Assembly (NCBI GenBank): GCA_013203185.1 | Contig: JABMOS010000074.1 | Span: 1-47,435 of the forward strand | Direction of reading: 5' to 3' | Length of the DNA: 47,435 nt | Origin: Fidelibacterota bacterium | Lineage (GTDB): Bacteria; Fidelibacterota; UBA8477; JABMPR01 | Shown here: in pieces, positions 1 through 47,435 of the stretch | Layout of the letters: every line of letters starts with the position of its first letter | Numbering within the stretch: the first letter of the stretch is position 1 | Notes under the pieces: model-generated | What the model was told of the DNA's origin: nothing | The model's database searches: none | What the model saw: the letters and a program-made list of their open reading frames with translations, nothing else | Position numbers and translations under genes: made by a program

Positions 1-516
1 GTCGATGGCAAACGCAGAGGCGCTCTCATGCCAGATCTGGGAATTGATCATTTTAGCCGTAGCACCAAAGGAGAACCAATTGGCTATTTTCCTGGCATAA
101 GAGAGACCTACTGCGAAATCATTAGCTGTAAAATATTCACCAGTACCATCCTGGTTAGCCAGATTGGTCACCTGCATTTCACCATAGCCCACCTGGGTTA
201 GCGAGATAGCAAGTGTTCCAACACCAGGCATGATAACGGCACCACTGGCGAATATTGTATTAATATCTACCAACCAGGGCTGGTACATGAGGGAAAAAGA
301 ATTCCGATCCAGATAGGCGACACTGGCTGGATTCCAATAAACAGAGCTTAAATCACCTGTGACTGCAACATAGGCTTCACCCATGGCAGAAGGTGCACTG
401 CCCATTCCGATTTCCAGGAAACTGGCAGCTGTGGAACCATATCGATTAATTTGTTCACCAAAACCTGTTGATAAAGTGATAAGGATAATGGCCAGAAAGA
501 TTGTAATGCGTTTCAT
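1..516 (-). CDS. PorV/UPF0164-like outer-membrane protein (3' end beyond window)
   Basis: The reading frame is open from an ATG at 516 to the left edge (172 codons visible). A strong AGGAGG ribosome site lies 6 bases upstream of the ATG. The product starts with a signal peptide (MKRITIFLAIILITLSTGFG). The mature start has the pattern of the PorV/UPF0164 family: small-residue-rich segments 'FLEIGMGSAPSAMGEAYVA' and 'SSVYWNPASVAYL', then amphipathic beta strands. PorV proteins are outer-membrane barrels that in T9SS organisms shuttle cargo to the cell surface. Here the gene is last in the TonB receptor operon, 11 bases after the 1165-residue gene, so it may attach that T9SS-tailed protein. The role is inferred; the C-terminus is not visible. 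Confidence 0.72.
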   Translation of the reverse strand, partial: MKRITIFLAIILITLSTGFGEQINRYGSTAASFLEIGMGSAPSAMGEAYVAVTGDLSSVYWNPASVAYLDRNSFSLMYQPWLVDINTIFASGAVIMPGVGTLAISLTQVGYGEMQVTNLANQDGTGEYFTANDFAVGLSYARKIANWFSFGATAKMINSQIWHESASAFAID

Positions 517-527
517 TTCAAGCCTCC

Positions 528-3500
528 TTATTTGATAACGGCAAATTTGCCGGTTCTGGTTTCGTGGGCATCTGGGCCCGTTGCTTCAATGTGATAGAGA
601 TACATACCGGCTGCAATTTCCAGCCCCTCCCTGGTTAACATATCCCAGTGGACTATGCCGTTCTCAGGATCTCCATTATTGACTTCAATGCGATCCACAA
701 GCGTACCGCTCACTGTAAATATATTGATAACACACTCAGCTGGGATGTGAGTGAACATGATTTTTCTGCGTTGGTTAAGAAATGGATTAGCCACAGCCGA
801 TTCCATCATATTTGTAACAACATATGGATTCGGTACAACCTGTATGCTGTCCATTTTTGTAGCCAGACTCACCAGATTAAGAGCATCTGTACTATTTACA
901 GTAAATCGCAGTGAATCGGTTTCCCAGAAAGGCCTATCAAATTTGATTTGATAAACATCATCTGCTACTGGGAAGGTATTCTGTGTGACAAACTTAAAGT
1001 TGATCTCAAAGGCGGTAGCTTTCCAGCGATCACGATCCTGGACACCCACTAAAATCTTATCATCGAAGATGTTGAATTCTCCATCGTCATTAAGATCTAT
1101 TGCCACCATGTCAAATTTCTCATGCATATTATTGGTATCAACAAAACTGGTATTGAGAACATAGAAACTAAAAGGCTGCTGCCAGAGGACATCCAGACCA
1201 GAGCTTCCATCCACGTCTCTCACTGTACCTCCACGAGCAATACCCACATAGGCTGAGTCATCATTTGTGAAAATGATGTCATAATCCCATGCTAATAATC
1301 GAGATTCAAGTTCAGATGGCACAATGTTCATAAGACCATTGCCCGTCAACCAACCTGATCGAGAGTAGCTGTATTCAGGCTCTAAAACACCTGGATCAAT
1401 CTCAATCTGAAGTCCGTCAAATACATCAGAAGTGACGCCATCAGGATTAATGGTCGTGAAGTCTGAATATCCTTGACCAACAAGGAGTGAATCGCCCTCA
1501 ATGCTGAGGATATTTTTGCCTGAGAAATGATCAATATTTTCACTGTACACCACCCTATTGCTGTCCGTTTCATCGAGAACGGAAAACCCACTGGTAGAAT
1601 AGAATATCCCATGCTCATAGCTGCTCAGTTCTTTAATCGTGTCTACTTCGAAGGTCACGATATAGGTATGATTTTCCTTGAGAGATGTATTTGAGAGGAT
1701 TTGTGGGTTAACGATACCCGTACCAAACAAATTATCAGGTTCTTCCACAGTAAGATCTGGCTGTACAAAACCCGCTGCCGTTTGTCTTGGCGTAATAATG
1801 GCAACATTCTTGCCGTATGAGCGAACTTCTTCTGCCTCATCCAATTCAATAACTGCATTATTCTCAGATGGAGCAATTCCAGGACCTATATCGGGTGCTC
1901 CATAGTCATAGGCTACAACTGCATAGTAATAGGTGCGACCATTCTGCACACTATTGTCTATATATCTATGGGATAGCCCGGTTTCAGAGCCAAGGTAATA
2001 GGCAGTTCCGTTTAGAAGACCAAAGTCTGTAAAACCCTGTTTCCCATCCTTCAAGTCACATTGGAAAATGGATGTTTTAAAGGTAGGTTGACCAAAACCA
2101 TCGGTGATAATCTCTGGATCAGCGAGAAATTTATCAGTGGAGCGATAAATTTTGTATCCCTCAAAATCGTTGGCATTCCCAACAAAGGGGTCCCTTGTGC
2201 GGGTGTCTGCAATATCATCCCAGGTCAGAATGACACGACCATCAGATGGCGTTGCAGTAAGGGTTGGCATCTTGGGTGGCTGAGCAAAGCGATAGTCCTT
2301 TTCATAGATGACCTGAACAATTTTCTTGAGCTCATATAGAGCAGGTGCCCTATGATCATCATCATTCAGTCCGTCAAGATCATCAAATGAATGCAACTCA
2401 CTCATTGATATGCGCTCTGTTAATCCCTGCTGTAATGGAAATGGACCAGAAGCAAACACTTCAATTAAGTTAGAAGTATTGGTGGTGTATTCCTCAAGGG
2501 TATCAGAAGAAACAAGGTTATACATGGCCTGGTCATTTTTAAACCAGGTTGTGGTATTAGATATGGAGTGGCTGGGTACAGGAAACATCTGGAAAGCCGT
2601 CAAACCCACCATGTCAGATTCAGAAACATCAGTAAAGTTAAAGTTTGGCTCACAACCAACACCCTCTCTAAAGGAAGGCATATGGTCACATTCTCCCTCA
2701 TCTGGACCCGTATAATTTAATTCCCCAGGTCCTACCCCATCGAGACCAACATCATCTCCAAAGTATTCAGTGGTCTGATAAATGCCATCTTCGTTCGCAT
2801 CGAAGCCATCTTCCCAATCCTGATCTTCATCAGCATCCCAGTGATCACGGAGATCCGATTCAGATAAGTTGTAGAAATCCAAAAACTTTTCAAGATTATC
2901 AATTGTCGCATAAGGGCCAACAATGGCTGATGGATCATTGTCTCGTTCTTCATTCAAGAGCCCATCATCATCATTATCCAAAAAGTCATTGGGAACGCCG
3001 GGACTTTCCAGATAGGCAAAACCCAAGGTACCTGTTTTAACATTTCCAACACCACGGCCACTTACATCCCATGAATAGGACATATCAAGTTCATCGTCAA
3101 AGAAGCCTTTTTCATCATCACCATCTGACGCACCAACAGCACTATGGCCGATAGCATTGTCCACCCAGTAACCGAAAGCAACTTCCAGAAGGTCATAATC
3201 TGATGTATTTGCAATACTATATTCCCAAAAAATGGCATCACGAGCCTGAGGGTTATTCCATTGGAAGCCTCGTTGTTCGACGCGTAAACCGAGTCCACCC
3301 CATGGGGCACCTGGCTGCTGAGTTGCACTGCTTTGAATCACACGACCAGGTCTGGGATAGTATTTTATCTGATCTTCAAACCCCAGATATTCTTGGTCCT
3401 GTGCATCATTGACAACAAAATAGGCTTCCATGTCAGCATAGGTGACACCACGGCCAAAACGACCATTCCATTCACCAGGCCACTTTGTGTCGAATCCAAC

Positions 3501-4025
3501 TGAAGGCCAGCCAGCAATAGGCCAGGAATCTTCCAGATGACTCATTGCAGGATATTCACTTGTCAAATTGGAATATCCTTCAACAGGATATAAACCCCAC
3601 TCCACATCACCGAGAAGGTTTCTATCCATCTCCTCCCGATAACTGGTTTGGAGATAATAAAGTGTATGATGGTCTTTGGTGAGAACTTGTGCCCAATCTG
3701 TGAGTGGCACAGAGTCTACAACAGCATCAGTATCTTCGATATAAACTTTTGCACCCAGGAGCAGACCAATACCATCAACCATCTTTGATCCAGTTGAGTT
3801 ATTGGGCCAGCGAGAAACATTGGGTTTCTGCCATGCTGAAAGTTCAGTGGTGTTTTGGAAGTACATCAGGACCCGATTACCGGTCATGTAGCCCTCCCGT
3901 TCAAATTCAGGATCCCCAGCTGGATCAATTGGTCCAACAAAGGGGCGACCTTGAGCGAATACACTGCTCGATCCGAATGCAAAAATCGCAATTAGTAGTA
4001 ACAGGAGATATGGACGAATTCTCAT
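528..4025 (-). CDS. Large secreted protein with FnIII-like and T9SS sorting domains, TonB receptor partner
   Basis: This 1165-residue protein starts at an ATG preceded by AGGAGG, 9 bases after the TonB receptor stop, so the two are translationally linked. It has a signal peptide (residues 1-24, ending VFAQ). A long N-terminal region of unknown fold is rich in acidic D/N-rich loops; around residues 350-420 there are DNDDDG- and DANEDG-like segments resembling calcium-binding loops. A fibronectin-III-like part lies near 600-740 ('VILTWDD', 'YYYAVVAYDYG'). The last ~90 residues are a FlgD-like/T9SS type A sorting domain ('VVPNPYVV', 'AAGMYLYHIEA', ending KFAVIK). I recognise no catalytic motif and no SusD (TPR helical) features. 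Position suggests it does the job SusD does in Bacteroidetes, surface substrate capture for the TonB receptor, but that is inference. Confidence 0.75.
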   Translation of the reverse strand: MRIRPYLLLLLIAIFAFGSSSVFAQGRPFVGPIDPAGDPEFEREGYMTGNRVLMYFQNTTELSAWQKPNVSRWPNNSTGSKMVDGIGLLLGAKVYIEDTDAVVDSVPLTDWAQVLTKDHHTLYYLQTSYREEMDRNLLGDVEWGLYPVEGYSNLTSEYPAMSHLEDSWPIAGWPSVGFDTKWPGEWNGRFGRGVTYADMEAYFVVNDAQDQEYLGFEDQIKYYPRPGRVIQSSATQQPGAPWGGLGLRVEQRGFQWNNPQARDAIFWEYSIANTSDYDLLEVAFGYWVDNAIGHSAVGASDGDDEKGFFDDELDMSYSWDVSGRGVGNVKTGTLGFAYLESPGVPNDFLDNDDDGLLNEERDNDPSAIVGPYATIDNLEKFLDFYNLSESDLRDHWDADEDQDWEDGFDANEDGIYQTTEYFGDDVGLDGVGPGELNYTGPDEGECDHMPSFREGVGCEPNFNFTDVSESDMVGLTAFQMFPVPSHSISNTTTWFKNDQAMYNLVSSDTLEEYTTNTSNLIEVFASGPFPLQQGLTERISMSELHSFDDLDGLNDDDHRAPALYELKKIVQVIYEKDYRFAQPPKMPTLTATPSDGRVILTWDDIADTRTRDPFVGNANDFEGYKIYRSTDKFLADPEIITDGFGQPTFKTSIFQCDLKDGKQGFTDFGLLNGTAYYLGSETGLSHRYIDNSVQNGRTYYYAVVAYDYGAPDIGPGIAPSENNAVIELDEAEEVRSYGKNVAIITPRQTAAGFVQPDLTVEEPDNLFGTGIVNPQILSNTSLKENHTYIVTFEVDTIKELSSYEHGIFYSTSGFSVLDETDSNRVVYSENIDHFSGKNILSIEGDSLLVGQGYSDFTTINPDGVTSDVFDGLQIEIDPGVLEPEYSYSRSGWLTGNGLMNIVPSELESRLLAWDYDIIFTNDDSAYVGIARGGTVRDVDGSSGLDVLWQQPFSFYVLNTSFVDTNNMHEKFDMVAIDLNDDGEFNIFDDKILVGVQDRDRWKATAFEINFKFVTQNTFPVADDVYQIKFDRPFWETDSLRFTVNSTDALNLVSLATKMDSIQVVPNPYVVTNMMESAVANPFLNQRRKIMFTHIPAECVINIFTVSGTLVDRIEVNNGDPENGIVHWDMLTREGLEIAAGMYLYHIEATGPDAHETRTGKFAVIK

Positions 4026-4034
4026 TGCATCCTC

Positions 4035-6743
4035 CTAAAAGGTGAGGCCAACGCCAAGTTTAATCTGGCGGGGGGCACTAAAGGCTGAAGGGTCTTGGTA
4101 AAGTTCACTATACTCGAAAAAGTCTTCCTTGAAATTAGAAAGATCAGCATCAGTGACAATGGCGGTATACGCACGTCCAGTTTCGCCATTTACCCAATTT
4201 TCATTTAAACGATCAAACAGATTATAAATTGATAGGTCAAATTTGAGACCCATTCCTCTCAGGAGTGACATCTTATAATAAGCAGTTAGATCAGCGTGAT
4301 AACGAATAGGACGATAGTCGTTATTGGGATAAAGATTTACACGGGCCAGAATACTTTCACCCTGTGGGGAAAATGTATAGGGAGCACCTGAATTGAAATA
4401 TCCTGTAATGGATAAACCATAGTTAGGACCGACATAGCCAAGGGTACCATTTAGCGTGTGGCGTTGGTCCCAGCTCATGGGGATGAATTTATTCACAGGG
4501 TCCTGACTGGAACCTGCTCGGTTGAATGCCTGTTGGGGTGAATCAGCATTTCCACGCGTGTACTGCAGCGTGTAGTTCAACCAAACATTGATTGGATTCT
4601 TGAAGACGTCAAACTTGACTTCAAGACCACGAACATTGCCATAATCCTTATTGGTGTACTGACCATATTCGATTTGGTTGTAAGTACTTATTACCTTTGT
4701 ACTTAACAAATTATAAATATCCTTGTAAAAGAGGGATACTTCCAACCCCATACCCGGTCCAACTTCCTGCCAGAGACCGATCTCATATGCCACTGTTTTT
4801 TCAGCTTCGAGATTTGAATTTCCTGAAGTAGTGGAATAATCACTGGGAGCTACCAGAAAAGAACCATTTTGGTACATGGCATACATGGGTGGCAACTGGA
4901 AAAAGTGTCCGTAGCTAAAGTGCAATATGGCAGCACTTCCTAATTGATAGGCAAGACCTATTCTCGGGCTGAACTGTGATGTAGTTGGTGTGTCTGGGTA
5001 AGTAGAAATACGCGTACTATCATCCTCGAAACTCAGTTGATTGGCTGGGTTACGCAGATCACTTGGATAAACGGTAGCTGGGTCAAACCAATCATAGCGA
5101 AACCCATAATTAATGACCATTTCATCGTATTCCATTTTATCCTGAATGTATCCAGCAAAATCTGATGGTTTCACTGTATAGACATCAGCATAAACTGAGT
5201 TGTCACCATAAATAATTGGCTCGTATAGCGTGGTGGCTAGTTCTGTTCCTTCATGAACGTTGCGGATGCTATGCCATTGGTTGGTGAGCTCGTGTTGGAC
5301 ATAATTGGCGCCGGTCTTGATATTGTGATGGGAATTAATCTGCCAGGTCAGGTCGAATTTAATACCATTGTCAACCATCCAGCGCTCGCTGTGGTCCTTG
5401 TTCTGTCCACCTGTGCTAACCCCAACACCATAACTATTCGAGAAAACATCGTTTACATACTTGATACTCAATGGATCTTCATATAAATAGTTTCCATTAT
5501 AGGTGTCAGTTGAGGACAGCTTTAATTCATAGAAAAGACTATTAGTAAGCAAATGATTCAGTTGAAATACTGAGAAATTAGATTTACGATAGCTGCTGGC
5601 CATCCCATTGGGATTATAACGTGACCCATGGTTGTAGCCATCCCAGCGGTCATTATTGATGGAGTGCATGAATGAAAATTTGATGCCTCCAGTGAGATTA
5701 AAAACCAACTTTCCAAGGAAAGATCGATTTAATGAACCATTCATAGGTACCAGAACGCTGTCACCTGTGGCCTCAGTGATCCAGTTGGCACTGCTGTCTG
5801 CAGTATAATCACTATAGTCATCAACACTATAGCGTGAAATGCCGTTGAGGTGATTGCGATTGTTTTGATACCGCGTATTTATAAAAAAGGTGATTTTGTC
5901 GCCTAAAACGGGACCGCTTAATTGAAATTTATAATCTTCGTTCTGGTTTACAGAAAAGGAGTCTATGCCCTTAAATATATCATTATTCTCAGTGATATAA
6001 TTGGCCATCCCAGTATAGAATGACCCTTGAAATTCTTTGCTGCCATCTTTTGTAACAGCATTCACCACACCACTCATGGCGCGGCCATATTCAGCGTTAA
6101 ATGTTCCTGTAATAACTTCCAAATCACTAATGGATTCTGGCTCGATCTCTACAGAGGCTGAACCACCACCAAAACTCTCATCAACTGGGATACCATCAAT
6201 GAGATATGAAACTTCTGTTGAGCGCCCACCTCGAAAGTGACCATCTACAACGCCGGCCTGCATATTTACAACTGCTCCCAAACTCTCAACTGGTAAAATC
6301 TCTAACTGCTCTGATGAAATATTCTTAATGGTACCTGTCTGATCCTTTTTCATGGCCATACGCTCGACCTCAACTACGACAACTTCCCCTGTGATAGTGG
6401 CAGTTATCATTCGTACATCGATAGGTATGGTTCTGTTAATTGAGACCGCGATACCTTCAACTATAACTGGTGCATAACCAATCATATCCACACGCAAATC
6501 ATAATGCCCCGGGCTAATATTGAGAATAAAATATCTTCCCTCAATATCTGCCGCAGCACCCATTTGAGTGTCCAGCAACATGACATTTGCCCCAGGAAGT
6601 GCTTCACCGGTGACATCATCAATAATGGTTCCGGCAATTTTTCCCGTTGTCTGAGCAGCGAGGCTACCAACAAATAGGAGTGACAAACCTGCGAATGTCA
6701 AAAGTCTGCGATGGAGTTTACTTAAGTCAAATTTCATCATCAT
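4035..6743 (-). CDS. TonB-dependent receptor with carboxypeptidase-regulatory-like N-terminal domain
   Basis: The 902-residue product has a signal peptide (ending SLAAQ, about residue 30). A CarboxypepD_reg-like domain follows at about 33-115 ('GKIAGTIIDDVTGEALPGANV'). The plug domain is at about 135-250 ('YLIDGIPVDE', 'EVITGTFNAEYGRAMSGVVN', 'VTKDGS'). The rest is a beta-barrel ending in aromatic Phe (GVGLTF), as expected for BAM-assembled porins. Such receptors import oligosaccharides, siderophores or vitamins across the outer membrane using TonB energy. The surrounding glycoside hydrolases make a glucan oligosaccharide the likely substrate. No SusD gene follows; the 1165-residue T9SS-tailed protein takes that place 9 bases downstream. 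The N-terminus reads MMMK, so the exact start codon is uncertain by two codons. Confidence 0.92.
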   Translation of the reverse strand: MMMKFDLSKLHRRLLTFAGLSLLFVGSLAAQTTGKIAGTIIDDVTGEALPGANVMLLDTQMGAAADIEGRYFILNISPGHYDLRVDMIGYAPVIVEGIAVSINRTIPIDVRMITATITGEVVVVEVERMAMKKDQTGTIKNISSEQLEILPVESLGAVVNMQAGVVDGHFRGGRSTEVSYLIDGIPVDESFGGGSASVEIEPESISDLEVITGTFNAEYGRAMSGVVNAVTKDGSKEFQGSFYTGMANYITENNDIFKGIDSFSVNQNEDYKFQLSGPVLGDKITFFINTRYQNNRNHLNGISRYSVDDYSDYTADSSANWITEATGDSVLVPMNGSLNRSFLGKLVFNLTGGIKFSFMHSINNDRWDGYNHGSRYNPNGMASSYRKSNFSVFQLNHLLTNSLFYELKLSSTDTYNGNYLYEDPLSIKYVNDVFSNSYGVGVSTGGQNKDHSERWMVDNGIKFDLTWQINSHHNIKTGANYVQHELTNQWHSIRNVHEGTELATTLYEPIIYGDNSVYADVYTVKPSDFAGYIQDKMEYDEMVINYGFRYDWFDPATVYPSDLRNPANQLSFEDDSTRISTYPDTPTTSQFSPRIGLAYQLGSAAILHFSYGHFFQLPPMYAMYQNGSFLVAPSDYSTTSGNSNLEAEKTVAYEIGLWQEVGPGMGLEVSLFYKDIYNLLSTKVISTYNQIEYGQYTNKDYGNVRGLEVKFDVFKNPINVWLNYTLQYTRGNADSPQQAFNRAGSSQDPVNKFIPMSWDQRHTLNGTLGYVGPNYGLSITGYFNSGAPYTFSPQGESILARVNLYPNNDYRPIRYHADLTAYYKMSLLRGMGLKFDLSIYNLFDRLNENWVNGETGRAYTAIVTDADLSNFKEDFFEYSELYQDPSAFSAPRQIKLGVGLTF

Positions 6744-6825
6744 TTACCACTTTGCTAAGTGAAGGGGGAACAGACTCTAGTTGTCCATCCCCCCCACAGT
6801 TTATAACTCTATATCAACAACAATC

Positions 6826-9357
6826 TTATTTCATTAAGATCATTTTTTGTGTACTGGTAAAGTTACCAGCTTCCAGACGATACATATAAATACCTGAAGC
6901 AAGTGCTCCAGCCTGGAATTGGATCTCATGAGCGCCAGCCTGCTGAAAATCATTCACCAGAACCATTACTTCCTGACCCAAAACATTATATACAGTCAAT
7001 TTTACAAGTTCGGATTGTCCGATTTCGTAATTGATGATTGTACTTGGGTTGAAGGGGTTAGGATAGTTTGTGCTCAATGCATATGTAGCAGGTGCCTCTA
7101 CATCATCAATTGCTGTACCACCTGCACCAATAAATGAATATGACCATACAGCAGTTGTCTGCCAGGCATTGTCAGTATTGGTTGGTGAGCTCATGACGTT
7201 GCCTTCCCAGGCACTACCATCATTATCATGGATTACGGGTTCCATAATAATACGGTCGCCTTCAGTGGGAGTATAGCGTGCATCAGAGAAGCCGCTAGCC
7301 ATTGCCAGGGAGTCTAAAGAAACCTTAGCCTCGAAGACATAGTCAGGATTGAAACCTTCAAAATAGTAGTTTCCATCACCTGTAACCGACATGGTCAACT
7401 GACCATCAACATCACGAACCAGTGTCTGATCGCTGAAAACCAACTTATAGTCTGGTTTGTCACCGCGGAACATGGCATTGTGTCTTGGACCTGACTGGTC
7501 ATAGAGACCAAAGAACAGCTCAAAGGCATCCATTTCCCACCAGTTACCTTCACCTACATAGCCATTATAGACATTGTCTGTGACCTCACCAGCTATATAC
7601 ATGAAATCATCATCCATGGCAATATAGAGGTTTGCAGATGCATCATCATTGTTGTCTACAGCACCCCAGATAGCTGAAATACCCCATGAGTTAGGATCTC
7701 CAATAAAGAAAGGAGTAACATCGGCCCATTCATCAAGAAAACCATCAGCGGCAAAGCCTGCTGGGGCATCCAATGAAATGGTTGGGATTCCAAGCGCTGT
7801 GTTGGTGTATGAACTTGGTGATAAACCAGGCTCCCCAACATTGGCAGAGGCATCCGTACATGCAACAGCATAGTAGTATTCTACAGATGCGTCGTCGTTA
7901 GCAGTGTATAAGTAATGAACGACACTTGGTGCACCTTCAAGATGGCCTGCTTTAAGAACATCTACGGCAGGATCTTCAAGATCTGTGATTGGTGACATGC
8001 TGGCGTAGACTGCATAAGTTTCGCCTTCTTCACCAGGAACATCTTCCCAGGTTACCAGGTTATAGTTTGTACCAGGTAAGGCACTGACATTCAGTGGTGG
8101 TGGTGGTGGATCAGAATCCACACCGCCCAGGTTCACGAGATATACGTCGTCAATAGCATATTCACAGTTGCTGCCATCCCAACGGGTTACCACGATAACG
8201 CCACTTGCTTGGACAGTACCTACTGGCATTACCATCTGGCCAGAATACATGCCATAGTCAGAAGTGGTTTCAAATAGAATATCGCCAGTATCTCCAACGA
8301 TATTTCCAGCTGCATCCTTGGCTTCTAACTTCCATCCGATGAAGGCACCACCGGCACCACCATCTGTGAGGTCTTTAATGTATCCACCCATTTCCCAGGT
8401 CTCGCCTGGAGCGGCAGGAATTGAATCTTCTGTATAGAAGACACCCCAAGCAGCACCATTCTCAACACCTAATGAGGCATAGAAACTACCTGTGCGGGCC
8501 ATATCAGCATCTTCGACGATCAAGGTATGGGCCTGGCCACCACCAGCGTTTACAGCACCCCAACCAAAATCATCTTCATTGACATCAGCAAACTCAAAAC
8601 TGGCATTTCCCAGCTCATTTCTTGAGCCAGTAAGTTTGAAATCATCAAAAATTACAGAACCAGTAACCACATCACCTACGCCGCTACCACTCACTGAGAA
8701 CTCAAGAGCAAAGCCTTTGATACGGTCTTTGTCCAACTGCAGGTTGCCAGGAGTTCCTGACCAACCAGTATGGGTCCAACCAGCATTGTCCCATGAATCA
8801 GTGCCTTCAAGAAGCATATTCACGGTGTGCCAGCCTGGTTCATCATCCAGGATATAGCTGAATGAATACCAGAATTCACCAAGATCACTGTAACTGGAAT
8901 CAGTGACATCACCATAATCGAGAAGATTAAGTCTCAGGTGAACACGACCCAATGAATCCTGGGGAACAACATTATAATATGAAAAAGAGAGACTGTCATA
9001 CAATGACCAGTCATAAACTCCTGTACTTAAGGTATCAGGATAGCGATGCTGAAGTTTTGTATAACCACCCCAACTCTCGGAATTATGAATGCTGTAGTCA
9101 ACTCTCATTGCTGCGTCACCTTCTAAAACGATATCGGAAACGTAGCTGGTTTCGATCCAACCAAGAGTTGGATCGGCATTTGTGCTAATAGCATAGTGAG
9201 CAGCTGGATTCTCAACTGCACCACCTTCTGTAACAGGTTCAAAATATTCCCAATAGTTGGTGTCAGCAGCAGCAACATCAAAATTATTGATGACCTGCGC
9301 GTGACCCACAACCATGAGGAGCATAAGAACCATGCTAAATCGTAACACTGTCTTCAT
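6826..9357 (-). CDS. Secreted multi-domain glycan-binding protein (CBM9-like) with T9SS sorting domain
   Basis: I place the start at the ATG at 9357, not at an in-frame ATG 18 codons upstream. The chosen start has AGGAGG 7 bases away and begins a clean signal peptide (MKTVLRFSMVLMLLMVVGHA). The 843-residue protein has two jelly-roll-like regions (about 20-225 and 230-410). A fibronectin-III-like domain follows at about 415-515. A CBM9/DOMON-type domain lies at about 526-735 ('DGFLDEWADV', 'MYIAGEVTDN', 'MDAFELFFGLYD'). The C-terminal sorting domain has NYPNPFNPSTIINY and ends KMILMK. No catalytic motif is visible, so I read it as a surface glycan-binding protein. It lies between the symporter and the TonB receptor genes, with 35 bases to the symporter stop and 82 to the receptor start, and is probably co-transcribed with both. 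Confidence 0.8.
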   Translation of the reverse strand: MKTVLRFSMVLMLLMVVGHAQVINNFDVAAADTNYWEYFEPVTEGGAVENPAAHYAISTNADPTLGWIETSYVSDIVLEGDAAMRVDYSIHNSESWGGYTKLQHRYPDTLSTGVYDWSLYDSLSFSYYNVVPQDSLGRVHLRLNLLDYGDVTDSSYSDLGEFWYSFSYILDDEPGWHTVNMLLEGTDSWDNAGWTHTGWSGTPGNLQLDKDRIKGFALEFSVSGSGVGDVVTGSVIFDDFKLTGSRNELGNASFEFADVNEDDFGWGAVNAGGGQAHTLIVEDADMARTGSFYASLGVENGAAWGVFYTEDSIPAAPGETWEMGGYIKDLTDGGAGGAFIGWKLEAKDAAGNIVGDTGDILFETTSDYGMYSGQMVMPVGTVQASGVIVVTRWDGSNCEYAIDDVYLVNLGGVDSDPPPPPLNVSALPGTNYNLVTWEDVPGEEGETYAVYASMSPITDLEDPAVDVLKAGHLEGAPSVVHYLYTANDDASVEYYYAVACTDASANVGEPGLSPSSYTNTALGIPTISLDAPAGFAADGFLDEWADVTPFFIGDPNSWGISAIWGAVDNNDDASANLYIAMDDDFMYIAGEVTDNVYNGYVGEGNWWEMDAFELFFGLYDQSGPRHNAMFRGDKPDYKLVFSDQTLVRDVDGQLTMSVTGDGNYYFEGFNPDYVFEAKVSLDSLAMASGFSDARYTPTEGDRIIMEPVIHDNDGSAWEGNVMSSPTNTDNAWQTTAVWSYSFIGAGGTAIDDVEAPATYALSTNYPNPFNPSTIINYEIGQSELVKLTVYNVLGQEVMVLVNDFQQAGAHEIQFQAGALASGIYMYRLEAGNFTSTQKMILMK

Positions 9358-9392
9358 TGTGTAACCTCCTTGTGTTGTTGTATCTTCATATA

Positions 9393-11000
9393 TTATGCAA
9401 ATCTTACCCAAAGGGCAAGAATAGCAACGACTAGAATTATTGATGCGATAATGTTATTCCTATTCCATTTGGCGTCCTGAACATCCATTCTACGACTAAG
9501 ATCAGTCTGCATCTCAGACGCTGTGGCCATGGTCAGACCTAAAATTTGGCGCTTGTCTGGTGGTGCAGTAAAAAGGCTCACCGTAACAACCACGCCGACT
9601 GACACCAGGAACAAGAATATGGCAAAGTGCAAAAAGTTCATGGTGGCAAACCAATTAAAGCTGCCTAAAGAAGTACCTGACTTAACCATGATCTCGAGAA
9701 TAAATCGTAAGGCGCCAAGCACAGCCCCAACACCCAGTGCTGAAATAGCGCCAGTAGCATTTGCCCTACTCCAGAATATCCCCAGCACAAAAACTGCAGC
9801 GATGGGCGGACTGATATAGGCCTGTACACTTTGCAGATAGACAAATAACTGACCACTCAACATGGTGATAAGCGGAACGGATAAAACACCGAGGACAACC
9901 ATAACTGTTGTAGCCAGACGACCCACCAGGACCAACTCTACTTCTGAGGACTCCGGTCTGAAATTTTTATAAAAATCAATGGTGAATAAAGTTGAGGTGC
10001 TGTTAAAGACGCTTGATAATGATGACATCAATGCGGCCAACAAACTGGCGATAACAATACCCTTGACCCCAGAGGGAAGTAAATAGCTGGTGACCAGTGT
10101 TGGATAAGCCTCATCCCCTGTGGTTCCAAAAAGAGCAGCAGCGATCAATCCAGGCAGGACCAGAATAAATACTGGTAAAATTTTTAGAAACCCTGCCAGG
10201 ATGGCACCTGATCGGGCGTGATTGATATTTTTAGCGCTGAGGACGCGCTGGACGATAAACTGATCGGTACACCAGTACCAAACGCCTAGAATGGGCGCTC
10301 CGAATATGATCCCTGTCCATGGAAAATCGGGATGGCTAAAGGCTTTAAACATTTCAAAGTATTCTGGTGGGAGCTTAGCCTGCAATCCTGTAAAGCCCCC
10401 TACTTCGTTCAGACCAAGCAAGGTCAGGGCAATGGCACCACCGATGAGAATAACAGCCTGTACCAACTCTGTATAAATGACTGCACTGAGTCCACCTGCA
10501 ATCGTATAAATCCCAGTCACAATAATTAATACGATGGCTGAAGTCATCATGTCCCAACCCAGGATCTTATTGAGAAGTAATCCACCAGCAAAAAGGGTCA
10601 CTGAGATTTTTGTAATGACATAGGCGACAATGGAAACAGATGTAAGGTACATACGACTGGCCTTGCCATATCGTCTTTCCAGGAATTCAGGCATGGTAAA
10701 AACACCTGACTTCAAATAGAAGGGGACAAAAATCCAACCCAGGAAAAGGACCATGAAAGCAGCAAGCCACTCAAAATGTCCTACAGCCAAACCACTGCTA
10801 GAGCCAGTGCCTGCCAGGCCGATAAAATGTTCACTCGATATATTTGAAGCAAAGAGGGAAGCACCAATAGCAATCCACCCCACATTTCGTCCTGCGAGAA
10901 AATATTCGGTGCTGTCAGTCGTTCTCCGAGAGAAATAAATCCCTATTCCTATGACAATGAGGAAGTACAGGATGATGACAGCGAAATCAAGTCCGCTCAT
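9393..11000 (-). CDS. SSS-family sodium/solute (sugar) symporter
   Basis: The protein is 535 residues from the ATG at 11000 (AGGTC just upstream; an in-frame ATG six codons earlier has no ribosome site). It is highly hydrophobic with about 14 predicted membrane segments. It has SSS hallmarks: 'TEYFLAGRNVGW' after helix 1, 'ASNISSEHFIGLAG', 'GLSAVIYTELVQ', and 'AALMSSLSSVFNSTSTLFTIDFYK', which resembles the sodium-site helix of vSGLT-type sugar transporters. The length is normal for SGLT-like members. It likely imports glucose or short glucosides with sodium across the inner membrane. It is the first gene of the import operon and lies 315 bases downstream of the response regulator gene on the same strand. 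The substrate is inferred from context. Confidence 0.9.
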   Translation of the reverse strand: MSGLDFAVIILYFLIVIGIGIYFSRRTTDSTEYFLAGRNVGWIAIGASLFASNISSEHFIGLAGTGSSSGLAVGHFEWLAAFMVLFLGWIFVPFYLKSGVFTMPEFLERRYGKASRMYLTSVSIVAYVITKISVTLFAGGLLLNKILGWDMMTSAIVLIIVTGIYTIAGGLSAVIYTELVQAVILIGGAIALTLLGLNEVGGFTGLQAKLPPEYFEMFKAFSHPDFPWTGIIFGAPILGVWYWCTDQFIVQRVLSAKNINHARSGAILAGFLKILPVFILVLPGLIAAALFGTTGDEAYPTLVTSYLLPSGVKGIVIASLLAALMSSLSSVFNSTSTLFTIDFYKNFRPESSEVELVLVGRLATTVMVVLGVLSVPLITMLSGQLFVYLQSVQAYISPPIAAVFVLGIFWSRANATGAISALGVGAVLGALRFILEIMVKSGTSLGSFNWFATMNFLHFAIFLFLVSVGVVVTVSLFTAPPDKRQILGLTMATASEMQTDLSRRMDVQDAKWNRNNIIASIILVVAILALWVRFA

Positions 11001-11315
11001 GCATGACCTGTAGAACATTTGCTAATTTGATCAAGAATTTTCATTACTTACTTATTAATAGGTCAAATACCAGACCAGTCATGCCGATTCTTCTCAATCC
11101 CTGCTTGTCAGGTTTGGATATTGTAGTGGTAACGAATACCTAGGGGGAGTGAAGTTGTTTGTATATCAAGGGTTTACAAATGATTATCCAGTTATTTAAA
11201 TCAAAAATATTAACTGAAACTATTATAGCGTGAAGCTGAGGTAATCTTATTAGAGGGGAGCATTTGCTTATTATAGGAATAATAATATTATTATAATGAT
11301 AACCCGTTTAGGATT
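11001..11315. other. 315-base intergenic leader of the symporter/TonB operon
   Basis: No gene is visible here. The region separates the response regulator stop (11316) from the symporter start (11000) on the minus strand. A 16-base perfect palindrome of alternating AT-rich sequence lies at 11279-11294. An inverted repeat TTTGTA-N11-TACAAA lies at 11158-11180, a possible regulator site. I found no GC-rich terminator hairpin after the regulator gene and no convincing -35/-10 or -24/-12 promoter, so read-through from the sensor genes cannot be excluded. Confidence 0.4.
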
Positions 11316-12761
11316 CTATTTCAAACCCAGCTCCTTACACATCCTGTGAAAATTTGGGGGAGCCAATCCAAGCTTGCCAGCTGCTTCTGTATCGGTGCGG
11401 CTGTGCAATCGTACAAACTCAAAATATTGTTTACGAAAATTTTGCTCTACATCTTTCAGAGGCATGATATTTTCTGTTGAGAAGACTGGATTTGCCAAAC
11501 CGGTAACTGAATCTTGTGCCTGTACATCCATGGCAAGTTCAACCACTTCCCTGGTGATTATATCGCTGCTTAGAATGACAAGCCTCTGGGTCACATTCTT
11601 CAGCTGGCGAACGTTTCCTGGCCAGTGGAATTGCTCAAGCAAATCCCAGGCATCATCGGTAATTGCAGGAAGCACAATACTCAAGTCGGCGCAATGGTGA
11701 CCAACAAAATAGTTCACAAGCGTACGGACATCTTCTTTACGCTCTTTTAAGGAGGGTGCTTGAATATTGAGGATATTCAACCGATAATAGAGATCCTCAC
11801 GGAATAGATTTTTTTTCATCAATTCTTTGAGATTTTTGTTGGTGGCAGCGATCACCCTCACATCCACATTGTGGCTCTTTTTTCGACCAATTTTGTCCAT
11901 TTCTCCAGTTTCCAGAACACGCAACAGTTTGGCCTGTGCCAAATAAGGTAACTCAGAAATCTCATCCAGAAAAATGGTCCCATTATTAGCCTGTTCAAAC
12001 AGACCTGCCTTATCCTCTGTGGCTCCAGTAAATGCTCCCTTAATAAAACCAAAGAGCTCACTCTCAATCAGTTCATCGGGAATAGCAGCGCAATTCACTG
12101 TGACAAAATTTTCATATCGACGACTGCTTTGATAATGGATGTTCCTGGCGATCAACTCCTTCCCTGTTCCTGACTCACCAATGACCAGTACATTGGCGTG
12201 GGTCGCAGCATACTTGGCAATGCGTTCCCGCACCTGTAGAATACTTTCAGATTCTCCAAGCATGGGTCGTTCCTGGATGATCCTGGCAATTTTTTTATCC
12301 AGACGGCTCTGCGATTGCATGCGCTCATTTTCAAGCTGTCTTTTCTCTGCTGCGTTCATGATGGTCAAGATGAAATCAGTGGGTTGATAGATAAAATCTT
12401 CAATATCAGAAGGATATTTGGTTCCAAACCAATAGGCACCGCTCTCAATCAATTGATTGGCAAAATGCAAGTCAGTCTGGTTAATGGTCATTTTGGTGAT
12501 GACAATGATCTGAATGCTGGGATCAACTTTTTTCAGACGTTTGATAAGTCGTTCACCATACAGCCCACCTGATATTTGATAATCGAGTATAGCCACATCA
12601 TAGGGACCCTTTTTCTCAAGGGTCTGAATCGCATCCTCCCCTGTGGAAACAATATCTTGAATGAATATTCTTTCCCGATGAGGTGCGATGGTGTTTTTAA
12701 TTCTACGAACATCAAACTCTTCATCTTCTATTAAGAGCACTTTTATCTGATCATATTCCAT
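11316..12761 (-). CDS. NtrC-family sigma-54-dependent response regulator
   Basis: The 481-residue product has three parts. The receiver domain (1-125) has acidic pocket residues E11/D12, phospho-acceptor D60 in 'VAILDYQ' and conserved K115. The AAA+ sigma-54 activator domain (about 165-395) has Walker A GESGTGKE at 195-202, the sigma-54 contact loop GAFTGA at 242-247, Walker B GTIFLDE at 261-267 and 'FHWPGNVRQLKN'. A short Fis-type helix-turn-helix lies at about 440-481. All key motifs are intact, so it should activate sigma-54 promoters when phosphorylated by the kinase encoded immediately upstream (3-base gap). AGGA lies 6 bases before the ATG. A sigma-54-like promoter with a long palindrome lies in the divergent region at 15820-15919 and is the obvious candidate target. 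Confidence 0.93.
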   Translation of the reverse strand: MEYDQIKVLLIEDEEFDVRRIKNTIAPHRERIFIQDIVSTGEDAIQTLEKKGPYDVAILDYQISGGLYGERLIKRLKKVDPSIQIIVITKMTINQTDLHFANQLIESGAYWFGTKYPSDIEDFIYQPTDFILTIMNAAEKRQLENERMQSQSRLDKKIARIIQERPMLGESESILQVRERIAKYAATHANVLVIGESGTGKELIARNIHYQSSRRYENFVTVNCAAIPDELIESELFGFIKGAFTGATEDKAGLFEQANNGTIFLDEISELPYLAQAKLLRVLETGEMDKIGRKKSHNVDVRVIAATNKNLKELMKKNLFREDLYYRLNILNIQAPSLKERKEDVRTLVNYFVGHHCADLSIVLPAITDDAWDLLEQFHWPGNVRQLKNVTQRLVILSSDIITREVVELAMDVQAQDSVTGLANPVFSTENIMPLKDVEQNFRKQYFEFVRLHSRTDTEAAGKLGLAPPNFHRMCKELGLK

Positions 12762-12764
12762 AAT

Positions 12765-14243
12765 TTATCCTGTGGGGGCCTGCAAAGTAAAGCAAGCGCC
12801 TCCTGCTTCTCTATTATGAGCATCGAGCACCCAGTCACATCTGCGGCTTATTTCCCAAGCCAGGTAACACCCGTATCCAGAGTTCTGGCTCCCATCTTTT
12901 GTACTGACTGATTCCTTGAAAATAGCTTTTCTACCAGATTCATCGGCTTGTAGCAATTCTGGGGACAACCCTTTACCATTGTCACAAATACCAACCAGGA
13001 GTTGCTTATGCTCCTGGTCAAAGCTGGTGGAAATTTCTAAGGTGAGATTATGATCTACGTTATGCTCTATGGCATTTTGGATCAAGGGTTCAATAATCTC
13101 CCAGACCACATATTCATTGACGTGGAGGATTGGAATATCCTCAGCAAAATTTAGTTCCACGCTGACGGCTTTGCTTTCGCTCACCTTATACACTCGTTGA
13201 AATATGTTTTCTACTACGAATTGGATTACTTCATTAATATTGGTCTGAAAGATTGGGTTACGAATGACATGCAGCGGTGGATCATAGGTTTTCATATCAT
13301 AAATCACCCGAGAAACGAAGTTTGCGTATTTTGTAACGCGGTTTCGAGTCTCGTCCAGATTTTTATCCTGCAAACTCCTGAGATCTTCCTTAATAAATCC
13401 CATCACTTTTTCGGCTTTGTGATGGGTGTGGTAAATGCGCTTTGTAAACAGTGATTCTTTTTGGTGTTCCACTTGTTCACGTAGTTGTTTTGACCTTTGG
13501 TCAAACAGTTGGTGCTGGACCTCATCCCGCTCTTGTGCAGTATAGGAATGTATGAAAAACATTGCCAGGAATCCCACAAGAATGAGACCTGTAAACAGGA
13601 CGCCACTCTGATTATAAGCTGATTCAATAAGGGAAAGAAATCCTGCGACGTCAGGCGTTACGCGCATATAAGCCGCACCGGCAATCTCACCCCTGTCATA
13701 GAATGGAACAAGCACATGGAAAGTATTGTTACCTTCCAGCGAACTGACAATTTGCTCATCAGCCAGTAAAGTTTGAATGTTTTCATGGTAGTAGAGAACG
13801 GCATTATTAGCAGAAGGCTGGTTATCAATCAATAGCGTAGAATCTGAGTCAAGATAAAGATCATAAATTTCCTCACCCTCCCTGAGAGCAAAAACCTTCC
13901 CTCCTTGGCTAACCAGGAGATAGACCTCATCAATATTCCTCTGGAGCATCTGCTGACTTAATAGTTTGTCAAAAGACTGAATTGTACTTTCTCGATTATC
14001 ACTATCTACTGAATTGTCTGTTCGACCATGTTCAATGAGAAGCTCAAGGGCAGTTGTGGTCAGATCAGCTACGCGCTCTGCAGAATCTCGTCGGTAATAT
14101 TCCATGGCCTGTTGGAATATCTGGTGAGTAGACTGGCTATTTATAAAGGAGAGTGCAGTCTGGAAAACAACGACCACAATGAACAGCACAAGAATATGCT
14201 GAATTTCAAAATGATAGCTTTCAAATCTTTGTGGAAGTTTCAA
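12765..14243 (-). CDS. Membrane sensor histidine kinase
   Basis: The 492-residue protein starts at a TTG that overlaps the TGA of the preceding gene by four bases; AGAGGA lies 8 bases upstream. Membrane segments at about 17-34 and 213-233 bracket a ~180-residue extracytoplasmic sensor domain. A helical dimerisation region follows, with candidate phospho-accepting histidines at 272, 274 and 275. The HATPase domain has N-box N390 ('PLIQNAIEH'), G1 DNGKG at 421-425 and G2 GYGCYLA at 456-462. The DHp sequence is not a textbook HisKA, so the exact phospho-histidine is uncertain. The overlap with the sugar-binding protein gene and the 3-base gap to the NtrC-type regulator indicate one signalling unit in which the binding protein probably reports sugar occupancy to the periplasmic domain. 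Confidence 0.88.
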   Translation of the reverse strand: MKLPQRFESYHFEIQHILVLFIVVVVFQTALSFINSQSTHQIFQQAMEYYRRDSAERVADLTTTALELLIEHGRTDNSVDSDNRESTIQSFDKLLSQQMLQRNIDEVYLLVSQGGKVFALREGEEIYDLYLDSDSTLLIDNQPSANNAVLYYHENIQTLLADEQIVSSLEGNNTFHVLVPFYDRGEIAGAAYMRVTPDVAGFLSLIESAYNQSGVLFTGLILVGFLAMFFIHSYTAQERDEVQHQLFDQRSKQLREQVEHQKESLFTKRIYHTHHKAEKVMGFIKEDLRSLQDKNLDETRNRVTKYANFVSRVIYDMKTYDPPLHVIRNPIFQTNINEVIQFVVENIFQRVYKVSESKAVSVELNFAEDIPILHVNEYVVWEIIEPLIQNAIEHNVDHNLTLEISTSFDQEHKQLLVGICDNGKGLSPELLQADESGRKAIFKESVSTKDGSQNSGYGCYLAWEISRRCDWVLDAHNREAGGACFTLQAPTG

Positions 14244-15601
14244 AAGGGACTTCCTCTATCCAGGACGCCATCAATCTCCTCTTGTGCCTCTATCAACCCA
14301 GCTTCAACTTCGATTTCACCAGACAATATTTGGTGGAGCTTTGAAGAGAGGATATCAGAGATAAGGGTATACTGATCCAGCATAGGGCGATGAAGCCCCT
14401 TTTGCATCATTTTCTGAATGAGCTGCAATCTTTCCTGGCGTGGTCCAGCCTCTGCTCGACTGTAAAACTCCCGCTGAATGGGTAGAAGACCTTCACTTTC
14501 ATAGAATATCTGTTGACCTTCCATTGACGATGCAAATTTCATGAATTCTATTGAAGCGTCCTTGACCGGTGAATGCTTGGAGAGCATCATATTCCATCCA
14601 CCAAAAACGGGTGTAGATTTACCCCCGGCGAAATGAGGAACAGGTGCTATTTCAAGTTTGCCAAACAAATCTGGATCAAAACGTTGGTAACCCTCATTGT
14701 TTACCGTAGGCCATCCCCTTACAAAGGGAATATCATTTGCCAGAGCAAAACGAATGCAATCATCCTCAGTCATGGCAAGCGCCTCATTTGGGGCAAAATT
14801 TGTCTTGAACATCTCGCGCATAAATCGAGTGCGCTCCACAATCAAGGGATCTCTCAAATCCAGTAGATTACCTGTCAATTCATTCTGCAATGATTGCCCT
14901 AAAACTTCATTGAAATTGCAGATTAAGCCTTCATAAGCAACGGCTTGAGGAATAAACATTGGCTGATCTGGAAAATATAAATTTCTTAGTTCTAGCATCT
15001 CCTCCCAGGTAATAGAATGCTGTATACGCTCAACAATTTCTGCCCCCTGTGGCAACGCCATTATCATGTCTTTTCGATAATATAAGGCACCAATGTCCGT
15101 GTAAAGGGGGATGGCATATAATATGTCTTTTACATAGCAGGTTTTTAGCGGTTGGGGCACCATTTTTTTGAGAAGCTGTGGTGCAAAGTAAGGCGCCAAA
15201 GGTTCGGCCCATTTTGTAAATCGTGGAACCCAGATTAAATCCACAGAGAATACATCAATCCTACTGCTACGACTTCGTAAGTTCCTGGCTATCAGCTCTT
15301 TTCTCTGATTGGTGTTGAATTTTGAAAAGGGCAGATCAATTGCTATAACTTCAATTTCATCTTTATGCAATTCATTGAATTGCCTGATGATCTCTGCGTG
15401 ACCTACACCAATGTTATCGGCAAAATAAACCCTCTCAATTCCATCAGTATTGAGTGGATTTGTTCCCAGTGGAAATGAAGAAATCAAAAAAGATATGAGG
15501 AAGATCAGAGCGCCGATGGAAAATAAAAATGGCAAGCTGGTCGATAAGGACCTTAATCGTGGTTTCTTTTGCTGATCTTCTTGTTCTTGAAAGTTATCCA
15601 T
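14240..15601 (-). CDS. Membrane-anchored extracellular sugar-binding protein (family 1 SBP), likely a sensor
   Basis: The 453-residue product has a 22-residue charged cytoplasmic N-terminus, one hydrophobic segment at about 23-43 with no lipobox, then a family 1 (MalE-like) solute-binding fold. Supporting segments are 'HAEIIRQFNELHKDEIEV', 'IDVFSVDLIWVPRFTKW', 'YAIPLYTDIGALYYRKDM', 'GGWNMMLSKHSP' and 'IEFMKFASSMEGQQIF'. Such proteins normally feed ABC sugar importers, but no permease or ATPase gene occurs in this window. Instead the stop overlaps the kinase start. I infer that it is a tethered sugar sensor in a binding protein/kinase/regulator system. There is no clear Shine-Dalgarno before the ATG; the leader is AT-rich. 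Confidence 0.88.
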   Translation of the reverse strand: MDNFQEQEDQQKKPRLRSLSTSLPFLFSIGALIFLISFLISSFPLGTNPLNTDGIERVYFADNIGVGHAEIIRQFNELHKDEIEVIAIDLPFSKFNTNQRKELIARNLRSRSSRIDVFSVDLIWVPRFTKWAEPLAPYFAPQLLKKMVPQPLKTCYVKDILYAIPLYTDIGALYYRKDMIMALPQGAEIVERIQHSITWEEMLELRNLYFPDQPMFIPQAVAYEGLICNFNEVLGQSLQNELTGNLLDLRDPLIVERTRFMREMFKTNFAPNEALAMTEDDCIRFALANDIPFVRGWPTVNNEGYQRFDPDLFGKLEIAPVPHFAGGKSTPVFGGWNMMLSKHSPVKDASIEFMKFASSMEGQQIFYESEGLLPIQREFYSRAEAGPRQERLQLIQKMMQKGLHRPMLDQYTLISDILSSKLHQILSGEIEVEAGLIEAQEEIDGVLDRGSPF

Positions 15602-15819
15602 ATTATTGAAATGATAATAATTGGCGTATCAAAACAATACAAGTCCTAAGTATGGCATATACGAGAATCTCATTGTTCAAAAGGCAAATCAATTAATTTT
15701 CCAATTAATTATAAAACCATGCCCTGACGTGGACTTGAAGCCACTCCTGAGCAAGTCATAAAAGTATTTCGTGTTACCCATATATTTACAATAGCTTAAG
15801 CATGGATTTGCTAGCCACC

Positions 15820-15854
15820 AATGATGAATAATTTCCTGGTATTTATTCATCATT
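15820..15854. promoter_or_regulatory. 12-bp perfect inverted repeat, candidate enhancer site for the NtrC-type regulator
   Basis: The left arm AATGATGAATAA (15820-15831) and right arm TTATTCATCATT (15843-15854) are exact reverse complements around an 11-base spacer. There is no T-tract after it, so it is not an intrinsic terminator. Its centre lies about 94 bases upstream of the start predicted from the sigma-54 element at 15905-15919, a usual distance for an NtrC-family upstream activating sequence. Binding by the 11316-12761 regulator is inferred. Confidence 0.55.
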
Positions 15855-15904
15855 TGCACGCTCACATTTATCTCATAGCCAAAATTGTCTTATTAGTCGA
15901 TACA

Positions 15905-15919
15905 TGGCACTCAAATTGA
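15905..15919 (+). promoter_or_regulatory. Candidate sigma-54 (-24/-12) promoter for GH3/CotH
   Basis: TGGCAC at 15905-15910 is followed after five bases by TTGA at 15916-15919. The sigma-54 consensus is TGGCAC-N5-TTGC. The -24 element is perfect, spacing is exact, and the -12 element has one mismatch (A for C). Transcription would start near 15931, about 50 bases before the GH3 ATG. The neighbouring regulator carries GAFTGA, needed for sigma-54 activation. Confidence 0.6.
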
Positions 15920-15980
15920 ACCTCCTCTCTCCTTAAAATCTGGTGGTGGTCTTCCCCCCCCCTTTTTTTCAGGAGTTTGA

Positions 15981-17828
15981 ATGCAAAATATTATAGCTAC
16001 ACATAAATATCTTCTGCCGCTCATTGTTGGATTGCTCATAGGCAGCTGCAACACAACCGAACCTGTGGTAAGACATGAATCAATCCATGGCAAAAGTGTT
16101 GAAACCATCGTCGAGATGATGACCCTTTCAGAAAAAGTGGGACAAATGACTCAAGCGGGGAGGAATTACCTCGTTAAAGAAAAAGATATTAAAGATTACT
16201 ATTTAGGCTCCCTGCTTAGCGGCGGGGGATCTGCCCCAAGAAACAATGAGCCTAGCTCCTGGGCGGATATGTTAGATGGGTATCAAGCAGTTGCTGCCGA
16301 AACTCGACTGGGTATTCCTCTCATGTATGGGATAGATGCCATTCATGGTCATAACAACGTTGTTGGGGCAACCATCTTCCCCCACAATATTGGGTTGGGA
16401 GCCACAGGAAACGCTGTCCTTGTCGAAGAAATCGCTAGAATCACAGCCAAAGAAGTACGAGCCACAGGAATCAATTGGACATTTGACCCGTGTGTGGCTA
16501 ACTCTCGAGATGAACGTTGGGGACGAGCCTACGAATCCTATGGTGAAGATCCTGCACTCATTTCTGCCCTGGGCCGGGCACAGGTTGAGGGATATCAAGG
16601 TGCCTCATTAAGTTCCCCTGAGGCCATCGCTGCTTGCACAAAACATTATATTGGAGATGGTGCCCCAACCTGGGGTACGGGCTCAGGCGGTAACATTGAC
16701 CGTGGGGATGCTCAGATTTCTGAAGCTGAATTGCGCTACCTTCATCTTCCACCCTACCTGGCAGCAATTCAAGCTGAGACTGCTACGATAATGGCCTCCT
16801 ACAATAGCTGGAATGGCCTGAAGCTCCATGGACACAAATACCTCATGACCGACCTTCTAAAGGGAGAATTAGGATATGAGGGCTTCATCATTTCTGATTG
16901 GGCAGCCATTGATGAACTCCCTGGCAATTATAAAAGTGATATCATTGAGTCAATAAATGCAGGCGTTGATATGGTCATGGTGCCAGGAAATACTTCAGGG
17001 AGTGGATCTAGCTATAGAGATTTCATCAAAAAGTTGAAACAAGCTGTTAATGAAGGCTCCATTGAGATGTCGCGTATTGACGATGCCGTCACCCGCATCC
17101 TCAATGTGAAGAAAAGGATGGGTTTGTTGGATGCCCTCTATTCCAATGACCGCAGTTTAATAGCATCAGTTGGCTCTTCTGAGCACCGAGCTGTGGCGCG
17201 TCAGGCAGTAAGAGAGTCTGTGGTCATGCTAAAAAATGAAGGGGTTCTCCCCCTTTCAAAAGATTTGGCTACCATCGTTGTGGCCGGACGAGGTGCTGAT
17301 AATGTGGGTATGCAGTGTGGCGGATGGAGTATAGCCTGGCAAGGCGGTATGGGTAATATTACCCCAGGGACAACGGTTCTGGATGGAATTCAAGCAGCAG
17401 TATCACCTTCTACACAGGTCATTCACTCCCCAGATGGTCTTGCTGCAGCAAATGGAGATGCAGTTATCGTGGTTGTTGGGGAAGCACCCTATGCCGAGGG
17501 CCACGGAGACCGAGATGATCTATCATTGTCAAACGAGGATATATCTGTATTGAATCGAGTGCAGGCCAGTGGCAAACCAATGGTGGTAATCCTCCTGTCA
17601 GGTCGTCCCATGATAATTAGCGATATTGTCGAAGCTTCAGATGCTTTCCTGGCTGCCTGGCTGCCTGGGACTGAGGGTAATGGGATCACTGATGTGATTT
17701 TTGGGGATTACAATCCCTCTGGAAAACTTTCAGTGACCTGGCCCACAGGCATGAGTCAAATTCCAATTAACCTTGGGGACAGCAACTATTCCCCACTCTT
17801 TCCAGTTGGTTTTGGTTTGAGTTTTTAA
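15981..17828 (+). CDS. GH3 beta-glucosidase / exo-beta-glucanase lipoprotein
   Basis: The 615-residue protein has a lipoprotein signal (lipobox 'LLIGSC', Cys at 23). It has the two-domain plan of barley ExoI/ExoP-type GH3 enzymes: an N-terminal TIM barrel ('YGIDAIHGHNNVVGATIFPHN', 'KHYIGDG') with predicted nucleophile D306 in 'IISDWAAI', and a C-terminal sandwich with predicted acid/base E506 in 'GEAPYAEGHGD'. The length is typical for this subgroup. These enzymes release glucose from the non-reducing ends of beta-1,3- and beta-1,4-glucans and oligosaccharides. Placement at the cell surface or periplasm fits a final trimming step. AGGAG lies 6 bases before the ATG. A CotH gene follows after 41 bases in the same transcript. 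Confidence 0.94.
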   Translation: MQNIIATHKYLLPLIVGLLIGSCNTTEPVVRHESIHGKSVETIVEMMTLSEKVGQMTQAGRNYLVKEKDIKDYYLGSLLSGGGSAPRNNEPSSWADMLDGYQAVAAETRLGIPLMYGIDAIHGHNNVVGATIFPHNIGLGATGNAVLVEEIARITAKEVRATGINWTFDPCVANSRDERWGRAYESYGEDPALISALGRAQVEGYQGASLSSPEAIAACTKHYIGDGAPTWGTGSGGNIDRGDAQISEAELRYLHLPPYLAAIQAETATIMASYNSWNGLKLHGHKYLMTDLLKGELGYEGFIISDWAAIDELPGNYKSDIIESINAGVDMVMVPGNTSGSGSSYRDFIKKLKQAVNEGSIEMSRIDDAVTRILNVKKRMGLLDALYSNDRSLIASVGSSEHRAVARQAVRESVVMLKNEGVLPLSKDLATIVVAGRGADNVGMQCGGWSIAWQGGMGNITPGTTVLDGIQAAVSPSTQVIHSPDGLAAANGDAVIVVVGEAPYAEGHGDRDDLSLSNEDISVLNRVQASGKPMVVILLSGRPMIISDIVEASDAFLAAWLPGTEGNGITDVIFGDYNPSGKLSVTWPTGMSQIPINLGDSNYSPLFPVGFGLSF

Positions 17829-17869
17829 CCGTTGCGTATGCAAAACGAAGGAACTAAGCTAAAGCTGAT

Positions 17870-20800
17870 ATGAAACAACTACTAAAGATCTCCTCCACAG
17901 TCTGTTTCATGGCTGTGATTCTACCCTCGCTGCTACTTGGTCAATCCTTAATTCTGAATGAAATTGTGGCTTCCAATCAGTCGAGTTTGAACGATGAGGA
18001 TGGTGACACGCCGGACTGGATAGAAATTTACAATACCTCCCCATCTACTGTTGACCTGCAAGGTTATGGTCTTTCTGATGATATCAGCGATCCTTATAAA
18101 TGGACGTTTGAAACTGGGCAAATTGGCGGTGGTGGTCATACTATCATTTTTGCTTCAGACAAAGATAGACAAAGTTTAAACATCAGTTGGAACCTCCTCT
18201 ATGATGAAGGTGATCTATGGCGTTTTTTCGTGGGAACCTCTAATCCACCTGCTAATTGGAAGGATTTGGATTTTACTGAAAGCCAGTGGGATGAAGGTCC
18301 CAGTGGCTTTGGTTATGGGGATAATGATGACAACACTATCATCCCCACCACCATGTCAGTTTATATGCGCAATACGTTTACAATCGGCGATACATCAGCT
18401 ACACCAGGGATACTGTTTCATATGGATTATGATGACGGATACATCGCCTACATGAATGGAATTGAATTCTCCCGAGAAAATATGGGTGTTCCAGGCGGTA
18501 CCCTAAACAACAATACACCGGCAGCATCCTATACAGAACCTTCGCTACCAGGGGGAATTGATCTCCCCTACACCCTCATACCAAAAGATTTGTTTATGGA
18601 GGGAGACAATGTGATTGCTATTGAAGTACATAATCACAGTACCAGCTCCTCGGATCTAACAGCAATTCCATTTCTGAGTATGGGCCAACTTGGTGGATCA
18701 GGTTCGCCCCTGCCAGACTATCTACTCGCCCCAGAGCAGAGCCAATTCCACACCAGTTTCAAGATTGACAGTGATGGCGAGCTGGTCATGCTAACCAGTC
18801 CTGACGGGGGAACTCTTGACTCAATCAGAACTCCAGAGTTACCAGCGGACATCAGTTGGGGTCGCGAGCCTGATGCCAGTAGCAATTTGTTTTACTTCAA
18901 CCCGCCCACTCCAGGCGAAGCAAATATCGGAGGATTCGCCACCCTGGCCGAACCACCTACCCTATCGCCAGAACCTGGATTTTACAATGGTGGCATTGCT
19001 TTAAGTATGGGCGCGGTGCCCCAGGGCAGGATATATAAGTATACTACGGATGGCAGCACACCAAACCTGGGCTCAGCGACCTATTCAACACCCCTGTCCA
19101 TTACCCAGACCACCGTCATTCGAGTCATGAGCTGCGCTCCAGATGGAACCAATCCCATCCATTCATCCTATAGCTATTTTCTTAACGAAGATCCCTATCT
19201 TCCAGTTGTGTCACTCATTTTTGAGCCAGGTGCATTCTTTGACAATGATTCTGGTATGTATGTCATGGGATCAAGTGCTTCTCAATCTTTTCCTCATTTT
19301 GGTGCAAATTTCTGGGAGGATTGGGAACGACAGGTCCATCTTGAATATTTTGAGGATGGCGATGATCTAAGTTATTCTGCTGCAGCCGGTGCAAAGATAT
19401 TCGGCGGCTGGAGTCGTGGCAATCCGCAGAGATCGATTTCGCTTTTTGCACGGGGACGATATGGGACAAGTAAGTTTGACTTCCCCTTCTTCCCTGAGAT
19501 TGACATCGATAAATTCGAGGCCATCGTACTCAGGAATGCAGGCAATGATTGGAATTCTTCAGGCTATCGGGATGGTATGATGACCGGTCTGGTCTCTGAG
19601 AGGGATATTGACAAACAAGCTTTTCAACCAGTAGAGGTCTACTTTAACGGTGACTACTGGGGTATCTACAATATGCGGGAGAAGGTCAATGAGCATTTTG
19701 TAGCAAGTCATCACGATCTGGATGCAGATGATATCGATTTATTGGCTATTGACGGCAGTGAAGTGGTACATGGTGAAAATGATCAGTATGTGGGTTTGAT
19801 TGATTATGTGAATAGCCATGCTCTCAACACAGACCTGGATTTTGAATACATCGAGGAACGTGTTGACCTCAATAACTTTATTGATTATCAATTGTCTCAG
19901 ATCTATTTCGACAACCAGGACTGGCCAGGCAACAACATTAAATTTTGGCGTTCTCGACTACCAGGCGGAAAATGGCGATGGATCCTATACGATACAGATT
20001 TTGGATTTAGCATTTGGAGTAATAATAACTACATAAGAAACACCCTGGAATTTGCCACTGATCCAAACGGACCTGGTTGGCCAAACCCGCCATGGTCCAC
20101 CCTGCTCTTGAGAAAATTTCTGACCAATCCTGGATTTAAGCAGGATTTTATACTGACGGCTTGCGACTTGTTGAACCAGACATTTGAATATGACAGAGTT
20201 GAAGCAGCGTTGAACTTTCATCAGGAGTGGCTTTTGCTATCGCTTCCAGATCATATCGCCCGCTGGAATCACATCAATATTACCAACTGGTACAACGAAG
20301 GCATCATCATGGATAATTTTGCCTTGAATCGACCCTATTATATGCGCAACCATTTCAGAAATAAATTCAATCTGGGTGCAGATAGTGATCTTCAAGTTAA
20401 TGTGGAACCAGCAGATGCCGGTCTGGTTCGAGTACATTCCATTATTCCGGAAAGCTATCCATGGGTGGGTACATATTTTTCCACCGTCCCCCTTGATGTG
20501 CGCGCCATTGCGCTGCCAGGCTATCAATTCTCACACTGGGAAGGTATACCTGTTGAAGATGTGGATCTGACCATAAGTATGTTTTCAGATGTGAATTTAA
20601 CGGCTGTTTTTGTCCCAGTATCACCTGAGGATGGAGCCCTTGTGATCAATGAGATCAACTATAATTCTGCCAATGATAATGATTCGAAGGACTGGATCGA
20701 GTTATATAATGGAACACTTGCCAGTATCGAACTGGATGGGTGGACTATTAGCGATGCTTCTGACGACAATCAATTTGTACTGCCAAATCTATTGATTCCA

Positions 20801-21421
20801 ACAGGAGGCTACTTAATCGTCAGTAGTGACTCCATGGCTTTTAGATCTGTTCATGGCGATAATGCCCGCATTGTAGGTGACTTGGATTTCAATTTCAGCA
20901 ATGGTGGCGAACTGATTCGGCTGTTTAATTCCGATGCTATCCTCATGGATAGTGTTCGCTATGATGATGAAGATCCGTGGCCAACTGAGCCGGATGGTGA
21001 TGGACCAACATTAGAGCTAACCCATCCCAGCCTGGACAATGGAATGCGCTCTAGCTGGGCCACATCTGATAACCTGGGCACACCTGGAACACAGAATAGC
21101 CGCTTCGCAAATCCTTCTGCCCTGGCTGAACATAACAGACCTGTTGACTTCAGATTGGGCATGGCCTTCCCCAATCCTTTTAATGCCAGAGTAAGCATTC
21201 CTTATGTCCTACCTGAAACAGGATCGTTTCAGATAGAAATATTTGATCTTCGTGGTCGCAACATTCAATCTGAGACCATTGAGTCTACTGGGGGTATTAG
21301 TGGAATATATCATTGGGATGGTACCAATGAATTTGGGAAAGATTGTAGCTCTGGAATGTATGTGGTTCGTTTAAGTCAAAATGAAGTAGCCACATCCCGG
21401 AAAATTGCTCTACTCCGATAG
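17870..21421 (+). CDS. Secreted CotH-kinase-family protein with lamin-tail, chitobiase-like and T9SS sorting domains
   Basis: The 1183-residue protein has these parts in order: a signal peptide (to about 25); a lamin-tail domain (LTD, about 26-120, 'LNEIVASN', 'DWIEIYNTS'); a galactose-binding-like module (about 120-265, 'GYGDNDDNTII', 'DYDDGYIAYMNG'); a CHB_HEX_C-like segment ('YKYTTDGSTP'); a CotH domain (about 445-800, 'VEVYFNGDYWGIYNMREKV', 'RWILYDTDFGFS' near 703); a beta-rich repeat; a second LTD (about 920-1040); and a FlgD-like T9SS tail ('MAFPNPFNARVSIPYVL', ending KIALLR). CotH proteins are atypical protein kinases first known from spore coats and are also found near secreted polysaccharide degradation machinery. 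The substrate here is unknown. It is probably co-transcribed with GH3 and ends 6 bases from the convergent GH5 gene. Confidence 0.85.
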   Translation: MKQLLKISSTVCFMAVILPSLLLGQSLILNEIVASNQSSLNDEDGDTPDWIEIYNTSPSTVDLQGYGLSDDISDPYKWTFETGQIGGGGHTIIFASDKDRQSLNISWNLLYDEGDLWRFFVGTSNPPANWKDLDFTESQWDEGPSGFGYGDNDDNTIIPTTMSVYMRNTFTIGDTSATPGILFHMDYDDGYIAYMNGIEFSRENMGVPGGTLNNNTPAASYTEPSLPGGIDLPYTLIPKDLFMEGDNVIAIEVHNHSTSSSDLTAIPFLSMGQLGGSGSPLPDYLLAPEQSQFHTSFKIDSDGELVMLTSPDGGTLDSIRTPELPADISWGREPDASSNLFYFNPPTPGEANIGGFATLAEPPTLSPEPGFYNGGIALSMGAVPQGRIYKYTTDGSTPNLGSATYSTPLSITQTTVIRVMSCAPDGTNPIHSSYSYFLNEDPYLPVVSLIFEPGAFFDNDSGMYVMGSSASQSFPHFGANFWEDWERQVHLEYFEDGDDLSYSAAAGAKIFGGWSRGNPQRSISLFARGRYGTSKFDFPFFPEIDIDKFEAIVLRNAGNDWNSSGYRDGMMTGLVSERDIDKQAFQPVEVYFNGDYWGIYNMREKVNEHFVASHHDLDADDIDLLAIDGSEVVHGENDQYVGLIDYVNSHALNTDLDFEYIEERVDLNNFIDYQLSQIYFDNQDWPGNNIKFWRSRLPGGKWRWILYDTDFGFSIWSNNNYIRNTLEFATDPNGPGWPNPPWSTLLLRKFLTNPGFKQDFILTACDLLNQTFEYDRVEAALNFHQEWLLLSLPDHIARWNHINITNWYNEGIIMDNFALNRPYYMRNHFRNKFNLGADSDLQVNVEPADAGLVRVHSIIPESYPWVGTYFSTVPLDVRAIALPGYQFSHWEGIPVEDVDLTISMFSDVNLTAVFVPVSPEDGALVINEINYNSANDNDSKDWIELYNGTLASIELDGWTISDASDDNQFVLPNLLIPTGGYLIVSSDSMAFRSVHGDNARIVGDLDFNFSNGGELIRLFNSDAILMDSVRYDDEDPWPTEPDGDGPTLELTHPSLDNGMRSSWATSDNLGTPGTQNSRFANPSALAEHNRPVDFRLGMAFPNPFNARVSIPYVLPETGSFQIEIFDLRGRNIQSETIESTGGISGIYHWDGTNEFGKDCSSGMYVVRLSQNEVATSRKIALLR

Positions 21422-21427
21422 GAATAT

Positions 21428-23518
21428 CTACTCAACCAATTTAGCAGTTCCAAAATTTGATGGGGATTGATAGGCATTGTCCCGCCGAGTAAACCACGAT
21501 ATTTTCCCATTTCTCGTATTACTGTCATTGTCATTTACATGAACATCAAGACCTAAATAATGATTTGCGATGGCTATCCCACCAAGACTATCCCAGGGAA
21601 TTGCAATCTCCACATCATATCCATCTGGGTGCCGCACCTGCTCAACAGTGGCACCTTCAAAGTGAGCCCCGATATCCGCATACACCTCTCCACCATCTAG
21701 AACAAAACGCAGTTGGAATTCATCCTCACCATAGAATTTTGATTTGCTATTATCAGCATCCAGGTAAATCTCGATTCCGTCATTCAAATGGTCCACAGAA
21801 GAGGTAGCACTGAGACTATCATCATGTATCTCAATATAAAAATACAAGTTTTCCCAATCCCATAATGTGCTAAACCATGCTGTGAGATCCACCTCCCCTT
21901 CGACGGATCCAGAAATCCGATGATTCAGAGCTAGTTGGTCTGAAGACTCCCAGACATCGTCATAAGCACCATCAATTTCAGGAGGTTTCGCACTAAATTT
22001 TATTTGATACCCCTCAAAATCCTCCCATTGGATTTGACTTGTTTGAGATTGAGCTCGCCCAACTGTATTCCACACCTTTGCATGGAAGTTCCCGGTCCTT
22101 AGATCAAAAGGCAAATCATGGAGATACAATTCAAAACCCGTAGCATTTGGGAGAATTTTCCCATTTCTATACCATTGATACTGCAAGGGATACCCTGAAG
22201 CTTTCACCCTTATTATACCTGGATACCCAGTCATAAATATTTTATCTGCGGGTGATTGGAGGATGGTTGGTTTTCTCAGCTTAAGTGTCCTGGCATAAGT
22301 CTGGGGATCTAAGGGGTGCAAGGATTCAACCATTCCAGGCAGAAAGTCACACGCCTTCGAATTGGTCATCCTGGCCTGTTTGAATAGCCATCTTTTTGCC
22401 TGCCATTTACGGGGTCTGGGACCTTGACCATTCCAGTAGGCCAGAATCTTTTTAAACCCTTCTGTTTTCCTGATACTCCAGGGTTGCCGGTTCAGCTCAA
22501 ATTTTTTGTGGGTCCACCAATTCCAGCCCACATTGGCTTCTTCAAGAAATTGGGTGGACTTTTTATACAACTCCCAGGGTGGATCCTGCTCTCCGGTCTC
22601 ACCATGCCAGAGGGGGATATCATATTTGATGCGTAACTTATCCCAGCGTTGTAGACCTCGCGCAGAGTTGGTTGGTGGGTAAGAATGGAAGGCCATAACC
22701 AAGTGTGGATCCCAATCCATGGGCTCCAGGGCAGAAAAATCCTGTGCCCAATCATCGCCTTCGATAAAGATGATACCATCACTATCAGTTGCACGAATGA
22801 CTTGTGTGAGGCGAACATATAGTTCCCTGAGCAGGCCAGGATCAACGCCATCATATCTTGCCAGAAGGGGCTCGTTCAGGAGATCATATCCCACGATACA
22901 GGATTTATCTGCATATCGCCTGGTAATAGTGTCCCAAAGATCAATAGTCTGAGGCCAATATGTGGACTTCTCTGTCCATAGGCGAGCTTCACCATCACTA
23001 TCTGAAATATTCTCGGCATTTTGTCCACCAGGAGCTCCATGAAGGTCCCAGATGACACCCATACCTGCATTTTCACACCATTCAACAAAATCATCAAGGT
23101 ATTGAAAGTTTTTTTCATTGTATAGGTATGGAGCCTGAAAGGGTTGGCCGTCACGTGGTTGAATCATTGAAGCCAGCAGAGGAACTCTCAGTGTGTTCAC
23201 CCCAAACGACTTCATTATTTCAACATCTTCCCGGGTAACAAAATTTGAATAGTATAAATCCCAGAATTTCTGGGCATTTTTTGTGCCGAGAAGGTCTTCA
23301 ATGGCTGCTTCAAATTGTCGCGGTCGGTCAAGCTTTCTGATACCCCACATATACCCCTCAGGAAGCAACCAGCCCCCCAGCCCAATGCCACGGAGCTGAA
23401 CGATCTCCCCAGTCTCGATGTCAATAATATTCTGACCATCTGTGGTATAATATGCGTGGAGGCTTGATCCCAATATGAGCAATATGCATATTGTCAGAAA
23501 CCATTTAATCATGTTCAT
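21428..23518 (-). CDS. GH5 glycoside hydrolase with Ig-like and CBM9-like domains
   Basis: The 696-residue protein has a signal peptide (to about 22) and no lipobox. A GH5 TIM barrel spans about 25-390 ('LRGIGLGGWLLPEGYMWG', 'GVNTLRVPLLASM', 'GVIWDLHGAPGGQN'). Predicted acid/base E216 is in 'YDLLNEPLL' and nucleophile E307 in 'LWHGETGEQ'. An Ig-like domain follows at about 420-500 ('YQWYRNGKILPNA'), then a CBM9-like domain at about 505-695 ('PEIDGAYDDVWE', 'NDGIEIYLDADN'). GH5 includes endo- and exo-beta-glucanases. The 'LRGIGLGGWLLPE' start recalls exo-1,3-glucanase-like subfamilies, but the subfamily cannot be fixed by eye. No T9SS tail is present. AGGGG lies 6 bases before the ATG. Confidence 0.87.
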   Translation of the reverse strand: MNMIKWFLTICILLILGSSLHAYYTTDGQNIIDIETGEIVQLRGIGLGGWLLPEGYMWGIRKLDRPRQFEAAIEDLLGTKNAQKFWDLYYSNFVTREDVEIMKSFGVNTLRVPLLASMIQPRDGQPFQAPYLYNEKNFQYLDDFVEWCENAGMGVIWDLHGAPGGQNAENISDSDGEARLWTEKSTYWPQTIDLWDTITRRYADKSCIVGYDLLNEPLLARYDGVDPGLLRELYVRLTQVIRATDSDGIIFIEGDDWAQDFSALEPMDWDPHLVMAFHSYPPTNSARGLQRWDKLRIKYDIPLWHGETGEQDPPWELYKKSTQFLEEANVGWNWWTHKKFELNRQPWSIRKTEGFKKILAYWNGQGPRPRKWQAKRWLFKQARMTNSKACDFLPGMVESLHPLDPQTYARTLKLRKPTILQSPADKIFMTGYPGIIRVKASGYPLQYQWYRNGKILPNATGFELYLHDLPFDLRTGNFHAKVWNTVGRAQSQTSQIQWEDFEGYQIKFSAKPPEIDGAYDDVWESSDQLALNHRISGSVEGEVDLTAWFSTLWDWENLYFYIEIHDDSLSATSSVDHLNDGIEIYLDADNSKSKFYGEDEFQLRFVLDGGEVYADIGAHFEGATVEQVRHPDGYDVEIAIPWDSLGGIAIANHYLGLDVHVNDNDSNTRNGKISWFTRRDNAYQSPSNFGTAKLVE

Positions 23519-23691
23519 TTTTGTCCCCTGGTAATCATCAATTAGAATATCTACACCCTTCAGGCTGGGGAGCCTTGTTGATTGATTAAGCTTCCCATTA
23601 ATTCGGTAAGAAGACTGTAAGCCTTTGTGGCTAACGTTATTATGTAAGATTCAGAACTAGAATTCAAAACCATAGATTCAGAAATTTATTT

Positions 23692-25884
23692 CTATCGCAG
23701 AAGAGTGACTTTATATACACTTGATAAATAGGCGTCCTGATGGACAAGGAAATAGACACCCCCAGGCAACTCTTTAGATGAAGTTGATTTCCCATCCCAC
23801 TGCAGAGTCAAAAGCCCATTTTCATCTGCTACACCTGAGATTACCCGAACCAGCCGTCCCCGTATATCTAATATCCTCATCTGGGCTAAGCCAGGCTGAG
23901 AAATGTACATCTGGATGTTCTGTGAGGGATTAAATGGATTGGGATAGGCTGACAGCACGTGATGATGTTCTGGAGCTTCAATTCCCAGTTCCTGGGTTTG
24001 AGAATCCATCCATATCAAGCGTGACGTAACCCAGTCACGAAGATAATTCAACTCATGAGCATAGGTCTCCCCTATATAGGCATTGGGCCAAACATATTCA
24101 CCAATCACTGGCCAGACCTCAAAATTTCTATCGATGGCTGGACCAAGATTACCTACCAGAGAATCAACCATATCCATCACATGGTCATTTGATAAAACGC
24201 CCCCTCGCAGGTCCTGCCATCTCGCATTAAACGCGAATCTAAAAGTCTCATCACCCCAGATTAGATCCCACCAAAAGGGAATTCTCCATGGATCAGTCCC
24301 AAAATCTGTATCCATATACCAGCCAGCCGTATTGGATCCGTCATAATAATTGGCGTTGCCAAAGGCCAGGTTGAAATCCCAAACTGGTCCAGTATGCAGT
24401 CTCGGATCATTGCTATCTTTATCCTTATAAATAAATGAGCTCAGTCTATAGCCATCAACATTTTTTGCAAACTCCTGCATGATGGCATAATCAATAAACT
24501 GCTGGAAGTCGATTTTGTCAATGTAGCCAGTTTGGGGATTGAGATAAGACCCATCTTCAAACATTTGCTCAAATTCATCGACATAGTTCTGGATGTAACT
24601 CTCTTGTTCTGGAGCAATATCATCAGCTGCGGGATAATGATATTGATAATAGACACCGCCATACTGAGGCAATGAGGGTTCAGAGAACCATCTGTCAGTA
24701 TTTTCTCCTGCCCATTTATCAACTTTAATGATGTAGCCCCCTGTCAAATCATCACCTGCTATTTCATCTGGGTTGAGTTTGGCTACATCGATGCGGTTAT
24801 TATCCCGTTTCACTTTCTCCATAAGGATATAGACGCCTTGATACTCACCGTTGGTGAATAGCTCAAAAGCCTTGGTTCTACTGGCATAATTTCCGGTTTG
24901 TCTCGCCAGGGTATACACGAGATCATTACGAATGAGTGTTTTGTCAGAGTAGGGTGCATGTAGGATCCAGTCATTCTCTGAGGGGAAACCCATGAGCTCT
25001 ACATTGAGGTTTTCACCAGCTTCATCCCTTGTTTCCACGGCAAATTGTTTTTTAGGGAACATCTGCGATGAGGCACCCCGAATTTCTATCCCTATATGAC
25101 CATTGTACCCTGTTGAGGGATCATTGATATTGTTTTCCATTCCAGGTCCATTGTCAATGACTCGCATCATGGAATGAATTTTAGGTTCATCTGGGATGCT
25201 CTGGCCCTCAGTATCTATTAGTATGAGTGGAAGCAGGGATATGAAGGGCTGTGGTGAGAAAAACCATTCTGGAACCTCTCCAAATTGCGTTGATCCATCC
25301 ATAATGCTAAATGACAACCAGAATCGACCCGTAAGATCTGAAGAGGTGGCCGAAATATTTTGGACTTGAACGGCTAAAACATTCTCCCCGCTATGAATCA
25401 AGGATGGGAGTAAATCACCACTGATTTGCTTCATTTCAGGTAGTCCATCACCATACATATTGGCCTCATGACCCGCCGTTACACTGCCATCAAAGGCAAC
25501 AAAGGTTCCTGGAGCTCTCATGTTTGGGCTACGCAAAATTTCCTGCCCGTTCAAATAGGCAATAAACCCATCATCATAATCATAGTGAAGCAAGCTTGTG
25601 GCAATCTCATCTATTGTAGAGATGGTAAAGGTAACACGGATGTAGACGGCTGATACTCCGGCGATGATGGTTCCGTCATCATTATCGCCAAAGCCAATCC
25701 CCCCTACCCCCTGAAGCCAGGCACTATCATCAAAATCGGGGCTCATCCAATCCCCAGGCGGTTCAGCGATAGCAGGATAGTAGCTCCAGATAGAACTATC
25801 ATATACTGCCGTTTCCCAATGTTCCTGTGACCATCCAAGTGTGAGTAGTCCAAGTAGAAGTATGATTTTTTTATTCAATAACAT
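23692..25884 (-). CDS. Secreted CotH-kinase-family protein with T9SS sorting domain
   Basis: The 730-residue protein has a signal peptide (to about 19). A galactose-binding-like module (about 20-200) clearly resembles the one in the CotH protein at 17870-21421 (shared 'GFGDNDDGTII', 'DYDDGFIAYLNG', 'GENVLAVQVQN'). The CotH kinase-like domain (about 215-600) includes 'IEIRGASSQMFPKKQFAVE', 'FELFTNGEYQGVYILMEKV' and the presumed metal-binding 'GPVWDFNLAFGNANY' near residue 500. A T9SS tail follows ('SAYPNPFNPSQNIQMYIS', ending KVTLLR). It lacks the LTD domains of its relative. It lies 173 bases upstream of GH5 on the same strand and could be co-transcribed. The ribosome site before the ATG is weak. 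Confidence 0.85.
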   Translation of the reverse strand: MLLNKKIILLLGLLTLGWSQEHWETAVYDSSIWSYYPAIAEPPGDWMSPDFDDSAWLQGVGGIGFGDNDDGTIIAGVSAVYIRVTFTISTIDEIATSLLHYDYDDGFIAYLNGQEILRSPNMRAPGTFVAFDGSVTAGHEANMYGDGLPEMKQISGDLLPSLIHSGENVLAVQVQNISATSSDLTGRFWLSFSIMDGSTQFGEVPEWFFSPQPFISLLPLILIDTEGQSIPDEPKIHSMMRVIDNGPGMENNINDPSTGYNGHIGIEIRGASSQMFPKKQFAVETRDEAGENLNVELMGFPSENDWILHAPYSDKTLIRNDLVYTLARQTGNYASRTKAFELFTNGEYQGVYILMEKVKRDNNRIDVAKLNPDEIAGDDLTGGYIIKVDKWAGENTDRWFSEPSLPQYGGVYYQYHYPAADDIAPEQESYIQNYVDEFEQMFEDGSYLNPQTGYIDKIDFQQFIDYAIMQEFAKNVDGYRLSSFIYKDKDSNDPRLHTGPVWDFNLAFGNANYYDGSNTAGWYMDTDFGTDPWRIPFWWDLIWGDETFRFAFNARWQDLRGGVLSNDHVMDMVDSLVGNLGPAIDRNFEVWPVIGEYVWPNAYIGETYAHELNYLRDWVTSRLIWMDSQTQELGIEAPEHHHVLSAYPNPFNPSQNIQMYISQPGLAQMRILDIRGRLVRVISGVADENGLLTLQWDGKSTSSKELPGGVYFLVHQDAYLSSVYKVTLLR

Positions 25885-26070
25885 CCCCGGTATTCAATTT
25901 GATGAGCTGTTCCAAGATAACAATCATTTCAAAGTATTGTATCTAAGAATTGGCATCAATTTTACAACCAATTTCATGCTATTTATTGAGCAATGTTTGT
26001 TAGTATGCTGGGAATCAGATTTGAAAGACTGTTTAATTGGATGTGGGGCTAACTAAGGGAGTTAAGGCCA

Positions 26071-27486
26071 TTGCTTGAGAATATAAAGACCAGGTGGTTA
26101 TCAGAATTTGGCTATCGCCACATCCTGGTGGTGGCCTTCCCGCTCATACTGAGTACTGGATCCTGGTCCATACAGCAATTCGTTGATCGCATGTTTCTTA
26201 GCTGGCACTCCGAGGAAGCCCTGGCCGCAGCCATGCCGGCAGGGATTCTCAATTTCACCTTTATCTGCCTTTTCATTGGTACTGTGAGCTACGCAGGAAC
26301 TTTTGTATCCCAATATGTGGGCGCCAAAGAGGACCACAAAGTTGGTAAAGTCCTGTGGCATAGCTTTTACCTATCTCTTTTGGGAGCAATCGTTCTCATT
26401 CTCATTTCACCATTTTCTGGATCACTGTTCAGTTTCATCGGGCATAGCGAAAAATTGCAGATCATGGAAAGCACCTATTTCAGAATTCTCTGTTTTGGGG
26501 GTCTTGGTCCGATTCTCTCATCTGCTTTTGCAGGCTTCTTTACGGGGCAGGGTCGTAACTGGCCGGTCATGTGGATCAACATCATAACCACAGCCATAAA
26601 TTTGATTCTTGACTATTTCTTAATTTTCGGTGTTTGGATTTTTCCTGAAATGGGCATAGCTGGTGCTGCAATAGCCACCATAATTGCAGGATTTTTCTCA
26701 ATAGTAATGTACCTCGTGTTAATCTTCAGGCCTCAGAACGAGCTCAGATTCAAGATATGGTCATCGCGATCATGGGATATTTCATTTATGAAACGATTCC
26801 TCAAGTATGGATTGCCCAGTGGCGGACATTTCTTTCTGGAGATAATGGGTTTTACAGCTTTCATTCTCATTTTAGGTCGCATTGGCCAGATAGAGCTGGC
26901 TGCCACAAATATCGCCATCAATATCAATAGTTTGAACTTTATGCCCATGTTTGGGCTGGGAATCGCTTTATCAATGATGGTTGGTCAAAATATTGGAGCC
27001 GGCGATCCAGAAAAGGCCAAATATGCCGCTGACTCAGCAGTACAATTAGGGATGGTATATATGATTATCTTTGCCTGCTTATATGTGGTCATTCCCCATG
27101 TTTTTATTGCTCCCTTTCATGCATCTCCAGAGACATTTAATATTGCAGTTATCTTGCTGCGTTTTGTAGCGGTTTATGCAGTATTTGATGCCCTGAGTAT
27201 ATTGTATTCCTCCGCTATTAAAGGTGCAGGTGATACCAGCTTTGTCATGCGTGTGACCACAGTCCTTTCCATATTTGTTCTCATTATCCCCACATTTATC
27301 GCTGTTGAATATTTTGACTCCGACCTCTATCTGCCCTGGACCTTCTGTGCCCTTTTTATTGTTGCCATGGGACTCACATTTCTTGGTAGATTTTTTGGTG
27401 GGAAATGGAAGAAGATGAGTGTCATAGAGACACCGGGCTTTCTCCCCTCCCAGCATCCTGCAAACCCCATTGCTCCAGAAGTATAA
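26071..27486 (+). CDS. MATE-family efflux transporter
   Basis: The 471-residue membrane protein has about 12 helices. MATE features include 'ILVVAFPLILSTGSWSIQQFVDRMF' at the start of each half-like repeat, 'YVGAKEDHKVGKV', and 'MPMFGLGIALSMMVGQNIGAGDPEKA' in the second half. The family exports cationic drugs, dyes or metabolites using sodium or proton gradients. The start is TTG at 26071, because the upstream ATG at 26041 runs into a stop after three codons; GGGAG and AAGG lie just upstream. It is divergent from the CotH gene at 23692-25884 and separated by 150 bases from the glucanase operon, so a role in glucan use is not evident. Confidence 0.9.
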   Translation: MLENIKTRWLSEFGYRHILVVAFPLILSTGSWSIQQFVDRMFLSWHSEEALAAAMPAGILNFTFICLFIGTVSYAGTFVSQYVGAKEDHKVGKVLWHSFYLSLLGAIVLILISPFSGSLFSFIGHSEKLQIMESTYFRILCFGGLGPILSSAFAGFFTGQGRNWPVMWINIITTAINLILDYFLIFGVWIFPEMGIAGAAIATIIAGFFSIVMYLVLIFRPQNELRFKIWSSRSWDISFMKRFLKYGLPSGGHFFLEIMGFTAFILILGRIGQIELAATNIAININSLNFMPMFGLGIALSMMVGQNIGAGDPEKAKYAADSAVQLGMVYMIIFACLYVVIPHVFIAPFHASPETFNIAVILLRFVAVYAVFDALSILYSSAIKGAGDTSFVMRVTTVLSIFVLIIPTFIAVEYFDSDLYLPWTFCALFIVAMGLTFLGRFFGGKWKKMSVIETPGFLPSQHPANPIAPEV

Positions 27487-27569
27487 ATTCCTCATCAATT
27501 TGTTCTTCAATAAATAGAGATTTTTAGGAAAACCACACCTTTTCTCTTGACTTGACTCCTCTGTCGCAA

Positions 27570-27598
27570 ATACTTTGTACGGCAATCGAACAAAGTAT
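27570..27598. promoter_or_regulatory. Palindromic operator candidate upstream of the GH/ROK/GPH operon
   Basis: ATACTTTGT (27570-27578) and ACAAAGTAT (27590-27598) are exact inverted repeats with an 11-base spacer. The arm centres are 20 bases (two helical turns) apart. TATATT at 27596-27601 could be a -10 element overlapped by the right arm. The TTTGT/ACAAA core resembles operators of ROK repressors such as XylR, and a ROK regulator is encoded as the second gene of the operon. The regulator-site pairing is inferred. Confidence 0.5.
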
Positions 27599-27636
27599 AT
27601 TTTACGTTGAAATGTTTGTCGAATTGAGGAGTTCCC

Positions 27637-28983
27637 ATGCATTCCGAGTATTACAAACTGGTTCGTCCCTTAGCTACAGGACTCGCCTTCAGTCTAATTT
27701 TAATGATTGGACTAGGTATTACTCAATGTACTAGTGGTCATGTTGCTTCGGTCAAAGTCGTCTCAGACAGCACAGGTCATAAGCTCACTGTGGATGGCGC
27801 TGATTACTTTGTTAAAGGAATGAATTGGGACTATTACCCCATTGGAACAAATTACAGCTTTATTTTGTGGGAACAACCTGATGCATTTATTCTCAAGGTT
27901 TTGGACCAGGAGATGTCCTCAATGCAAGCCATGGGTGTAAATGCCATTCGCCAATATGTAGGGGTTCCCCCCCGTTGGGTCAAGCACATCTATGAGACCT
28001 ATGGCATTTTTACCATCCTGAATCATCCCTTCGCACGCTATGGCATGGAGATCGACGGCAAATGGGTTGCCAATGTGGATTATGGCGATGAAACGACACG
28101 AGAGCATGTTCTGGCAAATGTCATATCAATGGTAGAACAATTCCGCTATGTGCCCGGTGTACTCATGTGGCTATTGGGGAATGAAAATAACTATGGTTTA
28201 ATCTGGGAGTCAGCAGCAACCATGGACATGCCTGAAGCACAGGCAAAAGATTACCAGAAGGCTCGAGACCTTTATTCACTTTTTAACGAAGCCATCCGGA
28301 TCATCCATATTCGCGATAATCACCGACCGGTTGCCATTGCCAATGGAGATGCTCAATTCATAGATCTCATCGCCCAGGAAATTGAAAATTTAGATATTTT
28401 TGGAACCAACAGTTACCGCGGGGCCTCGTTTGAGAATCTCTTTGAAGTCGTCCGCGAAAAACTAGGTGTCCCTCTGCTTTTTACTGAATTTGGTGCTGAT
28501 GCCTACCATGCCACAGAAATGCGCGAAGACCAGTCCTCACAAGCCAGGTATCTTCTGGACAATTGGGGGGAAATTTACAAAAATGCTAAAGGTCATGGAG
28601 TTAGTGGCAATTCTATAGGTGGATGTACCTTCCAATTCAGTGATGGATGGTGGAAGTCTGGACCTGATGACAATTTGGATATTCATGATCCTCATGCTTC
28701 ATGGGCCAATGGTGGTTACCTGGAAGATTTTGTCCATGGTGAGAATAATATGAATGAGGAATGGTTTGGAGTCTGTGGCAAGGAAGCCTCGGAGACAGAG
28801 TATAGGTACAACCTCTTGCCTCGTAAAGCTTATTATGTTCTACAGCAAGTGCATGAATTGAATCCTCTCTCAGCTGAAATTACGCTGGAAAATATTGAAA
28901 CTTATTTTGCACAAATAAGACACAGCCTCATTGACACCATGTCAGCAGTAAGTGAGGATACCCCTGGAATGAGTGCTCCATGA
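27637..28983 (+). CDS. Clan GH-A glycoside hydrolase lipoprotein (GH2-type TIM barrel alone)
   Basis: The 448-residue protein has a lipoprotein signal (Cys at 31 in 'LGITQC'). A single TIM-barrel domain is similar to the catalytic domain of GH2 enzymes: 'YFVKGMNWDYYPIG', 'MGVNAIRQYVGVPPRW'. Predicted acid/base E183 is in 'WLLGNENNYG' and nucleophile E284 in 'LLFTEFGADAY'. The two beta-sandwich domains that normally precede the barrel in GH2 are missing, so it may belong to another clan A family. In this operon a beta-1,3-glucan activity is likely but unproven. GAGGAG lies 5 bases before the ATG. The stop overlaps the ROK start by four bases (ATGA). Confidence 0.78.
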   Translation: MHSEYYKLVRPLATGLAFSLILMIGLGITQCTSGHVASVKVVSDSTGHKLTVDGADYFVKGMNWDYYPIGTNYSFILWEQPDAFILKVLDQEMSSMQAMGVNAIRQYVGVPPRWVKHIYETYGIFTILNHPFARYGMEIDGKWVANVDYGDETTREHVLANVISMVEQFRYVPGVLMWLLGNENNYGLIWESAATMDMPEAQAKDYQKARDLYSLFNEAIRIIHIRDNHRPVAIANGDAQFIDLIAQEIENLDIFGTNSYRGASFENLFEVVREKLGVPLLFTEFGADAYHATEMREDQSSQARYLLDNWGEIYKNAKGHGVSGNSIGGCTFQFSDGWWKSGPDDNLDIHDPHASWANGGYLEDFVHGENNMNEEWFGVCGKEASETEYRYNLLPRKAYYVLQQVHELNPLSAEITLENIETYFAQIRHSLIDTMSAVSEDTPGMSAP

Positions 28984-30278
28984 CGTTAGATGTGAAGAAT
29001 CAAGCGCCTACATCCGGTGTAGGATATGTTCAGCCTAATTTTTTTGGCTATCGCAAAGTTGACCGCTGGGAGGCCAGACCTCTTGCAGATTCTGTCCTCC
29101 ATCTCATCTGGCGCGAACACCAAATTTCCCGAGCCGAAATTGCCAGGCAAATTGGACTTTCAAGATCTACAGTCACTGAAGTAATCAGAGATCTCCTCCT
29201 TACAGGCTATGTCAAAGAAGTTGGCGCAGGCATTTCAAGTGGCGGCCGCAAACCTATCGTACTTGAATTTCAAAATGACCATAAGGTGATCCTGGGAGTG
29301 GATATTGGAGCTACCCACGTCTCCGCTTCCCTGATGAATCTGGGTGGTGAACTTCTAGCATTCGAAAAACGCAGCCATTCAGTGCGATCCGACCCTGAGG
29401 GTACCCGTAGTCTGGTCTTCCAACTATGTGATACCTGTCTCAACACGATTGAAGATGGTAATCAGCGGCTCTTGAGCATAGGGATTGCGCTCCCCAGCCC
29501 TGTGGACCCTGATCACCCCGAATGGATTTCTGAAGTCGTCATACCAGCCTGGCAGGGGAAAAATGAGCTGGATATTCTCCACAGTCATTATGGCGTCCCT
29601 GTCTATGTGGACAATGATGCCAACCTAGGCGCGCTGGCAGAAAATCGATGGGGTGCTGGTCGTGGATATGAAGATTTGACTTATGTCAAGATCGGTTATG
29701 GCATAGGTGCTGGATTTGTTCTCAATGGTGAAGTCTATCGTGGTTCTACTGGAATCGCAGGTGAAATGGGACACATGCCAGTGGGCGGAGGAGAAACCCT
29801 GTGTGAATGTGGTCTTACTGATTGTCTGACTACCCATGTCGGTGGAAAAGCCATGTTCGCCAGAATATCTGAACTGGCAGAAAAATATCCTCATAGCCTC
29901 TTAGCCAGAGGAACCTCAAATCTTGAGGAAATTGAACTGGCAGCTCATGCCAATGATGAGTTAGCCCTTCAACTCTACCAGGAAATGGCCGACTACTTAA
30001 GTACTGCTATCTCAGGCTGGATCAATATGATGAATCCCGGTCGCATTATTCTTGGTGGCGCCATGAAGCAGCTGCAAAATCGCTTATTGGCACCCGTGCA
30101 GGAGAAAATTAAGGCTTGTTCAATTGTGGGTTCTGTACCCAATACGGACATTCAAACCAGCGAGCTTGGACATAAGGCAGAAAGCATTGGGGCAGCAACG
30201 TTAGCCCTGGAAGGTGTCTTTGCCGAGCCTGGCTTCTATCGAAATAAGGGTGAAACCCTCCACGTGTCAAGTGCATAG
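28980..30278 (+). CDS. ROK-family transcriptional regulator
   Basis: The 432-residue protein has a winged helix at about 35-95 ('ISRAEIARQIGLSRSTVTEVIRDL', 'SSGGRKP'). A ROK sugar-binding/kinase-like domain follows: phosphate loop DIGATH at 108-113, D213 in 'VDNDANLGALAE', and zinc site H265, C275, C277 and C282 ('GHMPVGGGETLCECGLTDC'). This is the NagC/Mlc/XylR plan. The kinase-type Asp and zinc ligands are retained, so the domain should bind a sugar such as glucose or a glucoside. It is translationally coupled to the GH gene before it and sits 92 bases before the GPH transporter. It probably represses its own operon through the palindrome at 27570-27598 until an inducer sugar binds. The inducer is unknown. 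Confidence 0.92.
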   Translation: MTLDVKNQAPTSGVGYVQPNFFGYRKVDRWEARPLADSVLHLIWREHQISRAEIARQIGLSRSTVTEVIRDLLLTGYVKEVGAGISSGGRKPIVLEFQNDHKVILGVDIGATHVSASLMNLGGELLAFEKRSHSVRSDPEGTRSLVFQLCDTCLNTIEDGNQRLLSIGIALPSPVDPDHPEWISEVVIPAWQGKNELDILHSHYGVPVYVDNDANLGALAENRWGAGRGYEDLTYVKIGYGIGAGFVLNGEVYRGSTGIAGEMGHMPVGGGETLCECGLTDCLTTHVGGKAMFARISELAEKYPHSLLARGTSNLEEIELAAHANDELALQLYQEMADYLSTAISGWINMMNPGRIILGGAMKQLQNRLLAPVQEKIKACSIVGSVPNTDIQTSELGHKAESIGAATLALEGVFAEPGFYRNKGETLHVSSA

Positions 30279-30370
30279 CATAATGAACGATTTATTGGAC
30301 ACAAATAACGTCCTTACAAATATATCAACCCTATTCTCTTTAAGAACTGAGCAATGAAGGAGTCTCGCAC

Positions 30371-32317
30371 ATGAGTGCAAAAACACACTACAAAACAGCA
30401 CCAGAAGATCGAATTTCGTTAAAACAGAAATCGGCCTATGCGGTTGGCATGTTGGTTAACAATCTACAGGCGGCTGCGCTGCCTGCCATGGTGGTTATCC
30501 TCAACCTGGGACTCGGTATGGATGTATTGTGGGTAGGCCTCATAGGCGCCATCCCCCGTATTTTTGATGCTGTCTCCGATCCTTTGCTGGGTTACATCTC
30601 AGATAATACCAGAACTCGCTGGGGCAGACGGCGTCCCTTCATCTTTGCCGGTGCGATACTGGCTGGAATTATTTTCGCCCTCATGTGGCAATTACCCTCT
30701 GGCTACATCGACATCCTGGATAAGACGCCCATCAAGCAGCACCAAACCATTGCAGATAGTGAAACAGATGCTGTCTATAATACAGCAGGCGGCGTGGTGC
30801 TCGATTATTCAGAAGAAGTCCTGCCAGATGCCAATTTTACATTTTATGGTCCTGAAGCACTTGCCACTGATGCAGGCGCATCTTTTGCAACAAATCTTGA
30901 TGGATTCCCCCAGGTAGAGATCAATGTAGACATTCCTGAGTACCAATCATTCCAGGTTGTCTTCAATGAAGCCGCAGGTGAATCATATACCATCGACCTT
31001 AATGAGAAAATGTCTACGGATGGAAAGGGAAATCTCTATAAGTTCCAGTTGGCAGATCTGGTCCGGAGTACCACCATGGGAGATCAGGCTGGCAATGAGA
31101 CCCTGGATATCCAATCTCTGGATAATATTTCGATACAATTAGTAGGATTGGTGGGGGCTGGAACGGCCACCATTCACTCTGTCAAACTGAGAAAGAGTGA
31201 AGAATTCTTTGTCACCTATTTCTGGTATTTCATGGCCATGTCCATTCTCTTCTTCCTGGCCTATACTGTTTTCGCCACACCTTTTGTTGCTTTCGGTTAT
31301 GAAATGACACCGGATTATCATGAGCGTACCCGGCTGCATGCCTTTGCCAACACAGTTGGTCAGTTGGCCTGGTTAGGTGTCCCCTGGTTCTACGCCATCA
31401 TGTCCAGCGCTCTCTTCAGAGACACTGTACACGGTGCCCGCACCCTGGCCATTGCAGTGGGAATCATCGTCGCTGTATTTGGAATCATTCCTGCCATCTT
31501 TTTGAAAGAGAGACAAACTCTTGAACCGGCAAAGAATGCAGGCAAGAGTCTCAGTGAAAACATGCGTGAATTTTTCAAAGGGATTGTGACAACTTTCAAG
31601 TGCACTCCTTTTGTAAAATTATGTGGGGCAACTTTTCTGGTGTTCAATGGTTTTCAACTGGGTATGTCCTTCTCCATCTATGTCATGATCTACTATCTCT
31701 TCGGTGGAAATGATGGTGATGCTGGAAAACTCATGGGCTGGTTTGGTATGCTTACATCAATTGCTACCCTGGGTGTCATTCCTTTGACTGGCTGGATCGC
31801 AACTAAAATTGGCAAGCGTAAAACCTTTCTCATTACCATCTCACTATCCATACTGGGATATGCCATCAAATGGGTGGGATACAATCCTGACTATCCTTAC
31901 TGGCTCCTCTATGCAGCACCATTCGTAGCCTTTGGAACAGGTTCATTATTTACCCTCATGGGATCAATGATTTCTGATGTGTGCGACTATGATGAGCTGG
32001 AGACCCATCAACGTCGAGAAGGCGTTTTCGGAGCTATCTACTGGTGGATGGTCAAAGTTGGAATGGCGCTGGCAGGCCTCCTGACTGGCGTATTGCTTAA
32101 AGTTTCCGGTTTTGATGTGGCCCTTGGGGCAGCTCAAGCAGAAAGCACGCTCTTCTTGATCAGAGTATTCGATGTGGGTATTCCCCTGCTTACCTCGGTG
32201 GTCGCATTGTGGATAATTTCTACTTACAAACTCACTGAAGTAAAAGCCTATGATATCCGAACCCAACTCGAAGCCAGACGAGGTAAAGTAGCGGCAGCAG
32301 ATTCTGCAGAAAATTAA
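30371..32317 (+). CDS. GPH-family (MFS) sugar/cation symporter with large inserted periplasmic domain
   Basis: The 648-residue protein has GPH signatures: 'IPRIFDAVSDPLLGYISDNTRTRWGRRRPFI' split across helices 2-3, 'FVAFGYEMTPDYHERTRL' after helix 4, and 'SMISDVCDYDELETHQRREG' in the C-terminal half. Ordinary GPH carriers are about 450-500 residues. Here about 165 extra residues (roughly 112-275) sit between helix 3 and helix 4, on the periplasmic side. The insert is soluble and beta-rich ('FDGFPQVEIN'-like strands, 'YTIDLNEKM', 'ISIQLVGLVGAGTATIHSVKL'), like a jelly-roll carbohydrate-binding domain. The carrier likely imports glucan oligosaccharides for the phosphorylase encoded two genes later. 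AAGGAG lies 9 bases before the ATG. Confidence 0.9.
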   Translation: MSAKTHYKTAPEDRISLKQKSAYAVGMLVNNLQAAALPAMVVILNLGLGMDVLWVGLIGAIPRIFDAVSDPLLGYISDNTRTRWGRRRPFIFAGAILAGIIFALMWQLPSGYIDILDKTPIKQHQTIADSETDAVYNTAGGVVLDYSEEVLPDANFTFYGPEALATDAGASFATNLDGFPQVEINVDIPEYQSFQVVFNEAAGESYTIDLNEKMSTDGKGNLYKFQLADLVRSTTMGDQAGNETLDIQSLDNISIQLVGLVGAGTATIHSVKLRKSEEFFVTYFWYFMAMSILFFLAYTVFATPFVAFGYEMTPDYHERTRLHAFANTVGQLAWLGVPWFYAIMSSALFRDTVHGARTLAIAVGIIVAVFGIIPAIFLKERQTLEPAKNAGKSLSENMREFFKGIVTTFKCTPFVKLCGATFLVFNGFQLGMSFSIYVMIYYLFGGNDGDAGKLMGWFGMLTSIATLGVIPLTGWIATKIGKRKTFLITISLSILGYAIKWVGYNPDYPYWLLYAAPFVAFGTGSLFTLMGSMISDVCDYDELETHQRREGVFGAIYWWMVKVGMALAGLLTGVLLKVSGFDVALGAAQAESTLFLIRVFDVGIPLLTSVVALWIISTYKLTEVKAYDIRTQLEARRGKVAAADSAEN

Positions 32318-32337
32318 TAGAGGATTACTTAATTATT

Positions 32338-34038
32338 ATGGATAGAAATTTTATGAGAAACGCTATAAGCCTCATTTTAATGACCCTCCTGGTTGTTGCA
32401 TGTGGACCCAAATCAGAGCTCACTCCTGAAACACAAACCAAGATGCTCACATCTACTTCTGAGATCCTGCTTACTTCTGCCAGCGGTAGCAAACTGGCAG
32501 TCCAGGAGAATGTTAAATTCAACATTGGCCAGGCTAAAGGTGTCGTCCTGCAAGTTTTTCCTGACAGTGTGAAACAGACTATTGATGGAATTGGAACCTC
32601 TTTCACTGAATCTTCCGCATTCGTCCTGGCCCACCTGGAACCACAAGATCGTATGGAAGTCATGCAAAAAATCTATGGTGAGGAAGGCGCTAATTTCTCG
32701 CTAACTCGAACCCATATCGGGGCCTGCGATTTTTCTGTGGAAGGCAAGTACTCCTACGCAGAGAAGGCTGGTGATACAGAGCTTGAATCGTTCAGTATTC
32801 AAGCAGATTCAGAGGGCTTTGCTGCGGCAGACTATCCCGGTATCAAGGACACTACCTACGACCTCTTACCCATGATTCAGGAAGCCCTCAAGATCAAGCA
32901 ATCACAAGAGGATTCTGAGCTTCGGATTATTGCATCAGCCTGGACAGCCCCAGCCTGGATGAAAGAGAATGAGATGTATTATGAACCTGGAACGCCTGAA
33001 AATAATTGGCAAGGCACAGGAGGTTCCTTAAAGCCAGAGTACGTCAGTACTTATGCAGATTATCTCGTCCGTTATTTTGATGCCTATAAGGCAGCAGGTG
33101 TCAACATCTGGGGTCTAACGCCAGTCAATGAACCCCATGGGAACAATGGCCAGTGGGAAAGCATGAACTTCAGCCCTGAAACTCAGAGTGAATTTGTTCA
33201 GACACATCTCGGACCCGGTTTACGTAAGGCTGGATACGGAGATGCCAGGCTACTCATCTTTGATCAGAACCGGGATGGCATTGAGGAATGGTCAGAAGTT
33301 CTTTACCCTGCAGATGTGGATGAAAAATATATATATGGCATGGCTGTACACTGGTATGAAAGCACCTTCAAAGTTTATGAAGACATCTTCGATCGTGTCC
33401 ATGATAAGTATCCTCAGTATAGCATTGTTCATACTGAAGGTTGCATTGATGATCTGGGGAAGCCAGCTCCAGCTGATTGTACTGATCCAGAAGGGCGCAC
33501 AGAGAAGAACTGGTTTAAAAATGATTCGTTCTGGTGGACTCAATCTGCATCAGATTGGGGCTATGCTGTTCCCTGGACTCCAGGGAATGGTGTAGATCAC
33601 CCCCTCTATACACCCGTTCATCGGTATGCTCGAAACATCATCGTAAGTCTTGATCACTGGGTCACTGGGTGGGTAGACTGGAATATCGTTTTGGACCAGC
33701 AGGGAGGTCCCAACCATGCTGGAAACTTCTGTGGTGCACCAATTATGATAGACACAGAATCATTGGATGTCTATTACACCCCGATCTATTCAGTCCTGGC
33801 TCAATTCAGCAGAACCATCAGACCTGGGGATAAAGCCCTACAGACCCATGCATCCAAAGCGGGTCTAAACTCTGATGACATCCACTTTTGTGCCACCATC
33901 AACGAAGCTGGTTTAATGAGTGTCCAGGTACTGAATACCTCAGCAGCTCCTATACAATACAAGTTACAGATAGCAGGTGAGTTCGCCAACCTGAGCATTG
34001 CTGAGAACTCTGTTCAAACCGTCAGGGTACAACTTTAA
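32338..34038 (+). CDS. GH30 glycoside hydrolase lipoprotein (likely beta-1,6-glucanase or beta-glucosidase)
   Basis: The 566-residue protein has a lipoprotein signal ('LLVVAC', Cys near 22). A GH30 barrel plus C-terminal beta-sandwich follows: 'IDGIGTSFTESSAFVL', 'SLTRTHIGACDFS', 'ASAWTAPAWMKEN'. Predicted acid/base E265 is in 'LTPVNEPHG' and nucleophile E367 in 'IVHTEGCID'. The C-terminal barrel part has 'VDWNIVLDQQGGPNHAGNFC'. Length and motifs match GH30 subgroups 1/3, which include glucosylceramidase-like enzymes and endo-beta-1,6-glucanases. Laminarin carries beta-1,6 branches, so debranching is the most plausible job. The start could be the ATG at 32338 or the one five codons later at 32353; the AGGA before 32338 is 13 bases away, so the choice is uncertain. 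Confidence 0.9.
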   Translation: MDRNFMRNAISLILMTLLVVACGPKSELTPETQTKMLTSTSEILLTSASGSKLAVQENVKFNIGQAKGVVLQVFPDSVKQTIDGIGTSFTESSAFVLAHLEPQDRMEVMQKIYGEEGANFSLTRTHIGACDFSVEGKYSYAEKAGDTELESFSIQADSEGFAAADYPGIKDTTYDLLPMIQEALKIKQSQEDSELRIIASAWTAPAWMKENEMYYEPGTPENNWQGTGGSLKPEYVSTYADYLVRYFDAYKAAGVNIWGLTPVNEPHGNNGQWESMNFSPETQSEFVQTHLGPGLRKAGYGDARLLIFDQNRDGIEEWSEVLYPADVDEKYIYGMAVHWYESTFKVYEDIFDRVHDKYPQYSIVHTEGCIDDLGKPAPADCTDPEGRTEKNWFKNDSFWWTQSASDWGYAVPWTPGNGVDHPLYTPVHRYARNIIVSLDHWVTGWVDWNIVLDQQGGPNHAGNFCGAPIMIDTESLDVYYTPIYSVLAQFSRTIRPGDKALQTHASKAGLNSDDIHFCATINEAGLMSVQVLNTSAAPIQYKLQIAGEFANLSIAENSVQTVRVQL

Positions 34039-34098
34039 GAATTATTGGTCACCACAGATGCCTGGCCAGTACAAATTTTATAACTAGAGGTAATTAGA

Positions 34099-37000
34099 GT
34101 GAATTCATCTCCTAAACCCAACTACCGATTAGATAAGAATGGCGAGTTTGTCATCAGCAATTATAACGCTGCCAAACCATTTTCCAGTTTCTTCCCAGGA
34201 ATAGCCGGAAAAATGGGCATCCCCATGTGGGTATTCTATGTGAATCGTGGACAGGGAATCTGTAGCATGGGCATCCAGGATAAGGAGAATCCCATCATGG
34301 AATTCCTCCCTGCAAACTGGGCGTATCAATTGGCACCTACTCAGGGGTTTAGAACCTTCTTAAAATTTCCTGAGAGTTCTGGAATCACTTTCTATGAACC
34401 ATTCCAGGATCACATTCAGGACAAAAATATCGAACGTACCCAGAGCATGAGGATTTCCCCCTCCCATTTAGTATTGGAAGAGGAAAACAAGACCCTGGGC
34501 CTGCGTTTTACGGTTGAGTATCATTCTATTCCAGATGAAAACTACGCTGGAATCATCCGTAACTTGCATATCACAAACCTGAACAACACGGATGTAACTT
34601 TTGAAGGGCTTGATGGTCTGCCGCTCATCATTCCCTTTGGTATTGGTAATTTTGGTCTCAAGAATATTCGACGCCTTATGGAAGCTTTTGTAGAGGTAAA
34701 GAATTACGATAAAAAGGCACCTCTGTTTAAGGCCAAGGTCAAACCAAGTGACACGCCAGATGTGGAAGTGCTTGAACGCGGCAATTTCTATGCTGCCTTT
34801 CAAAACAGTGCACTAGGAATGAAACAACTCACTCCCATTGTGGATCCTGAGAGAATATTTGGAGCCCACAATGACTACAGCTACCCAGATTTTTTCATCA
34901 GTACTCCTTTTGACAAGCTTCTGGATCATCAGGCATTTGAGAATCGCTATCCCTCAGCCATGGGTATGTTTTCCACCAAACTAGGCGCTGGAGAAACCTA
35001 TACTGTGAGTTCTGTCATTGGTCATGCTGAATCTCAGGACGCACTGAATGCACTCCTCCCCGCCATTATGACCACGGATTACTTCAGCAGCAAGGCTCAG
35101 GACAGCATGAATATCATAGATGAGTTGACCCAAAAGAATCTGGTTGTGAGTCGGGAACCAGTATTTGACATGTATGTCCGTCAGAATTTTCTGGACAATG
35201 TGTTGCGCGGAGGTTTTCCATACACTTTTGAAGGTGAGAACTCAAAATCGGTTCTCCATCTCTATTCTAGAAAACATGGGGATCTAGAGCGTGATTATAA
35301 TGATTACCGAATCACCCCCTCCCATTACTCCCAGGGCAATGGCAATTTCAGGGACATCAATCAAAATCGCCGCTCAGATCTACTGTTTAACCCTGATGTA
35401 GGATCTGGCAATCTAGAGCATTTTGTCAACTTGATTCAATTAGATGGCTTTAATCCATTGGTCTTGAAAGAAGTGAGATATCGTGTTGGGGATGATAGTG
35501 CAGCATTAAAAGTTCTTAATGCCCATTTTAAATCAGAAATATCAAAACAGGTTTTGACCTTCCTGAAGAATCCAATTAGTCCAGGAGAATTGCTGGAATT
35601 CCTCAGGCAGAAAGATGTCGTTTTCCAGGGGAATGCCGATGTGTTCCTTGGTGACTTATTAGCAGGTTGCATTAAGGTCAATGACACAGATTTTGCCGAG
35701 GGGTATTGGTCAGACCACTGGACCTACAATTTGGACCTCCTTGAAAATTACCTGAGCATCTATCCTGAGAAACTGGGACACATTCTTTTTGGCTACGAGG
35801 CATTCACATTTCACGATAGCGCCCATCGCGTCCTCCCCCGCTCAGATAAGTATGTCATCTGGGATGGCAAGACCATGCAGCTGGATTCAGTGAGTCACGA
35901 TGAAGAAAAAGCGGCGCTTATCGCTTCAAGAAGCGAAGATCAACATCTCATGCGGGATGAATTTGGGCAGGGTCGAATCGTTCGAGCTTCACTCCTCATC
36001 AAATTCCTGAGCATTATTACCAACAAAATCGCATCACTTGATCCATCAGGAATTGGTGTTGAGATGGAGACAGACAAACCCAACTGGTATGATGCCCTCA
36101 ATGGATTGCCAGGTGTGTTAGGATCTAGTCTTAGCGAAACCATAGAAATTAAACGCACTGCTGAATTCATTCTTGAAGCATTTGAGCAAACCTCTCCAAA
36201 TGAGGATATTCTTGTATTTGAAGAACTCCATGATTTCGCCAGCATGGTTTTCGCAGCCTTATCAAATGGAGATAGCGATTATGAGTATTGGGATTCAGCA
36301 ACCTCTGCCAAAGAGGAATATCGTTCAAAAACTCGTCTGGGAATCAGCGGCAAAACAATCCCAGTAGACTCAGATTGGATAAAGGAATTTCTCCAGGCTT
36401 GTGTTGCCAAGGTTGATAAGAGTATCAATAAGGCGATAAGCGATGACACTGGCATCCCTGGAACTTATTTCTACCATAAGGTTGTGGATTACCAAATCAT
36501 CGATAGCATTGATGATCCAGGCACAAAACATCCCAAACTCAATGGCCGAGGATTCCCCTGCTATCAGGCCAACTCTTTTAAGCTGGTAAGATTGCCTCTT
36601 TTTCTTGAGGGACCCGTGCATTATCTCCGCACCTTGCCAAAGCAAGAGATGGCTCAACAGGTAGCCACCAATATCAAATCCAGTGGTCTCTATGATAAGA
36701 AGCTGGAAATGTATAAGGTGAACGCCGAGCTCAGTGATCAACCCATGGAAATTGGACGTGCCCGGGTGTTCTCACCAGGATGGTTTGAGAATGAATCGAT
36801 CTGGCTACACATGGAATACAAATATATGTTGGAGCTACTCCGCAATGGCTTGTATGACACCTTTTTTCAGGATTTTAAAAAGGTTTTCATCCCCTTCCTT
36901 GATCCTGAAGTGTATGGCCGCAGTATATTGGAAAATTCTTCATTTCTCGTTAGTAGCGCCAATCCAAATCCAGATTTACATGGGACTGGCTTTGTGGCTC

Positions 37001-37416
37001 GTCTCAGTGGTGCCACTGCTGAGTTTATCCATATTCTTATGCAAATGGCAATTGGATCCAGGGCTTTTTCAGTCGGAGAGAATGGTGAATTGAATTTTTC
37101 ACTGGATCCTGTTCTTCCCGCATGGCTATTTACAGAAATAGAACAGAAAACCAATATTCTGGTGGATGGTGTCATGACAGAAATCAGCACCCCATCAAAT
37201 TGCTTCACATTCATGTTCCTCAGTGACGTTCTAGTCACCTACTATAATCCAACTCAAAAAGACACCTTCGGAGAAAATGCTGTGAAGCCCCAGAGCTGGG
37301 TACTCACAGACGGAGCAGGTCAATCGCAGACCTTTAGTGGGACAACCCTGGGACAGGATTTTGCCCAGAGCATCAGATCCAAGCAAATCCGCCGCATAGA
37401 AATCACCCTGGGCTAA
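34099..37416 (+). CDS. Beta-1,3-oligoglucan phosphorylase-like enzyme (GH149/GH161, GH94-related)
   Basis: The 1105-residue cytosolic protein has no signal peptide and starts at GTG (AGAGG 8 bases upstream). It resembles the large inverting phosphorylases related to GH94: an N-terminal beta-sandwich ('WVFYVNRGQGICSMGIQDKENPI' region, 'EFLPANWAYQL'), then an alpha/alpha barrel with 'SQGNGNFRDINQNRRSDL', 'GYWSDHWTYNLDLLENYLSIYPE' and a late 'GTGFVARLSGATAEF'. GH94 cellobiose phosphorylases are about 800 residues. About 1100 residues is the size of GH149 and GH161, both beta-1,3-oligoglucan phosphorylases. I cannot separate these two families by eye. The reaction would be beta-1,3-glucan oligosaccharide plus phosphate to glucose-1-phosphate plus a shortened chain, conserving bond energy after import by the adjacent carrier. 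Confidence 0.82.
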   Translation: MNSSPKPNYRLDKNGEFVISNYNAAKPFSSFFPGIAGKMGIPMWVFYVNRGQGICSMGIQDKENPIMEFLPANWAYQLAPTQGFRTFLKFPESSGITFYEPFQDHIQDKNIERTQSMRISPSHLVLEEENKTLGLRFTVEYHSIPDENYAGIIRNLHITNLNNTDVTFEGLDGLPLIIPFGIGNFGLKNIRRLMEAFVEVKNYDKKAPLFKAKVKPSDTPDVEVLERGNFYAAFQNSALGMKQLTPIVDPERIFGAHNDYSYPDFFISTPFDKLLDHQAFENRYPSAMGMFSTKLGAGETYTVSSVIGHAESQDALNALLPAIMTTDYFSSKAQDSMNIIDELTQKNLVVSREPVFDMYVRQNFLDNVLRGGFPYTFEGENSKSVLHLYSRKHGDLERDYNDYRITPSHYSQGNGNFRDINQNRRSDLLFNPDVGSGNLEHFVNLIQLDGFNPLVLKEVRYRVGDDSAALKVLNAHFKSEISKQVLTFLKNPISPGELLEFLRQKDVVFQGNADVFLGDLLAGCIKVNDTDFAEGYWSDHWTYNLDLLENYLSIYPEKLGHILFGYEAFTFHDSAHRVLPRSDKYVIWDGKTMQLDSVSHDEEKAALIASRSEDQHLMRDEFGQGRIVRASLLIKFLSIITNKIASLDPSGIGVEMETDKPNWYDALNGLPGVLGSSLSETIEIKRTAEFILEAFEQTSPNEDILVFEELHDFASMVFAALSNGDSDYEYWDSATSAKEEYRSKTRLGISGKTIPVDSDWIKEFLQACVAKVDKSINKAISDDTGIPGTYFYHKVVDYQIIDSIDDPGTKHPKLNGRGFPCYQANSFKLVRLPLFLEGPVHYLRTLPKQEMAQQVATNIKSSGLYDKKLEMYKVNAELSDQPMEIGRARVFSPGWFENESIWLHMEYKYMLELLRNGLYDTFFQDFKKVFIPFLDPEVYGRSILENSSFLVSSANPNPDLHGTGFVARLSGATAEFIHILMQMAIGSRAFSVGENGELNFSLDPVLPAWLFTEIEQKTNILVDGVMTEISTPSNCFTFMFLSDVLVTYYNPTQKDTFGENAVKPQSWVLTDGAGQSQTFSGTTLGQDFAQSIRSKQIRRIEITLG

Positions 37417-37469
37417 TGGGACGGAATCAACATACTTACTCAGACAAAAAGAAACGTGAGGGGAAACCG

Positions 37470-38594
37470 ATGAAATCCACGCATCTAGTAGTGGCCAGCA
37501 TCATTTTAATGAGCAGCTTATTGTCCAATTGTCAAACTCAAGTTCCAGCTACATCTCCTGTAGAGAAGGTTCCAGTTCCTGGCGAGTTGGAGCTCATCCA
37601 GATCATTGGATCAGATACAACCCTATTCTCCAAACGAGGAGACCCTGAGAATAGAGCCTTCAAACCCTACCTGGATGAGAAATGGATCGGAAATGCCATC
37701 TCCTATGGTTGCTACCGTGAAGGCCAGGCGCCCAACACCAAGGGTCCCACCGAAGAAGAGATCCTGGAAGATTTGAACATTCTATCAGAAAACTGGAACC
37801 TCATACGCGTTTATGGATCAGACGATGACTCTCAGCGTGTTTTGAAGGTTATTCACGACAACCAACTCCCCTTTCGTGTCATGCTGGGCGTCTGGCTGGA
37901 AAATGAGACCAATCGACCTGAGCGGAAACAGCTTAATCTAGAGCAAATCGCCAGAGGAATTACTTTAGCCAATCGATATCCAGACGAAGTGATAGCTGTG
38001 AATGTTGGCAATGAATCTCAGGTGGATTGGTCATGGCATCGTATGGCTATGCAGGACTTGATCCGCTACATTCGAGCAGTGCGTCACTACACAACATTAC
38101 CTGTCACAACAGCAGATGACTATAACTTCTGGAATAAACCAGAAAGTAAACTTGTCGCTGCTGAAATAGATTTCATATGTCTACATGCATACCCCTTGTG
38201 GAATGGAAAAACGCTGGAGGAAGCAATCTCCTGGATTGATACCGTTTACAAATCAGCGCTTGAATTTCATCCTGATATGTTGATTGCACTATCAGAAACT
38301 GGATGGGCGACCCGCTATGACCCAAGTAGACAGGGTCCAGGTGAAGAGGGTGCACTGATTAAGGCTGAAGTAAGTGTAGAGGCTCAGGAGATCTTCCTGA
38401 CAGCGTTCAACGCCTGGATCAATGACAATCAGGTAACCTCCTTTCTATTCGAGGCTTTTGATGAGCCCTGGAAAGGTGGTGGCGCACAATCAGGACCTGA
38501 TGTCATGGAGAAACATTGGGGTGTATTTTATGAAGATCGCACACCCAAGGAATCATTAACCAATTATTTAAATAAACAAACTCAGAAAGATTAG
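37470..38594 (+). CDS. GH17 beta-1,3-glucanase-like lipoprotein
   Basis: I place the start at the ATG at 37470 (374 residues), with GAGGGG 6 bases upstream and a lipoprotein signal beginning MKSTHLVVASIILMSSLLSNC. An in-frame ATG at 37416 overlaps the phosphorylase stop but adds only a charged leader. The GH17 barrel shows 'LSENWNLIRVYGSDDDS', acid/base E182 in 'AVNVGNESQVDW', 'FICLHAYPLW' and nucleophile E276 in 'ALSETGWAT', the usual GH17 ETGW motif. GH17 members are endo-beta-1,3-glucanases or beta-1,3-glucanosyltransferases. This is the clearest enzymatic pointer to beta-1,3-glucan as the substrate. The lipobox has Asn at -1, which is uncommon. Confidence 0.9.
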   Translation: MKSTHLVVASIILMSSLLSNCQTQVPATSPVEKVPVPGELELIQIIGSDTTLFSKRGDPENRAFKPYLDEKWIGNAISYGCYREGQAPNTKGPTEEEILEDLNILSENWNLIRVYGSDDDSQRVLKVIHDNQLPFRVMLGVWLENETNRPERKQLNLEQIARGITLANRYPDEVIAVNVGNESQVDWSWHRMAMQDLIRYIRAVRHYTTLPVTTADDYNFWNKPESKLVAAEIDFICLHAYPLWNGKTLEEAISWIDTVYKSALEFHPDMLIALSETGWATRYDPSRQGPGEEGALIKAEVSVEAQEIFLTAFNAWINDNQVTSFLFEAFDEPWKGGGAQSGPDVMEKHWGVFYEDRTPKESLTNYLNKQTQKD

Positions 38595-38690
38595 TGACAA
38601 GACCAATATGAATAAACTCATATGGGGAGAGGAGTCAAACGGTCACCATTTTTTCCGAATAACTCGAAAAGAAAAAGAACAGGAGCAACA

Positions 38691-41600
38691 ATGAGAACAA
38701 AATTAAGCATACTTCTGGTCTTGCTTGCCTTTAGTGGCATAGCATTGGCCCAAAATGCACCGATCACATTTGAATCCGGTGAATTTGGTGCCGATTGGAC
38801 CTGGTCAGCTTTTGAAAATGACTCTAATCCAGCGGTGGAAATTATCGCGAACCCTGATACGTCAGGGGCAAATACATCAGCCACCGTTGCCTCTTTCACC
38901 GCCTTGACGACAGGCCAGCCCTGGGCAGGTTTTGAGTCACTCCATGGTGCTGACATTGGTCCATTTTCATTTAGCGCCAGCAACGCCACCGTCAAAATCA
39001 TGGTCTGGAAATCTGTGATCAGTGATGTCGGTATCAAGTTTGCTGAAGCAAGTGGCGAAGCCCAGCTTGAGACCAAAGTCGCAAATACGCTCATCAATGA
39101 ATGGGAAGAATTGACCTTTGACCTCTCTGGAAGCATTGGAGCGGGCATCACAGGCATTGTGGATCAGATCATCATCTTTCCTGATTTTGATTTGGCTGGA
39201 CGAACCACTGACAACACGGTTTATATTGATAATGTGACATTCTCCGAACAGGTTATTAATGATGCAGCACCTGTTGTTGCAGCACCTGTTCCAATGGTCG
39301 CCGCAGAAGATGTCATGTCTATCTACAGTGGTGCCTATGTTGACTTAGCAGAAACAAACTTCAACCCCAACTGGGGTCAGAGTACTGCTGTCACAGTCGG
39401 TGCTGATGTAGCTGGCGATGCAACATTGCTGTATGAGACACTGAACTATCAGGGTACCAATCTTGGTGGCGCTGATGGTGTAGATCAGGATTTCTCTGGC
39501 TATGATTTCATTCATATTGATTTCTGGACATCAAACGCCAGTGCATTGAACTTTTTCCTCATTAGCCGGACGACTGGTGAACAGCCTTTCGCCTTGCCAA
39601 TAACCGCAGAGGAATGGGTAAGTGTTGATATACCTCTGGCACACTTTACCGATCTCGGACTGGGTCTTACAGATATCTTCCAGTTCAAGGTTGATGGCGG
39701 TGATGGCGCTACCAAAGTCTGGTTTGATAACTGGTACTTCTATATGGCTGAACCTCTTCCAGAGGCACCCGTCGTAGCGGCACCCGTTCCCACGCTGCCT
39801 GCTGAAGATGTCATGTCCGTTTATAGCGGCGCATATACCGATCTGGCTGAGACCAACTTCAACCCCGACTGGGGTCAGAGTACTGTGGTCACAATCGATG
39901 CTGATGTAGCTGGCGATGCCACGCTGCTGTATGAAACACTGAACTACCAGGGCACAAATCTAGGTGGCGCTGATGGTGTGGATCAGGATTTCTCTGAGTA
40001 TGCCTTCCTCCACGTGGATTTCTGGACCTCCAATGCTTCAGCCCTCACCTTATTCCTTATTAGTCGGACTACTGGTGAACAGCCTTTCGCTCTGCCTATT
40101 GTTGCAGGTGAATGGGTGAGTATTGATATTCCACTAGATCATTATGCTGATCTTGGACTGGGTCTCACTGACATCTTCCAGTTCAAAGTTGATGGTGGTG
40201 ATGGTGCTACCAATGTCTGGTTTGATAACTGGTACTTCCATGGTGAGGTGATTATTGTACCGGATCCAGGTCTATTCTTCTCTGAATATGCCGAGGGTAC
40301 CAGTAGCAATAAGTATGTAGAAATTTACAATCCAACTGATGCTGATGTCGATCTCTCCACCTACTCCGTCCAGGGTACAAATAACGGTACTCTCTGGGGA
40401 GATGCTGGAGAAAGAGATCTTGCTCTTTCTGGAATTCTGCCTGCTGGCCATGTGTATGTGATTGCTGCTGATGAAGCCAGCCCTGCTATACTAGAGCTTG
40501 CTGACCTTGCACTGCCTTATGAGAGCCCTGTCCACCATAATGGTGATGATGGTATTGCTCTGCTAAATAACGGCCTCATTATTGATGCTATCGGTGTCGA
40601 TGGCGTTGATCCTGGAGATGGCTGGGCTGTAGCAGGTGTTCTTGATGCAACCAAGGACCATACACTCGTTCGTAAGAATGAAGTCATGTATGGCAATATT
40701 GGAAACTGGGAAATGTCTGCCGGTACGGATTCATTGAACTCACAATGGCACGTTGAAAATCCACCAACAGCTGATTACCTACCACCTACCTTAGGCTGGC
40801 ATATGATGCCTCCTCCTCCACCTGCACCACTGGTGGCGGCACCTGCTGCTATGCACGACGCAGCTGAGGTGATGTCAATTTACAGCGCGGCATATGACAA
40901 TCTGGCTGAGACCAACTTTAACCCTGACTGGGGTCAAAGTACTGCCGTGACGTTAAACGCTGACGTAGCTGGTGATACGACTCACTTGCTCTATGGGATG
41001 CTGAACTATCAGGGTACCAACCTCGGTGGTCCAGAAGGTGTAGATCAAGATGTTTCTGGATATCAGTTCCTCCATATTGATTTCTGGTCATCAAATGCAC
41101 CAGCTCTCAATTTCTACCTTATTAGTCGTGGAACAGGTGAGCAGGGTTTTGCTCTGCCTATCGTGCCCGGTGAATGGGTAAGTCTTGATATCCCCCTGAA
41201 CTATTTCACAAATCTGGGACTGGGTCTAACTGACATCTTCCAGTTCAAGGTTGATGGTGGTGATGGCGCTACCAACGTCTGGTTTGACAACTGGTATTTC
41301 CATACCCCAGCTCCACCCCCACCTCCACCAATCGAGCTGGCAGGTACCTGGGTCATGGCTCCAATGGCTGGCGCTGTGGCTGTAGGACCCAACCCCTTCG
41401 ATGGCAGTTGGTGGGCCAACTCAGAAGAGGACGTGTTAACACGTGCCTGTTTCTTTGATGACAAATATGTCTTCAATGCCGATGGCTCCTTCAGCAATGT
41501 GTTGGATGGAGACACCTGGTTAGAAACCTGGCAGGGTGTTGCCGGTGATGGTTGTGGTGCTCCTGTAGCCCCACATGATGGCATGACGCCAGCAACCTGG

Positions 41601-43094
41601 AGTATTGATCCAGTCGCTCGTACAGTCACCCTGGATGGTGTTGGTTCTTATCTTGGTATCCCCAAGGCCTTCAATGGCGGCGAGCTCACCAATCCTGCTG
41701 ATGCCCCAGCCTCCATTACCTATGAAGTTCATGTCAATGATTCCAGCGGTACAATCGCTCTGGTTCTTGACATTGGTGGTGGGTTCTGGACCTTCACAAT
41801 GGTTCCTGCACCCTTACCTCCAATTGAACTGGCAGGTACCTGGGTCATGGCTCCAATGGCTGGCGCTGTGGCTGTAGGACCCAACCCCTTCGATGGCAGT
41901 TGGTGGGCCAACTCAGAAGAGGACGTGTTAACACGTGCCTGTTTCTTTGATGACAAGTATGTCTTCAATGCCGATGGTTCCTTCAGCAATATGCTGGACG
42001 GAGACACCTGGTTAGAAACCTGGCAGGGTGTTGAGGCTGATGGCTGTGGCGCTCCTGTAGCTCCACATGATGGCATGACCCCAGCAACCTGGAGTATTGA
42101 TCCTGAGATGCGTACTGTCACACTGAATGGTGTTGGTTCTTATCTCGGTATCCCTAAAGCCTTCAATGGCGGCGAGCTCACCAATCCTGCTGATGCTCCA
42201 GCCTCCATTACCTATGAAGTTCATATTGATGGCGGAGCCCCAGGAATTTCACTGGTGCTAGACATTGGTGGTGGCTTCTGGACCTTTAAGATGGTACCAG
42301 CCATGCTACCTCCACCACATCCAATGGTGGCTGCTCCCACTCCTGAAATAGAAGCCCTTGAGGTATTCTCTATCTTTAGTGATGCCTATGCAGACCTGGC
42401 TGAAACCAACTTCAATCCCGATTGGGGTCAGTCGACTCAGGTTATGTTCGAAGACATCGAAGGCAACAATACCATGAAGTATGGCAATTTGAACTACCAG
42501 GGTACCAACCTCGGTAGCGCAGATGGCCTCGATCAAGATGTCTCAGGATATGATTTCATCCATGTTGACCTTTGGAGTCACAATGCCAGTACGCTCAACT
42601 TCTTCCTCATCAGCCGGACCACAGGTGAGCAGACTTTCAGTCTGCCTATCGTGCCAGGCGAATGGGCAAGTGTTGATATACCACTCTCCTACTTCACCGA
42701 TCTTGGATTGGGTCTCACAGACATCTTCCAGTTCAAAGTTGATGGTGGTGATGGTGAAACAGCGGTCTGGTTTGACAACTGGTTCTTCCATGGTCTAAAT
42801 GGTACGGGTATTGACGGCAACATGCTCCCTGAAGAGTTTGCATTGAGCCAGAATTATCCAAACCCCTTCAACCCATCCACAACTATCAATTACAGTATTG
42901 CGCAGTCTGGGCATGTAACGCTCAAGCTTTACAACATTACTGGACAGGAAGTTGTGACTCTGATTGATGGTGAAGTAGCTCCAGGTTACTACACCACCAA
43001 TTTTGATGCAAGTCACCTGGCAACCGGTACATATTTTTATGCACTGACAGCTGGTAAAAACCGAAGCGTCAAGAAGATGGTACTGATTAAGTAG
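38691..43094 (+). CDS. Giant repeat-built surface glycan-binding protein with T9SS sorting domain
   Basis: The start is the ATG at 38691 (AGGAG 6 bases upstream, signal MRTKLSILLVLLAFSGIALA); an upstream in-frame ATG is rejected. The product is 1467 residues. In order: a jelly-roll CBM-like domain (about 22-190); four copies of a ~160-residue module A ('LAETNFNPDWGQST', 'LNYQGTNLG', 'DIFQFKVDGGDGAT', 'VWFDNWYF'); an LTD domain between copies 2 and 3 ('FFSEYAEGTSSNKYVEIYN'); two copies of a 164-residue module B between A3 and A4 ('AGTWVMAPMAGAVAVGPNPF', 'TRACFFDDKYVFNADGSF'); and a T9SS tail (NYPNPFNPSTTINY, ending KMVLIK). No catalytic motif is visible. I infer a surface protein that binds the polysaccharide multivalently. 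It ends the operon and is followed by a terminator. Confidence 0.85.
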   Translation: MRTKLSILLVLLAFSGIALAQNAPITFESGEFGADWTWSAFENDSNPAVEIIANPDTSGANTSATVASFTALTTGQPWAGFESLHGADIGPFSFSASNATVKIMVWKSVISDVGIKFAEASGEAQLETKVANTLINEWEELTFDLSGSIGAGITGIVDQIIIFPDFDLAGRTTDNTVYIDNVTFSEQVINDAAPVVAAPVPMVAAEDVMSIYSGAYVDLAETNFNPNWGQSTAVTVGADVAGDATLLYETLNYQGTNLGGADGVDQDFSGYDFIHIDFWTSNASALNFFLISRTTGEQPFALPITAEEWVSVDIPLAHFTDLGLGLTDIFQFKVDGGDGATKVWFDNWYFYMAEPLPEAPVVAAPVPTLPAEDVMSVYSGAYTDLAETNFNPDWGQSTVVTIDADVAGDATLLYETLNYQGTNLGGADGVDQDFSEYAFLHVDFWTSNASALTLFLISRTTGEQPFALPIVAGEWVSIDIPLDHYADLGLGLTDIFQFKVDGGDGATNVWFDNWYFHGEVIIVPDPGLFFSEYAEGTSSNKYVEIYNPTDADVDLSTYSVQGTNNGTLWGDAGERDLALSGILPAGHVYVIAADEASPAILELADLALPYESPVHHNGDDGIALLNNGLIIDAIGVDGVDPGDGWAVAGVLDATKDHTLVRKNEVMYGNIGNWEMSAGTDSLNSQWHVENPPTADYLPPTLGWHMMPPPPPAPLVAAPAAMHDAAEVMSIYSAAYDNLAETNFNPDWGQSTAVTLNADVAGDTTHLLYGMLNYQGTNLGGPEGVDQDVSGYQFLHIDFWSSNAPALNFYLISRGTGEQGFALPIVPGEWVSLDIPLNYFTNLGLGLTDIFQFKVDGGDGATNVWFDNWYFHTPAPPPPPPIELAGTWVMAPMAGAVAVGPNPFDGSWWANSEEDVLTRACFFDDKYVFNADGSFSNVLDGDTWLETWQGVAGDGCGAPVAPHDGMTPATWSIDPVARTVTLDGVGSYLGIPKAFNGGELTNPADAPASITYEVHVNDSSGTIALVLDIGGGFWTFTMVPAPLPPIELAGTWVMAPMAGAVAVGPNPFDGSWWANSEEDVLTRACFFDDKYVFNADGSFSNMLDGDTWLETWQGVEADGCGAPVAPHDGMTPATWSIDPEMRTVTLNGVGSYLGIPKAFNGGELTNPADAPASITYEVHIDGGAPGISLVLDIGGGFWTFKMVPAMLPPPHPMVAAPTPEIEALEVFSIFSDAYADLAETNFNPDWGQSTQVMFEDIEGNNTMKYGNLNYQGTNLGSADGLDQDVSGYDFIHVDLWSHNASTLNFFLISRTTGEQTFSLPIVPGEWASVDIPLSYFTDLGLGLTDIFQFKVDGGDGETAVWFDNWFFHGLNGTGIDGNMLPEEFALSQNYPNPFNPSTTINYSIAQSGHVTLKLYNITGQEVVTLIDGEVAPGYYTTNFDASHLATGTYFYALTAGKNRSVKKMVLIK
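39263..42795 (+). repeat. Four copies of a ~160-residue module A within the surface protein gene
   Basis: Copies lie at about 39263-39750, 39763-40240, 40822-41310 and 42310-42795. All share LAETNFNP[ND]WGQST, LNYQGTNLG and DIFQFKVDGGDG followed by VWFDNW[YF]F. Copies 1 and 2 are adjacent, an LTD domain separates 2 from 3, and the tandem module B pair separates 3 from 4. Confidence 0.9.
41331..42314 (+). repeat. Tandem 492-bp duplication (module B) within the surface protein gene
   Basis: Units at about 41331-41822 and 41823-42314 are offset by exactly 492 bases (164 codons). From 41339 and 41831 onward they are identical over more than 100 bases, including many synonymous positions, so the duplication is recent or kept uniform by gene conversion. 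Confidence 0.92.
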
Positions 43095-43125
43095 ATCAAT
43101 ATCCAATCTTTCAGATTGTGTAACG

Positions 43126-43157
43126 AAAAGCCCTCCAGTTATTGGGGGGCTTTTTTT
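43126..43157 (+). terminator. Intrinsic terminator of the glucanase operon, probably bidirectional
   Basis: AGCCCTCC (43129-43136) pairs with GGGGGGCT (43144-43151) around a 7-base loop, with one G-T pair, followed by a run of T (43151-43157). It lies 32 bases after the operon's last stop. On the opposite strand the hairpin is followed by TTTTCGTT, so it may also stop transcription from the convergent permease gene. Confidence 0.9.
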
Positions 43158-43235
43158 ATTTGGTTGTTCTTGTCAAAATCTCCTGCTACGCCTGGTATGA
43201 AGGTTTCGAGAACCTCAACCTTCGATAATTGTAAA

Positions 43236-45608
43236 CTACTCGTATTTCAAAGAATCTACCGGATTTGCCAGAGATGCCTTTGCAGCTTGAAAGCCTACAG
43301 TGAGCAAGGTTATGAAGATTGCCAATCCACCAGCAATTAGGAAAGGAGCTGGTCCCACATCAACTCGATAGGCGAAACTTTGCAAGTACTTAGAGATCCC
43401 GTAATAAGCTAGAGGGAATGAAATGGTACAGGCTATCAATGCCCATTTGACAAACTGCAGTGTAAGCAAGGCTATGAGATGAGCCATGGATGCCCCCAAC
43501 ACTTTACGGATGCCAATTTCCTTTTTACGTTGTTCAGCTGAAAAAGATGCCAGGCCAAACAAACCAAGATATGCAAGTAATACCGCCAGGATGGCAAGCG
43601 ACTTCACAAGTTGTTCAATGGCGCGTTCACCACGATACATCATTTCGTAATCCTGGTCAATAAATTCATACGCGAATGGCATGCCCGGATAGACCTGATC
43701 CCAAACTTTTTGAACGATAGCCAATGCTTGGGTTTCATCTCCTGGGTTGAGTCGGATTAATGCATTACTGAACCATTTTGGAGCGATGAAAAGCGCTAAG
43801 GGTTCAATTTTTTGGCGCATGGATTTGAAGTGAAAATCATTGATAACGCCAATGACAGGACCTTCAACACCGACAAATCGAAGTGTCTGATCAACCATTG
43901 ACGCTTTGCCTATTAATTTTGCAAATTCTTGGTTTATCAGAAAGGCGCCACCCCCTGAATCATTGGCCAGATCAGATCCATATTCTCTTGAGAATGAGCG
44001 TCCCTCAATAATTGGAATTCTTAGTGTCTCAGTGTAGCCATAATCAACTGAGCTCGCGGAAACAATTAGAGTCTGCTCTGGATCCTTGCCATCCCAGTCA
44101 GCGCCTCCAGAATTACTACCAATATTCGTTGGGCGATGAGAGGAGGCAGTAATGCCTAAAATCTGAGGATATTGGAGCAGCTCTACTCTCAATGCATCAT
44201 AATTATCTTTCTTACTCCCACTAATATTTAAAGAAATCACATTTTCTTTATCAAATCCAAGGTCTTTGTTTTTTGAGAAATTCAACTGCTGATTAACGAC
44301 TATAGTGGCGATAATCAATGTAATTGACAAGGTAAACTGGAGGATGACCAAGGCTTTCCGCAAGGTTTGGCTATTTCCCTGCGAGGTGTTGCCCTTAAGT
44401 ACATTAATGGGTCTGTATGCTGACAGGAAAAATGCGGGATAGCTTCCAGCAAATAGGCCGGTGATCAGAGTAATCAGCATCAACCCTAGAATAAAATTTG
44501 ACTGGAGTAAAACGGATCCGTCAAATGTTTTTCCTGAAATGCTGTTGAAAGCGGGTAGCAGATAAATAATCATAACCAATGACAGCATGACTGCAAAGAG
44601 GGTGAGGAGTAAGGATTCACCCAGAAATTGAATAATTAGATCTTTTCGATAAGCCCCAACCACCTTACGAATCCCTATTTCGCGGGCTCGATTGGCCGAG
44701 CGGGCTGTAGAAAGATTCATAAAATTTATACAGGCTATTAGGAGCACAAATCCAGCGATGATAGAAAATATATAAAGTCTCATTAGGGCTTGACTATTAT
44801 CACCAAATCCAAAATAACCATGCAAGTGGATCCTGGTAAAGAGGTTCGCCATATATGTTGTCAGGCTCTCATCGTCACGGTGATTGTTTACTACTTCAGT
44901 AAGCTTGCGGTTCACTTCGCTGAGATCAGCATTATCAGTGATGAGTGCATAACTTCGAATGGAATTACTCCCCCAGCTCTCATTGTAGTCACCCAGGTCT
45001 TTGGCAAAATCTATAGAGACCACCATTGCTGGTGCAAAACTGGTATTACGTGGTGCCTTCTCCATAACCCCAGATACCGTTAAATCAAACTGAGCATCCA
45101 CGGTTAGCACTTCACCAATGGGATCTTTATCACCAAAATATTTTTCTGCCGTTTTTTCAGCAATAATAACGGAGAAGGGATCATTCAAAACAGTAGCTGC
45201 ATCACCTCTCAGTAATTCGAAATCAAATATTGAGAAGAAACTGGGATCAACGGCTATCACATTATTTTCTACAAATGAATTTTCGCCATATCGGAATGAT
45301 CTTCCGCCAACGTTCCCAGCTCGGGTTGCGTCAATGACCTCCGGGATTTCTTCTTTCCATGAAGGGACACAAGGCCACGGGGTCACATTGACATGATACT
45401 TTGCCCCATCATAGACTTGGTCCTGCTCAATGCGATAGATATTATCTGACTTGGAGTGGAATTGATCGTAGCTCAATTCATCTTGAACCCACATCATAAT
45501 GAGGAGCGCGCAGCTTAGGCCAACCGCCAGGCCGAAAATATTAATAAATGAATAGACCTTATGGCGCCAGAGATAGCGCAATGTAATTTTCAGGTAATTT
45601 GATATCAT
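43236..45608 (-). CDS. FtsX/MacB-type ABC transporter permease (two FtsX domains)
   Basis: The 790-residue protein has helix 1 at about 19-41 ('FINIFGLAVGLSCALLIMMWV'), a MacB-type periplasmic core domain, three helices of the first FtsX domain ('NRAREIGIRKVVGAYRKDLIIQFLGES'), a second periplasmic domain, and a second FtsX domain ('QRKKEIGIRKVLGASMAHLIALLT'). The repeated '[R/K]EIGIRKVxGA' signature is typical of the ~800-residue permeases common in the Bacteroidetes-like phyla. These usually work with a separate LolD/MacB-type ATPase, which is not in the window. The function could be export or mechanotransmission of envelope processes. It is convergent with the glucanase operon and is not obviously part of it. 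An FNR-consensus palindrome lies 62 bases upstream. Confidence 0.9.
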   Translation of the reverse strand: MISNYLKITLRYLWRHKVYSFINIFGLAVGLSCALLIMMWVQDELSYDQFHSKSDNIYRIEQDQVYDGAKYHVNVTPWPCVPSWKEEIPEVIDATRAGNVGGRSFRYGENSFVENNVIAVDPSFFSIFDFELLRGDAATVLNDPFSVIIAEKTAEKYFGDKDPIGEVLTVDAQFDLTVSGVMEKAPRNTSFAPAMVVSIDFAKDLGDYNESWGSNSIRSYALITDNADLSEVNRKLTEVVNNHRDDESLTTYMANLFTRIHLHGYFGFGDNSQALMRLYIFSIIAGFVLLIACINFMNLSTARSANRAREIGIRKVVGAYRKDLIIQFLGESLLLTLFAVMLSLVMIIYLLPAFNSISGKTFDGSVLLQSNFILGLMLITLITGLFAGSYPAFFLSAYRPINVLKGNTSQGNSQTLRKALVILQFTLSITLIIATIVVNQQLNFSKNKDLGFDKENVISLNISGSKKDNYDALRVELLQYPQILGITASSHRPTNIGSNSGGADWDGKDPEQTLIVSASSVDYGYTETLRIPIIEGRSFSREYGSDLANDSGGGAFLINQEFAKLIGKASMVDQTLRFVGVEGPVIGVINDFHFKSMRQKIEPLALFIAPKWFSNALIRLNPGDETQALAIVQKVWDQVYPGMPFAYEFIDQDYEMMYRGERAIEQLVKSLAILAVLLAYLGLFGLASFSAEQRKKEIGIRKVLGASMAHLIALLTLQFVKWALIACTISFPLAYYGISKYLQSFAYRVDVGPAPFLIAGGLAIFITLLTVGFQAAKASLANPVDSLKYE

Positions 45609-45669
45609 GGAAGTCTAGCCTTTCCGTTTCAGTAAAAGATTGTCCATTGAGTAGCAGGAGTGATGTTTA

Positions 45670-45683
45670 TTGATCATGATCAA
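45670..45683. promoter_or_regulatory. FNR/CRP-type binding site (TTGAT-N4-ATCAA)
   Basis: TTGATCATGATCAA is a perfect 14-base palindrome and an exact match to the FNR consensus TTGAT-N4-ATCAA. It lies 62 bases upstream of the permease start at 45608 on the minus strand, a plausible promoter position. Which CRP/FNR-family protein might bind cannot be told from this window. Confidence 0.5.
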
Positions 45684-45844
45684 CCCAGCAATTTCCATTT
45701 AGGGTCAACTTTTATGCCATGGTATCCTCGATCTTAGAGATGCCAGTGTTCTAGGGGCTGGAACAGATTCCTCCCATTGAATGAGACTGAACCTAGTGGG
45801 ATAATTATGTCATTATGATATAGGTGTATATGATCTGAAGATTG

Positions 45845-45877
45845 TTGACAAAAACAGTCCTAATTACAGAATATAAT
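45845..45877 (+). promoter_or_regulatory. Sigma-70-like promoter elements before a small structured transcript
   Basis: TTGACA (45845-45850) and TATAAT (45872-45877) are both perfect, but the spacer is 21 bases, longer than the usual 16-19. The TATAAT box ends 17 bases before a tRNA-like sequence on the plus strand. Either the promoter is weak or one element is fortuitous. Confidence 0.35.
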
Positions 45878-45893
45878 AAATCCTTATGATGTG

Positions 45894-45968
45894 TGGAAGG
45901 GGTGACCGAGTGGACCAAATCTTCGCTTCGCTTTTAAGGCGGTTCTGCACCTCACCCATACAAAAACA
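45894..45968 (+). ncRNA. Candidate small structured RNA or degenerate class II tRNA
   Basis: The sequence begins GGAAGGGGTGACCGAGTGG, 10 of 11 bases matching the D-arm box of class II (Ser/Leu) tRNAs in TGACCGAGTGG. A possible anticodon-type hairpin with loop TTTTAAG follows (45935 region). No normal T-arm follows, so it is not an intact tRNA. GTGTG and GGTGA at the 5' side can pair with TCACC-CATAC near 45951-45960, closing a larger hairpin. A promoter-like element lies upstream and a terminator hairpin downstream. It could be a tRNA remnant or a genuine small RNA. Confidence 0.25.
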
Positions 45969-45992
45969 AAATGGCCCCTCTCGGGACCATTT
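45969..45992. terminator. Bidirectional intrinsic terminator next to the tRNA remnant
   Basis: AAATGG pairs with CCATTT and CCC pairs with GGG around a CTCTC-containing loop, with one C-A mismatch. The plus-strand tail is AATTTTTG and the minus-strand tail is TTTGTTTTTG, so it can act in both directions. It lies 8 bases from the 3' end of the tRNA fragment. Confidence 0.7.
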
Positions 45993-46000
45993 AATTTTTG

Positions 46001-46047
46001 TAGCAGGGGGCGGATTTGAACCGCCGACACCCGGCTTATGAAGACCG
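46001..46047 (-). pseudogene. tRNA(CAT) 3' fragment, 5' half missing
   Basis: On the minus strand the sequence reads as the 3' half of a tRNA. The anticodon loop TTCATAA (anticodon CAT at 46038-46040) is followed by a variable region, a perfect T-arm GGCGG-TTCAAAT-CCGCC (46009-46025), a 7-base acceptor strand CCCTGCT and discriminator A at 46001. No CCA is encoded. The expected 5' acceptor AGCAGGG and D-arm are absent upstream, where AT-rich sequence begins. The anticodon stem no longer pairs fully, which puts the break near its 5' strand. A terminator follows, as after a real tRNA gene. This pattern is typical of an integration-site remnant. Confidence 0.65.
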
Positions 46048-46654
46048 TAAGTGTTTGTTATATATATAATAATCATATGTATATATCCCACATCCCCAGA
46101 ATCCGTATACGCAGATTGGTATACGCAACTATTCTCTCACCTACCATTATTTGGCAGATGAACATTTTAAGTAAATCATTTAACAAATCAAAATATAATT
46201 GTAGTCCTAAATTTTGAGCTCTTGTAATGTCAATTATCCCTAGAATTTTCTGCGAAATTCTTTCCACATGAACAGCAGAACCAATGTATATAGCGATTTT
46301 TATTCGTAACTTACCCGCTCGGTGGTAGTAGCACTCTTTTCACACCCCTTTGTGGCAGCCCTTGTGTCTTCTTATATCTGTGAATCTGTTGCAGCATCTT
46401 TGCCACAATCAGTACACAGTGAATGCACATAACCATTTGCTGACACATATGGATCGTGTGTTGTGGTTTTTCAACAGCGACCACACCATGTGCTTATGAA
46501 ACCCGTCATGTTTAATCTGCTTAGGTCTCGACACAGCAGTCATTTGATTGTAGTTCTCTAGCTGAGGTTGATAAGTCATAATGTGTCTGCCAACGCCAGC
46601 GTCAACATCTGAGAAGTATCACAGATGTTACCCTAATCGTTACTACTGAATTGA
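46048..46654. other. About 600 bases with no intact gene
   Basis: This AT-rich stretch lies between the tRNA fragment and the group II intron. It contains a direct repeat GTATACGCA at 46105-46113 and 46119-46127 (14-base period). On the minus strand, 46491 to 46372 gives a zinc-ribbon-like reading (CGRC, then LCTDCGKDA) interrupted by a TGA at 46473-46471. A 64-codon open frame at 46073-46267 has no recognisable features. I see no complete gene; it may be decayed mobile DNA. Confidence 0.5.
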
Positions 46655-46694
46655 GTCGAGTAGGCAGGGGGAATTGCACCCCGAGCCTCTCACA

Positions 46695-46728
46695 GAACCG
46701 TACGTGACAGTCTCCCGTCATACGGCTC
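46695..46728 (-). ncRNA. Group II intron domain V
   Basis: This is exactly 34 bases on the minus strand: GAGCCGTA pairs with TACGGTTC (AGC triad present), a two-base CG bulge, then TGACGG/CTGTCA capped by a GAGA (GNRA) tetraloop. Length, triad, bulge and loop all match the conserved catalytic domain V. Confidence 0.92.
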
Positions 46729-46740
46729 TTCCAAACAAAC

Positions 46741-47435
46741 TCATCCAGTAAATCCATGTTTCCAATGAACAAATATTCCTGGGTAATATCTCATCATTCG
46801 TTTCAACCATCCATAGGATTTCGCATAAGTTAACAACTTATACTTTCGTCTCGCCCACTTGGCCAGACGAATGTTCAGTAATCTGAATATTCTCCCCAGC
46901 TCTGACGGACGAAACTTACCATAGTAGAAAAGCCAACCACGAATCTTCGCTGAAAGTGCCTTGGCCAATCCATGGATATCATACATCACCCATTTGTGAA
47001 TTGCCAATCTGCGTAGTTCACCGATTATTCGCTGCTCACTTTTCTTGCTTATGGCTGGTCGATAACCCCAGAATTTCTCACCCGTAGATTTCGCACAAAG
47101 CCTCGGTTTGAATGTGAATCCCAGAAAGTCAAAAGATACAGGTATATTCTTAGTCTCTTTATGAAACCTCGCAGTGCGATAACAATATACGATCTTGGTC
47201 TTCTCTGGATGCACTTCCAATGAGTACTGCTTCAGTCTTGACTTCAACTTATCCAGTATGAAATAGGATTGCTCCATACTTCGGGTATGGATTACGATGT
47301 CGTCAGCATACCGCTCAAACACTATACGGGGTTGCGTATTTGCCAACCAGAGGTCAAAAGCTTCATGCAGATAGAGGTTCGCCAATAACGGACTTATAAC
47401 ACCTCCTTGAGGTGTCCCTTTGTCCCTTACATGCA
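46741..47435 (-). CDS. Group II intron reverse transcriptase/maturase (N-terminus beyond window)
   Basis: The frame is open to the right edge, so the start is not visible. An internal ATG is not the real start, because conserved residues lie before it: 'VRDKGTPQGGVISPLL' (RT block 4, around 47380-47430). The catalytic 'FERYADDIVIH' (YADD), 'EVHPEKTKIVY' and 'FDFLGFTF' follow. The maturase X domain has 'ALSAKIRGWLFYYGKF', the usual RGW-YY pattern. The protein ends at 'HWKHGFTG' with no HNH endonuclease domain. It supports splicing and retromobility of the surrounding intron, and the stop lies 12 bases before domain V. Confidence 0.93.
   Translation of the reverse strand, partial: HVRDKGTPQGGVISPLLANLYLHEAFDLWLANTQPRIVFERYADDIVIHTRSMEQSYFILDKLKSRLKQYSLEVHPEKTKIVYCYRTARFHKETKNIPVSFDFLGFTFKPRLCAKSTGEKFWGYRPAISKKSEQRIIGELRRLAIHKWVMYDIHGLAKALSAKIRGWLFYYGKFRPSELGRIFRLLNIRLAKWARRKYKLLTYAKSYGWLKRMMRYYPGIFVHWKHGFTG

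Follow-up and report, generated by a model that had tools for sequence, protein, structure and literature searches.

What a soluble domain is doing inside a sugar carrier, and where it came from, are the questions raised by one gene of a Fidelibacterota bacterium, on contig JABMOS010000074.1, of which the whole 47,435-nucleotide stretch (hereafter the window) was analyzed. The gene and its parts are located as follows:

30371–32317, plus strand: GPH/MFS_2 carrier with a domain inserted in the TM3–TM4 loop, 648 aa, ATG start
30566–30580, plus strand: D66 and D70, at the MelB cation-site positions by alignment offset to MelB chain 4m64
30629–30685, plus strand: TM3 (residues 87–105, full-length model), preceding the insert
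30707–31204, plus strand: insert, a linker and a beta-sandwich (residues 113 to about 278, as delimited against insertless relatives)
30794–31192, plus strand: beta-sandwich core of the insert (residues 142–274, from strands in the models and Foldseek)
31199–31303, plus strand: TM4 (residues 277–311, full-length model), following the insert

The families named by Pfam for this protein were carrier families only, namely MFS_2 (E 1.3e-62, in two stretches, the best being residues 279–623; 212.2 bits, above the gathering score of 27) and also MFS_1, and the scan left the mid-protein domain unnamed. The NCBIfam model TIGR00792 (gph) matched in two stretches at 174.6 bits, below its cut-off of 231.35, and the insert may be costing the carrier part of this score. 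In the full-length model (pLDDT 83.6, pTM 0.84, with residues 119–131 below 50), helices at residues 17–46, 52–79, and 87–105 are followed by strands from 112 to 274 and by the next helix from 277, and the first ten Foldseek matches were MFSD2A and MelB entries, MFSD2A being the nearest solved fold. The protein therefore shares with GPH carriers such as MelB the MFS_2 match, the MFS fold, and the positions of the cation-site Asp pair, and differs from them in the 166-residue domain between TM3 and TM4. The pair D66 and D70, which we take to be equivalent to Asp55 and Asp59 of the MelB cation site, was invariant across 38 alignment rows of carriers, a conservation compatible with cation coupling. 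Unlike MelB, the window carrier has an asparagine, Asn30, at what we presume, from the alignment offset, to be the position of MelB Asp19.

Alignment with insertless relatives bounded the insert at about 166 residues, between '..MWQLPSG' and '..TYFWYF'; for example, insertless carriers read '..MWQLPEGHSQMFYFWTF' where the window carrier reads '..MWQLPSGYID[...]KLRKSEEFFVTYFWYF'. In its membrane part the window carrier is 80–81% identical to the insertless carriers of loci L018, L020, L021, and L038, and 80%, 74%, and 61% identical to the insert-bearing carriers of L008, L010, and L013, respectively, so that these insertless carriers are no less similar to it than some insert-bearing ones. By these alignments, the insert is a module added to an otherwise ordinary carrier. 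An assembly artefact was ruled out as its source, the insert being present in many separate genomes. The TM2–TM3 connection contains the motif TRTRWGRR, with a net charge of +4 across residues 77–92. Because this R-rich stretch after TM2, which we take to be the cytoplasmic motif of MFS proteins, marks the cytoplasmic side, the TM3–TM4 loop and its insert would by homology face the periplasm, and a cytoplasmic location was ruled out on the same ground.

Modeled in isolation from 18 rows, the domain was predicted as a beta-sandwich (pLDDT 77.9, pTM 0.79), weak at residues 12–21 of the model, within the linker. Disorder was not seen, and extra membrane helices were ruled out, as the models show beta strands between TM3 and TM4. 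The earlier note on this DNA, which had described a folded, beta-rich insert of about 165 residues between helices 3 and 4, lying in the periplasm rather than the cytoplasm, was thus accurate in length, fold, and predicted side of the membrane.

Identifying the family of the domain was less straightforward. The top match of its model in a Foldseek search of the PDB was a chain of a complex I assembly intermediate, 7zkq_A (E 4.6e-5), which judging from the titles is a CIA30-type factor. Close to it were CBM11 (6r3m, E 6.5e-5, TM 0.55; 6r3m, 6r31, and 1v0a together, TM 0.53–0.55) and the GH50 agarase 6xj9 (E 1.5e-4), with 4bq2, other GH50 entries, CBM28, and CBM30 weaker; the segment aligned in the agarases is presumably their CBM-like part. 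On these moderate matches the fold class, a beta-sandwich, seems fairly secure and the family does not. With Pfam matches to the 18 carrier inserts accepted up to an E of 5, Agarase_CBM (PF17992) appeared in two (best E 0.1; 12.6–12.7 bits, below the gathering cut-off of 26.3) and CIA30 in two (best E 0.046), and chance-level matches appeared beside them, to DUF4494 (0.018) and, from the insert of the window carrier itself, to a further unrelated family (0.14); CIA30 was also a weak match in one of 12 enzyme-borne copies of the domain (see below). CBM_11 was unlisted for all 18 inserts at E up to 5, a range in which the HMMER filters drop most matches above 0.1, and an hhalign comparison with six CBM11-like Planctomycetota domains gave no significant relation (probability 1.9%, E 0.025), and on these two results membership of CBM11 by sequence was rejected. 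The likeness to CBM11, which binds beta-1,3-1,4-glucan, lies in the beta-sandwich and the Foldseek match, and the difference in the profile comparison. The CBM-like domain of GH50 beta-agarases is similar by Foldseek and by the sole PDB sequence matched with a profile of the domain (A3, described below), which was residues 176–218 of 6xj9, at a weak E of 0.055; it differs in being N-terminal in the agarases and in the sub-threshold Pfam score of the insert. A PF17992 search found it in 0 of 149 Planctomycetota genomes and in 0 of 14 control genomes as well, which makes the blank uninformative. The carbohydrate-binding, jelly-roll appearance that the earlier note had proposed is therefore upheld by the beta-sandwich, the CBM11 and GH50 fold matches, and homology to a GH50-like module, but the best fold match is an assembly factor and the sequence is not that of CBM11.

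Two profiles were used in locating the domain in other proteins: A1, made of carrier inserts only, with no enzyme sequence, and A3, consisting of A1 and five enzyme rows. In the window's phylum, A1 matched 15 of 199 sampled genomes, all of them of the window's genus, with one match each, in the carrier (in G045 it is cut by a contig end). Of 13 genomes of chosen loci, A1 matched eight at an E of 0.1 or less: in five the match lay in the carrier, and in G206, G207, and G208 (E 3.1e-34, 2.5e-29, and 6.6e-28) in another protein. In these three the protein is an enzyme with an N-terminal signal (by eye) and the domain at its C-terminus; at L090, the catalytic part of that enzyme matches agarase 4bq2 at 4e-35. 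A1 matched three of 246 genomes in the phylum of G206 (E 6.9e-25 and 1.1e-24 among the matches) and A3 matched 11 of 298 in its class, the two samples overlapping; the domain is on carriers in two of these 11 (G201, twice in one protein, and G202) and on GH50-like proteins in nine. The GH50-like copy of G732 lies in a shortened frame. By blastp of the pieces, the domain is on GH50-like proteins in all four of the genomes that A3 matched in the phylum of the Kiritimatiellota genome G205 (194 searched; GTDB may file this genome with Verrucomicrobiota), and on carriers in all six that it matched in the phylum of the Cloacimonadota genome G200 (117 searched).

Outside carriers, the domain was thus found in the sampled genomes in one place only, at the C-terminal end of exported GH50-like enzymes, most of them from Planctomycetota, and none of these genomes had it in both settings at the thresholds used. 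A search for GH50-like proteins in 19 genomes of the window's genus, run with no positive control, gave 0 matches. Judged from the profile matches, homology of the carrier insert to the C-terminal module of GH50-like enzymes (of Planctomycetota and of the phylum of G205) is well supported, and in the Planctomycetota copies it extends, linker at the front included, across almost the full profile. N-terminal signals were seen by eye on the proteins that carry the enzyme copies, so the fold is fit for export.

The earlier note had also suggested surveying GPH homologues for the same insert, and the survey found it repeatedly. Sixty-nine stretches matched a pattern in genome contigs, and the 44 that encoded a relative represented 39 distinct loci, in which the domain was located by an A3 search of open frames of at least 80 aa. 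It was in the carrier at 17 loci (at L017, only as a piece at a contig end), in a GH50-like gene at six, in both at none, and in neither at 16. Among these 16, L039 is a fragment that lacks the region, and the upstream sequence is shorter than 1 kb at L021 and L030; a GH50-like copy occurs at another place (L088) in the genome assembly to which L021 belongs. At all six GH50-like-borne loci (L022, L023, L024, L029, L031, and L032), the GH50-like frame is the divergent neighbor of a related, insertless carrier, with 42–154 bases between the open frames. That one domain occupies either of two neighboring genes of the locus is well supported. A phosphorylase homologue, of GH161/GH149 type, is found near five of these six (at L023, only 949 bases are covered beyond the enzyme). 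At L012 and L013, the Planctomycetota loci whose carriers bear the insert, the phosphorylase is present and the stretch examined has no GH50-like gene. The acid/base pattern was present in five of the six GH50-like enzymes and the nucleophile pattern in five of the six; the proteins are perhaps beta-1,3-glucanases rather than agarases. One GH50 enzyme is presented as a beta-1,3-endoglucanase in PMC11079163.

The copies in the two settings differ in their aromatic residues. The Trp of a WGCG motif is invariant in 12 enzyme-borne rows (alignment A5) and absent from all 15 carrier rows (A3), and the W/Y preceding GNQ, also a feature of the enzyme copies, occurs among carrier rows only in the two copies of L012. 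The aromatics conserved in enzyme-borne copies are missing from the Marinimicrobia carriers, and the window insert contains no Trp at all; on account of these absences, docking and an altered binding face both stand as real competitors of a capture or lid function. As a docking module, the domain would bind protein and not sugar, linking the importer with a glycosidase of the periplasm (the GH30, GH17, or GH2-like protein) or having once bound the GH50-like neighbor, and so channel products. We consider this doubtful. Although the best fold match is the assembly-intermediate chain, CIA30 recurs weakly in Pfam for both carrier and enzyme copies, and the only two genes found to carry the domain are ones that may lie side by side in a locus, the CBM11 and GH50 chains fit the fold about equally well, and the examined stretches of the insert-bearing loci L008, L012, and L013 contain no GH30 homologue, so that such a partner is not common to all.

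The insert is under purifying selection. In the six of nine compared pairs in which neither part was saturated, Ka/Ks was 0.07–0.10 for the insert and 0.01–0.04 for the carrier part, rough figures given that several Ks values exceed 1. The three- to sevenfold or so higher ratio of the insert, the varying loop lengths, and the insertless relatives, about 80% identical, that manage without it could all be explained if the domain were a stabilizing or near-neutral passenger of a chance fusion, folded and with no role in transport. Such an explanation is quite unlikely, as the insert ratio is still very low, the domain has been kept in Marinimicrobia, Cloacimonadota, and some Planctomycetota, and it is found as two tandem copies in L012 and on a second carrier lineage in L013. 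Because many close insertless carriers exist, the domain is not needed for transport.

The history of the insert was approached through two trees. In the midpoint-rooted carrier tree, built from membrane parts only, 18 insert-bearing carriers form one group (97/95) that sits among insertless Planctomycetota and Kiritimatiellota carriers, with the L013 copy elsewhere, on a long branch; a single insert-bearing clade was rejected (p-AU 0.0004, with a similar result from fewer rows). In the domain tree, the 18 sampled carrier-borne copies are on one side of a branch (99/98). Because the carrier tree splits off L013 while the domain tree unites the copies, the trees favor a single capture of the enzyme module, with the cassette later spreading once more into the same site, and the module probably moved from enzyme to carrier; for L013, long-branch error and an old presence with losses are possible alternatives. 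The L012 carrier, from Phycisphaerae (L012:7971–10682, an open frame of 904 aa), holds the domain twice, in tandem within the same loop; the copies are non-sister in the domain tree, leaving a recent tandem duplication unsupported. L013:7989–11536, of Planctomycetota, is itself a tandem pair, consisting of the insert-bearing carrier and then an insertless paralogue placed elsewhere in the carrier tree. A MAG labeled Xanthomonadales (L015, L039) has a Marinimicrobia-like insert carrier, either by binning error or by transfer.

The likely cargo of the carrier is suggested by the genes that surround it in the window:

15981–17828, plus strand: GH3 protein
21428–23518, minus strand: GH5 protein with a CBM9-like domain
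27637–28983, plus strand: GH2-C-like TIM-barrel protein, N-terminal hydrophobic signal by eye
28980–30278, plus strand: ROK/NagC-like regulator (Pfam/NCBIfam)
32338–34038, plus strand: GH30 protein, lipobox-like VVAC by eye; the nearest NCBIfam model is endo-1,6-beta-glucanase (193.9 bits, cut-off 700)
34099–37416, plus strand: GH161-like beta-1,3-glucan phosphorylase (P0004; PDB 9qqk)
37416–38594, plus strand: GH17-like protein, N-terminal hydrophobic signal by eye

The phosphorylase matches the GH161 phosphorylase 9qqk at E 3.1e-218 over residues 12–1013 and shows no signal peptide by eye; a GH149 identity was rejected (123.7 bits against an NCBIfam cut-off of 1150, with the structure matches being to GH161). 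PMC6484121 describes a GH161 enzyme acting on beta-1,3-gluco-oligosaccharides, and published GH149 clusters contain a pfam13347 carrier, according to PMC5827456. The gene context (GH30, GH161, GH17, GH3, and ROK) points to beta-1,3/1,6-glucan oligosaccharides as the predicted substrate. As a cytoplasmic phosphorylase needs intact oligosaccharides, the carrier would be what supplies them.

Elsewhere in the window, the 1490-aa protein at 38622–43094 has a T9SS sorting tail, a lamin-tail domain, four repeated units that are CBM-like by eye, and a pair of nearly identical repeats, each about 160 residues long; Pfam names none of the repeats. On the minus strand, 4035–15601 contains genes for a TonB-dependent receptor, a CBM9 protein with a T9SS tail, an SSF symporter, a sigma-54 regulator, and a kinase, together with a gene for a sugar-type SBP, for which the Pfam-scanned ORFs (19 of the 23 of at least 150 aa) include no ABC permease.

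ROK repressors sense cytoplasmic sugars. A ROK regulator gene adjoins or lies near the carrier gene in the window, L003, L004, L007, L011, L016, and L035, an arrangement that would suit a sensor, in which sugar binding on the carrier signals to the regulator. This is very improbable, given that the carrier has no signaling domain by Pfam and that no ROK homologue is found in the examined stretches of L005, L006, L014, and L019.

The reading that we prefer, and to which we give about an even chance of being correct, is a cation-coupled GPH importer of beta-glucan (laminarin-type) oligosaccharides with an enzyme-derived, CBM-like periplasmic module, the substrate and the cation coupling being what we infer for it. 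An accessory module of a GH50-like enzyme would have moved from the enzyme into the TM3–TM4 loop of the carrier. Exported GH30 and GH17 enzymes would release oligosaccharides in the periplasm, the inserted module would hold them at the periplasmic mouth of the carrier or form a lid over it, and the carrier would pass them on, intact, to the cytoplasmic GH161 phosphorylase. In GH50 agarases the tunnel that takes the substrate is roofed by the CBM-like domain, which also supplies part of the sugar subsites (PMC8551122); by analogy, capture or lid formation is the favored function of the inserted domain. More tentatively, and with the balance somewhat against it, a secreted glucanase encoded next to this secondary sugar carrier could have lent it an accessory module, the roof of the enzyme's own substrate tunnel. 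Moved into the periplasmic loop, that roof would now cover the transporter mouth as an integral substrate-binding domain or lid, making the protein a single-gene equivalent of importers that depend on a binding protein.

A CBM lying inside another fold is described in PMC9063844 for a GH5 endoglucanase, which is an enzyme, whereas the window protein is a membrane carrier. Among the matches listed in the open-licence literature, none described a GPH or MFS carrier into which a CBM or other soluble domain is inserted, and none reported such loci, or the same in Marinimicrobia.

Sugars usually reach secondary carriers directly from solution, and high-affinity sugar capture is the work of ABC or TRAP binding proteins or of SusD-like lipoproteins. 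A carrier to which a CBM-like domain is attached would blur the line between secondary carriers and binding-protein capture, and the insertless, one-copy, and two-copy relatives of similar sequence would provide a natural system for the effect of local capture on uptake. The finding also presents one domain on either of two neighboring genes of a glucan locus, and ties the poorly known marine phyla Marinimicrobia and Cloacimonadota to probable beta-glucan use. In its predicted role, the domain may help a marine bacterium to catch or gate algal sugars.
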